Shown: one piece after another, positions 1-64,000 of the stretch
Layout of the letters: each line of letters begins with the position of its first letter
Numbering within the stretch: position 1 is the first letter of the stretch
DNA from: Singulisphaera sp. GP187
GTDB taxonomy: Bacteria > Planctomycetota > Phycisphaerae > Phycisphaerales > SM1A02
Length of the DNA: 64,000 nucleotides
Assembly (NCBI GenBank): GCA_945868805.1
Contig: CAMBMO010000005.1
Location: 62,001-126,000, forward strand
Direction of reading: 5' to 3'
Translations under genes and position numbers: made by a program
The notes under the pieces: model-generated
Told to the model about the DNA's origin: nothing
Seen by the model: the letters and a program-made list of their open reading frames with translations, nothing else
Database searches by the model: none

Positions 1-34
1 GCAAAAAGAACGCCACTTTTTCGCTCATCGTCAT
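1..34 (-). CDS. possible 5' end of a truncated gene
   Basis: Reading leftwards, an ATG at 34 (or 28) opens a frame beginning MTMSEKVAFFL that runs off the left edge of the window. A GAGG lies just upstream of the ATG. Only eleven codons are visible, so the product cannot be named and the call rests on the open frame and its position downstream of the co-directional gene ending at 89. It may be chance. Confidence 0.22.
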   Translation of the reverse strand, partial: MTMSEKVAFFL

Positions 35-88
35 TGCCTCGATCGACCTCTGCGAAATTCAGCAACTCCCATCAGGATCCCAGCGTCG

Positions 89-679
89 TCACTTCGCTTG
101 CTTGCCCGCCTCGGGCAGGCGATCAAGTGCGCGCTCGAATCGCACGTTCGCAACCTTGGTGAGCAGGTCGGTCACCGCCTTCACCGATGGATCCTCGCCT
201 ATGACAACAAACTGCTGGCGCCCGCCCTCCCACGAAACTGCGATGTCCGCGACCAGTTCGCCATCATCGGGCGTTCCCGTCGGGGGCGTCGTTGAAAACC
301 AGCCGCCACCGCGAGCCAATTCGAGGATCTCGCTGCACTGCTTTGGACTCAAATCTGTCTGCCAAAATGTCTTCAGGGTGAGCGCTGTCACCCCGGCTCC
401 GTACGCGAAAACCCCTCCATCGACCGTGAAATACTGATACTGCGAGCTCTTTGGCTGTCGTAACCAGATCGCAAAGCCGATTCCGCACTCCCCAAGGGCA
501 TGCACTTGAGTCGGGAGGGTATTGCAAGATGGCGGGAGTGCCATGAGTGAGAGGAGTGGGAGGAGTGGGAGGAGTGGGAGGAGTGGGAGGAGTGCCAGAC
601 GCGTCAGAGCAGCCACGACGAGGGTTCGAAGTCCCACTCGCTTGCTCGCGCCGACCATCAAGCGCATCGCAGAGTTCAT
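89..679 (-). CDS. secreted or membrane-anchored protein of unknown function with Leu-Leu-Pro repeat
   Basis: The 196-residue product has a basic N-terminus (KRVGLRTLVVAALTRLA) followed by a very hydrophobic stretch made of tandem LLP triplets, which acts as an unusually long signal-peptide or anchor core and ends near residue 47. The mature part has no motif I recognise. The start at 679 overlaps the stop of the upstream lipoprotein gene by 4 bp (ATGA), so the two are probably translationally coupled. An alternative start is the fifth codon. The LLP run is encoded by a 9-bp tandem repeat (552-596), so its length could vary between strains. Export is inferred from the hydrophobic segment; the function is unknown. 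Confidence 0.6.
   Translation of the reverse strand: MNSAMRLMVGASKRVGLRTLVVAALTRLALLPLLPLLPLLPLLSLMALPPSCNTLPTQVHALGECGIGFAIWLRQPKSSQYQYFTVDGGVFAYGAGVTALTLKTFWQTDLSPKQCSEILELARGGGWFSTTPPTGTPDDGELVADIAVSWEGGRQQFVVIGEDPSVKAVTDLLTKVANVRFERALDRLPEAGKQAK
552..596. repeat. 9-bp tandem repeat, 5 copies, in frame
   Basis: The unit AGGAGTGGG is repeated at 552-560, 561-569, 570-578 and 579-587, with a fifth imperfect copy at 588-596. On the minus strand it encodes the LLP repeats in the signal-peptide core of the gene at 89-679. Because the unit is a multiple of three, gain or loss of copies keeps the frame. Confidence 0.9.
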
Positions 680-1302
680 GGAGAAGAGGTCGGCGACTTG
701 GCGAATGAGAATGGGGGTGCCTTTGTGAATCCGTCATACGGATTCGGCCCGAAGTCGTATCGATGGGGCAGGTTCCGATCGGCCGCACGGTCGGTCGACC
801 ATGCCAAGTCGCAGAGGCTCCTCACAAGTGCCACCGCATGCGGATCCGGCAGCTCCGTGGTAGTGAATCGTCGCACATACCACCAGTCGGTTCCATCGGC
901 GTGGAAACAGAGGATGTAGACCACTTCGTCCCGCGCAGGGCGAACCGATCCTGGCCAGATGTCGATCGACGACGTCGACGGATCCGCCCATCCTTCCTCG
1001 CAGACCAGTTTCCAGAACCCATCCATCTGACTTCGATAAAGCCAGCGGGACGGCAATGGCCTCGTCGAAAAATCGAGGCTCTCCCCGTAATCGCTGTGCA
1101 GACTCCCGTCAGCAAGAACCGTGAATTTCCCTTGACGAAGATGCGCTTGGGGCAAATCCTTCGCCCCGCTTCCCGTCAAGATCGTCACATCGACCGAGAA
1201 ATCACGCGGCGTTTTCGGCGACTCGACTCGCGCTGATCTGACATCAGTACATCCGACGATCAAACACGCAAGCGTCGCGCAGAGTGCAATTCGCGCGATC
1301 AT
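676..1302 (-). CDS. putative lipoprotein of unknown function
   Basis: The start is placed at the ATG at 1302 because it opens a classical lipoprotein signal, MIARIALCATLACLIVGC, whose lipobox cysteine is residue 18. The frame stays open upstream to 1374, but that extension is not signal-like. The 208-residue product would be lipid-anchored after processing. The mature part is rich in Trp, Arg and Asp, resembles no family I know, and carries no enzyme motif. Its stop overlaps the next gene (89-679) by 4 bp, so both small exported proteins are probably made together. It diverges from pheT, with 117 bp between the start codons. Confidence 0.6.
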   Translation of the reverse strand: MIARIALCATLACLIVGCTDVRSARVESPKTPRDFSVDVTILTGSGAKDLPQAHLRQGKFTVLADGSLHSDYGESLDFSTRPLPSRWLYRSQMDGFWKLVCEEGWADPSTSSIDIWPGSVRPARDEVVYILCFHADGTDWWYVRRFTTTELPDPHAVALVRSLCDLAWSTDRAADRNLPHRYDFGPNPYDGFTKAPPFSFAKSPTSSP

Positions 1303-1419
1303 GCGAAACTCCCGCGACCACTCTGGCCCATGCCACCCGTTCGGGCAGTTCGTCATGACTTGCACCTTCGCCATCGCTCAAGAGTAGCACGAGGGAGCAT
1401 TCGGTAGCCTTGGCGCGAC

Positions 1420-3468
1420 ATGCGAACGAGCGCAAACTGGATCAACCAATACCTCTCCTCGCCGGCGACAGCGCAAGAGCAGGCTGAAGTGCTGACCTCG
1501 GTTGGATTTCCGTGCGAGTCTTCCGAAAGCATCGCGGGCGGCGACACCGCGCAAGAGGTCGAGACGACGAGCAATCGTGGAGACTGCCTCTGCCACCTCG
1601 GGCTCGCACGCGAAATCGCTGCCGCCACAAGTCGAACCATTCGGTTGCCTTCGACGGCTGCGATTCGCTCGAGTGAACGAGCATCAGTCGCGATCAAGGT
1701 CGAAAATCACGAGCCATCGCGCTGCCCCCGCTACACGGCGCGCGTCGTCCGAGGGGTCAAGATCGCACCGAGTCCTCAGTGGCTGAGAGATCGTCTGATC
1801 GCGATTGGACAAACGCCACGTAACAATGTGGTGGACTGCACGAATTTCTTGCTCTTTGAGTATGGGCAACCCACCCATGTCTTCGATCTCGCCACATTGC
1901 GCGGCGGGACGATCCATGTGCGAAGCGCCGTCGCCGGAGAGACCTTTCTTCCACTTGGAGAGGGATCGAAGGCGATCACTCTCGACGGAAACGAACTGGT
2001 TATCGCTGATTGCGAGCGCCCCATCGCGCTCGCCGGGGTGAAGGGTGGCGCGCTCACCGCCGTCACCGATTCGACAAGAGACATCGTGATCGAGTCAGCC
2101 GCATTCGATCCCGTTGCCGTCAGGCGCACTGCTCGATCCACCCGAATTTCGAGCGACTCGAGTTATCGATTCGAGCGCGGTGTTCACCCCGCCGATGTGG
2201 ACGACGCGGCGGAACGACTCCTTTCTCTCATTCTCGAAACGGCGGGCGGATCGGCGCTCGAAGGATCGGTCGTCGGCGGTCCACCCCTCCCGACAACGCG
2301 CATCGTCGAATTGCGCCTAGCCAAACTCAGTTCGATTGCGGGCTATTCGATTTCGTCCGACGAAGTCATTCGAATCTTGACCGAACTCGGTTTTTCACCA
2401 CGCCTGTCAGGTCAGGTCGTCGGATGCACGATCCCGCCGAGGCGCATCGATGTCACTCGCGAAATCGATCTGATCGAAGAGGTCGTCCGTCTCGCTGGAC
2501 TCGACCGCATTCCTATGAATGACCGAATCAGCGTCCGACCAATCGGGTCGCAATCAGCCGTCATGGCTGTGCGTTCGGCGAAGAATTGCCTCGCTGGGCT
2601 TGGGTTTGTCGAAACCGTTTCGCCGACGCTGATCTCAGAGCGCGCGGCAAGCGCATTCGTCAGGGATGCGATCACGACACTTCGCATCGAAGACGAACGT
2701 GCGCTCGGAGAACCAATTCTTCGACCATCGCTTCTCTCGAGCCTCTTGCAGTCGCTCAAGTTGAACCGTGACCGTGGCAACAGAGATGTCCGACTCTTCG
2801 AGCATGCGACGACATTTTGGCTTGCTTCGCAGGGACATTGCGAGAGACGGATGCTCGGTATGGTCGTCGGCGAAGCCGGCGATGCGGAATCTCTCTATCG
2901 TCTTGTACGCGGGTCCGTCGAGTGCGTTGCTCGAGAACTGTGCGGAGTTCACGCGCGCTTCGACGTTCGGACCATCGCAGGTCTCGACATCGAGTTTGTC
3001 GGCGCGAGTGCCCTCTCCCCCGCTGGTCACTTCATGATCGACGATCAAGCAGTCGGTGTGCTGGGATTGGTCAACTCGGATGCGCTCGCAGCCGCAGGAG
3101 TTGATGGTCCGATCGCGGCGGCCGAACTTGATTGGGAGCGGCTCGCAATCGGCTATCCCCCCACTCCAGGTGCCACTGCTCTTGCCAACAGCCCGAGTCT
3201 TGACCGAGACCTTTCGGTCGTCTTTGCAGAGAGCGTCACATGGGCGCAAGTCGAGTCGACTGTTCGCAGTGCCGAATTGCCACATCTCGAATCGATCGTG
3301 TTCGTCGGAAACTGGCGCGGGAAAGGAATCGGCGCCGGGCGAAAGTCGGTGACATTTCGGATGGATTTCCGCTCGGACCGAACCCTTCGGCGAGAAGAGA
3401 TCGATCCGCACATCGCCCGACTCGTCGGAGTGCTCGCCTCGGAACTTCAGGGAGAAATCCGATCATGA
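1420..3468 (+). CDS. pheT: phenylalanine--tRNA ligase beta subunit, short form lacking the EMAPII-like domain
   Basis: PheT is the beta subunit of the alpha2-beta2 enzyme that charges tRNA-Phe in the cytoplasm. The 682-residue product begins like the family (MRTSANWINQYL), but by about residue 50 it already reaches the conserved motif SNRGDCLCHLGLAREIAA. In the usual bacterial protein of about 800 residues this motif follows the N-terminal tRNA-binding OB (EMAPII-like) domain. That domain, roughly 110 residues, is missing and accounts for the length difference. The B3/B4 region (about 105-285), B5 (about 295-370), the catalytic-like core and a C-terminal FDX-ACB anticodon-binding domain (last 90 residues, starting PSLDRDLSVVF) are all present. 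The stop overlaps the next gene's ATG by 4 bp. No pheS is in the window. Confidence 0.95.
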   Translation: MRTSANWINQYLSSPATAQEQAEVLTSVGFPCESSESIAGGDTAQEVETTSNRGDCLCHLGLAREIAAATSRTIRLPSTAAIRSSERASVAIKVENHEPSRCPRYTARVVRGVKIAPSPQWLRDRLIAIGQTPRNNVVDCTNFLLFEYGQPTHVFDLATLRGGTIHVRSAVAGETFLPLGEGSKAITLDGNELVIADCERPIALAGVKGGALTAVTDSTRDIVIESAAFDPVAVRRTARSTRISSDSSYRFERGVHPADVDDAAERLLSLILETAGGSALEGSVVGGPPLPTTRIVELRLAKLSSIAGYSISSDEVIRILTELGFSPRLSGQVVGCTIPPRRIDVTREIDLIEEVVRLAGLDRIPMNDRISVRPIGSQSAVMAVRSAKNCLAGLGFVETVSPTLISERAASAFVRDAITTLRIEDERALGEPILRPSLLSSLLQSLKLNRDRGNRDVRLFEHATTFWLASQGHCERRMLGMVVGEAGDAESLYRLVRGSVECVARELCGVHARFDVRTIAGLDIEFVGASALSPAGHFMIDDQAVGVLGLVNSDALAAAGVDGPIAAAELDWERLAIGYPPTPGATALANSPSLDRDLSVVFAESVTWAQVESTVRSAELPHLESIVFVGNWRGKGIGAGRKSVTFRMDFRSDRTLRREEIDPHIARLVGVLASELQGEIRS

Positions 3469-4073
3469 CGGACACTTCCGTTGCGAACCTGACCGTTGAC
3501 GAGTTCGTCACTGCGCTGGCTGCGAAGAGCCCCGTTCCAGGCGGGGGCGCAGCTTCGGCAAGCGTCCTCGCACACTCCGCCGCGCTTGGATCGATGGTGA
3601 TTTCATACACGCTCGGCAAACCAAAGTTTGCCGAATTTCAAGCGCGGCTTGAGAAACTCGACTTGATATTCACCAACGCTCGTGTCGATGCTCTCGAACT
3701 TGCCGATCGAGACTCATCTGCCTATCTCGCCCTCAATGCGCTCTGGAAAATTCCAGCCGAAGCGAGAGTCCTTCGTCCAGATTGGCACTCCGCTGTCGCC
3801 GAAGCCATCGCGTCACCGAGCGCGATTGCCGACCTTGCCATGGGAGTGCTTGCGGCGCTTTCCACGATGTCATCGATCACATCCGCACAGCTCGCAAGCG
3901 ACCTGAAGATTGCCCAGCTCTTCGCACATGCTGCGCTCGAAGGGGCGCTCCTGAATGTCGCCGTGAATCTTCCGCAGGTCGAAGATCTTGCGATGCGGGC
4001 TTCGTTCGAAAATTTCGTGGCAGTGCGCCGAGTTGAAGGGGCGAGACTCGTCGCAAAGCCGAGCGTTCGCTGA
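3465..4073 (+). CDS. cyclodeaminase/cyclohydrolase family protein (FTCD_C, FchA-like)
   Basis: The 202-residue product matches the formiminotransferase-cyclodeaminase C-terminal family. It opens with the typical LTVDEFVTALAAKSPVPGGG and continues with an Ala-rich helical bundle. Stand-alone members such as FchA act as 5,10-methenyltetrahydrofolate cyclohydrolases or formimino-THF cyclodeaminases, in cytosolic one-carbon metabolism. The ATG at 3465 overlaps the pheT stop (ATGA), and homology begins a few residues later, so this start is preferred over the longer open frame that runs back into pheT. The family assignment is good. Which of the two folate reactions it performs cannot be told from the sequence. 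Confidence 0.82.
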   Translation: MTDTSVANLTVDEFVTALAAKSPVPGGGAASASVLAHSAALGSMVISYTLGKPKFAEFQARLEKLDLIFTNARVDALELADRDSSAYLALNALWKIPAEARVLRPDWHSAVAEAIASPSAIADLAMGVLAALSTMSSITSAQLASDLKIAQLFAHAALEGALLNVAVNLPQVEDLAMRASFENFVAVRRVEGARLVAKPSVR

Positions 4074-4086
4074 GCGAGGTCTACGC

Positions 4087-4986
4087 GTGGGGCTAGCACT
4101 TCTCTTCACCGTCGGTGCACTCGTCGTGGCGGGCGTGTTCTTGTTCACACTGGTCCATGACGCGCGCTTTCCATCGCGTGCGACCATGGGTTGGGCGCTC
4201 GGCAGAGGACTGCCCGTCGATCCCGCCGCCATGGGATTCGATTCAATCGAAGTGACATGGGGCAAGCGTCAGCCAGCATGGCGGATCAAGGGCGGTGCCG
4301 TGGATGGACCAATCACCATCATCATCCATGGATGGCGACGATCGCGTATCGACTCGTTGCGGAGGATTCATCCATGGTGGAGCGCAAGCTCAGAGGTCTG
4401 GCTCATCGACCTCGACGGCCACGGCGATTCCATCGCGGGTCCGACAACGCTCGGCGCGCACGATGTCGAATCGATCGTCGCGTTGGTACAGGACCTCGTT
4501 GCGCCTGATCCGGGAATTGCGGCACGAGCGAAGCGGGTGCTCCTCGTTGGGCATTCTCTGGGCGCGAGTATCGCGCTTCGGACAGCGGTTCACATCGCAG
4601 AGTCCGAACTTGCAGGCGTCGTCGCCTTTGCGCCGTACGAATCGCTGAAGGAACCACTCGGCAATCGCTTGAGGGCGCAAGCACTGCCGGCCATTCCGTT
4701 CGCACATCTCGGGGAAGCATGTCTGCACGCGCTCTGTGGCCGAGAAACTTCGACGCGCGACGCACTGAAAAAGTTGCACGAGAGAAAGGTTGCGCTCCTC
4801 GTGGTCGCCGCAGAATTCGATCGAGTGATCTCACACACCCATGTTCAAGGCCTTGCCGAACATGCCTCGGTCGCCATCGTGATCGATCAGGATTCCGCGC
4901 ATGACGATCTCGGCACAAACTTGCAACTGCGCACAGAGAGCACGACCAGTCGCGCCGCGCACGAGTTTCTCTCTGCCTGTAAATGA
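4087..4986 (+). CDS. membrane-anchored alpha/beta hydrolase
   Basis: A GTG at 4087, 13 bp after the previous stop and preceded by GAGCGAGG, opens a 299-residue protein with an N-terminal transmembrane segment (about residues 3-23, ALLFTVGALVVAGVFLFTL). This is followed by an alpha/beta hydrolase core: the oxyanion motif IIIHGW, the nucleophile elbow GHSLGA, an acid in AAEFDRVI and a late His (SAHDDL). The core is therefore expected to face the periplasm. The substrate is unknown; such proteins are usually esterases or lipases. An ATG at 3988 is in frame but lies inside the previous gene and adds no signal sequence. A 12-bp tandem repeat lies immediately after the stop. Confidence 0.78.
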   Translation: MGLALLFTVGALVVAGVFLFTLVHDARFPSRATMGWALGRGLPVDPAAMGFDSIEVTWGKRQPAWRIKGGAVDGPITIIIHGWRRSRIDSLRRIHPWWSASSEVWLIDLDGHGDSIAGPTTLGAHDVESIVALVQDLVAPDPGIAARAKRVLLVGHSLGASIALRTAVHIAESELAGVVAFAPYESLKEPLGNRLRAQALPAIPFAHLGEACLHALCGRETSTRDALKKLHERKVALLVVAAEFDRVISHTHVQGLAEHASVAIVIDQDSAHDDLGTNLQLRTESTTSRAAHEFLSACK

Positions 4987-4990
4987 TTCT

Positions 4991-5024
4991 TCGACCGAAG
5001 CGTCGTCCGAAGCGTCGACCGACC
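4991..5024. repeat. 12-bp tandem repeat just after a stop codon
   Basis: TCGACCGAAGCG, TCGTCCGAAGCG and a partial TCGACCGACC follow each other from 4991, starting four bases after the hydrolase stop at 4984-4986. It lies in the 51-bp gap before the convergent gene ends at 5038. Confidence 0.7.
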
Positions 5025-5037
5025 CAATTCTTGCCCC

Positions 5038-6864
5038 TTACTTGGCAACGTTCTTTGCCGCTTCGATCGGGCGCATCCACTGGGCGCGCAACGCCAAGCC
5101 CTTCGCTTCACTGCGGAGGTCCCAAACGAGTGGGCCGAAGTAGCGCGTCAACACAGCATGATCGAGCTTTTCGAACGCGGCTCCCATTTCCGGTCCAAAC
5201 TGCGCGGGAACAAGAACTCCCATCGGGTCGTCCTGTTCCGCTGGTGCGGGCGCAGGCTCCTCCCCCAGTGGATCATCAACCGAGAGAATCGACTTTCGAT
5301 TCTGGTCAAGCATGAGTGGCACGTCCGCGTATCCCCATCCAACGACCAACCCGGGCGCGAGAGCTGACAGAGCTTGCCTGTACAACGTGTTCTCCGCGAG
5401 GGATTTCATCGACGAATCGCCAGCAGATCGAAGTGCTTGCTCTACCGCTTCTGGCGAGCCGAATATGAGCGCGCCACCACCGAGCCCGATCTCGACACCC
5501 AGTCCTTCGCCTCCGTAGACGATCTGTCCTTGAAAGTCTCGCGGCATCATGCCAGCCGAAGGCAGAATCGTCGCCAAGAGCGCGTTGGTTGTCTTCTCGT
5601 CCGAGCAGCGGATCGCAGTGAATGTTCGCATTCCTTCAACGCCATCGGGCGCCTTGCGCGAGACCGTCGAGACCTCAGGACCGAGGCTACTGAACGCCTT
5701 CGTCAGTCCCGGACCATATTGCTGCAACATTGGCGCAACCGCATCCGCTTCAAATTCAGGAAGTGAAGCCACGACATCTTCGATCATTGCCATGATTTCC
5801 TTGAAGCGGACATTGAGTCTCTGGAAAGTCGCAGCGTCATCGCCGAGAAGAACCGATGGCGGTTCAATCGGCGTCGCAAGCGAGAGCATTTCCATCAACC
5901 CGACTCTCGTCGCTGGGATGTACGCAGCGACCGCGAGATCGAGAAAGACTTGTCCGTCACCCTCGTCGATCGTGATCGCCCACCCGCGAATGTCTCCAAA
6001 CATTTCCTTCATCGCGACCTGAGCCGAAGCCATCGGTCCAGAAAAAACTGGTCCGAGGAGTTCTTGAATCGGAGCGGTCAGCAGGACGATTGATCCATCT
6101 GATTCTCCAACGAGAGTGTTGATTCCGCGCCAATCGTCGCTCTCTGCCAGGCAGGGAATGACCGTTCCGCTCGCAGCCGTTAGTGCATCTTCGAGAGTCG
6201 GGACATTGCTCGCCGCAAAGAACTGCGATCCAGTCCGAATGAAGTAGATCGCTTCAGGCAATGCAGTGATTTCGCCAATGGCGTCGACGCCACGAGGTCT
6301 GCGGCGGCGAGGTGGTTGGGGATCTTGTGGGTCGCCTGCTTCATCCTCACCAGGAAGAACGACTCGGGTTGCCTTTAAACCACCTTGGATGTCGACCTGT
6401 TCGAATGACTTTCCAGCTTCCTTCTCAAGTTCACGGATCACGCCAGCGAAGACCTCGCCTGCGGCGTCCGCTCTTCCTTCATAGTCAGCCCACCAGAGCA
6501 CGCCTAGTTCTGGAGCATCGAGTTCTTCGTTGCGCTCGACAAAGACCGCCAATCCAGTTGGTCCCGGCCACGGGACTTCTTCCGCCTCGATCCCCAATGC
6601 TTGCAGGTCCGTCTTTCGTTGAGTTGCCAAATCCTTGCGCACCTGCGCGACTGCCGATTCGATCTCAGGCGCCTTCATGATCTGCCCGAGCGGAGACGCT
6701 TCGAGCCGTGCCGCTGTGGCGTTGAGATTTTTCAGCGAGACGACCATTGCGCTCCCCTTGGGAGCCATCGACTCAAACTTCACGCCGTCCGCACTGGCCA
6801 ATGCGACAGCCCCGAACGAAGTAGCGAGAGCGACGAGTGACATCCGAATGGATACGTGTGACAT
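5038..6864 (-). CDS. secreted protein of unknown function, 608 aa
   Basis: The ATG at 6864 is preceded by a strong Shine-Dalgarno (AAGGAG, eight bases upstream) and opens a signal peptide, MSHVSIRMSLVALATSFGAV, with a likely cut after ALASA. The mature protein is acidic, with an Arg/Pro-rich low-complexity insert near residue 200 (QPPRRRRPRG). The segment beginning KGSAMVVSLKNLNATAARLE resembles exported planctomycete proteins that start with a statement-like beta strand and helix, but I cannot assign a named family. It has no catalytic motif, no transmembrane helix beyond the signal, and no lipobox. The neighbour upstream on the same strand is a trypsin-like protease 49 bp away, so they may share a transcript. 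Confidence 0.65.
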   Translation of the reverse strand: MSHVSIRMSLVALATSFGAVALASADGVKFESMAPKGSAMVVSLKNLNATAARLEASPLGQIMKAPEIESAVAQVRKDLATQRKTDLQALGIEAEEVPWPGPTGLAVFVERNEELDAPELGVLWWADYEGRADAAGEVFAGVIRELEKEAGKSFEQVDIQGGLKATRVVLPGEDEAGDPQDPQPPRRRRPRGVDAIGEITALPEAIYFIRTGSQFFAASNVPTLEDALTAASGTVIPCLAESDDWRGINTLVGESDGSIVLLTAPIQELLGPVFSGPMASAQVAMKEMFGDIRGWAITIDEGDGQVFLDLAVAAYIPATRVGLMEMLSLATPIEPPSVLLGDDAATFQRLNVRFKEIMAMIEDVVASLPEFEADAVAPMLQQYGPGLTKAFSSLGPEVSTVSRKAPDGVEGMRTFTAIRCSDEKTTNALLATILPSAGMMPRDFQGQIVYGGEGLGVEIGLGGGALIFGSPEAVEQALRSAGDSSMKSLAENTLYRQALSALAPGLVVGWGYADVPLMLDQNRKSILSVDDPLGEEPAPAPAEQDDPMGVLVPAQFGPEMGAAFEKLDHAVLTRYFGPLVWDLRSEAKGLALRAQWMRPIEAAKNVAK

Positions 6865-6879
6865 CAGTTTCTCCTTGAG

Positions 6880-6904
6880 CTTGCGATACCCTCACTTGCG
6901 ATAC
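6880..6904. repeat. direct repeat in the leader of the 608-aa secreted protein gene
   Basis: CTTGCGATAC occurs at 6880-6889 and again at 6895-6904, giving a 15-bp period, within the 49 bp between the protease stop and the ATG at 6864. Two direct copies close to a ribosome-binding site could be an operator or another member of the short tandem-repeat class seen in this window. Confidence 0.5.
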
Positions 6905-6913
6905 AAAGTGCGA

Positions 6914-7909
6914 TCAACCACCGCTCGCGTCCTTCACTTGAGGAGGCGCGCTGAAGTCTTTTCGCGGTGGCGGTTTCAAATAGTTGTTCCCCGAGTTTGG
7001 ATTGTTTCTATCGAACGCGAAGGCCTCTCGATTTCGAACGAAATCCTTCAGATATCGAGCTGGAATTGCGAATCCGAGCGACTCTCCTCCGCGGATTCCC
7101 ATATTCGTGATTCCCACGACTTCGCCGCGTGTATTGAACAACGGTCCGCCTGAATTCCCCGGGTTGATCGCGGTATCGGTCTGGATATATGTCAGTCCGT
7201 CGAAATTGCGCGATGTCGTCGAGACCACTCCCTGCGTCATTGTGCGCTCCAATCCGAGCGGATTCCCAATCGCGAAAACTGGTTGCCCGATCTCGAGACC
7301 GTCCTGAAGAACAACTGGTGCGCAGAGGAATGCCTTTCCCTCGGGATGCTTGATGCGAATCAAGGCAAGGTCGAGTTGACTATTGACCGCGACCAGCTCG
7401 ACATCCTCGATCTCGATTCTCTTCAGTGTGCCATCTGTCTGCGGAATCCAAATCGTCGTCCGCAGATTCGTTTCGCCTTGGACCACATGTGCGTTTGTGA
7501 TCGCGTACCCCTCGGGGTTGATGATGACGCCAGACCCGAGTCCCGCCGGAGTGGACACCTTGATGACCGCAGGGCCAATGATCTTTGCATGCTCCCGAGG
7601 CGAGAGTTCGGGCAAGTTGACCGCTGTCGAGAAGAGCGAATCCTCCGTGCGCTTGATCTGAGAAACGCCCGCCGCGTTCTGAACTTCCCCAACATCGGTC
7701 ATCTCGAAGACCAAGACATCAGGACCAACATCAAGCCAAACTCTCCGATCGCTCCGCTTCACGACATCGCCTTCGATTCGACGACCGCTCTTCAGAATGA
7801 CGACATCTGCAGGACCTCCCGCGACGCCCGGCGCTGTTGCCTCGTCAGCGTGCACGAAGGAAGAACAAAGCATGACGACCGTCAGTGACATCGAGAGCAA
7901 ATTGAGCAT
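6914..7909 (-). CDS. secreted trypsin-like serine protease (DegP/HtrA-like protease domain, no PDZ)
   Basis: The start is placed at the ATG at 7909 because GGAGG sits nine bases upstream and the product opens with a signal peptide (MLNLLSMSLTVVMLCSSFVHA). The ATG at 7924 overlaps that Shine-Dalgarno. The 331-residue protein has a small N-terminal domain of the pattern VILKSGRRIEGDVV, also seen in the protein at 57970. A chymotrypsin-fold protease follows, with catalytic His141 (TNAHVV), Asp180 (LDLALI) and Ser253 (GNSGGPL). HtrA proteases normally carry one or two PDZ domains after this. Here only about 50 Pro/Asn-rich residues follow, so PDZ is absent. It probably acts in the periplasm. It diverges from the FG-GAP gene at 7981. 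Confidence 0.88.
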   Translation of the reverse strand: MLNLLSMSLTVVMLCSSFVHADEATAPGVAGGPADVVILKSGRRIEGDVVKRSDRRVWLDVGPDVLVFEMTDVGEVQNAAGVSQIKRTEDSLFSTAVNLPELSPREHAKIIGPAVIKVSTPAGLGSGVIINPEGYAITNAHVVQGETNLRTTIWIPQTDGTLKRIEIEDVELVAVNSQLDLALIRIKHPEGKAFLCAPVVLQDGLEIGQPVFAIGNPLGLERTMTQGVVSTTSRNFDGLTYIQTDTAINPGNSGGPLFNTRGEVVGITNMGIRGGESLGFAIPARYLKDFVRNREAFAFDRNNPNSGNNYLKPPPRKDFSAPPQVKDASGG

Positions 7910-7980
7910 CGAGCAAGCCTCCATTGGTGAAAGGGTTACTATAACTCGCCTCCTCAATCCAAGGAACTCCCACGACGAAG

Positions 7981-10461
7981 ATGATGAACATGACAAACCT
8001 GACAAACCTGACAAACCTGACCAACTCGACCATCCCGCAATTCAATCTACAAGCGTCGGCGATGACTTTCGTTGTGGCTCTCTGCGCATCCGCAACCCTC
8101 AGTGGCGCGCAGACCACGACTCCGAGCGGTCAACGGATTGCGGACCACTTCGGATTTGACGGCGTCGACGCCATCAAGGTTGACAAAGGTGGTGGACCGC
8201 TCGCCACAGCGGATCTCGATGGCGATGGCAGAAGCGACATAATCGCCGTCAATAATCGAAACAGCCGAATCGACTTGCTCTATCAGAAGGTCGGAGCCAA
8301 ATCCACCGATGAAGTGCCGCCGACATCGAGCGTGAACGAGATTCCACAGCACTGGAGATTTCGCAGAGTGGAGATTCCCGTTTCCGACGAAGTCGGCGCG
8401 GTCGTCCCAATGGACTTTGATGGTGATAAGCGCATCGATTTGATCTACTCCACCGCGACTGGAAAAATTGTCTTCTTACGCCAATCCGCTCCAGGAGTCT
8501 TTGAGGTCGTGAGGAAGCACACGGTCAAGAACCTCAATCCCCAACGCGACGCATTGATGCTGAAAAACTTGCTCGGAGACGAACGACCGGAACTCGTCGG
8601 AATCGCCAATGGACGGATCCAGATCTGGCCGTTCACTGGATCTGATCTTGGGACTGCCGTCGAATTGTCGGCAGGAAACGGCAACATCGTGGCGATCGTG
8701 TCGAACGATCTTGACGGAGACGGCGCGAACGATCTTGTGGGGATCATGCCGGACGATCCAGCACCGCTGCGCGTTTGGTTTGGTTCGACCAAGGACAGAC
8801 TCTCGGCGCTCGGTGCTCAGACTCGATTTGAGATGCCACCGCTGCGCGACGCGGACATCGTCCCGATACCCGGCAAGAAAGGAGTCGCGCTCGGCGTGGT
8901 CGAGAAGCCATCAAAGCGGGTCGTTCTCCTTCAGGTTGCGAACGAGCCGATCACGGAGGGCGGGGATCGAGAGGCGAGCCTCCAAACATGGGCTTTCACC
9001 GACACTGGCAATCGAAAGCGCGACACGGCCATCGCGGATCTCAACGGGGATGGTCTGCCAGATCTTTTGGCGACGAATACCGAAGCAAACGCTGTGTCGA
9101 TCTTTCAGCAGGTTCCTGGTCGCGGATTTGTTGGAATGCAGAATTCTCCTGCCTACAGCGATCTCGACTTTGTAGTCGCCGGAGATGTCGATGGCAACGG
9201 ACGAGCCGAAGTCTTTGTGAGTAGCGAAAAAGAGGGCGTTGTCGGGAGAACCTCCTTTGTCAACGACGGCCTCGATTTCCCGCAGACGATGCCACTTGCC
9301 GGAGGGCTTGCGCCGACCGCGCTCGGACTCGTCAACATCGACAATCGAAACTGGGTCGCGATCATCGGCAAGGACGGTCGCAACTATTCAATCGAGTTGC
9401 AACCGGCGGATGGAACGACGACTGGAAAGGTTTCCATTCCACTTGGCGCGCTCAGTCGCGCCCCCGACACGATTCTCGCACTCGATGCCGATCAGGATTC
9501 CCTCACCGATCTTCTCCTCTTCACGCCCGACAAGCCAATGACGATGCTTCATCACGAGCCGGCCAAGGAGGGCGACGCGAAAGATGCTCCCCCCACCTTC
9601 AAGACTCTCGAGAGCAAGGACATGGCGCAATTCGGTCTTGCGCAAGCGGCGAATGCCCAGAACACCACGACTGCGGACATCGACGGCGATGCCCATGCCG
9701 AGTTGCTCGTTGCCGATCGAAACTTCGTTCGAGCGCTCCGATTCGACCCGAAGCTCGGTTGGCAAGTTGTCGAACAGATTAATGCGCCTCGCGGAGACAC
9801 AAAATTCGGATCGATCACGCGCCAAGCAACACCAAGTGGTGACCGAATCGCGGCTGGTGATAGTGAAAATGGAAAGGTCATCGTGTTTGCACGCGATGCG
9901 GCTGCAAAGAAGTGGAAGCAATCCGACGAGTTCGACGTCAAAGGCTTCAAGTTCAACTCGCTCGCAGCTGGACCCTTCACCGGTGGCAAAGATCAAGGAC
10001 TGCTTCTCGTTGGTAATGATGGATTCGGCGTCATGCGATTCAGCGGAACCCGGGAGAAACTGGAAGAGATTTCGTCGTGGCGGACTGACGACATCGGACG
10101 GGTTCCCCACGAATTGGGCGTCGGCGATCTGAATCAAGATGGCATGACTGACATCGTCGTACTCGACGCCGGAAAGCAAATGCTCGATGTCTTGGGTGTG
10201 AGCCGGGCAAACACCTTACTCCCAGCGATCAGTTTCAGAGTCTTCGAGAGTCGCCTTTTCTCGGGTGGCGAACCTCGAGAATTCGAACCGAGCCAGGCGA
10301 TCATCGACGACCTCACTGGTGATGGCGCTGACGATCTGGTCCTCATGTGCCACGACCGCATCCTTCTCTATCCGCAGATGACGAAGGATTCCAACTCGGG
10401 CGGTTCGGGCGCCCCGCAAGCCGACGCCCCGCCAGCCGTCGCCCCGCCAGCAAAGAAGTGA
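7981..10461 (+). CDS. FG-GAP/VCBS repeat surface or secreted protein
   Basis: The 826-residue product carries about nine repeats centred on calcium-binding-like motifs: ADLDGDGRSDII, DFDGDKRIDLI, DLDGDGANDLV, DLNGDGLPDLL, DVDGNGRAEVF, DADQDSLTDLL, DIDGDAHAELL, DLNQDGMTDIV and DLTGDGADDLV. These are the hallmark of integrin-alpha-like FG-GAP beta-propellers, usually extracellular and Ca-dependent. The N-terminus is odd: a TNL repeat from a 9-bp tandem repeat precedes the hydrophobic segment MTFVVALCASATLSGA at residues 28-43, which lacks the usual positive n-region. The true start could be the ATG for that Met. The C-terminus is Pro/Ala-rich (PQADAPPAVAPPAK), made by a 15-bp repeat. Ligand unknown. 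Confidence 0.85.
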   Translation: MMNMTNLTNLTNLTNSTIPQFNLQASAMTFVVALCASATLSGAQTTTPSGQRIADHFGFDGVDAIKVDKGGGPLATADLDGDGRSDIIAVNNRNSRIDLLYQKVGAKSTDEVPPTSSVNEIPQHWRFRRVEIPVSDEVGAVVPMDFDGDKRIDLIYSTATGKIVFLRQSAPGVFEVVRKHTVKNLNPQRDALMLKNLLGDERPELVGIANGRIQIWPFTGSDLGTAVELSAGNGNIVAIVSNDLDGDGANDLVGIMPDDPAPLRVWFGSTKDRLSALGAQTRFEMPPLRDADIVPIPGKKGVALGVVEKPSKRVVLLQVANEPITEGGDREASLQTWAFTDTGNRKRDTAIADLNGDGLPDLLATNTEANAVSIFQQVPGRGFVGMQNSPAYSDLDFVVAGDVDGNGRAEVFVSSEKEGVVGRTSFVNDGLDFPQTMPLAGGLAPTALGLVNIDNRNWVAIIGKDGRNYSIELQPADGTTTGKVSIPLGALSRAPDTILALDADQDSLTDLLLFTPDKPMTMLHHEPAKEGDAKDAPPTFKTLESKDMAQFGLAQAANAQNTTTADIDGDAHAELLVADRNFVRALRFDPKLGWQVVEQINAPRGDTKFGSITRQATPSGDRIAAGDSENGKVIVFARDAAAKKWKQSDEFDVKGFKFNSLAAGPFTGGKDQGLLLVGNDGFGVMRFSGTREKLEEISSWRTDDIGRVPHELGVGDLNQDGMTDIVVLDAGKQMLDVLGVSRANTLLPAISFRVFESRLFSGGEPREFEPSQAIIDDLTGDGADDLVLMCHDRILLYPQMTKDSNSGGSGAPQADAPPAVAPPAKK
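7987..8031. repeat. 9-bp tandem repeat at the 5' end of the FG-GAP gene
   Basis: Five 9-bp units (AACATGACA, AACCTGACA twice, AACCTGACC, AACTCGACC) fill 7987-8031, just inside the annotated start, and encode N-M/L-T triplets. One unit contains an ATG, so the array also affects which start codon is used. Confidence 0.88.
10411..10455. repeat. 15-bp tandem repeat at the 3' end of the FG-GAP gene
   Basis: GCCCCGCAAGCCGAC, GCCCCGCCAGCCGTC and GCCCCGCCAGCAAAG are three consecutive 15-bp units ending six bases before the end of the stop codon. They encode APQAD/APPAV/APPAK. Confidence 0.75.
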
Positions 10462-10473
10462 CGGACGCACGAC

Positions 10474-11811
10474 TTGCCGAACACAACGACAGGCACGCCA
10501 GACTCCCAACAGCGCACAGATGCGCTGGAGAAACTGCTTGAAATTTCGAAACGACTCGGCGAGTCTTCCGACCTGCCGGCGGTGTTGGGGGTCATCATCG
10601 ACGCGCTCCGAGATTTACTTGCCGCCGATCGTGCCACCGTGTTCACCTATGACGAGCAGACGAATGAACTGGTGATCCATGTCGCGCACGGCGTTGCGAC
10701 CGACCGAGAACAGCGGGGCGGAGACGGGACGATTCGATTCCCAGCGACGGCTGGTATCGCGGGCGCGTGCGCCACGACTCGGTCCATCATCAATATTCCA
10801 GACGCATACTTGGACGATCGTTTCAATCGCGATGTCGACAAGCGCACTGGATATCGCACGAAATCGATCCTGGCAATTCCGCTCGTCGATCACGGCGGAC
10901 AGTTGGTCGGCGTTGCGCAGGTACTCAATGCGAGCAAGGGATCGTTCGACCTTGCAGACGAGCAGATCGCTTCCGGAGTCGCCGCACATGCAGGCATCGC
11001 GCTTCGTCGCGCGCATCTCATCCAGAGTCATCTCGACAAGCTGAGGCTCGAGCAGGAAGTTTCGGTCGCCAAGGAGATTCAGCAAGGGTCGTTCCCAAAG
11101 CAAATCCCCTCGCATCCTGCATACGACATTGCCGCGTTCAACACACCTGCGCAAGAGTGCGGAGGGGATGCCTTTGATGTCTTCGGCCTGCGGGGAGGGA
11201 CCATCGCCGGTCGAGACGAGGCGGCGGACAGCATCTTTTTCTTGATCGCCGATGCGACCGGTCACGGGGTCGGACCGGCGCTCTCATCGATGCAAACCCG
11301 AGGGATGCTCAGGATTTCGGCGCGCCTCGGACAGTCGCTCGGATCAATCGTTCGGGAGATCAATACGCAATTGAATGATGACCTTCCCGCTGGACGATTC
11401 GTCACTGGCTGGCTGGGGATTCTCGATCTTGCGACGGCGACGATCGAATGCTTCAGTGCTGGACAAGGTCCCGTTTATGTCTACCGGCGTGATGCCGATC
11501 ACTTCGAAGAAATCGAAAGCGACGCGCCTCCGTTCGGAATCGTGATTCCAGGCTTCTCGTATAGCGCGACCCGATCGATTCAACTCGGCGTGGGTGACAT
11601 GTTGGTGCTGATTACGGACGGCTACTACGAAGCGATGTCTCCAGCCCAAGCCATTTGGACCGAACAAGGAGTTTTCGAAGTGATCCGCCGAATGAAGGAT
11701 AAGTCGTCGGACTCCATCCGGGCAGAACTCGATCGCTGTTCCCTCGAATTCGCACAGTCGACTTCGACCGATGACGACCGCACGGCGATCATTGTCAAGC
11801 GACTCTTCTGA
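10474..11811 (+). CDS. GAF-domain PP2C-type (RsbU/SpoIIE-like) serine phosphatase
   Basis: The 445-residue protein has an N-terminal GAF domain (about 30-185; LAADRATVFTYDEQTNELV, with GIAGACATTRSIINIPDAY). A linker helix follows (RLEQEVSVAKEIQQGSFP), then a SpoIIE/RsbU phosphatase domain (about 210-445) with metal-binding GGDAFD, DATGHGVGPAL, LITDGYYEA and a final STDDDRTAIIV. Family members dephosphorylate anti-sigma-factor antagonists or related partners in response to a signal sensed by GAF. No signal peptide is present, so it is cytosolic. The start is a TTG at 10474, the first possible start after an in-frame stop that coincides with the previous gene's stop. It is convergent to the CHASE2 cyclase gene, 24 bp away. 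No anti-sigma partner is in the window. Confidence 0.88.
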   Translation: MPNTTTGTPDSQQRTDALEKLLEISKRLGESSDLPAVLGVIIDALRDLLAADRATVFTYDEQTNELVIHVAHGVATDREQRGGDGTIRFPATAGIAGACATTRSIINIPDAYLDDRFNRDVDKRTGYRTKSILAIPLVDHGGQLVGVAQVLNASKGSFDLADEQIASGVAAHAGIALRRAHLIQSHLDKLRLEQEVSVAKEIQQGSFPKQIPSHPAYDIAAFNTPAQECGGDAFDVFGLRGGTIAGRDEAADSIFFLIADATGHGVGPALSSMQTRGMLRISARLGQSLGSIVREINTQLNDDLPAGRFVTGWLGILDLATATIECFSAGQGPVYVYRRDADHFEEIESDAPPFGIVIPGFSYSATRSIQLGVGDMLVLITDGYYEAMSPAQAIWTEQGVFEVIRRMKDKSSDSIRAELDRCSLEFAQSTSTDDDRTAIIVKRLF

Positions 11812-11835
11812 TTCCGTGACGAGCGCGGAGTTTGA

Positions 11836-14529
11836 TTACTTCGCGCGAAGTCGAAGAACCCCGTCGTCTGCTCCTTCTCCGGATGCGATGGCGTCGAGGT
11901 ACATCGCCGAGAGCTTTGACGACCCGTGCGCCAATTCAAATTCCCGCCACGCAGTGTTCGACTCGGCAAGTTTTCGATCGCGAAAGAGCCCAACCGCCTT
12001 CGCTGTGGCGCTGATCCACGCGTCGCTCGCATCCGCGCCGACGACTTCAAAGACTTCGATCGGCTTCGACTGACCGACAACCACGACGAGACCGAGCGGA
12101 CGGATCTTGATTGCGGTATTCATCCCCTGCTCCTCGATCCCCTGCCGGGTCGCCCCATCGATCAGAATGCCAGTCCCGAATTGCTTGTTTGCACTCTCGA
12201 GTCGCGACGAAAGGTTGACGACATCGCCGATCGCCGTGTAGTCGTTCAATTTCGGCGGTGCACCGCAATCACCGACAACCGCCATTCCAGTCGCGATCCC
12301 AAGTCGTACCGAAATCTTCGGAGTGCCATCGCCGATGGAAGCCTCGGAACTCTTCGCGAGTTCGACCATCACTGCCTGACATGCGACGGCGCTCTCGGCC
12401 GCGAGCGACTCTTGGCGCGGTTCGTCGCCGAACGCCGACCAAAACGCCATAAAACCGTCCCCGAGGAATTTGTTGACATATGCGTCGCGCTTGACGAGTT
12501 CGTCTGACAATCGACCGAGGTAAAGATTCAGCGTTCGAACGACACCTGGTCCCCCAAGCTGCTCGGCGATTGTTGTGAACCCACCGAGATCGCCAAAGAT
12601 CACAGTGATCCTCCGCTCCTGACCGCTCACAGTGAGCGCGTCGGGATTGTTCGACAACCGAGCCACGAGTTGTGGCGAGACACGGGCGGAGAATTGCCGA
12701 GTGATGCGCGCTCGATCGATTGAAGTCACAATCGCGATCGCCGCTGTTCCAGTCGCCCACGATGCCACTGGTGCGATAACCGGTCCGACCAACGGCATAA
12801 TGAGGTGGACATCGTTGAACGCGAATCTGCCTGCGAACCAGAGCCACACGGCGACGAGGACGATCATCGCACCGGCGCTCCAGCCAGTGCCGAGACGGCA
12901 TGCGCACAGCGACGCGAGACCTCCGAAGAGCAAGATCGCGAGCGGTTGTACCCACGATGGGGCAGTATCTCGTGCGTGCTTGCTGAGAACCATGTCCGCG
13001 ACGACCGCGTGAATGAAGACCCCCGGCGTCTTCGGGTCGTACGGAGTCGGCACGAAGTCGGCAAGGGCTCCCGTCGCGGACCATCCAAGAAAGACGAGCT
13101 TGTCGTTGAATTTCCGTTTCAACTCGTCTGACCGCGTCGCGATGTCGGTCGCGCCTCGCTGCGATTCCTCGTAGAGCTTGAGAAATTCTTCAGCGCTCGC
13201 CTCCGCCCCCGCTGGCAATGTGTCACCCATACGTGCATCGTTGAGCATCTGTGCGAATTCATCGATGGACTGCTTCCGCACTGATGATGTGCTGGACATG
13301 GTGGCGAGCGCGGGAAACTGTTCCATCATTCGAGCGCGGGTTGCGTCTCGAAGCGCCTCGTTCGCACTTTGGAGATCTCGATCCGAGTGAAGGTTGACGA
13401 GTTGCCCAACTGAGACGACCGCGCGCTCCTGACCGCTCAGCCCAGCCTGCGACCACTTCGCAAACCCCTCACCAAATGTCGATGTTGGCCAGTCCAACAC
13501 CATCACTCCCCCGTCGAGCGCGATCTTGGTTCCACCGATGTCAATCGCTTGCTCACTGGAAGCGATCTCAGATGGCTTGATTCCAAGGTGGGTTGCAGCT
13601 GCAACCAATCCAAACTGCTGGCACGATCCTCCCGGAACAACCCACGCGGTGCCCGTCCGGCGCTTCGCGCCATCCGAGTCATTGTGATGCATTTCATTCG
13701 TGACGACACCCAGCCCGACAGCCTTCTGCGCCAATTTCGGAACCGGAGGTTCATGCTCGTGCCCACCGAGCGGTTCGGCGAAACTCCCGCGACGCACGAG
13801 TTCATCCTGAAAATCTCGCCAGCTTTGTGCGCGATTCCATAGTTCCTGGACAAGGACTCCTTCCGCGAACTTGCTCGATCGATTTGCCCCACGGAGTTTG
13901 AAGACCAGGTCGTCCAGCGTCGTAACCGATGCGCCACTTTCAGTCGCCCAAATCACATTCCACGCCGCCAATGCTTTGAACCAAAGGGGGCGACTCAAAA
14001 AAATCTCTCGACGAGCTCCGGTCAAATGCGCTTGATCAGCCGCGGCCACCGGATCTTCGTCGATATGAGACGAGAGGACTTCGATGATCGAGGCGAGTTC
14101 CTTTGATCCCTCAGCACTCCGCCACTCCGGTTCGATCGAGTACTGCGGGCTGACATTCACTCCCAAGACCGTTCGAACCGCCGTCATCGCTTGCGCGAGG
14201 GATTCATCCCCACGAAGATCGGAATCCGGCTCGCTAAGCAACAAGTCCAGCGCGACCGTTCTGGCATTCGCTCGGGCAAGTTCATCGAGTGCCGCGGCAA
14301 ACTGGATTCGAGGCCAAGGCCAGCGCCCAATGGTGTCAAGCGATGAATTGTCAATGACGACGAGCGCAATCTCGTCGGACAACGGCTCGGCAATCGTCCG
14401 CGCGTGTCGATACCTCCAATCGACTGAGTCAAATTCCGCGTTGTCGAGCACGCCAAACCAAGCCAAGATCGTGACAATGATTGTGGAGGCGAACCCCGCG
14501 ACAAGAGCGATCCATGAAAATCGTTTCAC
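11836..14529 (-). CDS. CHASE2-domain class III adenylate cyclase
   Basis: The 897-residue membrane protein starts with a transmembrane helix (about 5-25), then an extracytoplasmic CHASE2 sensor region (about 30-500; DWRYRHARTIAEPLSDEIALV and VALDLLLSEP). Three closely spaced helices follow (about 520-620), then a cytoplasmic class III cyclase domain from about 639. The catalytic set is complete: metal Asp647 (FGDLGGFT) and Asp691 with substrate Lys687 (KFLGDG), adenine-specifying Asp769 (AIGD), and Asn772 and Arg776 (VNLSSRLE). It should therefore make cAMP. It lies downstream of the FecR-type giant gene on the same strand (85-bp gap); CHASE2 cyclases and FecR proteins are often neighbours in other bacteria. 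The signal it senses is unknown. Confidence 0.92.
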   Translation of the reverse strand: MKRFSWIALVAGFASTIIVTILAWFGVLDNAEFDSVDWRYRHARTIAEPLSDEIALVVIDNSSLDTIGRWPWPRIQFAAALDELARANARTVALDLLLSEPDSDLRGDESLAQAMTAVRTVLGVNVSPQYSIEPEWRSAEGSKELASIIEVLSSHIDEDPVAAADQAHLTGARREIFLSRPLWFKALAAWNVIWATESGASVTTLDDLVFKLRGANRSSKFAEGVLVQELWNRAQSWRDFQDELVRRGSFAEPLGGHEHEPPVPKLAQKAVGLGVVTNEMHHNDSDGAKRRTGTAWVVPGGSCQQFGLVAAATHLGIKPSEIASSEQAIDIGGTKIALDGGVMVLDWPTSTFGEGFAKWSQAGLSGQERAVVSVGQLVNLHSDRDLQSANEALRDATRARMMEQFPALATMSSTSSVRKQSIDEFAQMLNDARMGDTLPAGAEASAEEFLKLYEESQRGATDIATRSDELKRKFNDKLVFLGWSATGALADFVPTPYDPKTPGVFIHAVVADMVLSKHARDTAPSWVQPLAILLFGGLASLCACRLGTGWSAGAMIVLVAVWLWFAGRFAFNDVHLIMPLVGPVIAPVASWATGTAAIAIVTSIDRARITRQFSARVSPQLVARLSNNPDALTVSGQERRITVIFGDLGGFTTIAEQLGGPGVVRTLNLYLGRLSDELVKRDAYVNKFLGDGFMAFWSAFGDEPRQESLAAESAVACQAVMVELAKSSEASIGDGTPKISVRLGIATGMAVVGDCGAPPKLNDYTAIGDVVNLSSRLESANKQFGTGILIDGATRQGIEEQGMNTAIKIRPLGLVVVVGQSKPIEVFEVVGADASDAWISATAKAVGLFRDRKLAESNTAWREFELAHGSSKLSAMYLDAIASGEGADDGVLRLRAK

Positions 14530-14585
14530 AGGCGCATTATCGTGGCGCTCCGAGAATCGTGCGTAGCGGGCCGACCGACCCTTCT

Positions 14586-14624
14586 GCCTCAGTCTGAAGC
14601 CTCAGTCTGAAGCCTCAGTTTGAG
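14586..14624. repeat. 13-bp tandem repeat spanning a stop codon
   Basis: GCCTCAGTCTGAA occurs at 14586-14598 and 14599-14611, followed by GCCTCAGTTTGAG at 14612-14624. The third unit contains the stop codon (14615-14617, minus strand) of the giant FecR protein gene. Confidence 0.85.
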
Positions 14625-17600
14625 GGCGGAGGGACGAGCGCGAGGGCTGCGTTGGCGTCAATTCGCGCAAGTGCGGCTGCGTCGATCGCTTGTTGGGCGA
14701 GAATGCGCGCCTGATCTGCGCGCACGACGGTCTGACCGGCGATCTCGGCGGTCCGAGTGAAGACGACTCGTTCCCCCATCGTGCGCGCCGCATTCGCCGC
14801 TGCGAGGGCGGCCAGCCGTGACGACGACGCCCCGTTTCGCTGTGCGATCGCTTGGTCTCGCGCTGCGATGGCGAAGTCCGATGCACTCATCGCGAGAGTC
14901 GACCCGATGGCAAGGGCGAAGTTCTGCGCCGCCGCCGCAAATGTCTCGGCTTGACCCGCTGCACTCGTTGCTCCTGTATGGGCGCTTCCGGCGGCGAGAA
15001 CAAATCCATCCGCTGCGGCGAGTGCAGTCGCAAAGTCGCCCGAAGCTTGCGTCGATGTCGCCGCCTCGATGAGCGCTTGATCGGCGTAGCCACGTGTTTG
15101 GATGGCGGATCCGTCAGCGGCGATTGATGCGTACTCGCTTTGAACCGCGGACCCGTCCGCGAAGCTCGCGTTGTTCGCGACATCAAATCCGTCGGAAGCG
15201 AGAACAAAAAATCCGTGTGCCTCGTCGCTGAATGCAACCGCGCTGTCGCGATGTGTCTGGGTCGCCGTCAGCGAATCGCCCGCAGATGCAAAGAGGAGCG
15301 TGACATTGCCAAGCGCCTGATCGTGAGCGTCAATTGCGGAAACAGCTATGTCGTGCGCGAAGTTTGTGTTGGCGAGCGCGATCTCGCCGTCGAGTCCGAA
15401 GGCCGATGCATCGGATCCTGCCATACCTGCTCTCGCCGCACTGTCAGCGAGACTCCCATGAAGAGTCGCGCTCTGCGCCAACAGTGTTGCCGCCCATGCG
15501 AGGTCGTTTGCTTCGAGTGCGATGGTGTGCACCTGACCAGCCAAGAAACTCGTCTCTCCAAATCCGGCCTGTTCGATCGCAGTGCTCGCCGCCGCGAGGC
15601 GCGCGTTTGCGGTGTCCCGCGCTGCGACGGCATCCTCGGCGCGTTCGAGCGCAGCGATGCTGAGCGCGAGGGCACGGTCCGCGAGTGCTTGCGCAAGCGC
15701 TGTATCTGCAGTCAGGGCGAATTCGCTGGAAGCAGTCGCAGAAAGCGATGCGTCCAACGCCCGCTGCTGCGCGATGCCAACATGATTCGACATTCCTGAG
15801 TCCATTTGCAGACCGCTCTCGAGCGAGCTCTGCGCGATGCCACTCTGAGCAAGTGAAGTTTCGGCGAGTCCCGCTGCATATGTGTCCTGTTGAAACCCTT
15901 CCGTTCCCGCGGCACGCGACGCGGTCGCGGCGTTTTCTGCTGAGACTGCGTGAGCGATCGTGATTTGTGAATACGAAAGCGCGAGCGTGGCATCAGATGA
16001 TGACATCGCAGAGATCACATCGCTGAGTGACGCTACCGCGTTCACTTGCTGTAACTGCGCCTCATCGCGCTCCGACTGCGCCGAATCACGTGCGCTCGTT
16101 GCCAATGACACAGCGCCAGTTGCGTTGGCGAGGGCTTCTTCATGGATCTGGATTGCCCCGTCAATATCAGTCGCCAAACCGTCGATCTGAACTCGAGTTC
16201 CTTCGACGAGCGTGGCCGCCATACTCGCGTCGATTTTGTACCGAAGAGTATTCACCGCCGAACTCGCGGTGTCCGCTTCCGCATGACCAAGTGCGAAAAT
16301 CGCCTGGGTCGCCTGAAGCGAAGCCGTCGCCTGCGCCGCCGAACTCTGCGCGGATTGACCGAGCGCGATTGTCGAACCGATGTCGAAGCTGTCAATGCGC
16401 GCAAGCAGATCAGTCGAAATGGACGACGCTGTGCTTGCCGACCCATCGGCACTCGCGGCGACGGATTGAGTTGCGCCCGCGATCGATCCCGCAGCGTTGG
16501 CGAGCGCGAGCAGGTCCACCTGCGCGGTCGAACCACCTGCAATCGCAACGTTCGCAAACGCCTGCGAATATCCAGCGAATGCACTCGCATTCCCAGCATG
16601 GGTCGCACTCGACAAAGCGGCTGACACGGCATTCTGAGCAGACACGACCACCAGCGCCGAGATATCCGTTGCTTCTCCCAAAAGAAACTCTGCCGCCTGC
16701 ACATTGATCTCCGCTGAAGACGCGGCGATGCCAGCGTCTTGTTGGGCACCGAAAGCCGAAGCAACCGCTGTCTCCGCTTGCATTTTGAGGTCACCGTCGT
16801 TGAGTGCGAGCTGGATCGCCTCCGCGCCGACAAGGTCTTCAGCGTTGAGCGCGGTCAGAATGCTCGAGAGTCCGTCCTCGAGTAGTTCGATGATCCCGTT
16901 GAGATCAGCTTCGGCTTCTGCACCGGCACTCGCCGCATCCTGCGCACTCGCGGCTGCAGTAGCGACATCGAAAACTCGATCGCTCAGTTGATCCAACTTC
17001 CCGTCGGCACCGGCATTGTTGGACTGCGCGCTCTCCAGCGCGTCGAGCGTGACTGTTCGCGCCAATTGCGCTTCGACGAATTCTCCAAGCGTATCGACGG
17101 CGGCCTCTGCGGTCGCAGCTTCCGCGTCCGCGATTGCCGCAAGTCCTGCCGCCTGAATTGCAGCATCGTCGGCGAGATCAGCTTGATCTGCCGCGAGTTG
17201 AGCAGAAGCGCTCGTGGCGCCAAAGGGAAGCGGCGAACCATCCGGCGAAGTCACTTCAGCGAGTGCGGCAACCGCATCATCTCGGGCTGCATTTGCTTCG
17301 TTTGCGTACCCCGTCGCGTCGATCGCCAAGTTCATCGCTCGCTGTACCGCAAGCAAGGCGGCGGCGGCAGCTTCCGTCTCGGAGAATTGCTCGGCGAAGA
17401 GCGTTCCTTGGTCCTGTGCGACTCCAGCAGCGATTCCCGAATTGGTCGCGGCGACTCCGGCGGCGTCCGCGCGCGTGATCGCCTCAGAAATCGCGCCTTG
17501 AATCTGCGCCAAGCGACTTGCGTACTCCTCCTGCGCATCGGTCGAATCCTGAACCTGATCATTGGCACTCCCGGCATGATCGGCGGCGAGGTCCGCGGAA

Positions 17601-19861
17601 TCTCTCGCATCGCCCGCATTCACCCCGGTCGCGTCGGCGAACTGTCGCGATTCGATCGCCGCAAGTTCAGCCGCTGAATAATCCGGAACCTCTTGGTTCA
17701 ACGCAGCCAAGCAAGCTTGCATCGCTTCCGTTGTGAAGCCGCTATTTTCAATTGCATCGTCGAGGTGACCGAGTGCCTCAAAGAGAGCTTGTGCGGCATC
17801 GAGTTGCGCCCCATCAGCAAGCGACGCCGCCCCCTCATGAATCGTGACTTGAGCTTGAGCCAATTGGCTCTGCGACTGCGCGATCTCTCGGAAGGCCAGC
17901 ACTGCGGCTCGCTCGCTCTCCGCGACACTCGTCGCATCCTGCGCCTCAAGCATCGCCTCGATCGCGAGATCCAACTTCGCCATTCCCGTCTGAGCGTCGA
18001 TCGCCGCAACATCCGCGGCACTGGCGGCGTTCAAGGCTGCGAGAGCATCTTCTGCGGCTGCCAATGAGGCGGCCTGCACGGCGTTGAGCACCAGACTCTG
18101 GGCTTGCGCCTGCGCTGCCATCACAGTGGCAATTGATTCGTCCCGAGCCGACTCCGCCGCGAGTACCGCGAGCGACGCACTTTCAAGATGATCGAGCGCA
18201 AGTTCGAGGCTCTGCGCAATCGCGGGGAGCGGTCGACGTGCGTAGATACTCGCGATTTCATCCCGCGCCGCATCGACAAGCAGGAGAAAACCGCGCGCAG
18301 TCGAAGCCGCCGCTGTCGCGTTTTCGCCAAAGGGCACCGCCTGACTCGCGGCGTCGATCGCACCGCTGCGAGCGACAATCGCCATGTTGAGTCGTTCGAG
18401 CGCGATCGCAGCGAACTCGTCGGCAATGCCCGATCCGTAGAGCGCCTCATTTGCGAATCCACGTGCGCTCGCAGCATCGGTGATTGCAGCTTGTGTCAAC
18501 GCTCGAATCTCTGCCTCGGATCCGCCACTTCCCCCCTGCGGACCTTGAATGATTGATTGACCCCCGCCACCCTCATTGGGTTGCGATCCGACAGCGAAGA
18601 GTGCAAGAGCCCCGCGCGCGTTTTCGAGCGCGTCAGATCGACTCTCTCCTGCATCGACGAGTGCTCCGTTGACTTCAACGAGAAGTTCAGCGACCGCTGT
18701 CGCCGCGATCTGCGCATCGCTCTCGGCCGCCCGAAAGTTCTGCACGAAGCCTTGAGCACTGGTCAGAGACTCTTGGGCATGTTGAAGCGCAAAGATCGCA
18801 GCGTGCATCGCGTCATCCGCGCCAATCGCCGCCTCACCCGAGTCCGTGACGAATCCATCCACAGCGAGAAGATCGGCGACAACTGCGCCGACGCCGTTTC
18901 CACCTTCACCGTCTCCACTCTCCGCGGTGGCGATCTCTGCGGCGACTGTCGCGACCGCACCAATTGTGCTCGTGACCTGCGTTTGCGCGGGAGTTTGACT
19001 CGTACCCATGTGCGCAGAACTTTCTCGCTCCGCGGCGCTCGTCGAAGTTCCGGCCATCGGCGTCTGTCCCACCGATGACAAAAGTGCGCCAGTCGCGGGT
19101 TCAGGGGTCGCCGAAGTGCTTTTTGCCTCGCCACCGCCTCCAGAGAGCTGGACTGCTTGGGTCGATGCCGCGTACTTCAATTGAATCGCCGCGATCGCGT
19201 TCGTGCGGGCGCCGACGACCTCCGTACCAGTCATTGCGCCGGTCATGACACTGAATCCAGTGCCACGGACTGCAAGCGTCGAACTCGGAGTCACCACTTT
19301 GAAATCATTTTTCGCTCCAACTTTGTCGACTTGAAAGTCCGCACGACCAGATTTCATCTGCGCGATGGTTCTATACACATCGCCGTCATTGCCTTTGACG
19401 AGTTCAACGGTTGGCATCGAGAAATTCGAATTGCCGTCGACGAGAACAGTCGCATTGTCGAACTTCAACGTGATGCGCGATCGCAATCCGGTGCGAATCT
19501 CCGCGCCTGCCGAAAGAAGATCGTTCACCTTTGCGTCCGATGCGTCCTTCCACGCGATCGTCGCACCTGCGCGCCACCGCACCATCCCAGTGCAATCGAT
19601 CACCCTCGCCTGGAGTGGAAGTGACGTTTCCACGATCGTCGCGTTCGGCGCGACAACATTCGCCGGCTTCGCTCCTGCGCCTGCTGGTGAAAGTGGTTGA
19701 ATCGGGGAAACCTGAGTCGATTCCTGCCGAGCAGCCAATGCGATTTTCAGTGGATCGACTGCTGCGCCTTCAGCGACGATGGCGGTGAGCGTCAGCATGA
19801 CTCCAGATGCAGTCGCGATAAACGAGTTTCGTGCGTTCATGGTTAACACTGTTTCACACAT
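14615..19861 (-). CDS. giant exported FecR-domain protein with a long Ala-rich helical region
   Basis: The product is 1748 residues from 19861; a second Met at 19840 (MNARNSFIATASGV) gives a cleaner signal peptide ending near EGAA. Residues about 85-215 form a FecR-like domain (VRWRAGATIAWKDA, SRITLKFDNATVLV, PSSTLAVRGTGFSV), a fold that usually sits outside the cytoplasm. From about 300 to the end, some 1400 residues are almost entirely Ala, Ser, Asp, Glu and Gln in degenerate helical blocks, with very few Lys and essentially no Cys. This suggests a long acidic helical stalk. There is no transmembrane anchor, LPxTG, autotransporter or type I secretion repeat at the C-terminus (it ends ALALVPPPSN). 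It lies between a lipoprotein gene and a CHASE2 cyclase gene on the same strand. A role as a surface stalk or adhesin is inference only. Confidence 0.72.
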   Translation of the reverse strand: MCETVLTMNARNSFIATASGVMLTLTAIVAEGAAVDPLKIALAARQESTQVSPIQPLSPAGAGAKPANVVAPNATIVETSLPLQARVIDCTGMVRWRAGATIAWKDASDAKVNDLLSAGAEIRTGLRSRITLKFDNATVLVDGNSNFSMPTVELVKGNDGDVYRTIAQMKSGRADFQVDKVGAKNDFKVVTPSSTLAVRGTGFSVMTGAMTGTEVVGARTNAIAAIQLKYAASTQAVQLSGGGGEAKSTSATPEPATGALLSSVGQTPMAGTSTSAAERESSAHMGTSQTPAQTQVTSTIGAVATVAAEIATAESGDGEGGNGVGAVVADLLAVDGFVTDSGEAAIGADDAMHAAIFALQHAQESLTSAQGFVQNFRAAESDAQIAATAVAELLVEVNGALVDAGESRSDALENARGALALFAVGSQPNEGGGGQSIIQGPQGGSGGSEAEIRALTQAAITDAASARGFANEALYGSGIADEFAAIALERLNMAIVARSGAIDAASQAVPFGENATAAASTARGFLLLVDAARDEIASIYARRPLPAIAQSLELALDHLESASLAVLAAESARDESIATVMAAQAQAQSLVLNAVQAASLAAAEDALAALNAASAADVAAIDAQTGMAKLDLAIEAMLEAQDATSVAESERAAVLAFREIAQSQSQLAQAQVTIHEGAASLADGAQLDAAQALFEALGHLDDAIENSGFTTEAMQACLAALNQEVPDYSAAELAAIESRQFADATGVNAGDARDSADLAADHAGSANDQVQDSTDAQEEYASRLAQIQGAISEAITRADAAGVAATNSGIAAGVAQDQGTLFAEQFSETEAAAAALLAVQRAMNLAIDATGYANEANAARDDAVAALAEVTSPDGSPLPFGATSASAQLAADQADLADDAAIQAAGLAAIADAEAATAEAAVDTLGEFVEAQLARTVTLDALESAQSNNAGADGKLDQLSDRVFDVATAAASAQDAASAGAEAEADLNGIIELLEDGLSSILTALNAEDLVGAEAIQLALNDGDLKMQAETAVASAFGAQQDAGIAASSAEINVQAAEFLLGEATDISALVVVSAQNAVSAALSSATHAGNASAFAGYSQAFANVAIAGGSTAQVDLLALANAAGSIAGATQSVAASADGSASTASSISTDLLARIDSFDIGSTIALGQSAQSSAAQATASLQATQAIFALGHAEADTASSAVNTLRYKIDASMAATLVEGTRVQIDGLATDIDGAIQIHEEALANATGAVSLATSARDSAQSERDEAQLQQVNAVASLSDVISAMSSSDATLALSYSQITIAHAVSAENAATASRAAGTEGFQQDTYAAGLAETSLAQSGIAQSSLESGLQMDSGMSNHVGIAQQRALDASLSATASSEFALTADTALAQALADRALALSIAALERAEDAVAARDTANARLAAASTAIEQAGFGETSFLAGQVHTIALEANDLAWAATLLAQSATLHGSLADSAARAGMAGSDASAFGLDGEIALANTNFAHDIAVSAIDAHDQALGNVTLLFASAGDSLTATQTHRDSAVAFSDEAHGFFVLASDGFDVANNASFADGSAVQSEYASIAADGSAIQTRGYADQALIEAATSTQASGDFATALAAADGFVLAAGSAHTGATSAAGQAETFAAAAQNFALAIGSTLAMSASDFAIAARDQAIAQRNGASSSRLAALAAANAARTMGERVVFTRTAEIAGQTVVRADQARILAQQAIDAAALARIDANAALALVPPPSN

Positions 19862-19879
19862 CCTTTCGATACGACCGAC

Positions 19880-20518
19880 TCACTCAAATCGCCCACTCGG
19901 TGGCGCAACCTTCACAGGCGTCCCGCCTGCTGGCGTCAGTTGATTCGTCACCCCAACGGGCAACTCATCCTGAGTATCGCCACCCAATAACTTTGACATT
20001 CTGCCCAGCCGAGTCAAGAAATCGACGAATTCAAGCCCTGAGAAGCTCTGCGACTCCTTTTTGGCAATCAGAATGTCACCGTGCGTCAGTTCCCGCACGG
20101 CGTACCTGGGAATCGGCCCAACGACCCTCATGGTTAATCCTCCCCGAATTCCAGTGATTCTGCACGCGGCAGTGGCGATCCACCCTACTTGGGCACTTTC
20201 AGTGCTTGGTTCATCGAACCAGTCCGATAACCACATCCGCCGCTTCGCCTCAGCGACTCGCTCGTCATACGTGACCCATCCGTCACTCTTGTCGGCGAAA
20301 ATGAAAAGTGCGTGAAGCGCATCGTTGTTGCTGACCACGTGACTTCGTTCAAGGTCTTCGAAGAACTCGATCTCGGTCGCCTTGTCGTTGAACTTTTCCA
20401 CCGAGGATGTCGTGACTGTGGCGCGCTCGCATCCAAAGATGATTGATCCGATCCCAGCGATGAACATCGCCATCACGACTCCTCCCGCCGCATCGAGAAG
20501 CGATCGCTTAGAACGCAT
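19880..20518 (-). CDS. putative lipoprotein of unknown function
   Basis: The ATG at 20518 opens a positively charged n-region and hydrophobic core ending in a lipobox-like FGC (MRSKRSLLDAAGGVVMAMFI, Cys about residue 30), giving a 212-residue lipoprotein. The frame stays open to 20563, but the upstream part overlaps the barrel gene more deeply. The mature part is mixed alpha/beta and ends in a Pro/Gly-rich tail (PAGGTPVKVAPPSG), with no family that I recognise. Its start overlaps the end of the barrel gene by 11 bp and its stop lies just before the FecR gene, so the three are likely co-transcribed and may act together in the cell envelope. Confidence 0.6.
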   Translation of the reverse strand: MRSKRSLLDAAGGVVMAMFIAGIGSIIFGCERATVTTSSVEKFNDKATEIEFFEDLERSHVVSNNDALHALFIFADKSDGWVTYDERVAEAKRRMWLSDWFDEPSTESAQVGWIATAACRITGIRGGLTMRVVGPIPRYAVRELTHGDILIAKKESQSFSGLEFVDFLTRLGRMSKLLGGDTQDELPVGVTNQLTPAGGTPVKVAPPSGRFE

Positions 20519-22016
20519 AGGTGATCCCCGCATACAAGAAGTCCCTTGCTCCAGACTGGCCACTGAAGAAGACTTCAGTATTCGGCATGAATATCCCGTA
20601 TCGAAGATTGAGATCGAGATCGCTCAACACTCGCCATTCGATGCTGAAATCCAATTCGCCACCGACATAGTTGGATCCGCCTGGCACCGTGGGAAAGGAG
20701 AGCGGAGCATCCGAATCGAGGCGCATGAACGCAAATGCTGTGGCACCAAGTCGGATGCCCCCGAACACGCCACCGCCTCGAAAGGGAGTCGTACTCAATC
20801 CGATCGATGGGCAGAGCAAATTTGCGAAATCGGGCGAAAGTACGAGACCGGTGTTCACATAACCAAGCGAGTTGAATGAAGAATCAACTGCGCGAGGTGC
20901 GATTCCACCGAACGTACTTCCAGAATCCAAACGCTGATTCGAACCGCTTCCTGCGACGATTTGAAAATCCACGCGTGAGTCCTGCTCGTTGCGGGCGAGC
21001 CAGGTCAAGCCTCCAACCCCTGCGAGTGCCGAGATTCGATCATTTTGCTGTGCAAGCGGAACAAGCCCTCCCGAATGCGAGAGCGGATCCGAGAGTGTCG
21101 TTCCGTACTCGTACATGAACTCTGCTCGATAGACGAGATCTGCTCCAAGTGCTCCGTTGCTTCCGAATCCGAGATAGCTGGAGTTGTAACTAAATGTCGT
21201 CGGAAAGATCGGGGCGGACGAGGGCAGCACCGCAACTTGACCCTCGTTCAGATCCTTCTGTGCAAGCAGGTATGCGTATGGTCGGTGACCGGCAATTCCA
21301 CTGAACTCCAACTTCCCACCGTAGTAGAGGCGGTGAGTGTCCGTGTCGTATCCGGGGCGTGAGAGATCCCAATCGATCGTGTCATTTCCAGCGGTTTGCC
21401 CGATGATCGTCGTGAGCTTGAGATTGCTCCACGAGAAGTCAAAGATTCCGGCGTACATGTAATTGCTGAGCGCCGTTCCCTGACCCCAGATCACGTACTG
21501 ACGCCCCATCTTTGCCGTGAAGTTGTAATCGGGCTTCGCCCCAGTCTGCGCTTGAATCATTCCCGCTAGATCGAATTCGTACCAGTACAACTCGCCAATG
21601 GGATTCTGCCACCCAACATCGTCATAGTCAGGTCCGCTCGGACGAGTGCCGTTGAAGTCCCAGTCGTTGTACAGAAACCGCAGGCGGCCATAGAAGCGAT
21701 GCGCACCATCGAGTTCGATCGACGTGTAGAGACGAAGGTCGAAGACTTGTTCGTACTGTTCCTGGCTCTGCGCCGAATCGATGATATTGAACGCATATCG
21801 AAACGTTCCCCCGTAATCGATGGAGAGGCGCTCCGAAATGGGCGAATTGGCGAAGTACGCCTTGCGCATCTGCGCGTCTTCATCGTTGAGCTGTCGCTGC
21901 AGGTTTTCCGCCGACCGTGCCGCGGCATCACCCTGCCCGAAAGCTGGGGCGACGACCGATCCCATGACGAGAGTCGCTCCGATGAGAAGCTCGCATATTC
22001 CTTGTTGCACTCTCAT
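20508..22016 (-). CDS. outer-membrane beta-barrel protein, possibly alginate-export/porin-like
   Basis: The ATG at 22016 is preceded by GGGAAG about nine bases upstream and opens a signal peptide (MRVQQGICELLIGATLVMGS) with cleavage near AFGQ. The 502-residue protein consists of alternating aromatic and polar beta strands (YGGTFRYAFNII, HRFYGRLRFLYNDWDF, TAKMGRQYVIWGQGTALSN) and ends in an aromatic residue (LYAGITYAF), the usual beta-barrel C-terminal signal. The RQYVIWGQG-type strand resembles alginate-export or porin families, but I cannot fix the family. It would sit in the outer membrane and form a pore or export channel. It heads the minus-strand series with the lipoprotein, FecR and CHASE2 genes. 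Confidence 0.75.
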   Translation of the reverse strand: MRVQQGICELLIGATLVMGSVVAPAFGQGDAAARSAENLQRQLNDEDAQMRKAYFANSPISERLSIDYGGTFRYAFNIIDSAQSQEQYEQVFDLRLYTSIELDGAHRFYGRLRFLYNDWDFNGTRPSGPDYDDVGWQNPIGELYWYEFDLAGMIQAQTGAKPDYNFTAKMGRQYVIWGQGTALSNYMYAGIFDFSWSNLKLTTIIGQTAGNDTIDWDLSRPGYDTDTHRLYYGGKLEFSGIAGHRPYAYLLAQKDLNEGQVAVLPSSAPIFPTTFSYNSSYLGFGSNGALGADLVYRAEFMYEYGTTLSDPLSHSGGLVPLAQQNDRISALAGVGGLTWLARNEQDSRVDFQIVAGSGSNQRLDSGSTFGGIAPRAVDSSFNSLGYVNTGLVLSPDFANLLCPSIGLSTTPFRGGGVFGGIRLGATAFAFMRLDSDAPLSFPTVPGGSNYVGGELDFSIEWRVLSDLDLNLRYGIFMPNTEVFFSGQSGARDFLYAGITYAF

Positions 22017-22051
22017 TTCAGCACTTCCCAACCGAACATATCCTAACACCC

Positions 22052-22813
22052 ATGTCGATTCGAGTGATCATCATCGGAACAGGAAGCGCGATCTCTGACC
22101 GTGCGTACGGATCGAGCGCGGCGATTCTCTCCGGCGATGGAATCGTTCTCATCGACTGCCCAGACTCAATCCTTCGCGCAATGAGAGATGCTTCCGTGAC
22201 GAGCGGGATTCGACTCGACCCAATGAGCATTAGCGACATCGTGATCACCCACCTTCATGGTGACCATGTGAACGGACTCGAGACGATCGGGTGGAAGCAG
22301 TGGATTGCTCGACAGGGCGGCAATGCAACTCGTCCGAATCTGCATGCAATTCGACCCGTCGTCGACCGACTCTGGGAGCGACTCGCACCATCGATGGATC
22401 AGAATGGATCAGCTGTTCTCGCTGATTATTTCTCAGTGAACACGCTTGTTCCTGGGGTTCCCGCCAACATTGCGGGACTTCGCGTCGAATGTCGCAGTAC
22501 CGAGCATCTCATCCCATGTTGCGGGCTTCGGATTTCGTCCGGTGGCGCGACACTTGGTTGGAGCGGGGACACCCGATTTGATCCAGAGCACATCGATTGG
22601 CTTTCGTCGGCTGACATCGTCGTCCATGAGACGTCTGAATCGAGGGTTCATACCCCCATTGCGTGCCTCAATTCACTTCCCCCTGAGCTCAGGCAGAAAA
22701 TTCGATTGATTCACATGGAAGACAACTTCAATCAGGCGGTCACGGACATCGTCCCCTTGACCGAGGGCGAAGTGCTTGATGTGACTGGTTCGGTTCGCTC
22801 ATCGATCGATTGA
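22052..22813 (+). CDS. metallo-beta-lactamase-fold hydrolase (RNase Z-like subfamily)
   Basis: The 253-residue protein carries the MBL zinc motif THLHGDHVNG (about residues 66-75), preceded by the family's GTGSAISD loop and strand IVLIDCPDS. It also has GWSGDTRF, HETSES (about 190) and a late LIHMEDN that supplies the last ligand His. The overall order is that of RNase Z/arylsulfatase-type MBL hydrolases of about 250 residues. No exosite arm is obvious, so tRNA 3' processing is not proven. It has no signal peptide and is therefore cytosolic. The 3' end overlaps the convergent citrate synthase gene by 82 bp. Confidence 0.85.
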   Translation: MSIRVIIIGTGSAISDRAYGSSAAILSGDGIVLIDCPDSILRAMRDASVTSGIRLDPMSISDIVITHLHGDHVNGLETIGWKQWIARQGGNATRPNLHAIRPVVDRLWERLAPSMDQNGSAVLADYFSVNTLVPGVPANIAGLRVECRSTEHLIPCCGLRISSGGATLGWSGDTRFDPEHIDWLSSADIVVHETSESRVHTPIACLNSLPPELRQKIRLIHMEDNFNQAVTDIVPLTEGEVLDVTGSVRSSID

Positions 22814-23931
22814 TAGGTCAAGCCGTGCGGACCGGTGTAATCGGCATGGGGACGGATCAACTTATTCGCTGCCAGTTGCTCGATGCAGTGGCCAGTCCAC
22901 CCTGACATCCGACTCGCCGCGAACATACAGGTGAAGAGATCGAGATCCAAGCCAAGCGAGTAGTAGGTCGTCGCCGAGTAGAAGTCGACATTCGGGAAGA
23001 TCCCCTTCTCGATGATGTTGGGCTGGGCAAGGACGATCTCTTCGATGCGCCGGGTCATCTCGTAAAGCGACAAATTTCCAGTGTCGGTTGCAACTTGCTT
23101 CGCAAATGTCTTCAGGTATGTCGCGCGTGGGTCGTATGCCTTGTAGACACGGTGCCCGAATCCCATGATTCGTTCCTTACGATCCAACTTGCTCTTGATG
23201 TACTCATCGACCCTTGAGAGATCTCCAATCTCGAGCAACATCTCCATCACTTCCTGATTGGCTCCGCCGTGCAACGGCCCCTTCAGCGTCCCAACAGCGC
23301 TCGTCGCCGCCGAGTACATGTCGCTCTGAGTCGCGATCGTGACGCGCGCAGCAAAGGTGGAGGCATTCAGCCCGTGGTCGGCGTGGAGTACGAGGCAGAC
23401 ATCAAGCGCTCGACTCATCGACTCGGTCGGCTTCGCACCCGTCAGCATCCAAAGAAAATTCTCAGCAATCGACATCGACAAATCTGGTTGGACGATCGGC
23501 TTGCCCTTGCGCCATCGATTGAAATTCGCGACGAGCGTTGGAGTTTTCGCGACAAGTCGCATCGCTTTGCGCTGATTGGCTTGGGTCGATCCATCGTCCG
23601 CCTCAGAATCGAAGTGGGCGAGTGCGGAGACCAAGGTACGGAGCGCATCCATCGGAGCGGCGGTGCGCGGAATCGAGCGAATCACTTCCAACATTCGCGC
23701 ATCGACTGCGTACTCGCTTCGCAACTGCTTCGAAAATTCCGTAAGTTCTCCGGCGCACGGCAAGTGCCCGTTCCAGAGCAACCACGTCGTCTCTTCGAAT
23801 GTCGAATTGCGCGCAAGAGAATCGATGTCGTAGCCGACGTATTCCAGAACGCCTTTCGCTCCATCGATGAAGGACAACTGCGTGTCCGCTGCGATCGTGT
23901 TTCCGAGACCTTTGTCAACATTGAGTGGCAT
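22732..23931 (-). CDS. gltA: citrate synthase
   Basis: The 399-residue protein is a type I/bacterial citrate synthase, which condenses acetyl-CoA with oxaloacetate as the entry step of the TCA cycle. The active-site elements are all visible: LHADHGLNAS, GPLHGGANQEVM, MGFGHRVYK (His) and FPNVDFYS (Asp), in the standard order. The C-terminus extends about 25 residues past the usual end (ERTEPVTSSTSPSVKG). This tail is what overlaps the convergent MBL gene. An AGGAG lies upstream of the ATG. The start codon is only 24 bp from the divergent rhomboid start, so its promoter must lie within the rhomboid coding sequence or that gap. Confidence 0.96.
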   Translation of the reverse strand: MPLNVDKGLGNTIAADTQLSFIDGAKGVLEYVGYDIDSLARNSTFEETTWLLWNGHLPCAGELTEFSKQLRSEYAVDARMLEVIRSIPRTAAPMDALRTLVSALAHFDSEADDGSTQANQRKAMRLVAKTPTLVANFNRWRKGKPIVQPDLSMSIAENFLWMLTGAKPTESMSRALDVCLVLHADHGLNASTFAARVTIATQSDMYSAATSAVGTLKGPLHGGANQEVMEMLLEIGDLSRVDEYIKSKLDRKERIMGFGHRVYKAYDPRATYLKTFAKQVATDTGNLSLYEMTRRIEEIVLAQPNIIEKGIFPNVDFYSATTYYSLGLDLDLFTCMFAASRMSGWTGHCIEQLAANKLIRPHADYTGPHGLTYQSIDERTEPVTSSTSPSVKGTMSVTA

Positions 23932-23955
23932 GGAGCTCCTATCCTAGGGTCGAAC

Positions 23956-25074
23956 ATGATACCGCTCGGAACCGACAGAATCACAAGAAAAACTCCAGTG
24001 ACGACTGCGCTCATCGCGGTCAACATCGTGATCTTTCTCTTGGTGTCGCTCGGTCTCAATGGGCAGTCATCCATTGCGGCAGAGATCATGCGAGTCGGCA
24101 CCTTCTACCCCGGTTTCCGCACAGTCATAACTCACCCGTGGACTCTCGCGACATACGCATTTCTGCACGACCCGAGTGGCCTAGGGCATGTCGCCTTCAA
24201 CATGCTCTTCTTGTGGATTTTTGGACGCTCGGTCGAGGATCGACTCGGACCCCTTTGGTTTCTTGCGTTTTATCTCGCTGGAGCAATCGTCGCTGCACTC
24301 GGAGAGTGGATGCTCGATCCAGCGCCAATGATCGGTGCCAGTGGCGCCATCGCAGCTGCAACCGGGGCATTTGCCGCACTTTGTCCGCGCTCGCGAGTCC
24401 GGGTCTTGTTCTTCTTCAGCATCATTGAGGTCCCAGGAATCGTCCTCGTTCTCATCTTCGTCGGACTCGACTTGTTCGGGCAATTAGGGAAGACCATTTC
24501 TGAGCATGGCGGAGTCGCGTACTCGGCGCATCTCTTTGGATACGCCTTCGGCATGGCCACAATGCTCGCGTTGCTGGCGATGGGGATCCTCCGGCGCACA
24601 GATTTCGACCTGTTCTTCTTAATGAAGCAGTGGCGGCGAAGGCGAGTCATGCGCGCGGCACTCCAGCAAGGCGCAAATCCATGGACGAATGATGCCTCCG
24701 GAGTCGCGATCCAGTCCAGTTCAGCGAACCTCCCTTCAGTATCGACAACCCCCATCGCGCGACGACCGCTCAGCGATGAAGACGCAAAACGCGAACTCGT
24801 TGACGCGAGTGCCCGATGGACTCGGGGAGAGTTCAGCGGTGCAGCAACAACCTGGGAGAGATTTGCGATGCGTTGCCCAAGCCATCCTGATGCAGATGGA
24901 GCGATCCTGCTCGCTGCGATGACTTTCGTACGAAAGCTTAATGATCCAGGACGGGGGATCGCTCTTGCGAGACGATTGCTCCTGCGAGTGCCGGTGGCGA
25001 CAGCCGAGATACTTCATCAGGCACGAGAGCTCATCGCAGAAGCTGGCGGAACCGAAGATTCTGTCGCGTCCTAG
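23956..25074 (+). CDS. rhomboid-family intramembrane serine protease with C-terminal extension
   Basis: The ATG at 23956 starts MIPLGTDRITRKTPV, a typical rhomboid beginning, giving 372 residues. Six or more transmembrane helices follow. They carry HVAFNMLFLWIFG (His and Asn of the oxyanion/loop region), the nucleophile GASGAIAAATGAF and the general-base His in AHLFGYAFG, so the Ser-His dyad is intact. After about residue 215 a soluble extension holds a TPR-like segment (WTRGEFSGAATTWERFAMRC). Similar rhomboid-plus-extension proteins are common in Planctomycetota. The longer open frame upstream to 23269 lies antisense to gltA and is not used. Confidence 0.9.
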   Translation: MIPLGTDRITRKTPVTTALIAVNIVIFLLVSLGLNGQSSIAAEIMRVGTFYPGFRTVITHPWTLATYAFLHDPSGLGHVAFNMLFLWIFGRSVEDRLGPLWFLAFYLAGAIVAALGEWMLDPAPMIGASGAIAAATGAFAALCPRSRVRVLFFFSIIEVPGIVLVLIFVGLDLFGQLGKTISEHGGVAYSAHLFGYAFGMATMLALLAMGILRRTDFDLFFLMKQWRRRRVMRAALQQGANPWTNDASGVAIQSSSANLPSVSTTPIARRPLSDEDAKRELVDASARWTRGEFSGAATTWERFAMRCPSHPDADGAILLAAMTFVRKLNDPGRGIALARRLLLRVPVATAEILHQARELIAEAGGTEDSVAS

Positions 25075-25092
25075 CTCGGACGTCCGCGGGCA

Positions 25093-26370
25093 TCACTTCC
25101 TTGTGCTCGAGGTCGGGATCGATACTCGCCCAGCCGCTCGATCGCGAATCCACTCGCTCATTCGCGATCGCTGAGAGTTCCATCCGTTCCCCAGCCGGAT
25201 CGCGAGGAAAGCTCGGTACATGGACATTAATGTGCGATCGAACAAGAGCACACTGTTGATTCGTTCTTCGATCGCCTCGCGCTCAGAGGCTGGCCGATCA
25301 TCTGACTTCGGAAGCGTCAAGCCGCTCACTGCCAAGCGATCGCCCTGAATCGTGCACCGCCACTGCTGACCATTCGTCGCAAGCGTCAATCCTATTTTCC
25401 GCGGCATCTTTCCACTCTGGAGCGCACGCGCTGCTTCAGGTGAACGAGTTGGAGCGTCGCCACGCAGGCTGACCGCGCCAGTGACTCCCCACGCACAGTC
25501 GAGATCGAGCACGCGCTCCGCGACGATTGCGACTTCGGATGATTCGGATGATTCGGATGATTCGGATGATGGCCCGCCGATTTCGACGAGTCCCTCGTCA
25601 CAATCGCACTTCCACCAGAGCCAGAGCAGAAAGACATTTCCGAAGTAATCCAGCGGATCTCCCGCCGCCCACGATGGCTCTGGATTCGCAGTGATTTTCC
25701 GTGGCGCCCCTTCCTCGTCAGTCGCGACTTGCGCAGGAGGAGCGACGAACCCATCAAGCGTCGCATCCCTGAGATCGCTTGCATGCCCCATCGCATCGGC
25801 TTCGAAGACGGCACGGCGCCCCGCCGCCTGACGCTCGATCAAACAATCAAAGGTTTCCTGCATCACCCCTTTCAACTGATTGAATGTCAGATCTCCGTCG
25901 ACTGGAGCAAGCACGATGTTTTCATCCAGATCCCACAGCACTGGTCTTTCCGCGATCCGTCTCCAACGACCGTCGCCAATCTCCTGAATGCAGCGGCGCT
26001 CCGCTTGTTCCTTCGCATCCATTCGTTCGATGCGAGAGAGGCCGCGGTCGCGCGTCGACCCACCGCGCAACTCGTCCTCCGCCATCGCCCGATATGCGCG
26101 CTTCAGCGCCGGGGGAACGGCGACACTATCCGTGCGCATCGCCGCGAGGAGCGCACGAGAGAACGAATTCGACTCATGCGAGAAGTCGAGGTCAAAGACA
26201 TGTCGACCTGCGATCCATCCACTCGTCACTGGCGCGCCACTTCCACACGAGTCTGGGCGAATGCAGTTCTTGCGCAAAAGTTCGAGCGCTACTTGATCGA
26301 TCTCTCGGGGCGGTTTCCCGGATCCAAGAGCGCATCGAACATACGAAATCACTCCGTTTCGGAAAGGCAT
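25093..26370 (-). CDS. RdgC-like protein
   Basis: The 425-residue product starts best at the ATG at 26370 ([16 protein letters not shown]), which matches how RdgC-type proteins begin. Parts that resemble RdgC are the opening strand, a Gly-Trp turn ([15 protein letters not shown]), the stretch [20 protein letters not shown] that aligns with the LPSPVIKQAL region of E. coli RdgC, and [20 protein letters not shown]. RdgC is a DNA-binding ring protein linked to recombination and fork maintenance. This protein is about 120 residues longer and contains a Ser/Glu repeat ([10 protein letters not shown]) encoded by a 9-bp tandem repeat. The assignment is from motif similarity by eye and could be wrong. 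Confidence 0.5.
25534..25569. repeat. 9-bp tandem repeat, 4 perfect copies, inside the RdgC-like gene
   Basis: TTCGGATGA is repeated four times at 25534-25542, 25543-25551, 25552-25560 and 25561-25569. On the minus strand it encodes the SSE repeats of the RdgC-like protein, a probable flexible linker. Confidence 0.92.
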
Positions 26371-26467
26371 TTTGCGAATATCGCCCAAAGTGGACGGCAA
26401 GAGAGGACTCCGACAGCTTGTCCACTTGGGGCTTAAACATCTCCGCCCCACGCACTATCCTCTTCGC

Positions 26468-27826
26468 ATGCCATTCACCATCGAAGACATCCGCGCACGT
26501 CAGATTCTCGATTCGAGGGGACAGCCAACAGTCGAGTGCGAGGTACGACTCTCGGGTGGCGCTGTCGGTCGAGCGGCGGTCCCAAGCGGGGCTTCGACTG
26601 GTGAACACGAGGCAGTCGAACTGCGCGATGGCGACAAGTCTCGGTGGATGGGCAAGGGTGTGACAAAGGCTGTTGAGAACATCAATGCATTGATCGCGCC
26701 AGAACTCCTCGGCGCTGACGCCCGAACGCAAGAAAGCATCGACCAACTGCTCTGCGCTCTTGACGGAACAGCAAACAAGTCGAAGCTCGGGGCGAATGCC
26801 ACGCTCGCGGCAAGTCTTGCCGTCGCACATTCGGCGGCGATTGCGACCGATCAACCTCTCTATCGATATGTTGGTGGAACGCATGCCCGAACCCTTCCCG
26901 CGCCCATGCTCAACATCCTCAACGGTGGCAAGCACGCCGACAGCAATGTTGACTTTCAGGAATTCATGATTCAGCCGTGGGGATTCAGCGATTTCTCGGA
27001 GGGACTGCGCGCCGGAGTCGAAATCTATCACGCTTTGAAGCGAGTTCTCCACGATCGCGGACTTTCGACTGCCGTCGGTGACGAAGGTGGATTCGCTCCC
27101 AACCTCAAGTCGAATGAAGAAGCCCTCGAACTCATCGCTCGCGCCGTCGAAAGCGCCGGGTATGACCTCGGACGAGAGATTTCGATCTGCCTCGACCCCG
27201 CAACAAGCGAACTCGCCAACGAAGCGCACGCCAGAGGCAAGAAGGGGTACTGCTTTTTCAAGAGCGACCCGAAGCGAATCGTGGGAAGCGACGCGATGAT
27301 CCGAATGTGGGAAGAGTGGTGCGGTCGATGGCCGATCCGTTCGATCGAGGATGGACTGGCCGAGGGCGACTGGGATGGTTGGAAGTCGATGACGACTCTT
27401 CTCGGATCCAAGATCCAGATCGTCGGCGATGATCTCTTCGTGACGAATCCCAAATATCTGCGACGTGGCATCGTCGAGGGTTGCGCCAACGCGATCCTGA
27501 TTAAAGTCAATCAAATCGGCACGCTGAGCGAGACGCTCGACGCGGTCAATACCGCCCATTGCGCGGGATATCGAGCGATCATGTCCCACCGATCGGGAGA
27601 GACTGAGGATTGCACGATTGCGGATCTCGCGGTCGCGACGAATTGCGGGCAGATCAAGACTGGCGCACCATGTCGCTCGGATCGCAACGCGAAGTACAAC
27701 CAACTGCTTCGCATCGCCGAAGAACTCGGCGCATCTGCGACCTATGGCGGAGTTGTTCCCCCTGCGACGAAGTCGGTGCGACCCCGGTCGACCAAGCGGT
27801 CGACCAAGCGACCATCACGCGTATGA
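26468..27826 (+). CDS. eno: enolase
   Basis: The 452-residue enolase converts 2-phosphoglycerate to phosphoenolpyruvate in glycolysis. The start at 26468 gives the family N-terminus ([18 protein letters not shown]). Conserved parts include the substrate loop [36 protein letters not shown] (catalytic Glu), [14 protein letters not shown] and GDDLFVTN (metal ligands), [10 protein letters not shown] (catalytic Lys) and [10 protein letters not shown]. The C-terminus carries an extra basic tail ([15 protein letters not shown]) of about 20 residues, encoded by a 12-bp tandem repeat, which is unusual for enolase. The last 12 bp overlap the convergent ccsA gene. Confidence 0.97.
27785..27813. repeat. 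12-bp tandem repeat at the 3' end of eno
   Basis: CGGTCGACCAAG occurs at 27785-27796 and 27797-27808, followed by a partial CGACC, ending about 13 bases before the end of the gene. It encodes RSTKRSTKR. Confidence 0.75.
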
Positions 27827-29566
27827 ATGCAATCCCGTGATGATGAAGTTGATCACGATCCAGTTGAACAACATCACGCCTGCCCCGATCACAGCCAGAA
27901 GCGCGGTCCAGAGTCCCTTGTCAATCGATTTGTATCGAACATGGACAAGCACTGCGAAGACAACAAATGTGTTCAGCGCGAAGACCTCTTTGGGATCCCA
28001 TCCCCACGGTCGACCCCAGGAGTGATCCGCCCAGATCGCTCCCATCGCGATGCCAGTCCAGAGCAAGACGAACGAGAGTTTCATTAAGAGCATCGTGACG
28101 CCGTCGAGGACTTCGCCGAATTTCTCTCCTCGAACTGCTGAGGAGTCGACTCCGGAGCGGGCGCCAGGTTGCGCGACTCCAATACGGGCGTAGACCGCCT
28201 TGCCACCAAAGAGTCTGTACGCCAGATAGAGCCCCGCTGAAACGGCCGCCATAAAAATCAGGCAGTACGAAAAGATGATCACATTCGTGTGGATGTACAA
28301 CCAGACATCGTGGAGCACTGGCATCATGTTTGACACCTGCGCATTCAACTGAACCGGCAGGAAGTGTGCCGCCATCAGCGCAACTGCGCTCGAGAATCCA
28401 CTCGCGAGCGCAAACATCCCAGCGGACGACTTCTTGCGCATCACGAATTCCAATATGAGTGCTGCGCATCCCCCAAACCAGGCAGAGGTTGTCACCGCCT
28501 CGAACATGTTTGAATTGGGCCAGCGCGAAGAGATCCACCAACGCAGACCGAGCGCCCCGGTTTGCAAGGCAAATGCGACGAGAAAGACGACCAAGCCTGC
28601 GACACGCGCGCCACGCCAGTGATAGACCACTCCCAGAAGCAAGAGCGTCACGCTGACCGCGTAGACAAGCCAAATCCAGACGAGATTCCCATTCGCGAAA
28701 TACCACGACTCCCAGCGCAGACGATTCGCATCGGGGTAGGCACTTGGATTCATCGTTGGCAGGATCGCCGCGACTCGAGCGATCGCAAGATTGACCGCGA
28801 CGACATCGCCCTTGTACCCACGAGCGGGCCATCCTTCAACGAGGGACTTCCACGCCTGCGCGCAATCGCGTTGTTTCGCCTCGTCAATCCCATCTATCAG
28901 ATTCGCCGATGCCCCCGCCACTTTCAACGCGCTCGGATCGGCCGCCAAGAGCATGATGTCGCGAATAGATGACCATCGTTGGTTCTTGACGTTCTCTGCA
29001 GGAGGAATCACTCTGAGCTGGCGAAGCAGATAGTCCGGACGCATCACCGTCCGCGCGCCACGCACCGCATCCATTGATTTGGCGGTACGGAGCAAGTCCG
29101 ACTGCATGTCGATCATGACCGGCTCGACTTCTGGTCGTGCCAAGAGCGCCTCCGAGATGAGCCCTGTCTTGATGAAGCCATCCATGCGGGCGGCAAGGGC
29201 GGGATTCGCACGCGCGAGCGCGTCGGCGATCGGCTTACGGACGATCGCCCCCTTCACGAAGATCACATCCGCGTCCTCATATGCCTCGGGGCGCAAGAGC
29301 ATGTCCAAGAATGTGAATTCAGGCGATTGACCGTTGATTCGCTTCGGTCCGCTGACATATGCCATCTCGCCATGCGCGAACGAACCGAAGCTCTTGATTC
29401 GGCCTTCCGTCTGAACCGCAACACCATCGAATGGCGAGAGGTCAATCTGGCTCTCGAAGGTCGGCGCTGACTCGTCTGCCGCAGGGCGGACCGCCTGCGC
29501 CGGCGCGACGAGCACGCCGACCGAAGTCACCACTGCCAAGAGCATCATCTTGATCATGGCACTCAT
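27815..29566 (-). CDS. ccsA: cytochrome c biogenesis protein CcsA/ResC, extended form
   Basis: CcsA with ResB forms the System II haem lyase that attaches haem to apocytochromes outside the cytoplasmic membrane. The ATG at 29566 ([18 protein letters not shown], signal-like) overlaps the resB stop by 4 bp. The 583-residue protein has a long soluble N-terminal part (about 30-310; [18 protein letters not shown] resembles the GRIKPLDT region of extended Bacteroidetes-type CcsA). About eight transmembrane helices follow, with His ligands ([12 protein letters not shown]) and the tryptophan-rich haem motif [16 protein letters not shown]. It is the second gene of the resB-ccsA pair. Confidence 0.93.
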
Positions 29567-31944
29567 GCTCGCTCCATTTCGGGAGCGGACCCGATCCGTG
29601 CCTCTGCAGATCGCCTCGCGCGTTCGTTTCGTCGTCGGATCAGTAGTGGCTTCACATAGAAAGCGTAGATCATTCCACTGACCGCGATAATGCATCCCGC
29701 CAACTGAATCCACACGCCCTCGCGATTTCCGACTCCGAGCACTGTGTAATTCAGCCCCATTGATCCACGATCACCAGGGCCAGATGGGGCCTCTGGTGGA
29801 TCCCACTGCGCCTGGAAGTACCAGAGCCCGTCGTGTTCAATCGGCTCGTTCACGCTGACGCGCAGCGGCGATCCCCATTGTTCGCCGTCGCGAAATCGAA
29901 CGATGCTGGTGTAGTCGCGAATTGTGCCAGACTCGCCGGTGTATCCGCCGACGTGGCTTGTGAGGATGAATTCTTCGAGCGCGACTTCGGTTCCAAGCGG
30001 AAGTCTCTGACGCGAAAAGAGCAACTCCATTTCGCGACCATCTGCGAGCGTGACCCGCACCGGATGAAAGGGGTGTCTCCGAACCGCAAACCGAACATCG
30101 TCATAGGCGTATGGGCTAAATTCGAGCCATCGTGACTCAACGCCAGGAATTGAGACCCGTGCCTGCGCAAACATCTCGTGCGCATTCTGGATCCGCTGCT
30201 CCGGAGGAACGATCATCGGACGAGTTTGCAGAATCGCCCGAGGCTCGTACCAAGAGACGCGAACCGTCAGTCCAGCCGGAAGTGCAATCGGACTGCCGAC
30301 GGTCACACCCTGCGACTTCCCCGCTGATTCTCCAAATGCAGTCACGATTCGAAGTTGATCGGGGTCTGGTCCCACCGCGAGTGTCATGAGTGCGCGACCT
30401 CCGCCAGGCCGATACTCGATTCGTATCGAATCGTCCGGTGCGACTGGATCCGCGTGTCCGTCAGCAACCGATGGAACATCACGCGTCAATGTCGCGTCGT
30501 CGAAGACCCACCTCCGAATGACCTTTGTTGGCGTCTTGATATCGATGATCAAGACACTCGCGGTGCGGCGCGCGACCGGCAAATTGTCCTGCGCAGCAAT
30601 CACCCGAAAGCCATACCCCGCCTCGGGATTTCCGATCGAGATGAACGGCGACTCGTCCTTTCCCTGCGGGAGTCGCACGGGCTCGATCGCATCAACACCG
30701 ATGGACGGAATCGCAATCCGAAGTTCGGCACGCCCAAGAAGCCCGTCGAATTCCGCATCGCTCTTCACCGCCACCATCCGTATCAGCCCATCATCGCCCG
30801 TCGAACGGCCTGGATCGAACGCAACAAGCTGGTAGGTCGCCTTGGCACCATCGGCACTGCCGACATTGATCGTCGCGGCGGGGTTGAACGGTGCGCTCGC
30901 ACCTCCCGCGATCAATCGAGATTTCGTCTGCGCATATCGCAGATATCCATCAATAGTGAATGTCACATCGGGGCATGGATCGTCGGGCGATACAGAAGGA
31001 ACAGAAACGCTGAGTGGATTCGCTCGAAGTGGAACGCTTCCCGTACTCTCGAAGATCGCGTCACTCGAACTGATGCGATCGTTGTAGAGAGGCACACCAT
31101 TGAGAGGTCGCATCGCCCACTCGAGTGACCCGACTGGGCGCAGATAAAGCGCCCACGATTTCGCAAGATCATTGCGCAGATAGAAATAGCCTTGACTCTC
31201 GTACTCGAGCGTCGCGGTCAATCTCGGTTCGACAATCGGATTTCCAGTTTCCGTGACGGCGCGCTTCATCGGCTGCGCCTGATCGCTGGTGAAGATCAAG
31301 TCCTCGGTGTATTCGGGATGATTGGCGATCAACTGGCGAATGAATCGCTTCGACGCGTCCGTCACAATCAACTTGACGCTGTATGCACCCGCGCCATCGT
31401 CTGTCCCTGATCGGCGCGTCCATGCCGGATCGATTTCTGCGACTTCGACTGTCATTCGATTCGCACCCGATCCGATAAACGCACTTGTACCAGGTGCGGC
31501 AAGCAATTCGACCGACTGCTCCTCTCCTTCAAGTTTGAGCACCACCTTGCGCCGAGCGACTGGCGAATCGCCCTCCACTTTGAAGTGGAAGTAGATAAAA
31601 CTACCTGCTATCAGCACCAGAATCCCAGTGTGAATCGTCCAGACTCCCAAGTTGATGACACGCAGCGGGATGCGACGCAGAGTCGTGACGATCATCGTCA
31701 GCGAGATAAGTCCGATGAGCAGATCGAACGGCCACCAGTGAAACCATTCGAATTCGGTCATTTCGAATGGCGGCCACTGACGCATTTGCGCGTGCACCCA
31801 GGCGTCTGGGTGGAAGAGATTGGGATGGATCGGATAGAGGATTCCCGCACTCCCGACGGACATGTAGACAAAGAGCAGGACGAGCAATGTGATGCCGAAC
31901 CGGACAGAACTGAACAGATCGAATATCGCGCGTCCTAACTTCAT
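29563..31944 (-). CDS. resB: cytochrome c biogenesis protein ResB
   Basis: The 793-residue protein has three N-terminal transmembrane helices (SSVRFGITLLVLLFVYMSVG; WPFDLLIGLISLTMIVTTL; NLGVWTIHTGILVLIAGSFI). A large extracytoplasmic beta-rich domain of about 600 residues follows, then a last helix (IQLAGCIIAVSGMIYAFYVKP), the ResB/Ccs1 layout. The SSVRFGI opening and the EHDGLWYFQAQWDPP segment near the C-terminus are typical. ResB delivers haem and apocytochrome to CcsA. Its stop overlaps the ccsA start by 4 bp. It diverges from the cyclophilin gene, with 40 bp between start codons. Confidence 0.92.
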   Translation of the reverse strand: MKLGRAIFDLFSSVRFGITLLVLLFVYMSVGSAGILYPIHPNLFHPDAWVHAQMRQWPPFEMTEFEWFHWWPFDLLIGLISLTMIVTTLRRIPLRVINLGVWTIHTGILVLIAGSFIYFHFKVEGDSPVARRKVVLKLEGEEQSVELLAAPGTSAFIGSGANRMTVEVAEIDPAWTRRSGTDDGAGAYSVKLIVTDASKRFIRQLIANHPEYTEDLIFTSDQAQPMKRAVTETGNPIVEPRLTATLEYESQGYFYLRNDLAKSWALYLRPVGSLEWAMRPLNGVPLYNDRISSSDAIFESTGSVPLRANPLSVSVPSVSPDDPCPDVTFTIDGYLRYAQTKSRLIAGGASAPFNPAATINVGSADGAKATYQLVAFDPGRSTGDDGLIRMVAVKSDAEFDGLLGRAELRIAIPSIGVDAIEPVRLPQGKDESPFISIGNPEAGYGFRVIAAQDNLPVARRTASVLIIDIKTPTKVIRRWVFDDATLTRDVPSVADGHADPVAPDDSIRIEYRPGGGRALMTLAVGPDPDQLRIVTAFGESAGKSQGVTVGSPIALPAGLTVRVSWYEPRAILQTRPMIVPPEQRIQNAHEMFAQARVSIPGVESRWLEFSPYAYDDVRFAVRRHPFHPVRVTLADGREMELLFSRQRLPLGTEVALEEFILTSHVGGYTGESGTIRDYTSIVRFRDGEQWGSPLRVSVNEPIEHDGLWYFQAQWDPPEAPSGPGDRGSMGLNYTVLGVGNREGVWIQLAGCIIAVSGMIYAFYVKPLLIRRRNERARRSAEARIGSAPEMERA

Positions 31945-31984
31945 TCCAAACCGCCCATCCTAGAGCGAACCGACCCGTTAGGAT

Positions 31985-32746
31985 ATGCCGACCATGCACC
32001 CCATTTGCTCCAGCAACGTCCGATTCTCCCTTCGTTCCCTATCAGCGATTGTTTTTGCGCTCGGCGCGCTCACACAGACTGCGTTGGCCCAGACTGTCGC
32101 GCCAGCGCAGCCAGAAGCGACACCTCCAGCGGCAGCCACCCCGGCGCCAGCAACCGCGCCCGTCTTCGTCGCCATGACCACGAGCAAGGGGGTCATCTAT
32201 CTCGAACTCAACCCTCAGAAAGCACCGCTTTCAGTGGAGAATTTCGTCGGTTATGTCAACTCTGGCTTCTACACCGGAACCATCTTTCACCGTGTCATGA
32301 AAAACTTCATGATCCAAGGCGGCGGATTCAACGCCGACCTAAAGCAAAAGGCGAACAATCCTCCAATCAAGAACGAGTGGCGCAACGGACTTCCGAATTC
32401 CCGTGGCTCGATTTCCATGGCACGAACGCCTGTCGCTGACAGTGCGACGAGCCAATTCTTCATTAACACTGTCGATAACAAGATGCTCGACCAACCTCGT
32501 GATGGTGCCGCCTATGCGGTCTTCGGCAAGGTGATCAAGGGGATGGATGTTGTCGACGCGATCGAGGCAACTCCGACTGGTCAATCGAATGGAATGGGTG
32601 ATGTCCCGAAAACTCCGATCAAGATCGAAATGGTGAAAATCCTTTCGGGACCGCCAGCGCTCGACACGCCTGCGCCAACTGCGCCTCCAGCGGTAGCCCC
32701 CGCGACTCCCGCGCAAGGAGCTTCGGCTGGGGCGAAGACGCCGTGA
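31985..32746 (+). CDS. ppiA: exported cyclophilin-type peptidyl-prolyl cis-trans isomerase
   Basis: The 253-residue protein has a signal peptide (basic start, core SLSAIVFALGALTQTALAQ) and a Pro/Ala-rich spacer. A cyclophilin domain (about 60-220) follows with VENFVGYVNSGFYTGTIFHRV (catalytic Arg), IQGGGF, SISMARTP, SATSQFFIN and FGKVIKGMDVVD. A second Pro/Ala tail closes the protein. It would assist folding in the periplasm. The stop overlaps the next gene's GTG by 4 bp, so translation may be coupled to the ALDH gene, although I see no functional link. Confidence 0.93.
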   Translation: MPTMHPICSSNVRFSLRSLSAIVFALGALTQTALAQTVAPAQPEATPPAAATPAPATAPVFVAMTTSKGVIYLELNPQKAPLSVENFVGYVNSGFYTGTIFHRVMKNFMIQGGGFNADLKQKANNPPIKNEWRNGLPNSRGSISMARTPVADSATSQFFINTVDNKMLDQPRDGAAYAVFGKVIKGMDVVDAIEATPTGQSNGMGDVPKTPIKIEMVKILSGPPALDTPAPTAPPAVAPATPAQGASAGAKTP

Positions 32747-34338
32747 CCGTCTCCGATGTGACGATGCAACAGTCGCTCCATCAGTCACTCTTAGAGAGAC
32801 TGGGGATCGCGACTCATCCCTTCGTTTGTACGCCAGATGCTGCAGACAAGTCCGTTGCGATCTCGTTTGACCCATCTACCGGATCGCCGATCGCTGGCGT
32901 TCGACTGCAGACTCGCGCCGATCTGGAAGCCGCGATTACTCGCTGCGATGCGATCTTCCAAGCTTGGCGATTGTGCCCTGCTCCTCATCGAGGCGAGATT
33001 GTGCGGCTCATCGGAAACGAGTTTCGCAAACTGAAAGATCCGCTCGGTGAATTGGTGACTCTCGAGATGGGGAAGATCCGCGCTGAGGGTCTTGGCGAAG
33101 TGCAGGAAGCCGTTGACATCGCCGATTTCTCGGTCGGCCTCGCACGACAGTTGTATGGACTTTCGATGCACTCCGAGCGACCGAACCACCGCATGTACGA
33201 GCAGTGGCATCCGCTCGGCACGATCGGAATCATCACCGCATTCAACTTTCCGTGCGCGGTGTGGGCGTGGAACGCGCTCGTCGCGGCAGTGTGCGGGGAT
33301 GTGTGCATCTGGAAGCCGAGCCTCACCACCCCACTCGTTGCAATTGCGACAAACGAGATTGCACGGCGCGTGATGCGCGAGCAACAAGTCTTTCGTCCAG
33401 CTGGGCTCGATCCTGCCGATATCTTTACGCTCATCATCGGCACAGACGCTGATGTTGGCGAGCCAATGATTGCTGATCGACGGCTTCCACTCATTAGTGC
33501 GACTGGATCCTGCCGAATGGGACGGCGGGTCGCGCAAGTTGTCGGCGCACGGCTTGGGCGAACCCTCCTCGAACTCGGGGGCAACAACGCAATCATCGTT
33601 GCGTCCGATGCAGACATCGACCTTGCCACACGTGCGGTCCTCTTCGGTGCCGTGGGAACAGCCGGTCAGCGTTGCACATCCACTCGCCGACTCATCGCGC
33701 ACGAATCGATCATTGACCAATTGATCACGCGGCTTGCAAAGGCCTATTCAACCGTCCCGATCGGCAATCCGCTCGACCCGTCAACTCTGATGGGTCCACT
33801 CATCGACAAGCGAGCAGTCGATGGCATGCGATCCGCGATCGAACGTGCAGTGGCTGAAGGATGCACGGTCGTGCACGGTGGACTTCCCGGACTCGACCGC
33901 ATGGCGAAGCGATCCGACCTTCGCGGTGGATGTTTCGTCGAGCCCACGATTCTTCGAGTGCCCCAAGGAAAGATTCCTGCGATCACACGCGAGGAGACAT
34001 TCGCACCCGTGCTCTATGTTTTCTCGGTTTCGTCGCTCGATGAAGCGATCGCAATCCAGAACGGCGTCGATCAAGGGCTTTCGAGTGCAATTTTTACAGA
34101 CAGTGTTCGATCGGCCGAGCGTTTTCTCGCCGCCGCTGGAAGCGATTGCGGAATCGCGAATGTCAACATCGGTACAAGCGGAGCGGAAATCGGCGGTGCC
34201 TTCGGTGGCGAAAAGGACACAGGTGGAGGACGCGAGTCGGGTTCCGATTCATGGAAGGCTTACATGCGTCGACAGACATGCACGCTGAACTGGGGAGGCG
34301 ATCTTCCGCTCGCCCAGGGAATTCGATTCGGAGAGTGA
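32743..34338 (+). CDS. amaB: ALDH7-family aldehyde dehydrogenase (probable L-piperidine-6-carboxylate / aminoadipate-semialdehyde dehydrogenase)
   Basis: The 531-residue protein starts at a GTG at 32743 (alternative ATG at 32764). It shows the ALDH signature GTIGIITAFNFP, the catalytic Glu in LELGGNNA and catalytic Cys in GQRCTSTRRL. The C-terminal block NIGTSGAEIGGAFGGEKDTG with GGRESGSDSWKAYMRRQT is distinctive of ALDH7 (antiquitin, AmaB/Pcd), which oxidises alpha-aminoadipate semialdehyde to aminoadipate with NAD+ in lysine catabolism. The following gene is a CoA-transferase subunit, consistent with an amino-acid degradation operon. The substrate is inferred from the family, not proven. 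Confidence 0.87.
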   Translation: MTVSDVTMQQSLHQSLLERLGIATHPFVCTPDAADKSVAISFDPSTGSPIAGVRLQTRADLEAAITRCDAIFQAWRLCPAPHRGEIVRLIGNEFRKLKDPLGELVTLEMGKIRAEGLGEVQEAVDIADFSVGLARQLYGLSMHSERPNHRMYEQWHPLGTIGIITAFNFPCAVWAWNALVAAVCGDVCIWKPSLTTPLVAIATNEIARRVMREQQVFRPAGLDPADIFTLIIGTDADVGEPMIADRRLPLISATGSCRMGRRVAQVVGARLGRTLLELGGNNAIIVASDADIDLATRAVLFGAVGTAGQRCTSTRRLIAHESIIDQLITRLAKAYSTVPIGNPLDPSTLMGPLIDKRAVDGMRSAIERAVAEGCTVVHGGLPGLDRMAKRSDLRGGCFVEPTILRVPQGKIPAITREETFAPVLYVFSVSSLDEAIAIQNGVDQGLSSAIFTDSVRSAERFLAAAGSDCGIANVNIGTSGAEIGGAFGGEKDTGGGRESGSDSWKAYMRRQTCTLNWGGDLPLAQGIRFGE

Positions 34339-34339
34339 C

Positions 34340-35002
34340 ATGCCGCTCGATCGCAACCAACTCGCCAAGCGTGCCGCGCAAGAACTGCGCGATGGTTTCT
34401 ATGTCAATCTCGGCATCGGGATTCCGACGCTCGTCGCCAACTATGTTCCCGCAGACATGACCGTGTGGTTGCAGTCGGAGAATGGGTTGCTTGGGATGGG
34501 GGCATTTCCAACCGAGGACGCAGTCGACGCCGATCTGATCAATGCAGGCAAGCAGACAGTCACAGGCGTTCCGGGTCACTCCTTCTTTTCGAGCGCCGAT
34601 AGTTTCGGGATGATTCGTGGCGGACACATCGACCTCGCGATTCTCGGGGCGATGGAAGTTTCTCAGGAGGGCGATCTTGCCAATTGGATGATTCCTGGAA
34701 AGCTTGTGAAGGGTATGGGTGGCGCAATGGACCTCGTGGCGGGAGTCAAGCGACGCATCGTTGTCATGGACCATGCCAACAAGCGTGGCGACGCGAAGGT
34801 CATTCCCGCCTGCACGCTCCCATTGACTGGCAAGCACTGCGTTGACATGCTGATCACGGATCTCTGCGTGATGCTCATGGACGAGACTTCTCGTCGATTC
34901 GTTCTTATGGAAGTAGCGCCAGGCGTATCTGTCGACGATGTACGCAGTCGCACGACCGCGGATTTTCGTATTTCCCCAAACCTTTCGGAGATTCAACTAT
35001 GA
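34340..35002 (+). CDS. scoB: 3-oxoacid CoA-transferase subunit B (orphan)
   Basis: The 220-residue protein matches the beta subunit of succinyl-CoA:3-oxoacid/acetoacetate CoA-transferases: the glycine loop GFYVNLGIGIPTLV, the active-site Glu motif SENGLLGMG, GGHIDLAILGAMEVS and MDLVAGVKRRIVVMDH. This subunit carries the catalytic Glu but normally works with an A subunit encoded next to it. No A subunit is present upstream (ALDH7) or downstream (DUF1080 protein). It starts one base after the ALDH stop and its own stop overlaps the DUF1080 start (ATGA), so the three genes form a tight operon. Confidence 0.93.
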   Translation: MPLDRNQLAKRAAQELRDGFYVNLGIGIPTLVANYVPADMTVWLQSENGLLGMGAFPTEDAVDADLINAGKQTVTGVPGHSFFSSADSFGMIRGGHIDLAILGAMEVSQEGDLANWMIPGKLVKGMGGAMDLVAGVKRRIVVMDHANKRGDAKVIPACTLPLTGKHCVDMLITDLCVMLMDETSRRFVLMEVAPGVSVDDVRSRTTADFRISPNLSEIQL

Positions 35003-36399
35003 CAAAGTTTGCACTCGCATTGTGTTTGGCACTCGGACTTGCCTGCGTTTGCCATGGCGATTCGAAACGCCACGCAGCCGAGGTCGTCGAACTCTTCAAT
35101 GGCAAAGATTTGAGCGGATGGGTCAATGTGAACTGCGAAGCGAACACCTGGACCGCAATGCCTGGTGATGGCAAGGGCGAGGACGGAATTCCGTACATCC
35201 AATGTTCGGGAGTTCCGACGGGTGTCCTCCGCACCGCCGAGATGTACGAGAACTTCATCCTCGAGATCGATTGGATGCACGAGCAGGAACCCGGGAATGC
35301 GGGACTCTTCATCTGGAGCGATGGACTGACTGCGAAGGGTGTGCCGTTTACACGGTCAATCGAGGTGCAAATCATGTTGACGCCAGATGTTCTCGATGAC
35401 AAAGGTCGACTGCTCTACACGGGTCAAGGTGACATCTTCGCGATCCACGGAGCGTCGATGACACCCGATCCGCCACATCCCGCTGGATGGAATCGATCCC
35501 TGCCGTCGGCGCGCGCCACCAAAGGCAAGGGGCAGTGGAATCACTACAAGGTCACAGCGAATCAGGGGCAATTGACCCTCGCAGTCAATGGAGTCGACGT
35601 CGGTCGCGCGTACGACATCAATCCTCGCAAGGGCTACATCTGCCTCGAGAGCGAAGGGACCCCCATCCGCTTTCGGAATCTCCGACTCACTCCGCTCCCC
35701 GCAGTCACTCCTCCCCTCGGTGCAGATCAGTGCGCCATCGCCGACGAAGGCTTCACCGACTTACTTCGAGGCGCGATGTCGCAGTGGCACGAAGATCCAA
35801 GTTTGGCCGGACACTGGAGATTGAACGATGGAATACTTTCCTACGACGGGAAAGGAAGCCACCTCTGGACCAATCAAGCATTCGGCGACTTTGAACTCGT
35901 GATGGATTGGCGTTGGGTTGGATCGTCGCAGGGAAAGCTTCAGCGTCCATTGTTTGCCGCAGATGGCAGTGACCAAAAAGACGCGACCGGCAATGCGCAG
36001 ACAATCGAGATCGACGAGTGGGATAGTGGCGTCTACTTGCGAGGCGACTCCAAGAGTCAGGTCAATATGTGGAACTGGCCCGTTGGAAGTGGTGAAATCT
36101 GGGGGTATCGCACGGATCAGTCCATGCCTGCGTCCGTGCGCGCCTCGTGCACACCGACGATGAAGGCCGATGCGCCGATCGGTTCGTGGAATCGCTTCAG
36201 AATCCAGATGCGTGGAGACGAGTTACAGGTGATGCTGAATGGAAAGGCGGTTATTCCAAACGCGACACTCCCCGGGGTTGCGGCGACGGGGCCGTTGGCA
36301 ATTCAGAGTCACGGTTCCGCGCTTGAATGCACGAATGTTTTCATTCGCCCTCTTTCAATTGCCACAGCTGCAACAGGAACCTCAGCCACGAAGAAATAG
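34999..36399 (+). CDS. secreted protein with two DUF1080 (3-keto-disaccharide hydrolase) domains
   Basis: The 466-residue protein has a signal peptide (MTKFALALCLALGLACVCHG). The first DUF1080 jelly-roll (about 28-230) runs from VELFNGKDLSGWV through FILEIDWMHEQEPGNAGLFI and SIEVQIM to QWNHYKVTANQGQLTLAVNG. The second, more divergent copy (about 245-455) runs from HWRLNDGILSYDGKG through DFELVMDWRW and TIEIDEWDSGVYLRG to SWNRFRIQMRGDELQVMLNG. DUF1080 proteins are concanavalin-like glycoside-active enzymes (3-keto-glucoside hydrolases and relatives), abundant in Planctomycetota. It overlaps scoB by 4 bp. Why it is coupled to amino-acid catabolism genes is unclear. Confidence 0.9.
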   Translation: MTKFALALCLALGLACVCHGDSKRHAAEVVELFNGKDLSGWVNVNCEANTWTAMPGDGKGEDGIPYIQCSGVPTGVLRTAEMYENFILEIDWMHEQEPGNAGLFIWSDGLTAKGVPFTRSIEVQIMLTPDVLDDKGRLLYTGQGDIFAIHGASMTPDPPHPAGWNRSLPSARATKGKGQWNHYKVTANQGQLTLAVNGVDVGRAYDINPRKGYICLESEGTPIRFRNLRLTPLPAVTPPLGADQCAIADEGFTDLLRGAMSQWHEDPSLAGHWRLNDGILSYDGKGSHLWTNQAFGDFELVMDWRWVGSSQGKLQRPLFAADGSDQKDATGNAQTIEIDEWDSGVYLRGDSKSQVNMWNWPVGSGEIWGYRTDQSMPASVRASCTPTMKADAPIGSWNRFRIQMRGDELQVMLNGKAVIPNATLPGVAATGPLAIQSHGSALECTNVFIRPLSIATAATGTSATKK

Positions 36400-36461
36400 C
36401 CGATTCAACCAACGACTTCCGCGCTCGGGAAAGCGGGAATTCATGCGAACATACATGCGAA

Positions 36462-37427
36462 TTACTCTTCGCTGACTTCCCTCAGCCGATGCTTCATCTG
36501 CGACTTGAGTCGTGCGAGAATCGACGAGTGCATCTGACTCACTCGACTCTCCGAGAGGTCGAGCGTCATGCCGATCTCCTTCATCGTGAGTTCCTCGTAG
36601 TAGTACAAGATCACGATGAGTCGTTCGGACCGAGTGAGACCCTTGGTCAGGAGCATCTGCAGATCCTGACGCTGCAACATCTGAAACGCATCGGCATCGC
36701 TCGGCTCTTGCGCGACATCGATCTCCCTCGCCTCGCCCGACGAATCCGCGTCGGTCCATTTCTTGTTCAGACTCACGATCCCAACCGGGCGCGAGTCGCG
36801 ATTCAACTTTTCGAATTCTTCGGGGCTCACATCGAGCTGTGTCAGGAGTTCTTCGTCGGTCGCTGGACGTCCCTTCGACATTTCGATTTGCTTCCGAACA
36901 CGATCCATCCGGGAAGTCCGAGAACGAACGAGCCTCGGGACCCAGTCCATCTGTCGAAGTTCGTCGAAGATCGCGCCACGCACCCGCTGAGGGCAGTAGG
37001 TCTCGAACTTGATCCCTCGCGAAGGATCGAATGAGTTGATTGCGTCCATCAGCCCGAAGATCCCCGCGGACATCAGGTCGTCGACATCGACTTCTGACGG
37101 CAATCGAGTCCGCATCCGTTCCGCCGTGTATCGAACGAGGGGACGATAAAGGACCATCAACTCATTTCGAATCAGTTCGCGTTCCTGCGTTCGGGTTGGA
37201 TCCCCACGCAATGCCCCATACTTTTTCCAAAGCGATTCGGTCGTGACTTTCCCCGATGTCGTCGAATTCTTCCCCGCACTCGCAGAAGAAGGTTTTATTG
37301 AATTCGCCTTTGTCGCGGGCGCCGGAACAGCTTTCGTCGCGGTTCGGCTCGCATTTTTCGGCACGACAGTACGGACGGGTCCTCGAGTCGCACGCGTCGA
37401 TTCAAATTTTGATTTGACTTTTGGCAT
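36462..37427 (-). CDS. FliA/WhiG-type RNA polymerase sigma factor with basic N-terminal extension
   Basis: The ATG at 37427, with GGAGAG about nine bases upstream, gives 321 residues. After a basic Ser/Ala/Lys-rich, probably disordered extension of about 70 residues, sigma region 2 appears (LVRYTAERMRTRLPSEVDVD, DDLMSAGIFGLMDAINSFD, KFETYCPQRVRGAIFDELR). Region 3 follows (DWVPRLVRSRTSRMDRVR) and then region 4 with its helix-turn-helix (LTMKEIGMTLDLSESRVSQMHS). The order and spacing fit FliA/WhiG group 3 sigma factors. No flagellar gene or anti-sigma factor (FlgM) is adjacent, so the regulon is unknown. The N-terminal extension is longer than the family norm. Confidence 0.92.
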   Translation of the reverse strand: MPKVKSKFESTRATRGPVRTVVPKNASRTATKAVPAPATKANSIKPSSASAGKNSTTSGKVTTESLWKKYGALRGDPTRTQERELIRNELMVLYRPLVRYTAERMRTRLPSEVDVDDLMSAGIFGLMDAINSFDPSRGIKFETYCPQRVRGAIFDELRQMDWVPRLVRSRTSRMDRVRKQIEMSKGRPATDEELLTQLDVSPEEFEKLNRDSRPVGIVSLNKKWTDADSSGEAREIDVAQEPSDADAFQMLQRQDLQMLLTKGLTRSERLIVILYYYEELTMKEIGMTLDLSESRVSQMHSSILARLKSQMKHRLREVSEE

Positions 37428-37469
37428 CGGGGGGTCTCTCCATGACCAGCTCAGTTCCAACTTCTTGCG

Positions 37470-37483
37470 GAACAAACTTGTTC
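37470..37483. promoter_or_regulatory. near-perfect palindrome, candidate operator upstream of the sigma factor gene
   Basis: GAACAAACTTGTTC has two 6-bp arms (GAACAA/TTGTTC) around an AC centre, about 45 bp upstream of the sigma factor ATG and downstream of the candidate promoter. Its arms resemble GAAC...GTTC repressor boxes, but the spacing (N6) differs from the Gram-positive LexA box. The regulator is unknown. Confidence 0.3.
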
Positions 37484-37549
37484 GAACTTATCTGCCACAA
37501 CAATCCTTGTCGTGACAGAGTCATCGTCATCCATGACGAAGACGCGGTG

Positions 37550-37579
37550 ACTATACATCACGATTTGCAAAGCCCACAA
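37550..37579 (-). promoter_or_regulatory. candidate sigma-70-type promoter for the sigma factor gene
   Basis: On the minus strand, TTGTGG (37574-37579) and TATAGT (37550-37555) are separated by 18 bp, about 120 bp upstream of the sigma factor start. The match is fair. No start-site data exist. Confidence 0.33.
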
Positions 37580-37825
37580 GGCGTCCTGTCATTTTTCTCG
37601 TCAAGTCCTCGCCATTGACGAGGTCCGTTTTTGAGAGGGCACTTGCGCAGAGAGGCGCGAGCTACGAATGATCGTGGGCACGACTTCGAAGACCACAAGA
37701 TGATGGGTCTCGCACGCGCGTCGATAACCACCTCGCGATCATGAAAAAATCTCGGTAGAATCTTTTCGACAGTGGCAAGTTCTGGCATATCGCTCTGACA
37801 TTTGACCACGCAAGACGGGTTCACC

Positions 37826-39052
37826 ATGCGCAGGGTCTCCAACATCTTCCTCGTTCAGTGCGTCCAGCCCTCACTTCCCATGAGCGGTCTGATCGTTCTG
37901 GGATGTCTTGTCATTGGTCTCATGGGTCCGATGACATCCGAGGCAGTCGCCCAAGAAGTTCTCAAACTCTCCGCAGATGATCGGTGGATGCCGCCCGCGG
38001 ACGCCGACCCCGATAGCCCTGCGAGTCAGTTGCGCCAAGCACAACTCTCGCTCGCACGCGGAGATGCGTCACGGGCATACAACCTTGTCAATGGCTGGAT
38101 CGACAGGTTTCCAGCCGACCCGCTCAGAGCACATGCGCTCCTCTTGCGTGGCGACGCATTGCTTGCGCAAGGAGATGAATTCAAGGCGCTGTACGACTAC
38201 GAAGAGCTTGTGCGCCTCTACTCCGGGAGCGATGTCTTTGTCACGGCGCTCCAGCGCGAGTTCTCCATCGCGAAGGCATATGCGAATGGGCTGAAACGGA
38301 AATTTTTTGGCACCTTCAGGTGGTTGAACGCCGATGAGGAAGCTCAAGAAGTTTTGATTCGAATTCAAGAGCGATTGCCCGGAAGTGAGCTGGCCGAACA
38401 AGCTGGAATGGAGCTCGCGGATTTCTACTTTCGCAAGCGCGACTTGCAGTTGGCGGCCGAGGCATACGACCTTTTTGTCCAGAACTACCCCAGATCGCGT
38501 CAGGTCGAAAAGGCTCGATTACGGCTTATTTATTCGCTTTGCGCCTCATATAAGGGGCCGCTTTACGATGCCCGAGGGCTCTTCGAAGCGAGTGCGCGCC
38601 TGAAGGAATTGCAGGCACTCGATCCAATCACCGCACAGCGAGTCGGGGCGGACGCGCTCCTCGTTCGAATCTACGAATCCGAGGCTTCAAAGTTGCTTTC
38701 CGAGGCAGGTTGGTACGAGTACACAGGTGACCCGATCTCAGGCGAGCTTTACATCCGACGCCTTGTGACTCGGTACCCCAAATCGATTGCTACTTTGATC
38801 GCGCTGAAGCATATTCCTGAGCTTTTCGCTCGACTGCCACTCTCGGTCCAGATGAAATGTCCGGACTACGCCAAGCTTCGGCAGGAGCTTCTCGGTCTGT
38901 CGTGGGATGCAGCGGATCAAGCGGTACCTGCTCTCGGCGCACCACCCGAGGGCGCACCAAGCGAAAACACCTTACCAGGGGTGCTCTCTCCCCCGCCTCA
39001 GACACCGCCGCCGAACGAACTACTCCCGCCGACGGCAGGAGGTACGCCATGA
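37826..39052 (+). CDS. BamD-like outer-membrane assembly TPR protein
   Basis: The ATG at 37826 gives 408 residues with an N-terminal hydrophobic export segment (MSGLIVLGCLVIGLMGP, cut near AVAQ). TPR-type repeats follow (QAQLSLARGDASRAYNLVNG, LLLRGDALLAQGDEFKALYD, ELADFYFRKRDLQLAAEAYD with the BamD-like FVQNYPRS). A Pro-rich tail of about 60 residues closes the protein. BamD is part of the beta-barrel assembly machinery in the outer membrane. No lipobox is at the predicted cleavage site, unlike classical BamD, so this may be a periplasmic relative. The stop overlaps the LptE-like gene by 4 bp and ftsH follows, forming an envelope operon. Confidence 0.72.
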   Translation: MRRVSNIFLVQCVQPSLPMSGLIVLGCLVIGLMGPMTSEAVAQEVLKLSADDRWMPPADADPDSPASQLRQAQLSLARGDASRAYNLVNGWIDRFPADPLRAHALLLRGDALLAQGDEFKALYDYEELVRLYSGSDVFVTALQREFSIAKAYANGLKRKFFGTFRWLNADEEAQEVLIRIQERLPGSELAEQAGMELADFYFRKRDLQLAAEAYDLFVQNYPRSRQVEKARLRLIYSLCASYKGPLYDARGLFEASARLKELQALDPITAQRVGADALLVRIYESEASKLLSEAGWYEYTGDPISGELYIRRLVTRYPKSIATLIALKHIPELFARLPLSVQMKCPDYAKLRQELLGLSWDAADQAVPALGAPPEGAPSENTLPGVLSPPPQTPPPNELLPPTAGGTP

Positions 39053-39624
39053 CCTTTCGACGAATCTCGTTTTTCGACCGTCCTCGTTGGAATCAACACA
39101 TCGGTGCAGTTTCGATCTTCGTCGCGATCGCCATATCTCAAATGCTCACCATTGGCGGGTGCGCCTCCGATGGTTCGTCGGGGTATGAGTCAGGCAATCT
39201 TTACTCGAAGAAGTATCGAAGTGTCGCAATTCCGATTTTCAAGAATTCGAGCGCTGACAGGTCGATCCCCTTTCAGCTTGAAGACGCGCTCGTGAAGGAA
39301 GTCGAATCGATGACCCCCTACAAGGTCACTGGCGAGGGGCGCGCCGACACCGTTCTGCGCGGAACTGTCTCGGGGTTTGAACTTCGGATGCTCTCGCAGA
39401 GCATCGCGACCGGATTGACCGAAGAAATGGCGGTCAAGGTCACCGTGGATTACGAATGGATTGACATGAAAACCGGCAAGCCGATCGTTTCCCGTAGCGG
39501 TTTTCAGTCAAGTGCGGTCTTTGTCGCCAGTTTCCCCAACAATCAGCCGATCGACTTAGGGAGATTTGCCGTTACGCAAGCGCTTGCGCGGGATATAGTC
39601 GCAAGTCTTCAGGGAAATTGGTAG
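39049..39624 (+). CDS. lptE: LptE-like LPS-assembly lipoprotein
   Basis: The 191-residue product has a lipoprotein signal with its cysteine in TIGGCASDGSSGY (about residue 38). A mature part then follows the LptE/RlpB pattern: YRSVAIPIFKNSSADRSIPF, LEDALVKEVESMTPYKVTG, ADTVLRGTVSGFE, VKVTVDYEWIDMKTGKPI and a helical C-terminus (FAVTQALARDIVASLQ). LptE plugs the LptD barrel and helps insert lipopolysaccharide into the outer leaflet. The start codon overlaps the BamD-like stop (ATGA). LptD is not in the window. Together with the BamD-like and barrel proteins it supports a diderm envelope. Confidence 0.8.
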   Translation: MTFRRISFFDRPRWNQHIGAVSIFVAIAISQMLTIGGCASDGSSGYESGNLYSKKYRSVAIPIFKNSSADRSIPFQLEDALVKEVESMTPYKVTGEGRADTVLRGTVSGFELRMLSQSIATGLTEEMAVKVTVDYEWIDMKTGKPIVSRSGFQSSAVFVASFPNNQPIDLGRFAVTQALARDIVASLQGNW

Positions 39625-39646
39625 CGATCTTCGAGAAGGAAAACTG

Positions 39647-41758
39647 ATGGGCGCCAGAAACAACACAGCACACTCCGATGACTCAATGAGATTCGCCAAT
39701 AGTGGCGACAACTCGCCACCCGATCGTGGATCGTCCGGCGGGAATTCAGGGGGTCAGCAGGATGGCAAGTCTGGTGGCAACAAGCAAGGCACTCCGCCAA
39801 AGATGCGACGCCAGTTCATGACGTGGGTCCTTCTGCTCGCAGTCATCGCAGTCGTTTGGACGGTTCTCATGAGTTCGTCTCAGCGCGGCGAGACGATCCC
39901 AACCCCTCAGGAATTCTTCGTCCTCGCGAAGGAGGGATACTTCGAGCCTGCATCGGTCGTCATTCAAGATGACAAACTGATGGCAACACTCGCCAAGTCG
40001 CTCCCTGGAGCGAGCGATCGATCGGGTCAAAAGGGCGGACAGGTATTCGTGCGAATCATCCCAGGCAATTACGACTGGATCCGCGAACAACTCACGACTG
40101 CGGGCGTCAAGTGGCAAGAACAAGTTGGCCAAAGCATGTTCGTGCAACTGCTTCTCACACTCGCGCCCGGAATCTTGATCCTCGCTGTTTTGTGGTTTCT
40201 CATCGCACGAGGGATGCGCAATGCGAGTGGTGGTGGACCGGGAGGCATGCTGGGCTCCTTCGGCAAGAGTCGCCATCGTGTGACAAACAAAGAAAACATC
40301 AAGATCACATTCGGCGATGTCGCGGGGGTCGAAGAGGCGAAGGAAGAAGTTCAAGAAATTGTCGAGTTTCTGAAGAACCCAAAGCGATTCAGCAAGCTCG
40401 GAGGCCGAATTCCTCGTGGCGTCCTGCTTTCGGGTCAGCCCGGATGCGGAAAGACACTGCTTGCCAAGGCCATCGCCGGTGAGGCGGATGTCCCCTTCTT
40501 CTCGATTTCCGGATCTGACTTTGTTGAGATGTTCGTGGGTGTTGGCGCCAGTCGCGTTCGTGACCTCTTCAAGCAAGCGAAAGACAATTCGCCATGCATC
40601 ATCTTTCTCGACGAAATCGACGCGGTCGGACGACGGCGGGGTGGTGGCTTTTCTTCGGGTGGCCACGATGAACGCGAGCAGACGCTCAACGCAATTCTCG
40701 TGGAGATGGATGGGTTTGAAGCAAACGATCAGATCATTGTGATTGCGGCGACGAATCGACCGGACGTGCTCGATCCAGCCCTGACTCGTCCGGGTCGATT
40801 TGATCGACAAGTCGCTGTGCCATTGCCCGATGTCCGAGGTCGACGGCAAATTCTGGCAGTACACGCGCGCAAAGTGAAAATGGGACCGAATGTTGATCTC
40901 GAACGTCTTGCGCGAGGCACGCCGATGTTTTCTGGGGCCGATCTCGCTGCGATCATCAACGAGGCGGCCATCATCGCGACGATGGCGGAGAAAGAGTGGG
41001 TCGAGATGGACGATCTCGAAGAAGCGCGTGACAAGGTTCGATTCGGGCGTGCGAACAAGAGTCGCAAGATCGAGCAAGAAGAGCGAATTGCGACTGCGTA
41101 CCACGAGGCGGGACACGCAGTCCTTCAAGTCCTGCTCGATGATGCAGACCCGCTGCACAAGGTGACGATCATCCCGCGTGGTCAGGCAATGGGGGCGACC
41201 TTTAGCCTTCCCGAGAAGGATCGGTACGGATATTCGCGACGACACTTGCTCGCGACAATGCGGATTCTCTGTGGCGGTCGAATCGCAGAAGAGCGTAAGA
41301 CTCAGGACATCTCGAGCGGAGCTTCGATGGACATTCGGATGGCGACCGCATACGCGCGAACGATGGTGCTTCAATGGGGAATGTCCGATCGACTCGGCTT
41401 TGTGAATTACGCAGGGTCGGACGACCGAGAGACATTCCTCCCAGAAAAGGATTATTCGCCCGAGACAGCTCGGGTCATCGACGAAGAAGTCCGCAAACTT
41501 ATCGATTCCGCCTACGCCGATGCGACGAAGATGGTCAATGATCATTGGACCGAGATCATGGGAGTCGCAGAAGCGCTTCTCAACGTTGAGACTTTGTCGA
41601 AGGACGATGTCGATCGAATCATGCGTGGCGAGGTTTTCGTTCGCCCAACAGTCGCCGAGTTGTTGCGAAGCGAGATCCCAAAGTTGCCTCCGAATCCCAA
41701 GGTCAAGGGCGAACCGACGGAGGAACTTCCTCCAGGTGCACTTCCGAATCCCGCCTAA
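39647..41758 (+). CDS. ftsH: ATP-dependent zinc metalloprotease FtsH
   Basis: The 703-residue membrane protease starts 22 bp after the LptE-like gene, preceded by GAGAAGGA. A Gly/Ser/Asn-rich cytoplasmic tail of about 55 residues precedes the first transmembrane helix ([19 protein letters not shown]). A periplasmic loop and second helix ([19 protein letters not shown]) follow. The AAA domain has Walker A GQPGCGKT (about residue 262), Walker [16 protein letters not shown], the pore loop FVEMFVGVG and [21 protein letters not shown]. The peptidase domain has HEAGH near residue 486. It degrades membrane and regulatory proteins, and in other bacteria controls LPS synthesis, which suits this neighbourhood. 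The N-terminal low-complexity tail is longer than usual. Confidence 0.97.
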
Positions 41759-41847
41759 GTTGGTATCGAGCGCGAGCGACCACCTCGACCCGAATGTGCA
41801 GTTCCCCGTCCGCCGTCAGTGATGCGAAAGTGGCAGTTTCGCCCGAG

Positions 41848-43194
41848 TCACGATGAACCATCGAGCATCCGCTTTGAACGCAGGATGTGGTGATAGTGCT
41901 GAGCGAATCGGTGCGCTTCGTCGCGGATTGCCTGACAGAGTTTCAGCCCTGCGTCATCGCGTCCGAGCCGAATGGGTATCGCGATACCCGTGCGAAAAAT
42001 CAGCTCCTCCTTTTTCGCCAATCCGATAACGAGCGGTGGCCTCATGCGGAGCGAGTCAAAAGCTTCCATCGCTGCGCTCAACTGTCCCGCCCCGCCGTCG
42101 ATCAGGATGAGATCCGGGAAGAGTTCCTGACCATCTCCCGCATCGCGATATCTGCGCGAAACGACTTCGCGAATCGCCATGAAATCATCATTGCCAACCG
42201 TTCGAACTCGATACCTTCGATAGCCATCCTTGAACGGACGACCGTCGATAAAGCAGACTTTGCTGCCGACCGTCTCATCCCCTCCGAGATGCGCGATATC
42301 GATCGCTTCGACGCAACGAATCGCCGAGTCCGATCCAAGTGTCGCTTGGAGCGATGCGAGACCATCGGCTGGATTGTGAATGAATCCGGTTATTTCTGGT
42401 TGCCAATCGAATTCTCCATCACCCTTGCGAGACTCGCGTTGATCGAGTCGCTCGATCGATCGGATCTGATCACGCAGTACTGCGGCGCGCTCAAAATTTC
42501 GCGCATTCGACGCCTCACTCATTTCCGCTCGCATTTCGCGCAACATTGCGCTGCGCTTACTCCCGAGAAATCGGACGAACCGATCGATGTCATCTCGATA
42601 CGCCGCCGGCGAGATTCGATTCGCGCACGGCGCGGTGCACTGCCCAATCGAGTGAAGCAAGCAGGGACGAAAATTCCGGTTCCCGGGGTGATCCGAGCGA
42701 ATGTCGAGTTCGCACGTGCGATACTGAAAGACGCGCTGGAGGATTTGAACCGCGTGCCGCAGAGATCCTCCGCTCACAAACGGACCGAAGATCCGCGATC
42801 CGCGAAACCGCTCGTCTTGAAGGTCTCTCGTAACGAACACTCCTGGAAACTCGTCCTTGATCGTGATCGCGAGATAGGGAAAAGCCTTTCCATCGAGCAA
42901 GAGCGAGTTGAATTCTGGTTGAAGGTCCTTGACGAGTCGCGCCTCCATCAAGAGCGCCTCCCATTCGCTCTCGCAAACGATGACATCGAAGTCAGCAATT
43001 TGCGCGAGCATGGGCTGTTTTCGAGGTCCAAGATCTGCGCTTGGAATGAAGTACGAGCTGACACGATCAGGGAGCTGGAGCGCCTTGCCAACGTAAAGAA
43101 CGCTTCCCTGCTCGCTTTTCATCAGATAGACGCCGGGCTCGGCGGGGAGCGCCCGTGCCTTCTTGAGCAACCGCACCAAGGAATTTCCTTCCAT
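41848..43194 (-). CDS. uvrC: UvrC, short form without the C-terminal helix-hairpin-helix domain
   Basis: UvrC makes both incisions around a lesion bound by UvrA/UvrB. The ATG at 43194 (MEGNSLVRLLKKARALPAEP) precedes the GIY-YIG nuclease (GVYLMKSEQGSVLYVGKA). A Cys cluster (CLLHSIGQCTAPCANRIS) and UVR motif (ARNFERAAVLRDQIRSIERL) follow. The RNase H-like C-terminal nuclease has its Asp/His set in EAIDIAH, NDDFMAIREVV, LILIDGGAGQ and RDEAHRFA. The protein then stops at residue 448 with RSKRMLDGSS. The family's tandem HhH DNA-binding domain (about 100-150 residues) is absent. The 89 bp before ftsH cannot hold it, so this is not a frameshift within the window. The longer open frame upstream is not homologous. 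Confidence 0.94.
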   Translation of the reverse strand: MEGNSLVRLLKKARALPAEPGVYLMKSEQGSVLYVGKALQLPDRVSSYFIPSADLGPRKQPMLAQIADFDVIVCESEWEALLMEARLVKDLQPEFNSLLLDGKAFPYLAITIKDEFPGVFVTRDLQDERFRGSRIFGPFVSGGSLRHAVQILQRVFQYRTCELDIRSDHPGNRNFRPCLLHSIGQCTAPCANRISPAAYRDDIDRFVRFLGSKRSAMLREMRAEMSEASNARNFERAAVLRDQIRSIERLDQRESRKGDGEFDWQPEITGFIHNPADGLASLQATLGSDSAIRCVEAIDIAHLGGDETVGSKVCFIDGRPFKDGYRRYRVRTVGNDDFMAIREVVSRRYRDAGDGQELFPDLILIDGGAGQLSAAMEAFDSLRMRPPLVIGLAKKEELIFRTGIAIPIRLGRDDAGLKLCQAIRDEAHRFAQHYHHILRSKRMLDGSS

Positions 43195-43209
43195 TCTTGA
43201 CAATCCTAG

Positions 43210-43237
43210 AGGACATCGGCGGATTGACCGATATACT
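43210..43237 (+). promoter_or_regulatory. candidate promoter for the Cys-rich lipoprotein gene
   Basis: AGGACA (43210-43215) and a strong TATACT (43232-43237) are spaced by 16 bp, about 60 bp upstream of the ATG at 43298, in the region between divergent uvrC and the lipoprotein gene. The -10 is good and the -35 matches four of six bases. Confidence 0.35.
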
Positions 43238-43297
43238 TCCAATGTCGATCTTCTCAGTTTCATCTCACTCCTATCTACTCCCGAAAGAAAAACAAAC

Positions 43298-43609
43298 ATG
43301 AAGCGTTTCACTCTTATTGCTGGTAGCGCCCTCCTCCTCGCCCTCGCCGCTTGTTCGACCACCTCAAACACGACTGCTCCTGGTGCAGTTGGCAACAAGT
43401 CTTCGTGCGCCGACAAGGCTGCATCGACTTGCTGCAAGGAAAACAAGGCCGCAACATGCGACGCGAAGTCTGCGCCAGAGGCAATGACTCCAGCATCGCC
43501 TGGAGCTGTCAGCGGTCAGAAGAAGTCCGGTTGCGGATCAGCTTGCCCAGTCTCGGGTGGCGGTTCTGGTTGCCCGATGACAGGCCAGACAGGCAAGACC
43601 AACGGCTGA
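43298..43609 (+). CDS. small cysteine-rich lipoprotein
   Basis: A 103-residue protein begins with a textbook lipoprotein signal (MKRFTLIAGSALLLALAAC, Cys19). After a Thr/Ser linker it has two Cys clusters: CADKAASTCCKENKAATC, and CGSACPVSGGGSGCP near the C-terminus. That gives seven cysteines beyond the lipid-anchored one, in a short Lys/Gly/Ser-rich protein. The clusters could bind metal or form disulfides outside the cytoplasmic membrane, but they match no motif I can name. It stands alone, with its own candidate promoter and a strong terminator about 110 bp downstream, so it is probably a single-gene transcript and may be highly expressed. Confidence 0.72.
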   Translation: MKRFTLIAGSALLLALAACSTTSNTTAPGAVGNKSSCADKAASTCCKENKAATCDAKSAPEAMTPASPGAVSGQKKSGCGSACPVSGGGSGCPMTGQTGKTNG

Positions 43610-43655
43610 TATCGAACCTCGCGTCACCGCGAATTTTCGACCGGATCAGCTCGCC

Positions 43656-43707
43656 GTAGAAGCAAGCTGTAGAAGCAAGCTGTAGAAGCAAGCTGTAGAA
43701 GCAAGCT
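43656..43707. repeat. 13-bp tandem repeat, 4 perfect copies
   Basis: GTAGAAGCAAGCT is repeated four times at 43656-43668, 43669-43681, 43682-43694 and 43695-43707, followed by a partial GTA. It lies between the Cys-rich lipoprotein stop and the terminator hairpin, so it forms part of that transcript's 3' untranslated region. Confidence 0.95.
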
Positions 43708-43717
43708 GTACAACCAC

Positions 43718-43753
43718 GCCGCAGAACTCGAATCTTCGAGTTCTGCGGCTTTT
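43718..43753 (+). terminator. strong intrinsic terminator
   Basis: A perfect 15-bp stem (arms 43718-43732 and 43735-43749, beginning GCCGCAGAACTCGAA) with a 2-base central spacer (an apical turn would open a pair or two) is followed by TTTT. It is the most convincing intrinsic terminator in the window. It ends the Cys-rich lipoprotein transcript and shields pyrC, whose start is about 85 bp further on. The symmetric stem could also act in the other direction, but no gene needs it there. Confidence 0.85.
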
Positions 43754-43838
43754 CCTAGTTTGATACTCACGCAAATCTCTCGATCATCGCTCGAACGGAC
43801 CGGCTCGAATGCACGAGAGCTCGCTACGATCAAACGCC

Positions 43839-45194
43839 ATGGAAAGTTCCTTTCTCCTTCGTGGCGGTCGAGTGATCGATCCTGTGAGTGGAGTCGATGC
43901 CACTGCTGATCTTCTGATTTCAAATGGTGTCGTGGCCGGGATCTCAACCACGCCGCGGGGCGTGGGAATTCCTCAGGGCTGTGTCATCATCGAATGCGAA
44001 GGATGCCTCGTCGTCCCTGGGCTCATCGATCCTCATGTCCACTTGCGCGAGCCAGGCGCAGAGCACAAGGAAACCATCGCGACCGGTGCGACCGCTGCCA
44101 TTGCGGGCGGATTCTCGAGCGTTTGTTGCATGCCGAACACGACCCCGACGATCGATCTACCCAGCACGGTCGAATTCGTTCAGATGCGAGCCGCCGCGAG
44201 CCATCGAGCACGAGTCTTTGTCGCTGGAGCGGCGACTGTTGGCCGTGCGGGCGAGCAACTCGCGCCGATGGGGGCGATGTCTCAGGTCGGTGCGGTTGCG
44301 TTTACAGATGATGGCGATTGCATTGCGAGCGCCGGAATGATGGGAAAAGTCCTGGCGGTTTGCGCATCCCTCGACAAGGTGTTCATGCAGCATTGCCAAG
44401 ACCCAACGCTTACCGCTGGTGGCGTCATGAATTCCGGCACAATCAGCGCGCGGATGGGGCTTGGAGGTTGGCCAGCCGTCGCGGAAGAAGTGATCATCGA
44501 ACGCGACATCCGGCTGAACCGCGGACATCAATGCCGATATCACGTGCAACATCTCTCATCGGAGGGAAGCGTTGAGATCGTTCGACGTGCTCGCGCGAAC
44601 GGTCAACCAGTGACTGCCGAAGCGTCGCCTCATCATCTCTTGCTGACCGAGGATGCCTGCAACGAATACAACACGCTCGCAAAGGTGAACCCACCGCTTC
44701 GCACCGATGACGACATCCGCGCGATCATTGAAGGGATCGTTGACGGAACGATCACACTCCTCGCGACGGACCACGCGCCACACGCGTCCTCGGAAAAGGC
44801 GCTCGACTTCACCTCGGCGCCCTTTGGAATGATCGGTCTCGAGTGCGCCCTTCCTCTCTACGCGAAGGCACTCGTCGAAAGTGGTGCGATCGGTTGGCCT
44901 CGGTTGATCGCGCTCCTGACGATTGAGCCAGCGCGATTGCTCGGTATCGACGGATTCGGACATGGGAGCCTCGAAGTCGGGCGCAGTTGCGACGTCACGG
45001 TGATCAATCCGAGCAAAGCGTGGAGAATCGACAGCGAGAAGTTCCATTCGAAGAGCCGGAATTGCCCTTTCGATGGATGGCAAGTCCATGGACGAGCGAC
45101 CGAGGTTTTCGTTGGTGGACGACGGGTTCTCGCGGATGGTGCGATACCCGAATGCGCGACCGTGGTCGGGCACGCTCGCTTCAATGCCCTTTGA
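43839..45194 (+). CDS. pyrC: dihydroorotase (class I)
   Basis: The 451-residue enzyme closes N-carbamoyl-aspartate to dihydroorotate in pyrimidine synthesis. The start at 43839 gives a normal N-terminus (MESSFLLRGGRVIDPVSG). The zinc motif is GLIDPHVHLREPG (His66 and His68), with MPNTTP, the bridging-metal region (FTDDGDCIAS), HVQHLSSEGS, ASPHHLLLT and the catalytic LATDHAPH. All match class I DHOases of about 430 residues (the pyrC of Bacillus type). An in-frame ATG at 43809 would add ten residues without homology. The stop overlaps the hpnO-like gene by 11 bp. Confidence 0.94.
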   Translation: MESSFLLRGGRVIDPVSGVDATADLLISNGVVAGISTTPRGVGIPQGCVIIECEGCLVVPGLIDPHVHLREPGAEHKETIATGATAAIAGGFSSVCCMPNTTPTIDLPSTVEFVQMRAAASHRARVFVAGAATVGRAGEQLAPMGAMSQVGAVAFTDDGDCIASAGMMGKVLAVCASLDKVFMQHCQDPTLTAGGVMNSGTISARMGLGGWPAVAEEVIIERDIRLNRGHQCRYHVQHLSSEGSVEIVRRARANGQPVTAEASPHHLLLTEDACNEYNTLAKVNPPLRTDDDIRAIIEGIVDGTITLLATDHAPHASSEKALDFTSAPFGMIGLECALPLYAKALVESGAIGWPRLIALLTIEPARLLGIDGFGHGSLEVGRSCDVTVINPSKAWRIDSEKFHSKSRNCPFDGWQVHGRATEVFVGGRRVLADGAIPECATVVGHARFNAL

Positions 45195-46692
45195 CCTTTC
45201 TCAACTTCAATCGGCTCAGCTTGGCCGATCCCACGCCCTTCATCATGAACATGTCAATCCAAAATGGATGCGCGCCCTCAAGTTGATCGGATTCGATCAG
45301 GAGTATGTGCGGGCGGAGTCGCAGTATTTGTGGAACGCAAGGGGAGATCGATTTCTTGACTTCATCGGCGGATATGCGACATGCAACATCGGTCGCAATC
45401 ATCCTGTTGTTCGAAAGGCACTCTCAGATTTTCTCGCATCCCAAGCTCCCTCGATGGTCCAATTCGATGCACCAGTGCTCGCTGGGATCCTGGCGCAGCA
45501 ACTGAAGGAAAGAGTCGGTCGCAACCTCGACCGAGTGTTCTTCACGAATTCAGGGACCGAAGGAATCGAGGCGGCCATCAAGTTTTCTCGATGCACGACC
45601 AAGCGGTCGACAATGCTCTTCGAGACGGGCGCCTTTCACGGTCTTTCGACGGGCGCGCTCGCGATGAATGGATGCGACAGCTTCCGAGAAGGGTTCGATC
45701 CTCATCCAAGTGACTTCCGCGCCGTGGCGTTCAATGACCTCGTGGCACTCGAGCGCGAACTCGCAAAGGGTGATGTCGCTGGATTTATCGTCGAGCCGAT
45801 TCAGGGTAAGGGAGTTCATTTGCACTCGTCCGGATTTCTGAGTGAGGCATCCAAGCTCTGTCACCGCGCCGGAACACTCTTCATCGTCGACGAAGTCCAG
45901 ACAGGGATCGGACGAACAGGTTCGTTCCTTGGGATCGATCAGGAAGGGACTGTCGAACCCGATATGGTTGTGCTGAGCAAAGGACTTTCAGGCGGGTATG
46001 TTCCAGTCGGCGCCGTGATGGTTCGCGCATCCGTCTGGGAAAAAGTCTTCTCGCGACTCGATCGGGCCGTCGTGCATTCGTCGACATTCCATATGGGCGG
46101 ATTGGCGATGACGGCCGGTTTGGCGACCCTTGCGGTCTACGACGACGAACATCTCGCAGAGCGGGCTACCCAACACGGGGCGATGATCCGAAGTGGCCTC
46201 GAAGCGATTGCGCCTCGATTTGAGTTCATCAAGGCAATTCGACAGCGAGGGCTCATGATCGGAATTGAGTTTGGCGTGCCGAATTCTCTTGGGTTGCGGG
46301 TCGCGTGGCGAATGTCCCATGCGCTCGACACGAATCTCTTCGTCCAAGCGGTCACAATCCCCTTGATGCAGGATCACCGGATCTTGACGCAGGTCGCAGG
46401 GCACGGAATCCCCGTCCTGAAGCTGACACCCCCTCTGACGATCTCGACTGGCGATGTCAGCGAATTCCTGCATGCGTTCGAACAGTCGATGATCCGCCTC
46501 CACCGCTTTCCCGGACCCGCGTGGGATCCACTCAAACGAATCGCGCTCAATTCGATTCGACGTCGCTTGAGGAGTGTGGATTCCACCGATGACCGCGATT
46601 CAACTGCCGATTCCGACACCCACCAAATGAGCGAGTTGCGATCTCAAGTCACACGACTTCGCGACCCTGAGCAACAGAGGCGCGATGGCTGA
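45184..46692 (+). CDS. hpnO: class III PLP aminotransferase, probable HpnO (aminobacteriohopanetriol synthase)
   Basis: The 502-residue protein is an ornithine/acetylornithine-type aminotransferase: YLWNARGDRFLDFIGGYATC, the phosphate-binding FTNSGTEGIEAAIKF, FIVEPIQGKG, IVDEVQTGIGRTG and the PLP lysine in VLSKGLSGGYVPVGAVM. The specific call rests on context: the next gene, overlapping by 8 bp, is an HpnN-like RND protein, and hpnO sits beside hpnN in hopanoid producers. HpnO aminates the side chain of bacteriohopanetetrol precursors to give aminobacteriohopanetriol. The C-terminal tail of about 50 residues (RRRLRSVDSTDDRDS onward) is charged and probably disordered. If the neighbour is misassigned, it could be another class III transaminase. 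Confidence 0.72.
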   Translation: MPFDLSQLQSAQLGRSHALHHEHVNPKWMRALKLIGFDQEYVRAESQYLWNARGDRFLDFIGGYATCNIGRNHPVVRKALSDFLASQAPSMVQFDAPVLAGILAQQLKERVGRNLDRVFFTNSGTEGIEAAIKFSRCTTKRSTMLFETGAFHGLSTGALAMNGCDSFREGFDPHPSDFRAVAFNDLVALERELAKGDVAGFIVEPIQGKGVHLHSSGFLSEASKLCHRAGTLFIVDEVQTGIGRTGSFLGIDQEGTVEPDMVVLSKGLSGGYVPVGAVMVRASVWEKVFSRLDRAVVHSSTFHMGGLAMTAGLATLAVYDDEHLAERATQHGAMIRSGLEAIAPRFEFIKAIRQRGLMIGIEFGVPNSLGLRVAWRMSHALDTNLFVQAVTIPLMQDHRILTQVAGHGIPVLKLTPPLTISTGDVSEFLHAFEQSMIRLHRFPGPAWDPLKRIALNSIRRRLRSVDSTDDRDSTADSDTHQMSELRSQVTRLRDPEQQRRDG

Positions 46693-49468
46693 CGAGTGGG
46701 ACGGCGGCGAGTCAAGACAACATCCCTGGCGGAAACGGGTCGTCGAAGGACTTGCGGACTTTGTCATGGGATGGCCGCGAACAGTCGTCGCGTGCGCGGT
46801 CGTCATCTCGGCGTGGGGCGCCTGGTACGCGACTCAACGACTCACCCTCGATGCGAACACCGACTCGCTCATCAGTCCGGACCGTGGGTTCATGAAGGAT
46901 TACACAGAATTCATGCGCGAGTTCGGCGACCTTGAATATCTCTATGTCGCCGTGGACTCGCGGGGCAATCCCGATGCCGCGCGAGACGCAGTTGACGACA
47001 TCGTCCAAGGTCTCGGCAGACTTTCCGATCTTCCGGGAGTCCACGCGCGTATCGACGCCAGTGAACAGTGGAGACTCGCATCGAGGGCGATGAGAACTGA
47101 CGAGTTGAAAACGCTCGCATCCGCTTCGGATGGCTTTCGACCTTTGCTCGAGAGTGACCACGGGGACGGGGTCGCCCGGCTGGCACTCGTCGCTGCCGAT
47201 GAACGCGTCGAGCGACTGATGAATCGTGGGCTCGCGATGTCGCAGGAAGAACGCGAGCGACTCGGCGCAGGAGCCGCATTCTTACTCAGCGCGGTCACTG
47301 CCGTTGCTGGCGATGGCTTCGCCTTCGCCCAACTGCGCGACGCTGAATACCTCGTCTCGTCGAGTGGTCGCATGTATTTCATCGAGATTCTGCCTCGGAA
47401 GGATTTCGCTGGACTCGGCACGATCGAGCCGATACTCAAGGGAATCCGCGGGGTGATCGCGGAAGTTCAGTCGCGTTCGCCAGCGGTCGATATCGGGTTG
47501 ACGGGAAAACCAGTCCTTCAGGCGGATGAACTCGCAACGACCAGCGCCGATATGACCCGAGGCACGATCATCGCCACGATTCTCGTCGTGCTTCTCACGA
47601 TGTGGACTTTCCGAAGCGTCATCCGACCGATTCTCGCCGCAGGCATGCTCGCTCTCGCGTTTGGCTGCACGTATGGCGCGGCGACACTGTTCGTCGGAAG
47701 GCTCAATCTCTTGAGTCTTGTGTTCATGCTGGTGCTCGTTGGTGCGGGCGTCGACTATGGGATTCACACGATCGCGCGATACACGGAGTTTCGGGCTCGA
47801 CTGGCACCGCTTGCGGCGATGCGTGCAGCGATGATCGTCAACACAATTCCAACGTGGGTCGGTGCGCTCACCAGTGCGGCTGTCTTTTTCGTCGCACTCG
47901 GAACGGATTTCGGAGGACTGCAGGAACTGGGAATCATCGCTGGAACTGGTCTCATCCTCTGTGCCGCAATCATGACCATCGTGCTCCCCGCACTCTTGGT
48001 CATCGTCGACGAATGGCGATATCGACGCGCGAAAACTGCGGGCGTGCGCAAGGGCCGCGACGAGAGTCTTGAAAGAGTCCGCGGTTTATTTTTCATGGCC
48101 CCACCAGCCAACGATGAGTTGCCATCGTCTCGGATTGCGACCCCTCGATCTCGGCGAATCATCATTGCCTGCGCCATCGTGACGATCGCGCTGGCCTCTC
48201 TCATTCCGCTCCTAAGACTCGAAAGCAATCTCCTTCGACTTCAGGCCGATGGACTCGACTCAGTCGCTTGGGAGCATCGGATCCTCGACGACTCGGTGAG
48301 CGCGTCATGGTTCGGGGCGGTGATCTGCCGTACTGAAGAGGAGACTCGCCTGACCGTCGACCGCGCTCGCGCTGAACCGCTCGTCGAGGAGGCGCGCAGT
48401 GTGCTCGACTTGGTGGCACTCGATACCCCCGAACGTGTTCGACTTCGCGACGATCTTGCGCGAGTGCTCACTCCAACCATCCCGACGATTTCCAAGCAGA
48501 CGCCAACCGATGGTGCGCTGACGAGCGAGTTCGTCGGTGGAGTACGCGACCGTTTCAATCGCATGGTTTCGCTCGCATCGCTTCACGCGAGACCAGAGGA
48601 CCTTGCACCGTTTCGTGCTCTGTTGGAGGCGCTCTCGCGACTCGAATCCAAACTCGCAGATCCCGCTCAGGCTTCGCTCGCTCGATCCAACGCGAATGCC
48701 ATGGTTGCGCAGACGAAACAGGCTCTCGTCGCATTTGGGCAGGGTGCGAAGTCATCACTTCGCGAAAGCCTTCCGTCCGCGGTGCGCGACCGATTCGTTT
48801 CGCCCGAGGGCGGAATGCTCGTGTCGATTTTTCCGAAGGCTGATCTCTGGGATTTCGAACCGCTCGAGCAATTCGTTGGCGCAATTCGTCGGATTGATCC
48901 GCACGCAACCGGCGTCCCGATGACCGTGTACGAGTCAGTGGTCGATATGCGTAGCGCATTCGTCATGATGTCGACTTGGTCGCTGTTGATCATCACGATC
49001 GTCGTTTGGATCGACTTACGGTCCATCATCGCGACGATGACATGTCTGGGGTGCCTCTTGATCGGGATGAGTTGGACCTTTGGCGCGCTCGGATTGCTCG
49101 GCGTTTCGCTCAACCTAGCGAACTTCTTCGCTATCCCGATGTTGCTTGGATTTGGGATCGACAGCTCGGTTCATGTCATGCACCGCGCGCGAGAGCATGG
49201 CGTCAATGGCGCGTTCGGGTGGACGATGCGCGCAGTCGCTCTCAGCGCGATCACAACCGCTGTCGGATTTGGAACACTTCTCTTCGCGGCCCACCGAGGA
49301 TTGCAAAGTTTGGGATGGGTGATGTTCGTCGGCAGTGGCGCATGCCTGATCTGCTCGGTCACCCTCCTCCCAGCCGCACTGCGAGTCTTCCCTCAGTTGC
49401 TCGGCCGACCGACGGGAGGCGCTACGGAGGCCGGATCGGACGGAAGTGGAACCACGGTCACCGTGTAA
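46685..49468 (+). CDS. hpnN: MMPL/RND-family transporter, probable HpnN (hopanoid transporter)
   Basis: The 927-residue membrane protein has the MMPL/RND duplicated layout. A first helix (WPRTVVACAVVISAWGAWYA), a large extracytoplasmic loop and a cluster of five helices (from GTIIATILVVLLTMWTF to LILCAAIMTIVLPALLVIV) form the first half. A cytoplasmic linker precedes a second helix, loop and five-helix set. The GAGVDYGIHTIARYTEF and GFGIDSSVHVMHRAREH segments are the matching family motifs in the two halves. HpnN moves hopanoids from the inner to the outer membrane. The call rests on size, fold and the adjacent class III aminotransferase gene. The start overlaps hpnO by 8 bp and the end overlaps the convergent HMA lipoprotein gene by 76 bp. 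Confidence 0.78.
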   Translation: MADEWDGGESRQHPWRKRVVEGLADFVMGWPRTVVACAVVISAWGAWYATQRLTLDANTDSLISPDRGFMKDYTEFMREFGDLEYLYVAVDSRGNPDAARDAVDDIVQGLGRLSDLPGVHARIDASEQWRLASRAMRTDELKTLASASDGFRPLLESDHGDGVARLALVAADERVERLMNRGLAMSQEERERLGAGAAFLLSAVTAVAGDGFAFAQLRDAEYLVSSSGRMYFIEILPRKDFAGLGTIEPILKGIRGVIAEVQSRSPAVDIGLTGKPVLQADELATTSADMTRGTIIATILVVLLTMWTFRSVIRPILAAGMLALAFGCTYGAATLFVGRLNLLSLVFMLVLVGAGVDYGIHTIARYTEFRARLAPLAAMRAAMIVNTIPTWVGALTSAAVFFVALGTDFGGLQELGIIAGTGLILCAAIMTIVLPALLVIVDEWRYRRAKTAGVRKGRDESLERVRGLFFMAPPANDELPSSRIATPRSRRIIIACAIVTIALASLIPLLRLESNLLRLQADGLDSVAWEHRILDDSVSASWFGAVICRTEEETRLTVDRARAEPLVEEARSVLDLVALDTPERVRLRDDLARVLTPTIPTISKQTPTDGALTSEFVGGVRDRFNRMVSLASLHARPEDLAPFRALLEALSRLESKLADPAQASLARSNANAMVAQTKQALVAFGQGAKSSLRESLPSAVRDRFVSPEGGMLVSIFPKADLWDFEPLEQFVGAIRRIDPHATGVPMTVYESVVDMRSAFVMMSTWSLLIITIVVWIDLRSIIATMTCLGCLLIGMSWTFGALGLLGVSLNLANFFAIPMLLGFGIDSSVHVMHRAREHGVNGAFGWTMRAVALSAITTAVGFGTLLFAAHRGLQSLGWVMFVGSGACLICSVTLLPAALRVFPQLLGRPTGGATEAGSDGSGTTVTV

Positions 49469-49764
49469 CCGAGCGACCTGATCGCCGCTTCTGCTCGCAG
49501 TGAAGCTTCACGATTCGAAACTGTGAGTTGGGCGCAGTGGCCCACGAGCGAAACCTTGGCATCGGACACGCCATCGACCGTGCGAACTTCCGCATCAATC
49601 GCCTCGACACACCCCTCGCAGTGCATCCCCTGCACATCAAACTGAACAACGATTGGATTGCCGCTTTCCGAGTCGCGCGCACTGCACCCGCTCAATTCAT
49701 GAAGCGCCACGGATCCCGCCACCAACAGAGCCACTGCCCGAGCGAGTTGGTCAACCCGCTTCAT
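49393..49764 (-). CDS. lipoprotein with a heavy-metal-associated (HMA) domain
   Basis: The ATG at 49764 overlaps the stop of the nrnA-like gene (ATGA) and opens a lipoprotein signal (MKRVDQLARAVALLVAGSVA, lipobox ELSGC, Cys about 28). The rest of the 123-residue protein is a single HMA ferredoxin-like domain with the metal motif GMHCEGC, then VEAIDAEVRTVDGV, AQLTVSN and EAAIRSLGYTVT. HMA domains usually bind Cu+ or Hg2+ in cytosolic chaperones or P-type ATPases. A lipid-anchored, extracytoplasmic form would be a metal buffer or relay at the envelope. No transporter ATPase is near. The last 76 bp overlap the hpnN 3' end. Confidence 0.8.
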   Translation of the reverse strand: MKRVDQLARAVALLVAGSVALHELSGCSARDSESGNPIVVQFDVQGMHCEGCVEAIDAEVRTVDGVSDAKVSLVGHCAQLTVSNREASLRAEAAIRSLGYTVTVVPLPSDPASVAPPVGRPSN

Positions 49765-50795
49765 TTTGACGGCTCGGCGAGTGCAGAGATCGCGGCATGA
49801 ATCGCAGCGCGCGCATCCGAAATGGGCGCCTTGATCTTTGCTCCCGCCGCGAGCGCGTGTCCGCCACCACCGAACTGGCTCGCGAATTCGCTGACATTCA
49901 CGCAAGGTGCACCAGTTGAATCTGGCTTGCTCCGAAAGCTGATCTTGGTGATACCCGGCTGGGTTTCGGTCAAGACAGCAGAGAGCACGATCGACCCAAT
50001 GGCGAGCGGGATATTGACGATCCCTCCGACATCATCCGAGTTGGCGCCCGTCTGCGCGAAGTCGAGGTGTGAGATCGACATGACGGTTGCTCGACCGTTC
50101 ATGTGAAAGGTAAGCGACGACAACGCTCGCGCCATCGCCGCGAGTCGGACCGGACGCCCATTCTCATCGAGCAGTTGGACGAGAGCGACCTTGTGAACGC
50201 CAAGCGAGAGGAGTCTCGACGCCAATTTGAATACGGCCGCGTCGGCGCTCTGATAGCGAAACCATCCAGTGTCTGTCGCGAGTCCGACGAAGAGCGCCTC
50301 TGCGATCGAAAATCTCGGCGATCCCGCGACGACAAACGGCACGCCGAGTTCGTCGATCAACTGCGCGAGCAACTGCGTACACGACGCCATCGAGCAATCC
50401 ACGACGCGGTCCGAAGCGATCCCGTCCCCCCGTGCGTGGTGATCCAATCCGACCACTCGCCCTGCCATCGACTTGAGCCAGACATCGAGCGGTTCGACCT
50501 GACTCCACGAACCGGTATCCAAGAGGAGCGCGAGATCCGTCTCTGGATCGGGCAAAGAAGCCGGCGCGATCAAAACCTCTCCCGGAAGAGCGAGCGCATG
50601 GATGTTGGGATCGACAACGCCCGTGAAGAATCCATCGGCCCGCTTTCCCATCGAGCGAAGCGCGCGCGCCGCCGCGAGAATTGACCCCGCGGCGTCACCA
50701 TCTGGCTTTGCATGACTGATCACTGCGATGCGATTGGCGCTCCGCAATCGATCCGCAATCGTCCTCATTTCGCAGGTGGACTCGTATTTGGTCAT
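49761..50795 (-). CDS. nrnA: DHH-family phosphoesterase, NrnA-like (nanoRNase / pAp phosphatase)
   Basis: The 344-residue protein has the DHH/DHHA1 layout. N-terminal motifs are SHAKPDGDAAGS (metal ligands), LLLDTGSWSQ, GLDHHARGDG (DHH motif) and LATDTGWFRY. C-terminal DHHA1 carries the glycine loop FGGGGHALAAGAKIKAP. NrnA-type enzymes degrade di- to penta-nucleotide RNAs and dephosphorylate pAp in the cytoplasm. The ATG at 50795 overlaps the ribF stop by 4 bp and is preferred over an ATG at 50813 inside ribF. RbfA/TruB/RibF/NrnA neighbourhoods are common in bacteria, which supports the call. Confidence 0.88.
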   Translation of the reverse strand: MTKYESTCEMRTIADRLRSANRIAVISHAKPDGDAAGSILAAARALRSMGKRADGFFTGVVDPNIHALALPGEVLIAPASLPDPETDLALLLDTGSWSQVEPLDVWLKSMAGRVVGLDHHARGDGIASDRVVDCSMASCTQLLAQLIDELGVPFVVAGSPRFSIAEALFVGLATDTGWFRYQSADAAVFKLASRLLSLGVHKVALVQLLDENGRPVRLAAMARALSSLTFHMNGRATVMSISHLDFAQTGANSDDVGGIVNIPLAIGSIVLSAVLTETQPGITKISFRSKPDSTGAPCVNVSEFASQFGGGGHALAAGAKIKAPISDARAAIHAAISALAEPSK

Positions 50796-51670
50796 GCTCG
50801 CGCCCTCGCACAATCGCGCGCAATCTGCGAAACGAGGCTGTCGACAGAATCAAATCGCATCATGCCTCGAATCCACTCGCGAAAGGAGATGCGAAGTCTC
50901 TGCCCGTACAAATCCGTTTCTTTGGGGAGATCAAGGACATGAACTTCAAGCGTACGCGCAGAATCTCCGAAAGTCGGATTCGATCCGATGCTCGCGGCGC
51001 CACGCCATTGACGACCCGCTGCATCGACCACGTCAACGGAGTAGACGCCGTCCGCGGGAAGGACGCTCTCCAATTCCGTGAAATTCGCGGTGGGATATCC
51101 GAGTTCTCGCCCTCGTTGTTTGCCTTGCACGACGACTCCGGTGACTTCGTAAGCGCGGCCGAGCATGCGAGAGGCGTCCGCAACGCGCCCATGTGCGAGG
51201 AGCCAACGAACGACCGAACTCCGAGCGGAGACAACTCGACCGTCATGGAGCACGACATCGACATCGTCGACGACGGTTGTTTCGAATCCTCGACGTGCTC
51301 CAATGGCACGGAGAGTCTCGATGTCGCCACTGCGACGAAAACCGAATCGAAAATCACCCCCCTCGACGATGCGAGCAAAGTCGATTCGACGTTGAAGAAA
51401 CTCGATGAACTTCTCAGGGGTGAGTTCCAGTAATTCCTTCGATGTCGATAGACACTCGACACGCGTAGCTCCCGCTTCGATCAGCAATCGCTCCCGATCG
51501 GAATTTGACGAGAGATGCGGTGGTGCCACTCCCCGCGCAAGTGCTGCAGGATGGGAATCAAAGGTCACCGCGACGACCCCGCCCGCTGGGGAAAGCGAGC
51601 ATGCGTGTCGAATCAGTCCCTGGTGACCAAGGTGAACGCCGTCGAAGTTTCCGATAATGATCGCAGTCAT
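50792..51670 (-). CDS. ribF: bifunctional riboflavin kinase / FAD synthetase
   Basis: The ATG at 51670 starts MTAIIIGNFDGVHLGHQ, which contains the nucleotidyltransferase GNFDGVHLGH motif. That fixes the start, rather than the upstream Met at 51718. The FAD-synthetase half (1-160) includes VEGGDFRFGFRRSGD and SSVVRWLLAHGRV. The riboflavin-kinase half (about 175-292) has GRELGYPTANF and GAASIGSNPTFG with LEVHVLDL. The 292-residue length is normal for the family. It makes FMN and FAD from riboflavin and ATP. It overlaps nrnA by 4 bp. It diverges from the glutamate dehydrogenase gene, with 46 bp between start codons. Confidence 0.95.
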   Translation of the reverse strand: MTAIIIGNFDGVHLGHQGLIRHACSLSPAGGVVAVTFDSHPAALARGVAPPHLSSNSDRERLLIEAGATRVECLSTSKELLELTPEKFIEFLQRRIDFARIVEGGDFRFGFRRSGDIETLRAIGARRGFETTVVDDVDVVLHDGRVVSARSSVVRWLLAHGRVADASRMLGRAYEVTGVVVQGKQRGRELGYPTANFTELESVLPADGVYSVDVVDAAGRQWRGAASIGSNPTFGDSARTLEVHVLDLPKETDLYGQRLRISFREWIRGMMRFDSVDSLVSQIARDCARARA

Positions 51671-51716
51671 AAACAATTCGACTCCCCGATGGGAGCGGAG
51701 AGGGTAGTTTGACGGC

Positions 51717-54671
51717 ATGACTTCTGTTCGATCAACCGATTCGATCCAGACCCGCGCCGATACCGGGGCGCTCGTCGACCAACTCTCAGCCGAGTTTCAC
51801 ACAACCGCGGGTGTCGTCGTCCCGTGGTTTCTCGAAAACATGCCGACGATGTACTTCCAGGACACTCCACTCGACGCGCAAAGAATCCACCTCAGATCGA
51901 TCCTCGCGGCGAAGTCTTCGGGGCGGCCAGTCGATGTCACTCTCAAGGGGTCCGATGGTCATTCCATCACGGCTATTCGATCGGGGAATCGCCCCGGGAT
52001 GCTCGCCGACATCGTTCGCGACCTTCCAATGGACGCGTCATTGCGCGCGGCGAAAATCCACACATCACGGGACGGCTCGCTCGTGATCGATACATTCGAA
52101 TTTGGAGAGCAGGATCCATTCGACCCAACAAATGCCGCACAGCGAAACGCAATGCAGGCGACCTTGGACTTCGCCCGTGTTGAGCGACCCGAAGTTACAA
52201 CCGACGCGCTCCGCAGTTTCCTGGGTGGTTGCAGTGCGCGATACTTGCTCACACTGACGCCGCTTCGGATTTGCAGGCACTATTCCCTTTTTCGACAGGT
52301 TTCTGGGACGGATAAGCCGATCGTCTCGATCGAGAACGAGTCTGACCCAACCACCAGCCGAATCACGATCGCTATCTCCAATGCGCGAACGCGAACGATG
52401 CTCGAACGAGCAGCGCGGATCCTCATGCGTCACGATGCGAGCATCACCCGAGCGCACCTCGATATCGTGAAAGACACTCCGTACGGAACAGTGACGATCC
52501 TTGGATTCATCGCACAGTGGACGAATCAAACCAAGATCGACCCGAAGGATCCGCGCTGGGAACCCCTTCGCAGCGAGCTCCTTCGTATCAAGTGGCTTGA
52601 TTTCCGCGTGATCGAGTTGATCGGACGACATCCCGAGTTCACGCTTCCAGAGGGCGAACTCCTCTCTGGCTTTGCGGATCTCGTCCGGCACATCCTTGTG
52701 CCGATCGATCCCCTCGCCTTCAGTCGAGATCGTGTGACCGAGACACTCGAGTCTCGCGTCCGACTGACTCGACCAATTCTCGAATTGTTCACCGCCCGAT
52801 TTAATCCCGCAAGTCCGCTGCCCAACAGTGAATTCGAGAAGCGCGGCGCGGCCTTGCGAATGCAAGTTGATGCCATGACCGACTCGGACGATGCCCGGGA
52901 GATTTTCTCGGCCTTCCTCCGTGCGGTGCAGGCAGTCCGCAAGACAAACTTCTTTGTTGCAGATCGGTTTTCATTTGCACTCCGGCTCGACCCGACTCTG
53001 CTCGTCGGTCCAACACGTCCAGAAATCCCATTCGGGGTCTTCTTCGTGCATGGCCGCGGCTTCCATGGGTTTCATGTTCGATTCAAGGAAATCGCGCGCG
53101 GTGGCTTGCGAGTGGTCAAGCCAGCGAACGCGGTCTTGTTCGACCGTGAATCAGAACGACTCTTCGACGAGGTCTACGGACTCGCATTCGCGCAACAGTT
53201 GAAGAACAAGGACATCCCTGAAGGAGGCGCGAAGGCGGCGATCGTTCTGGAGCCCCCCGCCGAGACCAGTCGTTGCGTCAAGTCATTCGTGGATGGCATT
53301 CTCGACCTGATTACTCCCGATCCGATCGTTCGATCGAGCATTGTCGACCATCTTGGTCGTGAAGAATTCATATTCCTTGGTCCGGATGAAAACATTACGC
53401 CCGCGCATATCGACTGGATCGTGGCACGTGCGGCCGTTCGCAAGTACCCGCTCGCAAATGCATTCATGAGTTCCAAGCCCAATGGCGGGATCAATCACAA
53501 GGAATTCGGCGTGACCAGCGAAGGCGTCAACGTTTTTCTTCGTATCGCGCTCTTGTCGCAGGGAATCGACCCCACGAAGCAGCGATTCACTGTGAAGATC
53601 ACGGGCGGTCCGGATGGCGATGTTGCGGGCAACATGATGCGGATTCTCCACCGCGATTACGGCACAAATGCGTGCATTGTCGGAGTCGCCGATGGAAGCG
53701 GCGTTGGTGAAGATCCTCAGGGCCTCGCTCACTCAGAACTCGAACGACTCTTCGTCGCGGGGCTTCCGATCTCTCACTTCAATGCAAAGCTCCTCTCTCC
53801 GCAGGGGCGCGTGGTGAGTGCTGATACAGCCGAGGGAGTCCAGCTCCGCAATACCCTTCACAATCGCCTCGTCTCGGATGCATTTATCCCTGGTGGAGGC
53901 CGGCCCGGAACGATCAATGATCGCAATTGGCGCGACTATCTGCTTCCCAGCGGTGCTCCTTCAAGCAAGCTGATCGTCGAAGGAGCGAACTTGTTCCTCA
54001 CGCCGGACGCGCGCGTCGCCCTCGCGAAGGCTGGCACACTCATCATGAAGGATTCGAGTGCAAACAAGTGTGGCGTCATGTGCTCAAGTTTCGAAATCGC
54101 TTCAAGCATGCTTCTCAACGAAGAGCAATTTCTTCAGATCAAGCCCGAATTCGTCGCGCAAGTACTGGAAAAACTCCGCGAGGCAGCACGTCAAGAGGCT
54201 GTCATCCTGCTCGGCGAGGGTCGGCGTCATCCTTCGGTTCCGCTCCCTGAGTTGTCCACCCAACTCTCGCGTGCGATCAATTCGGGTGCCGATGCGATCA
54301 ATCCCGCAGTCGACAGCTGGGCGACCTCCCATCGAGAGATATTCCGCGAAGTCATTCTCCAGCACATGCCGAGAAAACTGACCGAAACAGTTGGGGAACG
54401 GATCTTCGACGAACTCCCTCCTGCATACTTGCGGTGGGTCGTCGCGAAGGGCGTCGCGAGTCGAATCGTCTACCGCGAAGGCATCGATTTCTTTGCATCG
54501 ATGGAGCCGACTGCGGTCGCGGAGACTGCTCTGCGATATCTGCAGAAAGAGCGAGAGATGCGAGCGTTGATTCGTGAAGTCGAAGAGAGCCCGCTGAAGC
54601 ATGCGAAGCGGATTGCAAATCTCCTCGAGCGAGCAGGGATCCGCGCCGCGCTTCTCGAAATTGAAACATGA
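51717..54671 (+). CDS. gdh: NAD-specific glutamate dehydrogenase, large type
   Basis: The 984-residue protein matches the large NAD-dependent glutamate dehydrogenases (GDH-115/180 class), which oxidise glutamate to 2-oxoglutarate and ammonia. The catalytic core lies at about 420-800: FKEIARGGLRVVKP, the lysine-containing QQLKNKDIPEGGAKAAIVL, GPDENITPAHIDWIV, SKPNGGINHKEFGVTSEGV and VKITGGPDGDVAGNMMRIL. A Rossmann segment (ANLFLTPDARVALAKAGTLI) and a helical C-terminus follow. At 984 residues it is shorter than the 1600-residue GDH180 and close to the fungal/115-kDa size. The N-terminal 400 residues are weakly conserved and presumably regulatory, with ACT-like strands. Confidence 0.92.
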   Translation: MTSVRSTDSIQTRADTGALVDQLSAEFHTTAGVVVPWFLENMPTMYFQDTPLDAQRIHLRSILAAKSSGRPVDVTLKGSDGHSITAIRSGNRPGMLADIVRDLPMDASLRAAKIHTSRDGSLVIDTFEFGEQDPFDPTNAAQRNAMQATLDFARVERPEVTTDALRSFLGGCSARYLLTLTPLRICRHYSLFRQVSGTDKPIVSIENESDPTTSRITIAISNARTRTMLERAARILMRHDASITRAHLDIVKDTPYGTVTILGFIAQWTNQTKIDPKDPRWEPLRSELLRIKWLDFRVIELIGRHPEFTLPEGELLSGFADLVRHILVPIDPLAFSRDRVTETLESRVRLTRPILELFTARFNPASPLPNSEFEKRGAALRMQVDAMTDSDDAREIFSAFLRAVQAVRKTNFFVADRFSFALRLDPTLLVGPTRPEIPFGVFFVHGRGFHGFHVRFKEIARGGLRVVKPANAVLFDRESERLFDEVYGLAFAQQLKNKDIPEGGAKAAIVLEPPAETSRCVKSFVDGILDLITPDPIVRSSIVDHLGREEFIFLGPDENITPAHIDWIVARAAVRKYPLANAFMSSKPNGGINHKEFGVTSEGVNVFLRIALLSQGIDPTKQRFTVKITGGPDGDVAGNMMRILHRDYGTNACIVGVADGSGVGEDPQGLAHSELERLFVAGLPISHFNAKLLSPQGRVVSADTAEGVQLRNTLHNRLVSDAFIPGGGRPGTINDRNWRDYLLPSGAPSSKLIVEGANLFLTPDARVALAKAGTLIMKDSSANKCGVMCSSFEIASSMLLNEEQFLQIKPEFVAQVLEKLREAARQEAVILLGEGRRHPSVPLPELSTQLSRAINSGADAINPAVDSWATSHREIFREVILQHMPRKLTETVGERIFDELPPAYLRWVVAKGVASRIVYREGIDFFASMEPTAVAETALRYLQKEREMRALIREVEESPLKHAKRIANLLERAGIRAALLEIET

Positions 54672-54684
54672 CGGAGATCGATTT

Positions 54685-56445
54685 ATGAAAACACTCAATG
54701 TTGCGACAACCCTCCTGCTCTGCCTATTCGGTCCGAGCGCGTCCGGCCAAAATGAAGTGACGCCGATCGATCCATCTCTGCCAGAGGAACGGTTGCTCAG
54801 CGCAAAAATCGAATCGGTGGTCCTCTATCAGGGACGGGCCGCCATCACCCGCGTGGCGACGACGAAGTTGACAGCAGGACTTTGGAAACTGCGGTTCGAA
54901 GATCTTCCTCCGACGATCCAACCCGACACACTGGAGGCGAAGTCCGGTGGTGGGCGCATCCTCTCCGTCGATTTTTCTGAACGTGCCGTTCCCAATATTG
55001 CGTCAACCCCCGAAGCGATCGCGATCGATGCAGAGATTCGAAGAATCAATCAAGAACTTGCGGTGGTGACCGATGCCATTGCCGGTTATCAGAGTGAATT
55101 GAAGGTCGTCGAGTCGGTCGGCGTGCGAGCAGGAACCGATGCAACCAAGGACGGCGGAACAGCACAACTTGATCTCGTCGTTCTCGACAGGCAACTTGCG
55201 TGGATGGCAACGCAACGAGGGCGAATCGGTGGGCTTGTGCGCACGGCGACCGAGAAAACGGATTTGCTCCGCAAGGATCTTGCGGCGGCGCTTAATCGGC
55301 AAGGCGCGCTCGGTGGGCGTCGGACGACTGTCCAATCGGCCGAAGTCCTGCTTGCATTGACCACTGACGGGGAGTTTCCGGTGCGAATTTCTTACTTGGT
55401 CACCGACGCGCGCTGGGAACCCGTCTATTCGATCCGCGCCGCCCCCGATCGCGATTCGATCGGCATCGAGTACGACGCGTTGGTCATCCAGAGTTCAGGT
55501 GAAGACTGGAAAGGCGTACGCCTCTCGCTCTCGACCGCGCGCCCATCTCGTGCCGCGAGCCCTCCAGCGGTAACACCTTGGTATGTCGATGTCGTACAAC
55601 CCATGGACAAGTCTGGCTTCGCCGCAATGTCCGTCGCCGCCCCAGAAAGTCCTGCTCCAGGCGCTCCGATGGAGAGGGAAGGACTCTCGAAGGATCGCGC
55701 CGATGCGCGGATCGATCTCGCCCTTCGCGAGCGTCGCAAGTCACTCGCCGAGGAAGTCAGCGTGGATGCGGTTGTTGGAGGATCTGGCCCGAGCGTCACC
55801 TATACCATCGCTCTCCCGTTTGATGCGCCGAGCGACCAACAGAGTCGGCGACGCGCACGGATCGCCTCATTCGACGCTCCAACTGCTTACATTTTTCAAA
55901 CGCAACCAGTCGCGGCGGAAGGTGTCTTTCTCCGAGGGACATTGACGAACTCGAGTCCATTCCAACTCCTCCCTGGTCGTGCCTCAGTTTTCGTCGGAGC
56001 CGATTATGTCGGAGCAACTTCCTTTGTCGGCGCGAGTCCGAAGCAAGAGTTTGCGGTCTTTTTTGGTGCGGATCCAGCAGTCACAGCGACCCGAGAACTC
56101 GTCAAACAGGAAGATCGGCAGTCCGGTCTCTTCGGGGGTGGGCTTGATACGGTCAGTGATTACCGCGTAACGATTTCCAACGGCACCGGGCGAAAGATCA
56201 ATGTCGAGTTGTACGACCGCCGCCCGGTCAGTCGCAATGACAAGATCGGAGTAGAACTTGTCAATAACAGCTCTCCGCTCTCTACAAATGCCGACTACCT
56301 CGCGACCGAGCAACCGCAGGGAATTCTTCGATGGGACCTCTCGGTTGCGCCGACACCATCGGGAAGTGAAGGCAACGCGATAAGTTGGAGCATCGTGGTC
56401 AGCCGTTCGAAGGACATCAACATTTCGCGACTACCGCCGGAGTAG
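54685..56445 (+). CDS. MuiA-family (DUF4139/DUF4140) exported protein
   Basis: An ATG at 54685 with GGAG nine bases upstream gives 586 residues with a signal peptide (MKTLNVATTLLLCLFGPSAS, cut after SASG). The DUF4140 N-terminal strand-helix unit is clear (AKIESVVLYQGRAAITRVAT). A coiled-coil stretch (about 110-220) follows, then the DUF4139 beta-rich part starting VRISYLVTDARWEPVYSIRA with SSGEDWKGVRLSLSTARP and ending GILRWDLSVAPTPSG. The family is named from mucoidy inhibitor MuiA; its molecular role is not known. The gene lies 13 bp after the glutamate dehydrogenase gene, probably in one transcript. Downstream is the decayed transposase. Confidence 0.88.
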   Translation: MKTLNVATTLLLCLFGPSASGQNEVTPIDPSLPEERLLSAKIESVVLYQGRAAITRVATTKLTAGLWKLRFEDLPPTIQPDTLEAKSGGGRILSVDFSERAVPNIASTPEAIAIDAEIRRINQELAVVTDAIAGYQSELKVVESVGVRAGTDATKDGGTAQLDLVVLDRQLAWMATQRGRIGGLVRTATEKTDLLRKDLAAALNRQGALGGRRTTVQSAEVLLALTTDGEFPVRISYLVTDARWEPVYSIRAAPDRDSIGIEYDALVIQSSGEDWKGVRLSLSTARPSRAASPPAVTPWYVDVVQPMDKSGFAAMSVAAPESPAPGAPMEREGLSKDRADARIDLALRERRKSLAEEVSVDAVVGGSGPSVTYTIALPFDAPSDQQSRRRARIASFDAPTAYIFQTQPVAAEGVFLRGTLTNSSPFQLLPGRASVFVGADYVGATSFVGASPKQEFAVFFGADPAVTATRELVKQEDRQSGLFGGGLDTVSDYRVTISNGTGRKINVELYDRRPVSRNDKIGVELVNNSSPLSTNADYLATEQPQGILRWDLSVAPTPSGSEGNAISWSIVVSRSKDINISRLPPE

Positions 56446-56496
56446 CCGCGAGAACGAACAGGGCTTAGACATGCTCGCTGGCTTCGCGGACACTCG

Positions 56497-56852
56497 TCAT
56501 GCAGCGACCAGCCCGCACACTCGTACGAGGTTGTACGTCGCGGTAGTCAATGGCCCTTGCATCGCTGACGTGCGCGTGCTGAGGCGCGTGCGCGTCCACC
56601 CTCGTCTCTCGCAACAATCGGATCTGGACGAATTGCGAGATGTGCGGTGATCTTTCGTTGTTCGAACCCAAGAAGAAAGTCGCCCGAGTCGTATCCCTTG
56701 TCTGCGCCCAGCGTCGCAACACGAACATCATGTTGTTGTCGCACGCGATCCAACATGCGCTTGATTGCGCACAGTGGGTGACTCGGCTCAATGAGCTCTT
56801 CAACATTTATGGAATACCAAAAACTGCCGTCATTTTCGGGTCGTCCGCGCAT
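56497..56852 (-). pseudogene. decayed transposase (DDE, IS5/IS1182-like) remnant
   Basis: The N-terminal part (MRGRPENDGSFWYSINVEEL, then PSHPLCAIKRMLDRVRQQ) is the usual start of IS5/IS1182-type transposases. It jumps straight to the late catalytic segment VATLGADKGYDSGDFLLGFE with KITAHLAIRP, so roughly 200 central residues, including the first Asp of the DDE triad, are missing. The frame then breaks. A different frame carries a C-terminal-like piece TTATYNLVRVCGLVAA ending at 56497. The order suggests one internal deletion plus frameshifts. I find no convincing terminal inverted repeats at either edge. The element is inactive. Confidence 0.78.
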
Positions 56853-56919
56853 GCAAGAACATTCGCAGAACCTGAGTCAGAGGTTTTTGATTCCATCGAG
56901 AATTCCGATGAACGTGAAC

Positions 56920-56937
56920 CACCTCCTTACGGGGGTG
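56920..56937. other. small hairpin downstream of the isomerase-like gene
   Basis: CACCTCC and GGGGGTG flank TTAC, giving a 7-bp stem with one G-T pair, just past the stop (56953) of the minus-strand gene. No clear U-tract follows on either strand, so termination is only a possibility. Confidence 0.28.
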
Positions 56938-56952
56938 TTCTTCAGCAGCCTG

Positions 56953-57945
56953 CTAGACCCACCAGGGCGTCGCAGGTGGTTCTTCGATGATTGCCTCTTT
57001 GAGGAATCGAACCGCCCGTCGGAATCCCTCGTCGACACTCAAGAGGGCGTCCTCGTGTTCGATCGAGAGCACATGGTCGTATCCCTGACGTCGCAACATC
57101 GAGATGAACGGCTTCCAGAATTCGTGCCCATGACCATCGCCACATGTCCTGAAATTCCACGAACGAGAATTCAATTCGCAATAGGGTCTCGCATCGAGGT
57201 AGCCGTTGCGCGGACCTTCGTGGCGGTCGAGCTCGGTGTCCTTGGCGTGCACATAGAACAGGAGTCCCGCTTCACCGAGAATTTTCGCCGAAAGAACTGG
57301 ATCGATTCCCTGCCAGAAAAAGTGCGAAGGGTCCAGATTTGCCCCCAAGACAGCCTTCCCCTTGATGCCTGCAGCCACCATCGCTCGTCGCGAAAGCTCA
57401 ATGATGGTCGCGGGGTTGTATGCGCAGAATCCAGGATGCCCCTCCCATGCGGTCCGAACGCCGTGCGCCTTGCAGAGTTTCGCTTGCGTTGCCCAGTACG
57501 GAACAAGGACGTCGTCCCACTGGTAGCGAAGGGTCGCGCTGAAATCAGATGGCCACGGACAGGTCACCCAATTGGGGGACTTGTCGCCTTTCGCACCACC
57601 AGGGCAACCCGAAAATGTGATCACAATGTCCGTACCCAATTTCGGAGCCAACTTCACGGCCGTGACGAATGCTTCATGATGAACGCGTGCGAGCGAACGA
57701 TTTGGGTGGACCGGATTGCCGTGAACTGCGAGTCCAGAAAGTTCGAGCCCGTGATCTTTCAGAAGTGCCTTGATGCGCTCTTGCGCACGTCGATCACCCA
57801 GAATCAGCCGCGGCTCAAAGAATGGTTTGCCTGGATAGGCGCCGACCGGCAGTTCGATTGCACCGAGCCCTTGCTCTGCGCAGATTCGCACGACTTCCTC
57901 CAACGGGCGCCCTGAAAAAAGCGCGGACATGACTCCAAGTTTCAT
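56953..57945 (-). CDS. sugar phosphate isomerase/epimerase-like TIM-barrel protein
   Basis: The 330-residue protein belongs to the AP-endonuclease-2 / xylose-isomerase-like TIM-barrel family: MKLGVMSALFSGRPLEEVVR with GLGAIELPVG, LSGLAVHGNPVHPN, VRTAWEGHPGFC (metal Glu), GANLDPSHFFWQGIDP (metal Asp/His), FYVHAKDTEL and VLSIEHED (metal Glu). These acidic and His residues form the usual divalent-metal site. Planctomycetota carry many such proteins, which act on sugars or inositols. The exact substrate is unknown. It has no signal peptide. It diverges from the Pro-rich exported protein gene at 57970, with a 24-bp gap between starts. Confidence 0.86.
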   Translation of the reverse strand: MKLGVMSALFSGRPLEEVVRICAEQGLGAIELPVGAYPGKPFFEPRLILGDRRAQERIKALLKDHGLELSGLAVHGNPVHPNRSLARVHHEAFVTAVKLAPKLGTDIVITFSGCPGGAKGDKSPNWVTCPWPSDFSATLRYQWDDVLVPYWATQAKLCKAHGVRTAWEGHPGFCAYNPATIIELSRRAMVAAGIKGKAVLGANLDPSHFFWQGIDPVLSAKILGEAGLLFYVHAKDTELDRHEGPRNGYLDARPYCELNSRSWNFRTCGDGHGHEFWKPFISMLRRQGYDHVLSIEHEDALLSVDEGFRRAVRFLKEAIIEEPPATPWWV

Positions 57946-57969
57946 AGTGCCGTCAGGGTATCTCGTACA

Positions 57970-59469
57970 ATGAAGCGCGGGAACGCCCCAATGCGATTGC
58001 GACTTTCGAAAACTCTCGGTCCTTGCACGATCGCTGTGCTGCTTGCGCTGTCGCTCGCGGGTTTGACCGCTACCGCGCAGACGACCAAACCGGGAGATCC
58101 GCCTGTCGCTACACCACCAACCGCGCCGGTTTCACCGCCCGTCGTCGCACCCGCTCCAACGCCCCCGACTCCGCGACGCGTTCATGTGATCATCGACCGC
58201 AAGTCAGAAACGGGCGGGACGGTGGTCTACGAAGATGAGACTCGGATCGTGATCGAACGCGACGGGAAGCGCTCTGAATTCAATAAGGATGACATCATCG
58301 ACGCCATAGCGCTCGTCGAGATAGCCGAACCGACGATGGTTGTGGTCTACCGAAGGGATGGTGGATCCCAGCAAGTCAAGCTGATCGCCGATGATTTCGA
58401 CGAAGTTCGCTATGTGATTGGAACCGCCACCAGATCGATCCCCCGTGCAGAGGTCTACCGAGTCGCGCTAATGCGAACATTTGAAGAGCGCTACCAGGCG
58501 CTGAAGCAATCGATCGAGCCGGACGACGATGCTCGGCGACTCGCTCTGTGCGATTGGTTGGTGACCGAGCGCAAGTACGCCGAGGCGCGCCTCGAGCTCG
58601 TCGAATTGGTCGCCAAGACGAAACTCTCGGAAGCTGTCGCGCTCTTGAAGCATGTCGACGCGCAACTCGCATTGCTGAAGGCGCGGGTTTCCTCGAAGAG
58701 TTCGACGACGAGTGGCACGTCAACGACCGATCCGAAGGGCGCCTCTGTCTCGGCACCAGCGACTCGAGTACTCACGGATGCGGAAGTGAATCTCATCCGT
58801 GTCTACGAATTGGATTTCGACAACCCGCCCCGGGTCATCGTCGATCATGCCGATGCTCGCGCGCTCTTGGAGGAATACGGTTCTAGCCCGCGCGTCCCGA
58901 CCGATGCGCCAAGTCGAAGCGCTCTCGCTCAAGGCGACCCGTTGACGATTGTTCGTCTCGCCTTCGAGCTGAAGGCGCGAGACTTCTATCCAAAGATTCG
59001 CGTCGTCACCGAACCAGCCACGCTCGTTTCATTCCGTCGCAATGTCCACGATGGTTGGCTCATCGCCAATTGCGCCACAAGTCGATGCCACGGTGGACCA
59101 GACGCGGGAAAGTTTTTTCTCTTCGGAGATGGTCGCAATGATGTGCGAATGCGATACACGAACTTGCTCAATCTCCTGAGGGGATCGTCCCAGGATCGTC
59201 CGATTGTCGACTTCACGGATCCGATGCAATCGATCCTGATTCAACATGCATTGCCTCTTGACGAGTCCAGTAATCCTCACCCAACGGTCGAAGGTTGGCG
59301 TCCGGTGTTCGGTCGCAAGCTCAACCCTGACAAGTTGGCGAACACGCTTGCTTGGATCCGTTCGATGTATCAACCGCGACCGATCTACCCGATCGAATAC
59401 GAACCTCCAGATCTGCGTGGGGAGCCAGTACCGACACGGCCAGCGACGCCGGATGCGCCGAGTCGCTAG
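57970..59469 (+). CDS. exported protein with a putative CX4CH haem-binding motif
   Basis: The 499-residue protein has a signal peptide (alternative start at 57991, MRLRLSKTLGP; cut near TATAQ). A Pro-rich linker precedes a small beta domain (VHVIIDRKSETGGTVVYEDE), of the same type as in the protease at 6914. A TPR-like helical stretch (about 170-235) and a Ser/Thr linker follow. A C-terminal region then carries NCATSRCHGG near residue 368, a CX4CH motif rather than the common CX2CH. The PMQSILIQHALPLDES, HPTVEGWRPVFG and LANTLAWIRSMY segments after it resemble planctomycete cytochrome-c-like modules. Haem attachment is plausible but unproven. The resB/ccsA pair in this window could supply it. 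Confidence 0.62.
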   Translation: MKRGNAPMRLRLSKTLGPCTIAVLLALSLAGLTATAQTTKPGDPPVATPPTAPVSPPVVAPAPTPPTPRRVHVIIDRKSETGGTVVYEDETRIVIERDGKRSEFNKDDIIDAIALVEIAEPTMVVVYRRDGGSQQVKLIADDFDEVRYVIGTATRSIPRAEVYRVALMRTFEERYQALKQSIEPDDDARRLALCDWLVTERKYAEARLELVELVAKTKLSEAVALLKHVDAQLALLKARVSSKSSTTSGTSTTDPKGASVSAPATRVLTDAEVNLIRVYELDFDNPPRVIVDHADARALLEEYGSSPRVPTDAPSRSALAQGDPLTIVRLAFELKARDFYPKIRVVTEPATLVSFRRNVHDGWLIANCATSRCHGGPDAGKFFLFGDGRNDVRMRYTNLLNLLRGSSQDRPIVDFTDPMQSILIQHALPLDESSNPHPTVEGWRPVFGRKLNPDKLANTLAWIRSMYQPRPIYPIEYEPPDLRGEPVPTRPATPDAPSR

Positions 59470-59512
59470 GCATTTCGGGCGTGTTCTGCATAGACTCGTC
59501 CCTCTCCCACCG

Positions 59513-61456
59513 ATGAAACGCTTTGCACTTATCTCGATCTTTGCTCTGTCCGCTCCATTCGTCTGCATTTCGTGCGAGGACCCATCGGTTGCTCGCAGGG
59601 AGGATGCCGAGCGACGAATTCGAGATGGTGGAGCCAACGTTGTACTGGCCGCTCGGCGAGCGAGCATCGATCGCATCGTCGCGGCTGAGGAGTTGCGCAA
59701 CGCTGGCCGAGCACTCGAGAACATCGCAGGCGCGTCCACGGCTCAGGCGCAGGCGGCTGCCGGCATCGCCGCCAACGCGATGACCCAGGCAGCGTTGCTT
59801 GAGATCGGTCGCGCAGATCAACTTGAAAGCGAGAACAGAGCAAGTCGCACCCTCGCGCTGGGATATCTGCGAGTCGTCGACGAGATTCATTCTCTGGTCA
59901 AGGCGCGAGAACTGAAGGGTCTCAACGAAGCGAAAGGCGCCCTTGAGGTCGGCATCGAGGCGGCTTCGATCTCCGAGCGCGATCAACTCGCTCAGCAGAC
60001 CACCCTTGAAGCGACTGTGAGTTCACTGCGTGCGGCCAATCAGGCTGCACTTGCGGATGCGCAGGCCATTCTGATCGAGGCCGAAGTCATTCGATTGCAG
60101 GGATCAAGTGCGGCCCTTGGCGAAATGGCGGCAATCGCCGAGGATGCCGGGCGCAAACGAGACGAAGCTGGTATCCGTCAAACCGAGGCAGAAGAGTCAG
60201 ATCTCGCAGCTATTACCCAAGAGTCGATTCTTCGCTTGAAGCTCGGTGAGACCGTCGGCGCTACGAGACGGGTTCAGGTGCTCCGCGCGGCGCTCGTGGC
60301 ACTCGATCAACTCGAAGGCGATCAAAAGTCGGTGGCAACAGCGGAAATCGCCATTGCCAACACGATCTCCACAACGATTGTTGAACTCGTCGCGGCATCG
60401 AGTCCCACGGCTGATGACATAATGAAGGGCTGCCAAGAAAGGGCATTCACGGACCTTCAGTCGGCCGAATCTTTCGCGAGAGAGAGCGGTCCACAAAGTA
60501 GCGCAATGATCAGCATCGCCTCCGCGCGAGCTCGGGCACAACTCGGCCGCGGCGAAGGAGAGTTTCAGCAGGCGCTGATCTATCACGTCCTCGCGAGCAG
60601 TCCGAGCATGCAGGGCGATTTCGAGAATCAATCCAAGGAGTGGCTCGCGAAGGCGCAGGCATCGACGAAAGAGGCACTGGAGTCATACGCCGCCCTCCAA
60701 GAAGTCCTCGCTGGAAGCGGCGAAGAGAGCCTATCGAAACAGGCACTCGTCCTCACCGTCGAACGTGCGCTCAAGTCAATCCGTGTCCCGAGCTTGGAGA
60801 TGCTCCCTGCGATCCCCCCTCCTCCACCAGTCGATGTGGCGACGGATGCGACGCGTCCCTCTTCGGACAAGCCGACCAATAAACCAGCACCGATCGCGAG
60901 TCCCGCAGCCTCTGCTGGCGGTCCACCGTTTGCGACTGCCGAAGATCTCGCCGCATTTTTCGGCTCCTCAAAGCGTGACCCGAAGACGAGCGCGCAGATC
61001 GACAAGTTGATCATCGCGAAGACTCCAGAAGGCCAGAGTTTGAGCTCGACCGCCTTCGGCGCAGTGAAAGCGATTGGTCAATTGCAAGTTGCGATGCAGG
61101 AGAAATTCGGCAAGTCGAATCTCGGTCCGCTCTCAGCACTTGTAAACCAAGGCGCCACCGCTTCCGTCACTGAATCGACAGCTGACAATGCGACGATCAG
61201 CGTCGGAAATGCTCAGGGATCCCTCTTATTCAAGGCAGCTCGAACCGATGAGGGTTGGAAGCTCGACCTTGACGCAACTGCGACGACGATGGACGAGGCA
61301 CAGCGCGGGCAGATGGCAGCCGCCGGCGCGATGATGGGAACACTGATCGATGGGCTCACGGGGATCACCGCGCAAATCGAGAGTGGCGAAATGAAGAGCC
61401 CTCAAGAAGTGCAAGGGGCGCTCATGCTGGCGATGCGCAAGCTCATGGGTGGCTGA
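59513..61456 (+). CDS. lipoprotein with long Ala/Glu-rich helical region
   Basis: The ATG at 59513 opens a lipoprotein signal (MKRFALISIFALSAPFVCIS with a lipobox-like CISC, Cys about 21). The next 420 residues of this 647-residue protein are Ala/Glu/Gln/Arg-rich helices (AQAQAAAGIAANAMTQAALL, TLEATVSSLRAANQAALADA), probably a coiled-coil or helical bundle. A Pro-rich linker (PPPPPVD) and a folded C-terminal domain follow (AEDLAAFFGSSKRDPKTSAQ; a beta-rich segment with DEGWKLDLDATA). No family is recognised. Its composition resembles the giant FecR protein at 14615, but it keeps normal Lys content. Confidence 0.6.
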   Translation: MKRFALISIFALSAPFVCISCEDPSVARREDAERRIRDGGANVVLAARRASIDRIVAAEELRNAGRALENIAGASTAQAQAAAGIAANAMTQAALLEIGRADQLESENRASRTLALGYLRVVDEIHSLVKARELKGLNEAKGALEVGIEAASISERDQLAQQTTLEATVSSLRAANQAALADAQAILIEAEVIRLQGSSAALGEMAAIAEDAGRKRDEAGIRQTEAEESDLAAITQESILRLKLGETVGATRRVQVLRAALVALDQLEGDQKSVATAEIAIANTISTTIVELVAASSPTADDIMKGCQERAFTDLQSAESFARESGPQSSAMISIASARARAQLGRGEGEFQQALIYHVLASSPSMQGDFENQSKEWLAKAQASTKEALESYAALQEVLAGSGEESLSKQALVLTVERALKSIRVPSLEMLPAIPPPPPVDVATDATRPSSDKPTNKPAPIASPAASAGGPPFATAEDLAAFFGSSKRDPKTSAQIDKLIIAKTPEGQSLSSTAFGAVKAIGQLQVAMQEKFGKSNLGPLSALVNQGATASVTESTADNATISVGNAQGSLLFKAARTDEGWKLDLDATATTMDEAQRGQMAAAGAMMGTLIDGLTGITAQIESGEMKSPQEVQGALMLAMRKLMGG

Positions 61457-61478
61457 GATTGCGGACCTCATCCCTGCA

Positions 61479-62645
61479 TCACGATGAGAGCAATGCTCGT
61501 TGCGAATCGTCGCTGGGTCGCAACCGACCGACAACTTCACAGGCCGCTTCGCGGACCATCGGATCTTCCTGCTCGTCCTCGGCGATCCGCCGTATCACTG
61601 CCGCGAGCGGATCTGAACTCGATCGTTGCAACACTTCCAGTGAGCACCAAACCGCGTTACGACGGGCATGAGCCGCGCGAACTCGGTTGAGCGCGCTTGG
61701 CCCGAAGGCGGTTCGCCTGGTTTGTTCATCCCAATCCAGAACCTCCAGAAGTGAAAACGACGCATTTCTGCCGTCATACTCAGGATGCCTCCCCATTCGC
61801 TTTGAAAGTCGCGTCGGTTGATTGTGCGGACAGACCTCCTGGCAGATGTCGCAACCGAATAGCCAGTCACCTGCTCGCGATGCAGAATCTGGATTGGGCC
61901 GCACACGCTCTTCGATTGTGATGCCACTGATGCATTTCGAACCATCCACGCTCCATGGGGTGATTGCTCCCGTCGGACAGGCGTCGATGCACCGCGTGCA
62001 AGATCCGCACGGGTCTCCGCTCGAAGGGAGAGTTGGTTTGGTCGGCTCCAATCGGACGGTCGTGACATACGACGAGAGCAGAACCCACGAACCGAGATTC
62101 GGCACGATGAGCAATGTGTGCTTGCCACACTGACCGATCCCGGCACGTTCGGACATTTCGCGCTCCATCATTGGCTCGATGTCGCAGCACACTTTCCCAC
62201 GAGCGCCTGGGATCGCCGCCTCCAACTCTCGTTGCAATCGACGCATTCGTTTCTTGATTCGCCGGTGATAGTCGCGTCCTCTCGCATAACGGGCGGTTCG
62301 ACCTGCCGCTTCGTTCAAACCAGTTTGAGGATTCACGACCTCGGCGGGTCGAGCATCGGGGCTTCCATCGTGATATCGATCTGCGACGACGACGATGCTT
62401 CGCGCTCCATGCACCAGTTTCCCTGGATCGAGGCGAGCTGCGAGGTTTCGATTCATCCACTCCATCGATCCGTGATGACCAGCCGCAAGCCACGCTTTCA
62501 ATTGGCTTGCGCGCTCGCTCGGCATCGCATCGCATATCCCAACAGCCGCAAATCCCAGCGATCTGCCACGGGCAAGAGCCCACTCCGACAACGCCCGGGC
62601 GTCGGACGGGTCGGTTGGACAATCAACGCTTTCGCCACTGGACAT
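61479..62645 (-). CDS. queG: epoxyqueuosine reductase
   Basis: QueG performs the last step of queuosine synthesis on tRNA, reducing epoxyqueuosine with cobalamin and two 4Fe-4S clusters. The 388-residue protein starts at 62645, two bases after the hpnE stop. It shows the N-terminal domain (LGFAAVGICDAM, AGHHGSMEWMNRN), the catalytic region DIEPMMEREMSERAGIGQCG, and the ferredoxin clusters CGSCTRCIDACPTGA and FGCDICQEVCPHN. HEAT-like C-terminal repeats follow (RIAEDEQEDPMVREAACEVV). This is the expected order and length. Pairing with hpnE is probably positional. Confidence 0.93.
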   Translation of the reverse strand: MSSGESVDCPTDPSDARALSEWALARGRSLGFAAVGICDAMPSERASQLKAWLAAGHHGSMEWMNRNLAARLDPGKLVHGARSIVVVADRYHDGSPDARPAEVVNPQTGLNEAAGRTARYARGRDYHRRIKKRMRRLQRELEAAIPGARGKVCCDIEPMMEREMSERAGIGQCGKHTLLIVPNLGSWVLLSSYVTTVRLEPTKPTLPSSGDPCGSCTRCIDACPTGAITPWSVDGSKCISGITIEERVRPNPDSASRAGDWLFGCDICQEVCPHNQPTRLSKRMGRHPEYDGRNASFSLLEVLDWDEQTRRTAFGPSALNRVRAAHARRNAVWCSLEVLQRSSSDPLAAVIRRIAEDEQEDPMVREAACEVVGRLRPSDDSQRALLSS

Positions 62646-62647
62646 CG

Positions 62648-64000
62648 TCACAACCCCAGGAAGCGCGCGAAACGGGCTGGCGGAACATCCGCCACGAGTC
62701 CGATCGCCTCGACAATCCCGTGCGCCGCGAGATACCCGCTCCGGACGGCGCCTTCCATCGTTGCCGGCCATCCAGACGCGCACCAGTCCCCAGCGAGCAT
62801 GAGATTGTCCACTCCACCACGAATGCCATCTCGTACCGCTCGCGGTCGAATCTCATCGATTCCGGGGATGCAGGCGAATGTCGCCCGCTTCTCTTTGATC
62901 GATCGGAACGCAACGGGATGGAGACCTCGACTCTGTGGCAGTGCCCAGTGCACATCATTCATGACTCTGCCAACAATTTCGCTCTCCTCGAGATCGATCC
63001 ACTCGTCGGCCGCGCTGATGACGGCGTGAACATGCGATCGACCCTGTCCATCGAGACCCTTGTCAAAGAGCCAGTGCGTCGCGCGACCAGGAAGCACGAG
63101 GTGCGGCGTTCGCATGATCGGCTGTTCGAAGAAGAGGTGCACGCCGAGAATCGGGCTGAACGAGAATTCGTTCAGACGCGAGAGCCGACTGTCTGCTGCA
63201 CGCAAGGTCTGCGAACAAAGCTTTGCGAGTCGATCGGGTGACACCGCCGAGATCACCGCAGAGGCTTCGATCATTCCCTCATCCGTGACGACTCCAGTGA
63301 TGCGACGACCGTCGAATGCCAACGCGAGTGCGCTCACCCCCATTCGCAATTCACCACCCCCCGCTTGGATGATCGCTTCGGCTGGGTCATAGAGCGATCC
63401 CAGCGAACGAGAAGGAAGTCCCATCACGGGACTCCATGAATCCTGCAGAAATCCCTGCTGAAAGACATACATGCCGTAAAACGCGTCGGTGCGGTCACAT
63501 GTGACATTGCATGCGCTCGTGATCACGGGCTCCCAGAACAATCGACGCGCGGCGACCGTTTGCCGAGTCTGGATCAGGAATTCGCCAAAGGATCTCCCCC
63601 TCCACCTTGCGCGCCCTTCCCGCCCCAGTCGAACAAGTTGCCACATTGCTCGCGCGATCGCCCTCTTGTCCTCTGTCGCGAGAAACTTCAACTTCAGGAA
63701 GCTCGTCGAAAAATGGCCGGGCGCTGGGATCCACCCCGGCTCCATGACATCTGGTTCGCGAGGCGGGTTCGCCCACCAGACCCGGGAATGCCACTCGACG
63801 CTCTCCATCACACCGAGTCGCTCGTAAAGATCAAGCAGATTCGTGCAGCTTCCCATAAGCACGTGCTGACAGTTGTCGAGCACTTCACCAGTTCGCTGAT
63901 CGACAAAACTGGTTGCGCGCCCTCCCAGTTTCTTCTTGGACTCGATCAACACCACCCGTTCGTTCGCATCGCCAAGACGGATCGCCGCGGCGATCCCTGC
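62648..64000 (-). CDS. hpnE: hydroxysqualene dehydroxylase HpnE (squalene-associated FAD amine-oxidase-like), 3' part
   Basis: The frame enters from the right edge, with AGIAAAIRLGDANERVVLIE followed by SKKKLGGRATSFVD. This is the FAD/NAD Rossmann second strand and GGRA motif of the phytoene-desaturase/amine-oxidase family, so only about the first 20-30 residues lie outside the window. The C-terminal FAD-binding block LAGDWCASGWPATMEGAVRS is intact. HpnE members turn hydroxysqualene into squalene in hopanoid synthesis with HpnC and HpnD. CDNCQHVLMGSC-like residues (NCQHVLMGSCTNLLDLYERL) are typical. hpnO and hpnN elsewhere in the window support hopanoid production. Confidence 0.86.
   Translation of the reverse strand, partial: AGIAAAIRLGDANERVVLIESKKKLGGRATSFVDQRTGEVLDNCQHVLMGSCTNLLDLYERLGVMESVEWHSRVWWANPPREPDVMEPGWIPAPGHFSTSFLKLKFLATEDKRAIARAMWQLVRLGREGRARWRGRSFGEFLIQTRQTVAARRLFWEPVITSACNVTCDRTDAFYGMYVFQQGFLQDSWSPVMGLPSRSLGSLYDPAEAIIQAGGGELRMGVSALALAFDGRRITGVVTDEGMIEASAVISAVSPDRLAKLCSQTLRAADSRLSRLNEFSFSPILGVHLFFEQPIMRTPHLVLPGRATHWLFDKGLDGQGRSHVHAVISAADEWIDLEESEIVGRVMNDVHWALPQSRGLHPVAFRSIKEKRATFACIPGIDEIRPRAVRDGIRGGVDNLMLAGDWCASGWPATMEGAVRSGYLAAHGIVEAIGLVADVPPARFARFLGL

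Follow-up and report, generated by a model that had tools for sequence, protein, structure and literature searches.

What joins an outer-membrane barrel, a lipoprotein, an exported FecR protein and a CHASE2 cyclase into a single run of genes in a Singulisphaera genome, and what might read the messenger that such a cyclase would make? We addressed this question in the window, a 64,000-nt stretch of DNA, where an initial annotation had seen an envelope-signalling unit with a giant stalk and a phosphatase facing the cyclase. The five genes that it listed all lie where it had placed them (ends given here include the stop codon; Table 1), and its overall reading is partly supported: a signalling unit with a CHASE2 adenylate cyclase is borne out and the gene set recurs in relatives. 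It had overlooked a sixth gene, which is Apyc1-like and divergent from the barrel gene.

Table 1. Genes of the locus, with positions in the window and the evidence for each assignment.
Feature	Position	Strand	Evidence
Outer-membrane beta-barrel, predicted AlgE-like fold, N-terminal helix	20508..22016	-	AF2, Foldseek, alignment
Small lipoprotein, modelled SLH-triplet-like fold	19880..20518	-	Lipobox, AF2, Foldseek, VIA
Exported FecR-domain protein, 1,403-residue Ala-rich heptad-periodic tail	14615..19861	-	Pfam, autocorrelation, heptad score
CHASE2 class III adenylate-type cyclase (predicted)	11836..14529	-	Pfam, catalytic residues
GAF-SpoIIE/PP2C phosphatase, candidate cAMP receptor	10474..11811	+	Pfam, PDB comparison, co-occurrence
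Apyc1-like metallo-beta-lactamase-fold cyclic nucleotide phosphodiesterase (predicted)	22052..22813	+	Pfam, PDB, metal-site residues

A conserved cassette of four genes

The barrel, the lipoprotein, the FecR protein and the CHASE2 cyclase make up a cassette that is conserved in relatives. Of 54 lipoprotein-anchored loci in the order, 45 contain all four genes, with identical gene order in 43, and CHASE2 comes next in 42 of the 46 loci of the order that offer at least 5 kb of room. Anchoring on the cyclase gave a similar picture, with barrel, lipoprotein and FecR genes upstream in 47 of 54 loci having at least 3.5 kb of upstream sequence, these loci being drawn from the best 80 of at least 511 cyclase relatives after 26 were dropped for short upstream sequence. 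This second count is not fully independent of the first, since the labelling HMMs derive from the lipoprotein-anchored loci and the query (A3) consisted of cassette cyclases; the two sets also overlap in genomes (L035 and L091 share one contig, L034 and L096 another). The gene set turns up in several families of the order and also beyond it, so that the arrangement appears to reflect more than chance. The initial annotation had proposed looking for this co-occurrence and had named a lack of conservation as grounds for giving up its reading; the neighbourhood is clearly kept.

Outside the order, we sampled 20 of the 28 genomes that carry the lipoprotein. The barrel-lipoprotein pair is present in 20/20 of these loci and the cyclase in 10/20, or in 6 of 12 when only loci offering 5 kb of room or more are considered, which counts against a circuit tied to the cassette. 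Pfam searches of the genes following FecR in the cyclase-less loci returned a TIG protein, a NIDO/BACON protein or nothing, and no other signalling output.

Within the four-gene set of the window, the intergenic gaps measure 18 and 85 nt and the barrel and lipoprotein genes overlap by 11 nt, an overlap that is present in 73 of 102 pairs. Because of these short gaps and the recurrent overlap, we favour coupled expression of at least the barrel and the lipoprotein. A promoter and terminator scan yielded one promoter-like and five terminator-like sites, both numbers below the shuffle means, and no operon boundary.

The envelope proteins and the cyclase

The coordinates of the barrel gene assume an ATG start (22049 if an upstream GTG is used), and its product carries what we judge by eye to be a signal peptide. 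Against Pfam Alginate_exp (PF13372) the protein scores 17.8 bits, below the cut-off of 25.2. In its AF2 model (mean pLDDT 86.1), the barrel adopts the AlgE barrel fold: the top Foldseek matches are all AlgE (8rqp, E 9.1e-22, TM 0.63). An alignment of 51 barrel sequences contains 22 invariant columns. The lipoprotein gene begins at an ATG overlapping the barrel stop codon, with further in-frame starts at 20533 and 20563, and encodes the lipobox IFGC, whose Cys is kept in 55/55 aligned rows. We found no Pfam family for this protein and rejected SLH (PF00395) membership by sequence, since 10/10 lipoproteins scanned gave no SLH match with an E limit of 10. The AF2 model of the lipoprotein (mean pLDDT 87.3) may represent an SLH-triplet-like fold: Foldseek gives SLH matches with prob 0.99, yet E 0.05, and VIA gives Z 11.4 to 7sv3 (rmsd 3.1 over 127 residues), below the tool's caution line of ~13 for helical folds. 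The best 13 rows of the VIA list are all SLH, and the 7sv3 score stands well above the other rows.

The FecR protein of the window has 1748 residues, with a Pfam FecR domain at 121-211 (35.6 bits, E 1.3e-8) that is the single match in its own genome. Residues 346-1748 contain 27.6% Ala and 4 Lys, and their autocorrelation peaks at lags 7 and 14. The last 490 residues give a permutation heptad score of Z 5.5, and Fourier analysis in short windows prefers a 3.7-residue period (Z 3.5); over the whole tail, the Fourier periodicity of hydrophobic residues and that of charged ones both stay below the shuffle limit. In this genus the tail is probably a coiled coil. We rejected the tail as the core of the system, as most FecR proteins of the loci lack it: 98 distinct ones were labelled, of which 72 do not exceed 600 aa, usually with barrel, lipoprotein and cyclase still present, and 19 are longer and Ala-rich. 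FecR has thus been extended by heptad repeats in a lineage-specific way, outside the system core.

Two accounts of these envelope proteins were weighed against a signalling circuit. In one, the FecR tail makes a stalk, on the cell surface or across the periplasm, and CHASE2 reads its state. The heptad periodicity along so long and Lys-poor a segment speaks for it, and with a helix rise of 0.15 nm per residue, 1,403 residues forming one continuous helix would reach ~210 nm, exceeding the periplasm. Gly and Pro breaks would, however, permit a folded helical bundle, and because so many FecR proteins of the loci are short, the basic system can dispense with the tail, so we regard a stalk of this kind as improbable. 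The other account, also rather improbable in our judgement, makes the barrel and lipoprotein an export or tethering module (an AlgE-type pore with an SLH-type cell-wall anchor) that FecR and the cyclase merely regulate or monitor. It would suit both predicted folds as well as the constancy of the barrel-lipoprotein pair outside the order, where the cyclase is present in half of the loci. Against it stand the regularity with which CHASE2 follows within the order and the finding that none of nine window proteins searched with Pfam, four of them flanking the four-gene set and the PP2C gene, belongs to a polysaccharide synthesis family.

The cyclase contains Pfam CHASE2 (126.1 bits, E 2.3e-36; the single match in its own genome) and Guanylate_cyc (48.2 bits, E 1.3e-12) domains. 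D647, K687, D691, D763, N772 and R776 are present and are common to 44-48 of 49 aligned sequences, that of the window included; we take them to be the metal Asp pair, the adenine-type Lys/Asp base pair and the Asn/Arg residues. By domains and catalytic residues the protein is a CHASE2 class III adenylate cyclase, with activity predicted.

The flanking genes and a candidate cAMP circuit

The GAF-PP2C and cyclase genes are convergent, with 24 bp between their ends. That the phosphatase faces the cyclase was correctly noted at the outset; that it is a mere facing neighbour is not how we now see it, as its nearest GAFs and its contact residues make it a likely cAMP reader. Pfam identifies SpoIIE (121.3 bits) and GAF (65.5 bits) domains. 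Among the 20 best PDB sequences for the GAF (E 3.8e-34 to 2.7e-13), 19 are GAFs of cyclic-nucleotide cyclases or phosphodiesterases (PDEs), other GAFs beginning only at E 4.9e-6; CyaB2 and PDE GAFs are the closest, likewise for an orthologue from another family. The adenine contacts of CyaB2 given in the available part of its description are R291, T293 and D356 (PMC4411481). They align, gaps aside, to R53 (R in 63/63), T55 (T or S in 63/63) and D122 (64/64) of the GAF, so these contact residues are present in the window, while I308 and N359 of CyaB2 are replaced by V70 and T125.

Two observations count against cAMP reading. The single-domain GAF that matches best, 4mcw (104.5 bits), comes from an HD phosphohydrolase. 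In addition, the NKFDE motif of the window GAF has N, F, D and E but Ala in place of K, which weakens the case because Ala substitution of each NKFDE residue abolished cGMP binding by PDE2 GAF-B, according to the accessible portion of PMC11977230. Across 65 aligned rows the motif shows N in 64, K or R in 46, F in 63, D in 59 and E in 54.

The distribution of the phosphatase largely follows that of the cassette. A full-length GAF-PP2C orthologue is present in 43 of 51 cassette genomes and in 7 of 100 others, counts for which Fisher p-values ignore relatedness. This set was hand-picked: matches covering the phosphatase part alone were left out, as were two partial matches from cassette genomes, of which that in G020 spans 17-236 and that in G015 lies in a longer frame (31% identity, E 9e-41). 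In 44 of 72 loci with room, again from the best 80 of at least 511 relatives, no more than 700 bp separate PP2C from the cyclase end, with 12 of the 44 co-directional, and PP2C is seldom near the cassette in the loci fetched from f4, f5 and f6. Two genomes of the window's family (G072 and G114) have the cassette and lack PP2C at the cut-off used; in the cassette-less G016, the genes for a GAF-PP2C and for a CHASE2 cyclase unlike that of the cassette stand in one run.

On the opposite flank, the metallo-beta-lactamase-fold protein belongs to the Apyc1 family (PF23023, 55.9 bits at a cut-off of 50) as a divergent member and is a predicted cyclic-nucleotide phosphodiesterase. Its best PDB match is Apyc1 itself (7u2r, E 8.3e-21), and H67, H69, D71, H72 and D173 are invariant (47/47). 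Apyc1-like and YhfI enzymes cleave cNMPs, and YhfI-type enzymes favour cAMP/cGMP, as stated in the available part of PMC9117128. In the window's family (f1), 20 of 20 cassette genomes carry the Apyc1-like gene and 18 of 20 carry PP2C. Among 21 cassette-less genomes tabulated in this family, G033 is the only one with either gene and has both, side by side; five more (G132, G138, G141, G147 and G150) were absent from the match lists and stand outside the 21, and a weak Apyc1-like match in G082 was left out of the counts.

With these genes on its two flanks, the locus probably amounts to a complete cAMP circuit. The AlgE-fold barrel and SLH-like lipoprotein, adjacent in the genome, would form its outer-membrane or peptidoglycan-facing part, and the exported FecR protein, by analogy with S. 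meliloti, would couple them to the periplasmic CHASE2 domain. CHASE2 would then gate the cytoplasmic class III cyclase to yield cAMP, which may bind the GAF of GAF-PP2C and alter its activity on a phosphorylated STAS-type or similar target, a first candidate being an RsbW-like/STAS pair encoded elsewhere in the genome (L172); hydrolysis of cAMP by the Apyc1-like enzyme would reset the system. We lean, with some reserve, towards such a self-contained trans-envelope circuit running from envelope signal through CHASE2 cyclase and cAMP to GAF-PP2C, with an Apyc1-like reset. That the pathway is also CRP-independent, combining in one place an outer-membrane/FecR-gated cyclase, a GAF-PP2C receptor and a dedicated Apyc1-type off-switch, is a proposition we consider evenly balanced. 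The window's own genome (a 95.8% complete assembly) has no PF00027 and no HTH_Crp_2 match. Some type of cNMP-binding protein is encoded by 34 of 51 cassette genomes, and by 10 of the 20 from the window's family; among ten such proteins that we sampled are MscS and ion channels, one POPDC protein and two CRP proteins, and CRP proteins are present in some f5 and f6 genomes. At least one relative, G015, has instead a fusion of PP2C to a classical cNMP-binding domain, which adjoins the Apyc1-like gene.

The cassette could also be real while GAF-PP2C reads another ligand, cAMP having an unrecognised reader and the phosphatase and Apyc1-like genes being neighbours for other reasons. The lost NKFDE Lys, the rarity of PP2C close to the cassette in f4, f5 and f6 and the other cNMP-binding proteins of many cassette genomes all point this way; the conserved adenine contacts, the marked enrichment of full-length GAF-PP2C in cassette genomes, the pairing of Apyc1-like and PP2C genes away from the cassette and the G015 fusion point the other, and we consider this alternative possible but unlikely. 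A Pycsar-type anti-phage cyclase accompanied by an anti-Pycsar enzyme might be suspected from the nearby Apyc1-like gene and from the PADLOC PycC model, which matches across the cyclase domain (E 7.7e-23). That match is, however, confined to the domain that all class III cyclases share, and we rejected the PADLOC matches as generic to the class. With a CHASE2 receptor, an adenine-type K/D pair, no effector match among three proteins scanned and conservation across an order, a defence role is extremely improbable.

If the cAMP circuit is correct, these odd neighbours are input, messenger, reader and eraser within ~12 kb, and the cAMP receptor is a phosphatase, not a transcription factor. It would also give Apyc1-type enzymes a chromosomal role, a question left by PMC9117128 in its available part, and extend the idea of NsrA/CHASE2 outer-membrane signalling from a plant symbiont to Planctomycetota.

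Relation to known FecR-CHASE2 systems

FecR-CHASE2 adjacency had been recognised as known, and it is: such systems occur in S. meliloti and Campylobacterota, so the locus is a variant of a known system. The available portions of PMC7529298 and PMC13001267 describe the S. meliloti outer-membrane barrel NsrA as needed for the CHASE2 adenylate cyclase response, tying a barrel to the CHASE2 cyclases CyaD1, CyaD2 and CyaK. Here, too, the gene for an outer-membrane barrel is linked to those for FecR and a CHASE2 cyclase. On pSymB, a CHASE2 cyclase gene overlaps one for a FecR-TPR protein of 1221 aa, ~600 of which make up a C-terminal part, and the layout of this protein fits an NsrA-like protein with the barrel at 600-1200. 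FecR and barrel are one protein in S. meliloti, whereas here they are separate genes with the lipoprotein between them. No homology between the two barrels was detected (hhalign probability 0.1, E 0.44, with a single sequence on one side). S. meliloti, as far as its available descriptions go, uses the CRP-type regulator Clr, whereas here no CRP was detected and a GAF-PP2C is linked.

For the Campylobacterota CHASE2 cyclase clusters, the accessible part of PMC9239204 mentions neither a separate AlgE-fold barrel nor an SLH-like lipoprotein nor a GAF-PP2C reader. In the Burkholderia BiofilmReg operon, as set out in the available part of PMC5192318, a FecR protein that carries LysM, a domain binding peptidoglycan, adjoins a CHASE2 transmembrane receptor; unlike here, that receptor joins CHASE2 to a histidine kinase and the output is a response regulator. 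The GAF of the window shares the R, T and D adenine contacts with its nearest solved relatives, those of Anabaena CyaB2 and mammalian PDEs, and differs from them in its fusion to a SpoIIE/PP2C phosphatase and in its replaced motif Lys. The Apyc1-like protein has sequence family and metal-site residues in common with Apyc1/YhfI phosphodiesterases; in contrast to Apyc1, it is encoded on a chromosome, with its place next to an adenylate cyclase conserved, and not by a phage, and its substrate is a prediction. The FecR-CHASE2 pairing is already known, and it is the proposed output that is unusual here.

Gene order and conservation of the envelope cassette

In the window, the four cassette genes lie on one strand and are flanked by a GAF-PP2C phosphatase gene and a gene with a metallo-beta-lactamase fold (MBL). 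The barrel and lipoprotein genes overlap by 11 nt, from the lipoprotein ATG to the barrel stop, and exactly the same overlap by the lipoprotein start codon was found in 73 of 102 barrel-lipoprotein pairs, drawn from two locus sets with some loci in common. Gaps of 18 nt and 85 nt follow between lipoprotein and FecR and between FecR and cyclase; a 13-bp direct repeat (2.9 copies, window 14586-14623) spans the FecR stop and the latter gap. Beside the phosphatase gene (window 5038-10461) are genes for an HtrA-like protease, an FG-GAP repeat protein and a 608-aa exported protein, a position kept in several close relatives.

Genes of the cassette and its flanks in the window
Feature	Coordinates	Strand	Remark
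Barrel	20508-22016	minus	first of four in transcription order
Lipoprotein	19880-20518	minus	second in transcription order
FecR protein	14615-19861	minus	third in transcription order
CHASE2 cyclase	11836-14529	minus	fourth in transcription order
GAF-SpoIIE/PP2C phosphatase	10474-11811	plus	convergent with cyclase
MBL	22052-22813	plus	divergent from barrel; absent from the initial annotation

The cyclase is the single CHASE2 match in its own genome (2.5 Mb assembly, completeness 95.8%) and is located with the single FecR match. Its catalytic positions are common to 44-48 of 49 sequences, and among solved sequences it is nearest to adenylate cyclases, first 6fht and next 3r5g (CyaB).

The initial annotation had grouped barrel, lipoprotein and FecR protein with the CHASE2 cyclase as one signalling locus, and this neighbourhood proved to be kept in Planctomycetota relatives. 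The lipoprotein was matched at E 0.01 or better in 51 of 151 genomes of the order, own genome counted. Among 54 regions fetched around such matches, own genome excluded, an adjacent barrel was present in 52, FecR downstream in 52, CHASE2 downstream in 47 and all four genes in 45; among the 46 loci with 5 kb or more of sequence downstream, CHASE2 was found in 42 and FecR in 44. The order barrel-lipoprotein-FecR-cyclase holds in 43 of the 45 complete loci, the cyclase standing ahead of FecR in L064 and L077. Three of the nine incomplete loci are contig ends (L033, L036 and L081), and L079 has the cyclase on the opposite strand. L050, L084 and L085 are without a cyclase though the sequence is long enough, the last two also without a barrel label, while L063 and L068 have the cyclase and miss the FecR label. 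Two to four tandem FecR genes lie behind the lipoprotein in L060, L065, L075 and L222.

We also used a cyclase alignment to search named genome contigs, taking the best 80 of 511 relatives, which come mostly from Phycisphaerales and other Planctomycetota MAGs. This set depends partly on the lipoprotein-anchored one, since the labelling HMMs and the query alignment were derived from it. Among these best 80, 54 loci have at least 3.5 kb upstream of the cyclase; 48 of them carry the lipoprotein, 48 the barrel and 47 FecR, and 47 carry all three. Six of the seven exceptions have none of the three genes, and the seventh (L104) misses FecR solely through the overlap rule applied. Of 72 loci with room in the same best 80, 44 have a PP2C gene no more than 700 bp from the end of the cyclase gene (32 convergent, 12 co-directional), and 31 of the 54 show an opposite-strand MBL gene in the sequence fetched. 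We are highly confident that the envelope signalling cassette is conserved.

In a phylum sample, the lipoprotein occurs in 42 of 392 genomes, 28 of them outside the order. Twenty loci fetched there show an adjacent barrel in 20, FecR downstream in 17 and CHASE2 in 10 (6 of 12 where the room is 5 kb or more). The widest core is therefore barrel-lipoprotein-FecR, with the cyclase as a usual, not universal, partner. Behind FecR or the lipoprotein of four cyclase-less loci outside the order, Pfam returned a TIG protein, a NIDO/BACON protein or no match, and no obvious alternative output. The TIG or NIDO/BACON proteins follow the barrel-lipoprotein pair at L228 4052-7171 and L232 5690-7957.

Predicted structure of the envelope components

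The AlphaFold2 model of the barrel (mean pLDDT 86.1) has AlgE throughout as its best Foldseek matches (E 9.1e-22, TM 0.63), and we read it as an outer-membrane barrel of AlgE shape. Its score against Pfam Alginate_exp is under the cut-off, and the label of alginate exporter was not adopted. For the lipoprotein no Pfam family was found. Its model (mean pLDDT 87.3) matches SLH triplets in Foldseek with probability 0.99 but E 0.05; in VIA it gives Z 11.4 with an rmsd of 3.1 over 127 residues, the 13 top rows all being SLH and the next rows 6.7 and 4.5. Because Z values under about 13 can be common among helical folds, the SLH-triplet-like fold is a good lead, not proof. SLH domains bind cell-wall polymers, so the lipoprotein may have an anchoring role.

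The tail of the FecR protein (residues 346-1748) contains 27.6% Ala and four Lys. Its residue autocorrelation over lags 5-259 has maxima at lags 7 and 14 (5.3 and 3.9 SD), and its last 490 residues have a permutation heptad score of 5.5. Scores of 6.4-7.2 were obtained in L032, L034, L035, L090, L091, L096 and L097 (two pairs are duplicates), and an unrelated tail, L145, likewise scores 7.0. By its sequence, the tail is likely a coiled coil. Among 98 distinct FecR proteins, 72 have at most 600 aa and 19 are longer and Ala-rich.

A candidate cAMP reader and eraser

Across 151 genomes, full-length GAF-PP2C (rows selected by hand from search matches) is present in 43 of 51 cassette genomes versus 7 of 100 others, and MBL in 25 of 51 versus 4 of 100. 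Within the window's family, f1, cassette genomes carry MBL in 20 of 20 cases and PP2C in 18; of the 21 cassette-less f1 genomes entered, G033 alone has either gene, and has both, adjoining (L181), as they also do in G032 (L182). In G015, a cassette genome, the PP2C match is weak (31%), and a PP2C-cNMP_binding fusion adjoins an Apyc1-like MBL gene (L191 5784-7098). The strongest sign that the GAF-PP2C phosphatase serves CHASE2 cyclases is their separate pairing outside the cassette. In G016, GAF-PP2C heads a gene run that continues with an AP_endonuc_2 protein, ShlB, a TPS exoprotein and a further CHASE2 cyclase, and G039 has a similar run. Runs of this kind lie in cassette-less genomes at L189 2584-14125 and L190 4759-17391, each including a large exoprotein, which in L189 bears a TPS domain.

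Neither PF00027 nor HTH_Crp_2 was found in the own genome. PF00027 has matches in 57 of the 151 genomes of the order; a sample of four f1 proteins consists of two MscS channels, one ion channel and one POPDC protein, and a sample of six from other families includes two CRP proteins. Within the order, HTH_Crp_2 matches with E < 1e-10 are confined to families f3, f5 and f6; a few f1 matches are above the cut-off, the best being partial (4.4e-7).

The GAF domain of the phosphatase matched 27 PDB sequences. The top 20 (E 3.8e-34 to 2.7e-13) comprise 19 GAFs of cyclic-nucleotide cyclases or PDEs and one HD phosphohydrolase, the remaining GAFs starting from E 4.9e-6; an f5 orthologue matches CyaB2 at E 2.2e-42. 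The CyaB2 contact residues R291, T293, I308, D356 and N359 (PMC4411481) align with R53, T55, V70, D122 and T125 of the window GAF. In a 65-row alignment (the window, 51 rows from the two cassette-locus sets and 13 from other loci), the contact columns, gaps aside, hold R in 63/63, T or S in 63/63 and D in 64/64. Counting against a role as cAMP reader, the window has A in place of the K of the NKFDE motif; 46 of the 65 rows have K or R at this position. Phosphatase positions D232, D235, D260, G263, H264, D382, D434 and D435 are invariant (65/65). The phosphatase would read the cAMP that the CHASE2 cyclase is predicted to make. An RsbW-like ATPase adjoining a STAS gene (L172, own genome) is a candidate target module.

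The MBL scores above the cut-off for PF23023 and matches Apyc1 in the PDB (7u2r, E 8.3e-21). Apyc1-related phage and bacterial proteins are described as cleaving cyclic mononucleotides, B. subtilis YhfI as preferring cAMP/cGMP, and host relatives as possibly acting in other cNMP signalling (PMC9117128). The Apyc1-like MBL may erase cAMP. We slightly favor a circuit with GAF-PP2C as reader and the Apyc1-like enzyme as eraser.

Relation to known CHASE2 systems

Searches of an open-licence library found no description of the barrel-lipoprotein-FecR-CHASE2 set, nor of a GAF-PP2C acting as reader for a CHASE2 cyclase. In S. meliloti, pSymB carries a CHASE2 cyclase gene and, overlapping it, the gene for a 1221-aa FecR-TPR protein. 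The C-terminal 600 residues of this protein fit the barrel described at 600-1200 of NsrA (PMC7529298); we infer that the protein is NsrA and that these residues are its barrel (Pfam E 0.05 only). On an Ensifer plasmid (L086 6227-10281), an MBL gene overlaps the CHASE2 cyclase gene, and the FecR and TPR genes are divergent. Clusters described in Campylobacterota hold a CHASE2 cyclase, a phosphodiesterase, a FecR outer-membrane protein and a TPR protein (PMC9239204), and a LysM-FecR protein is reported together with a CHASE2 kinase in Burkholderia (PMC5192318). The envelope cassette belongs to this known type of system; its proposed output is unusual.
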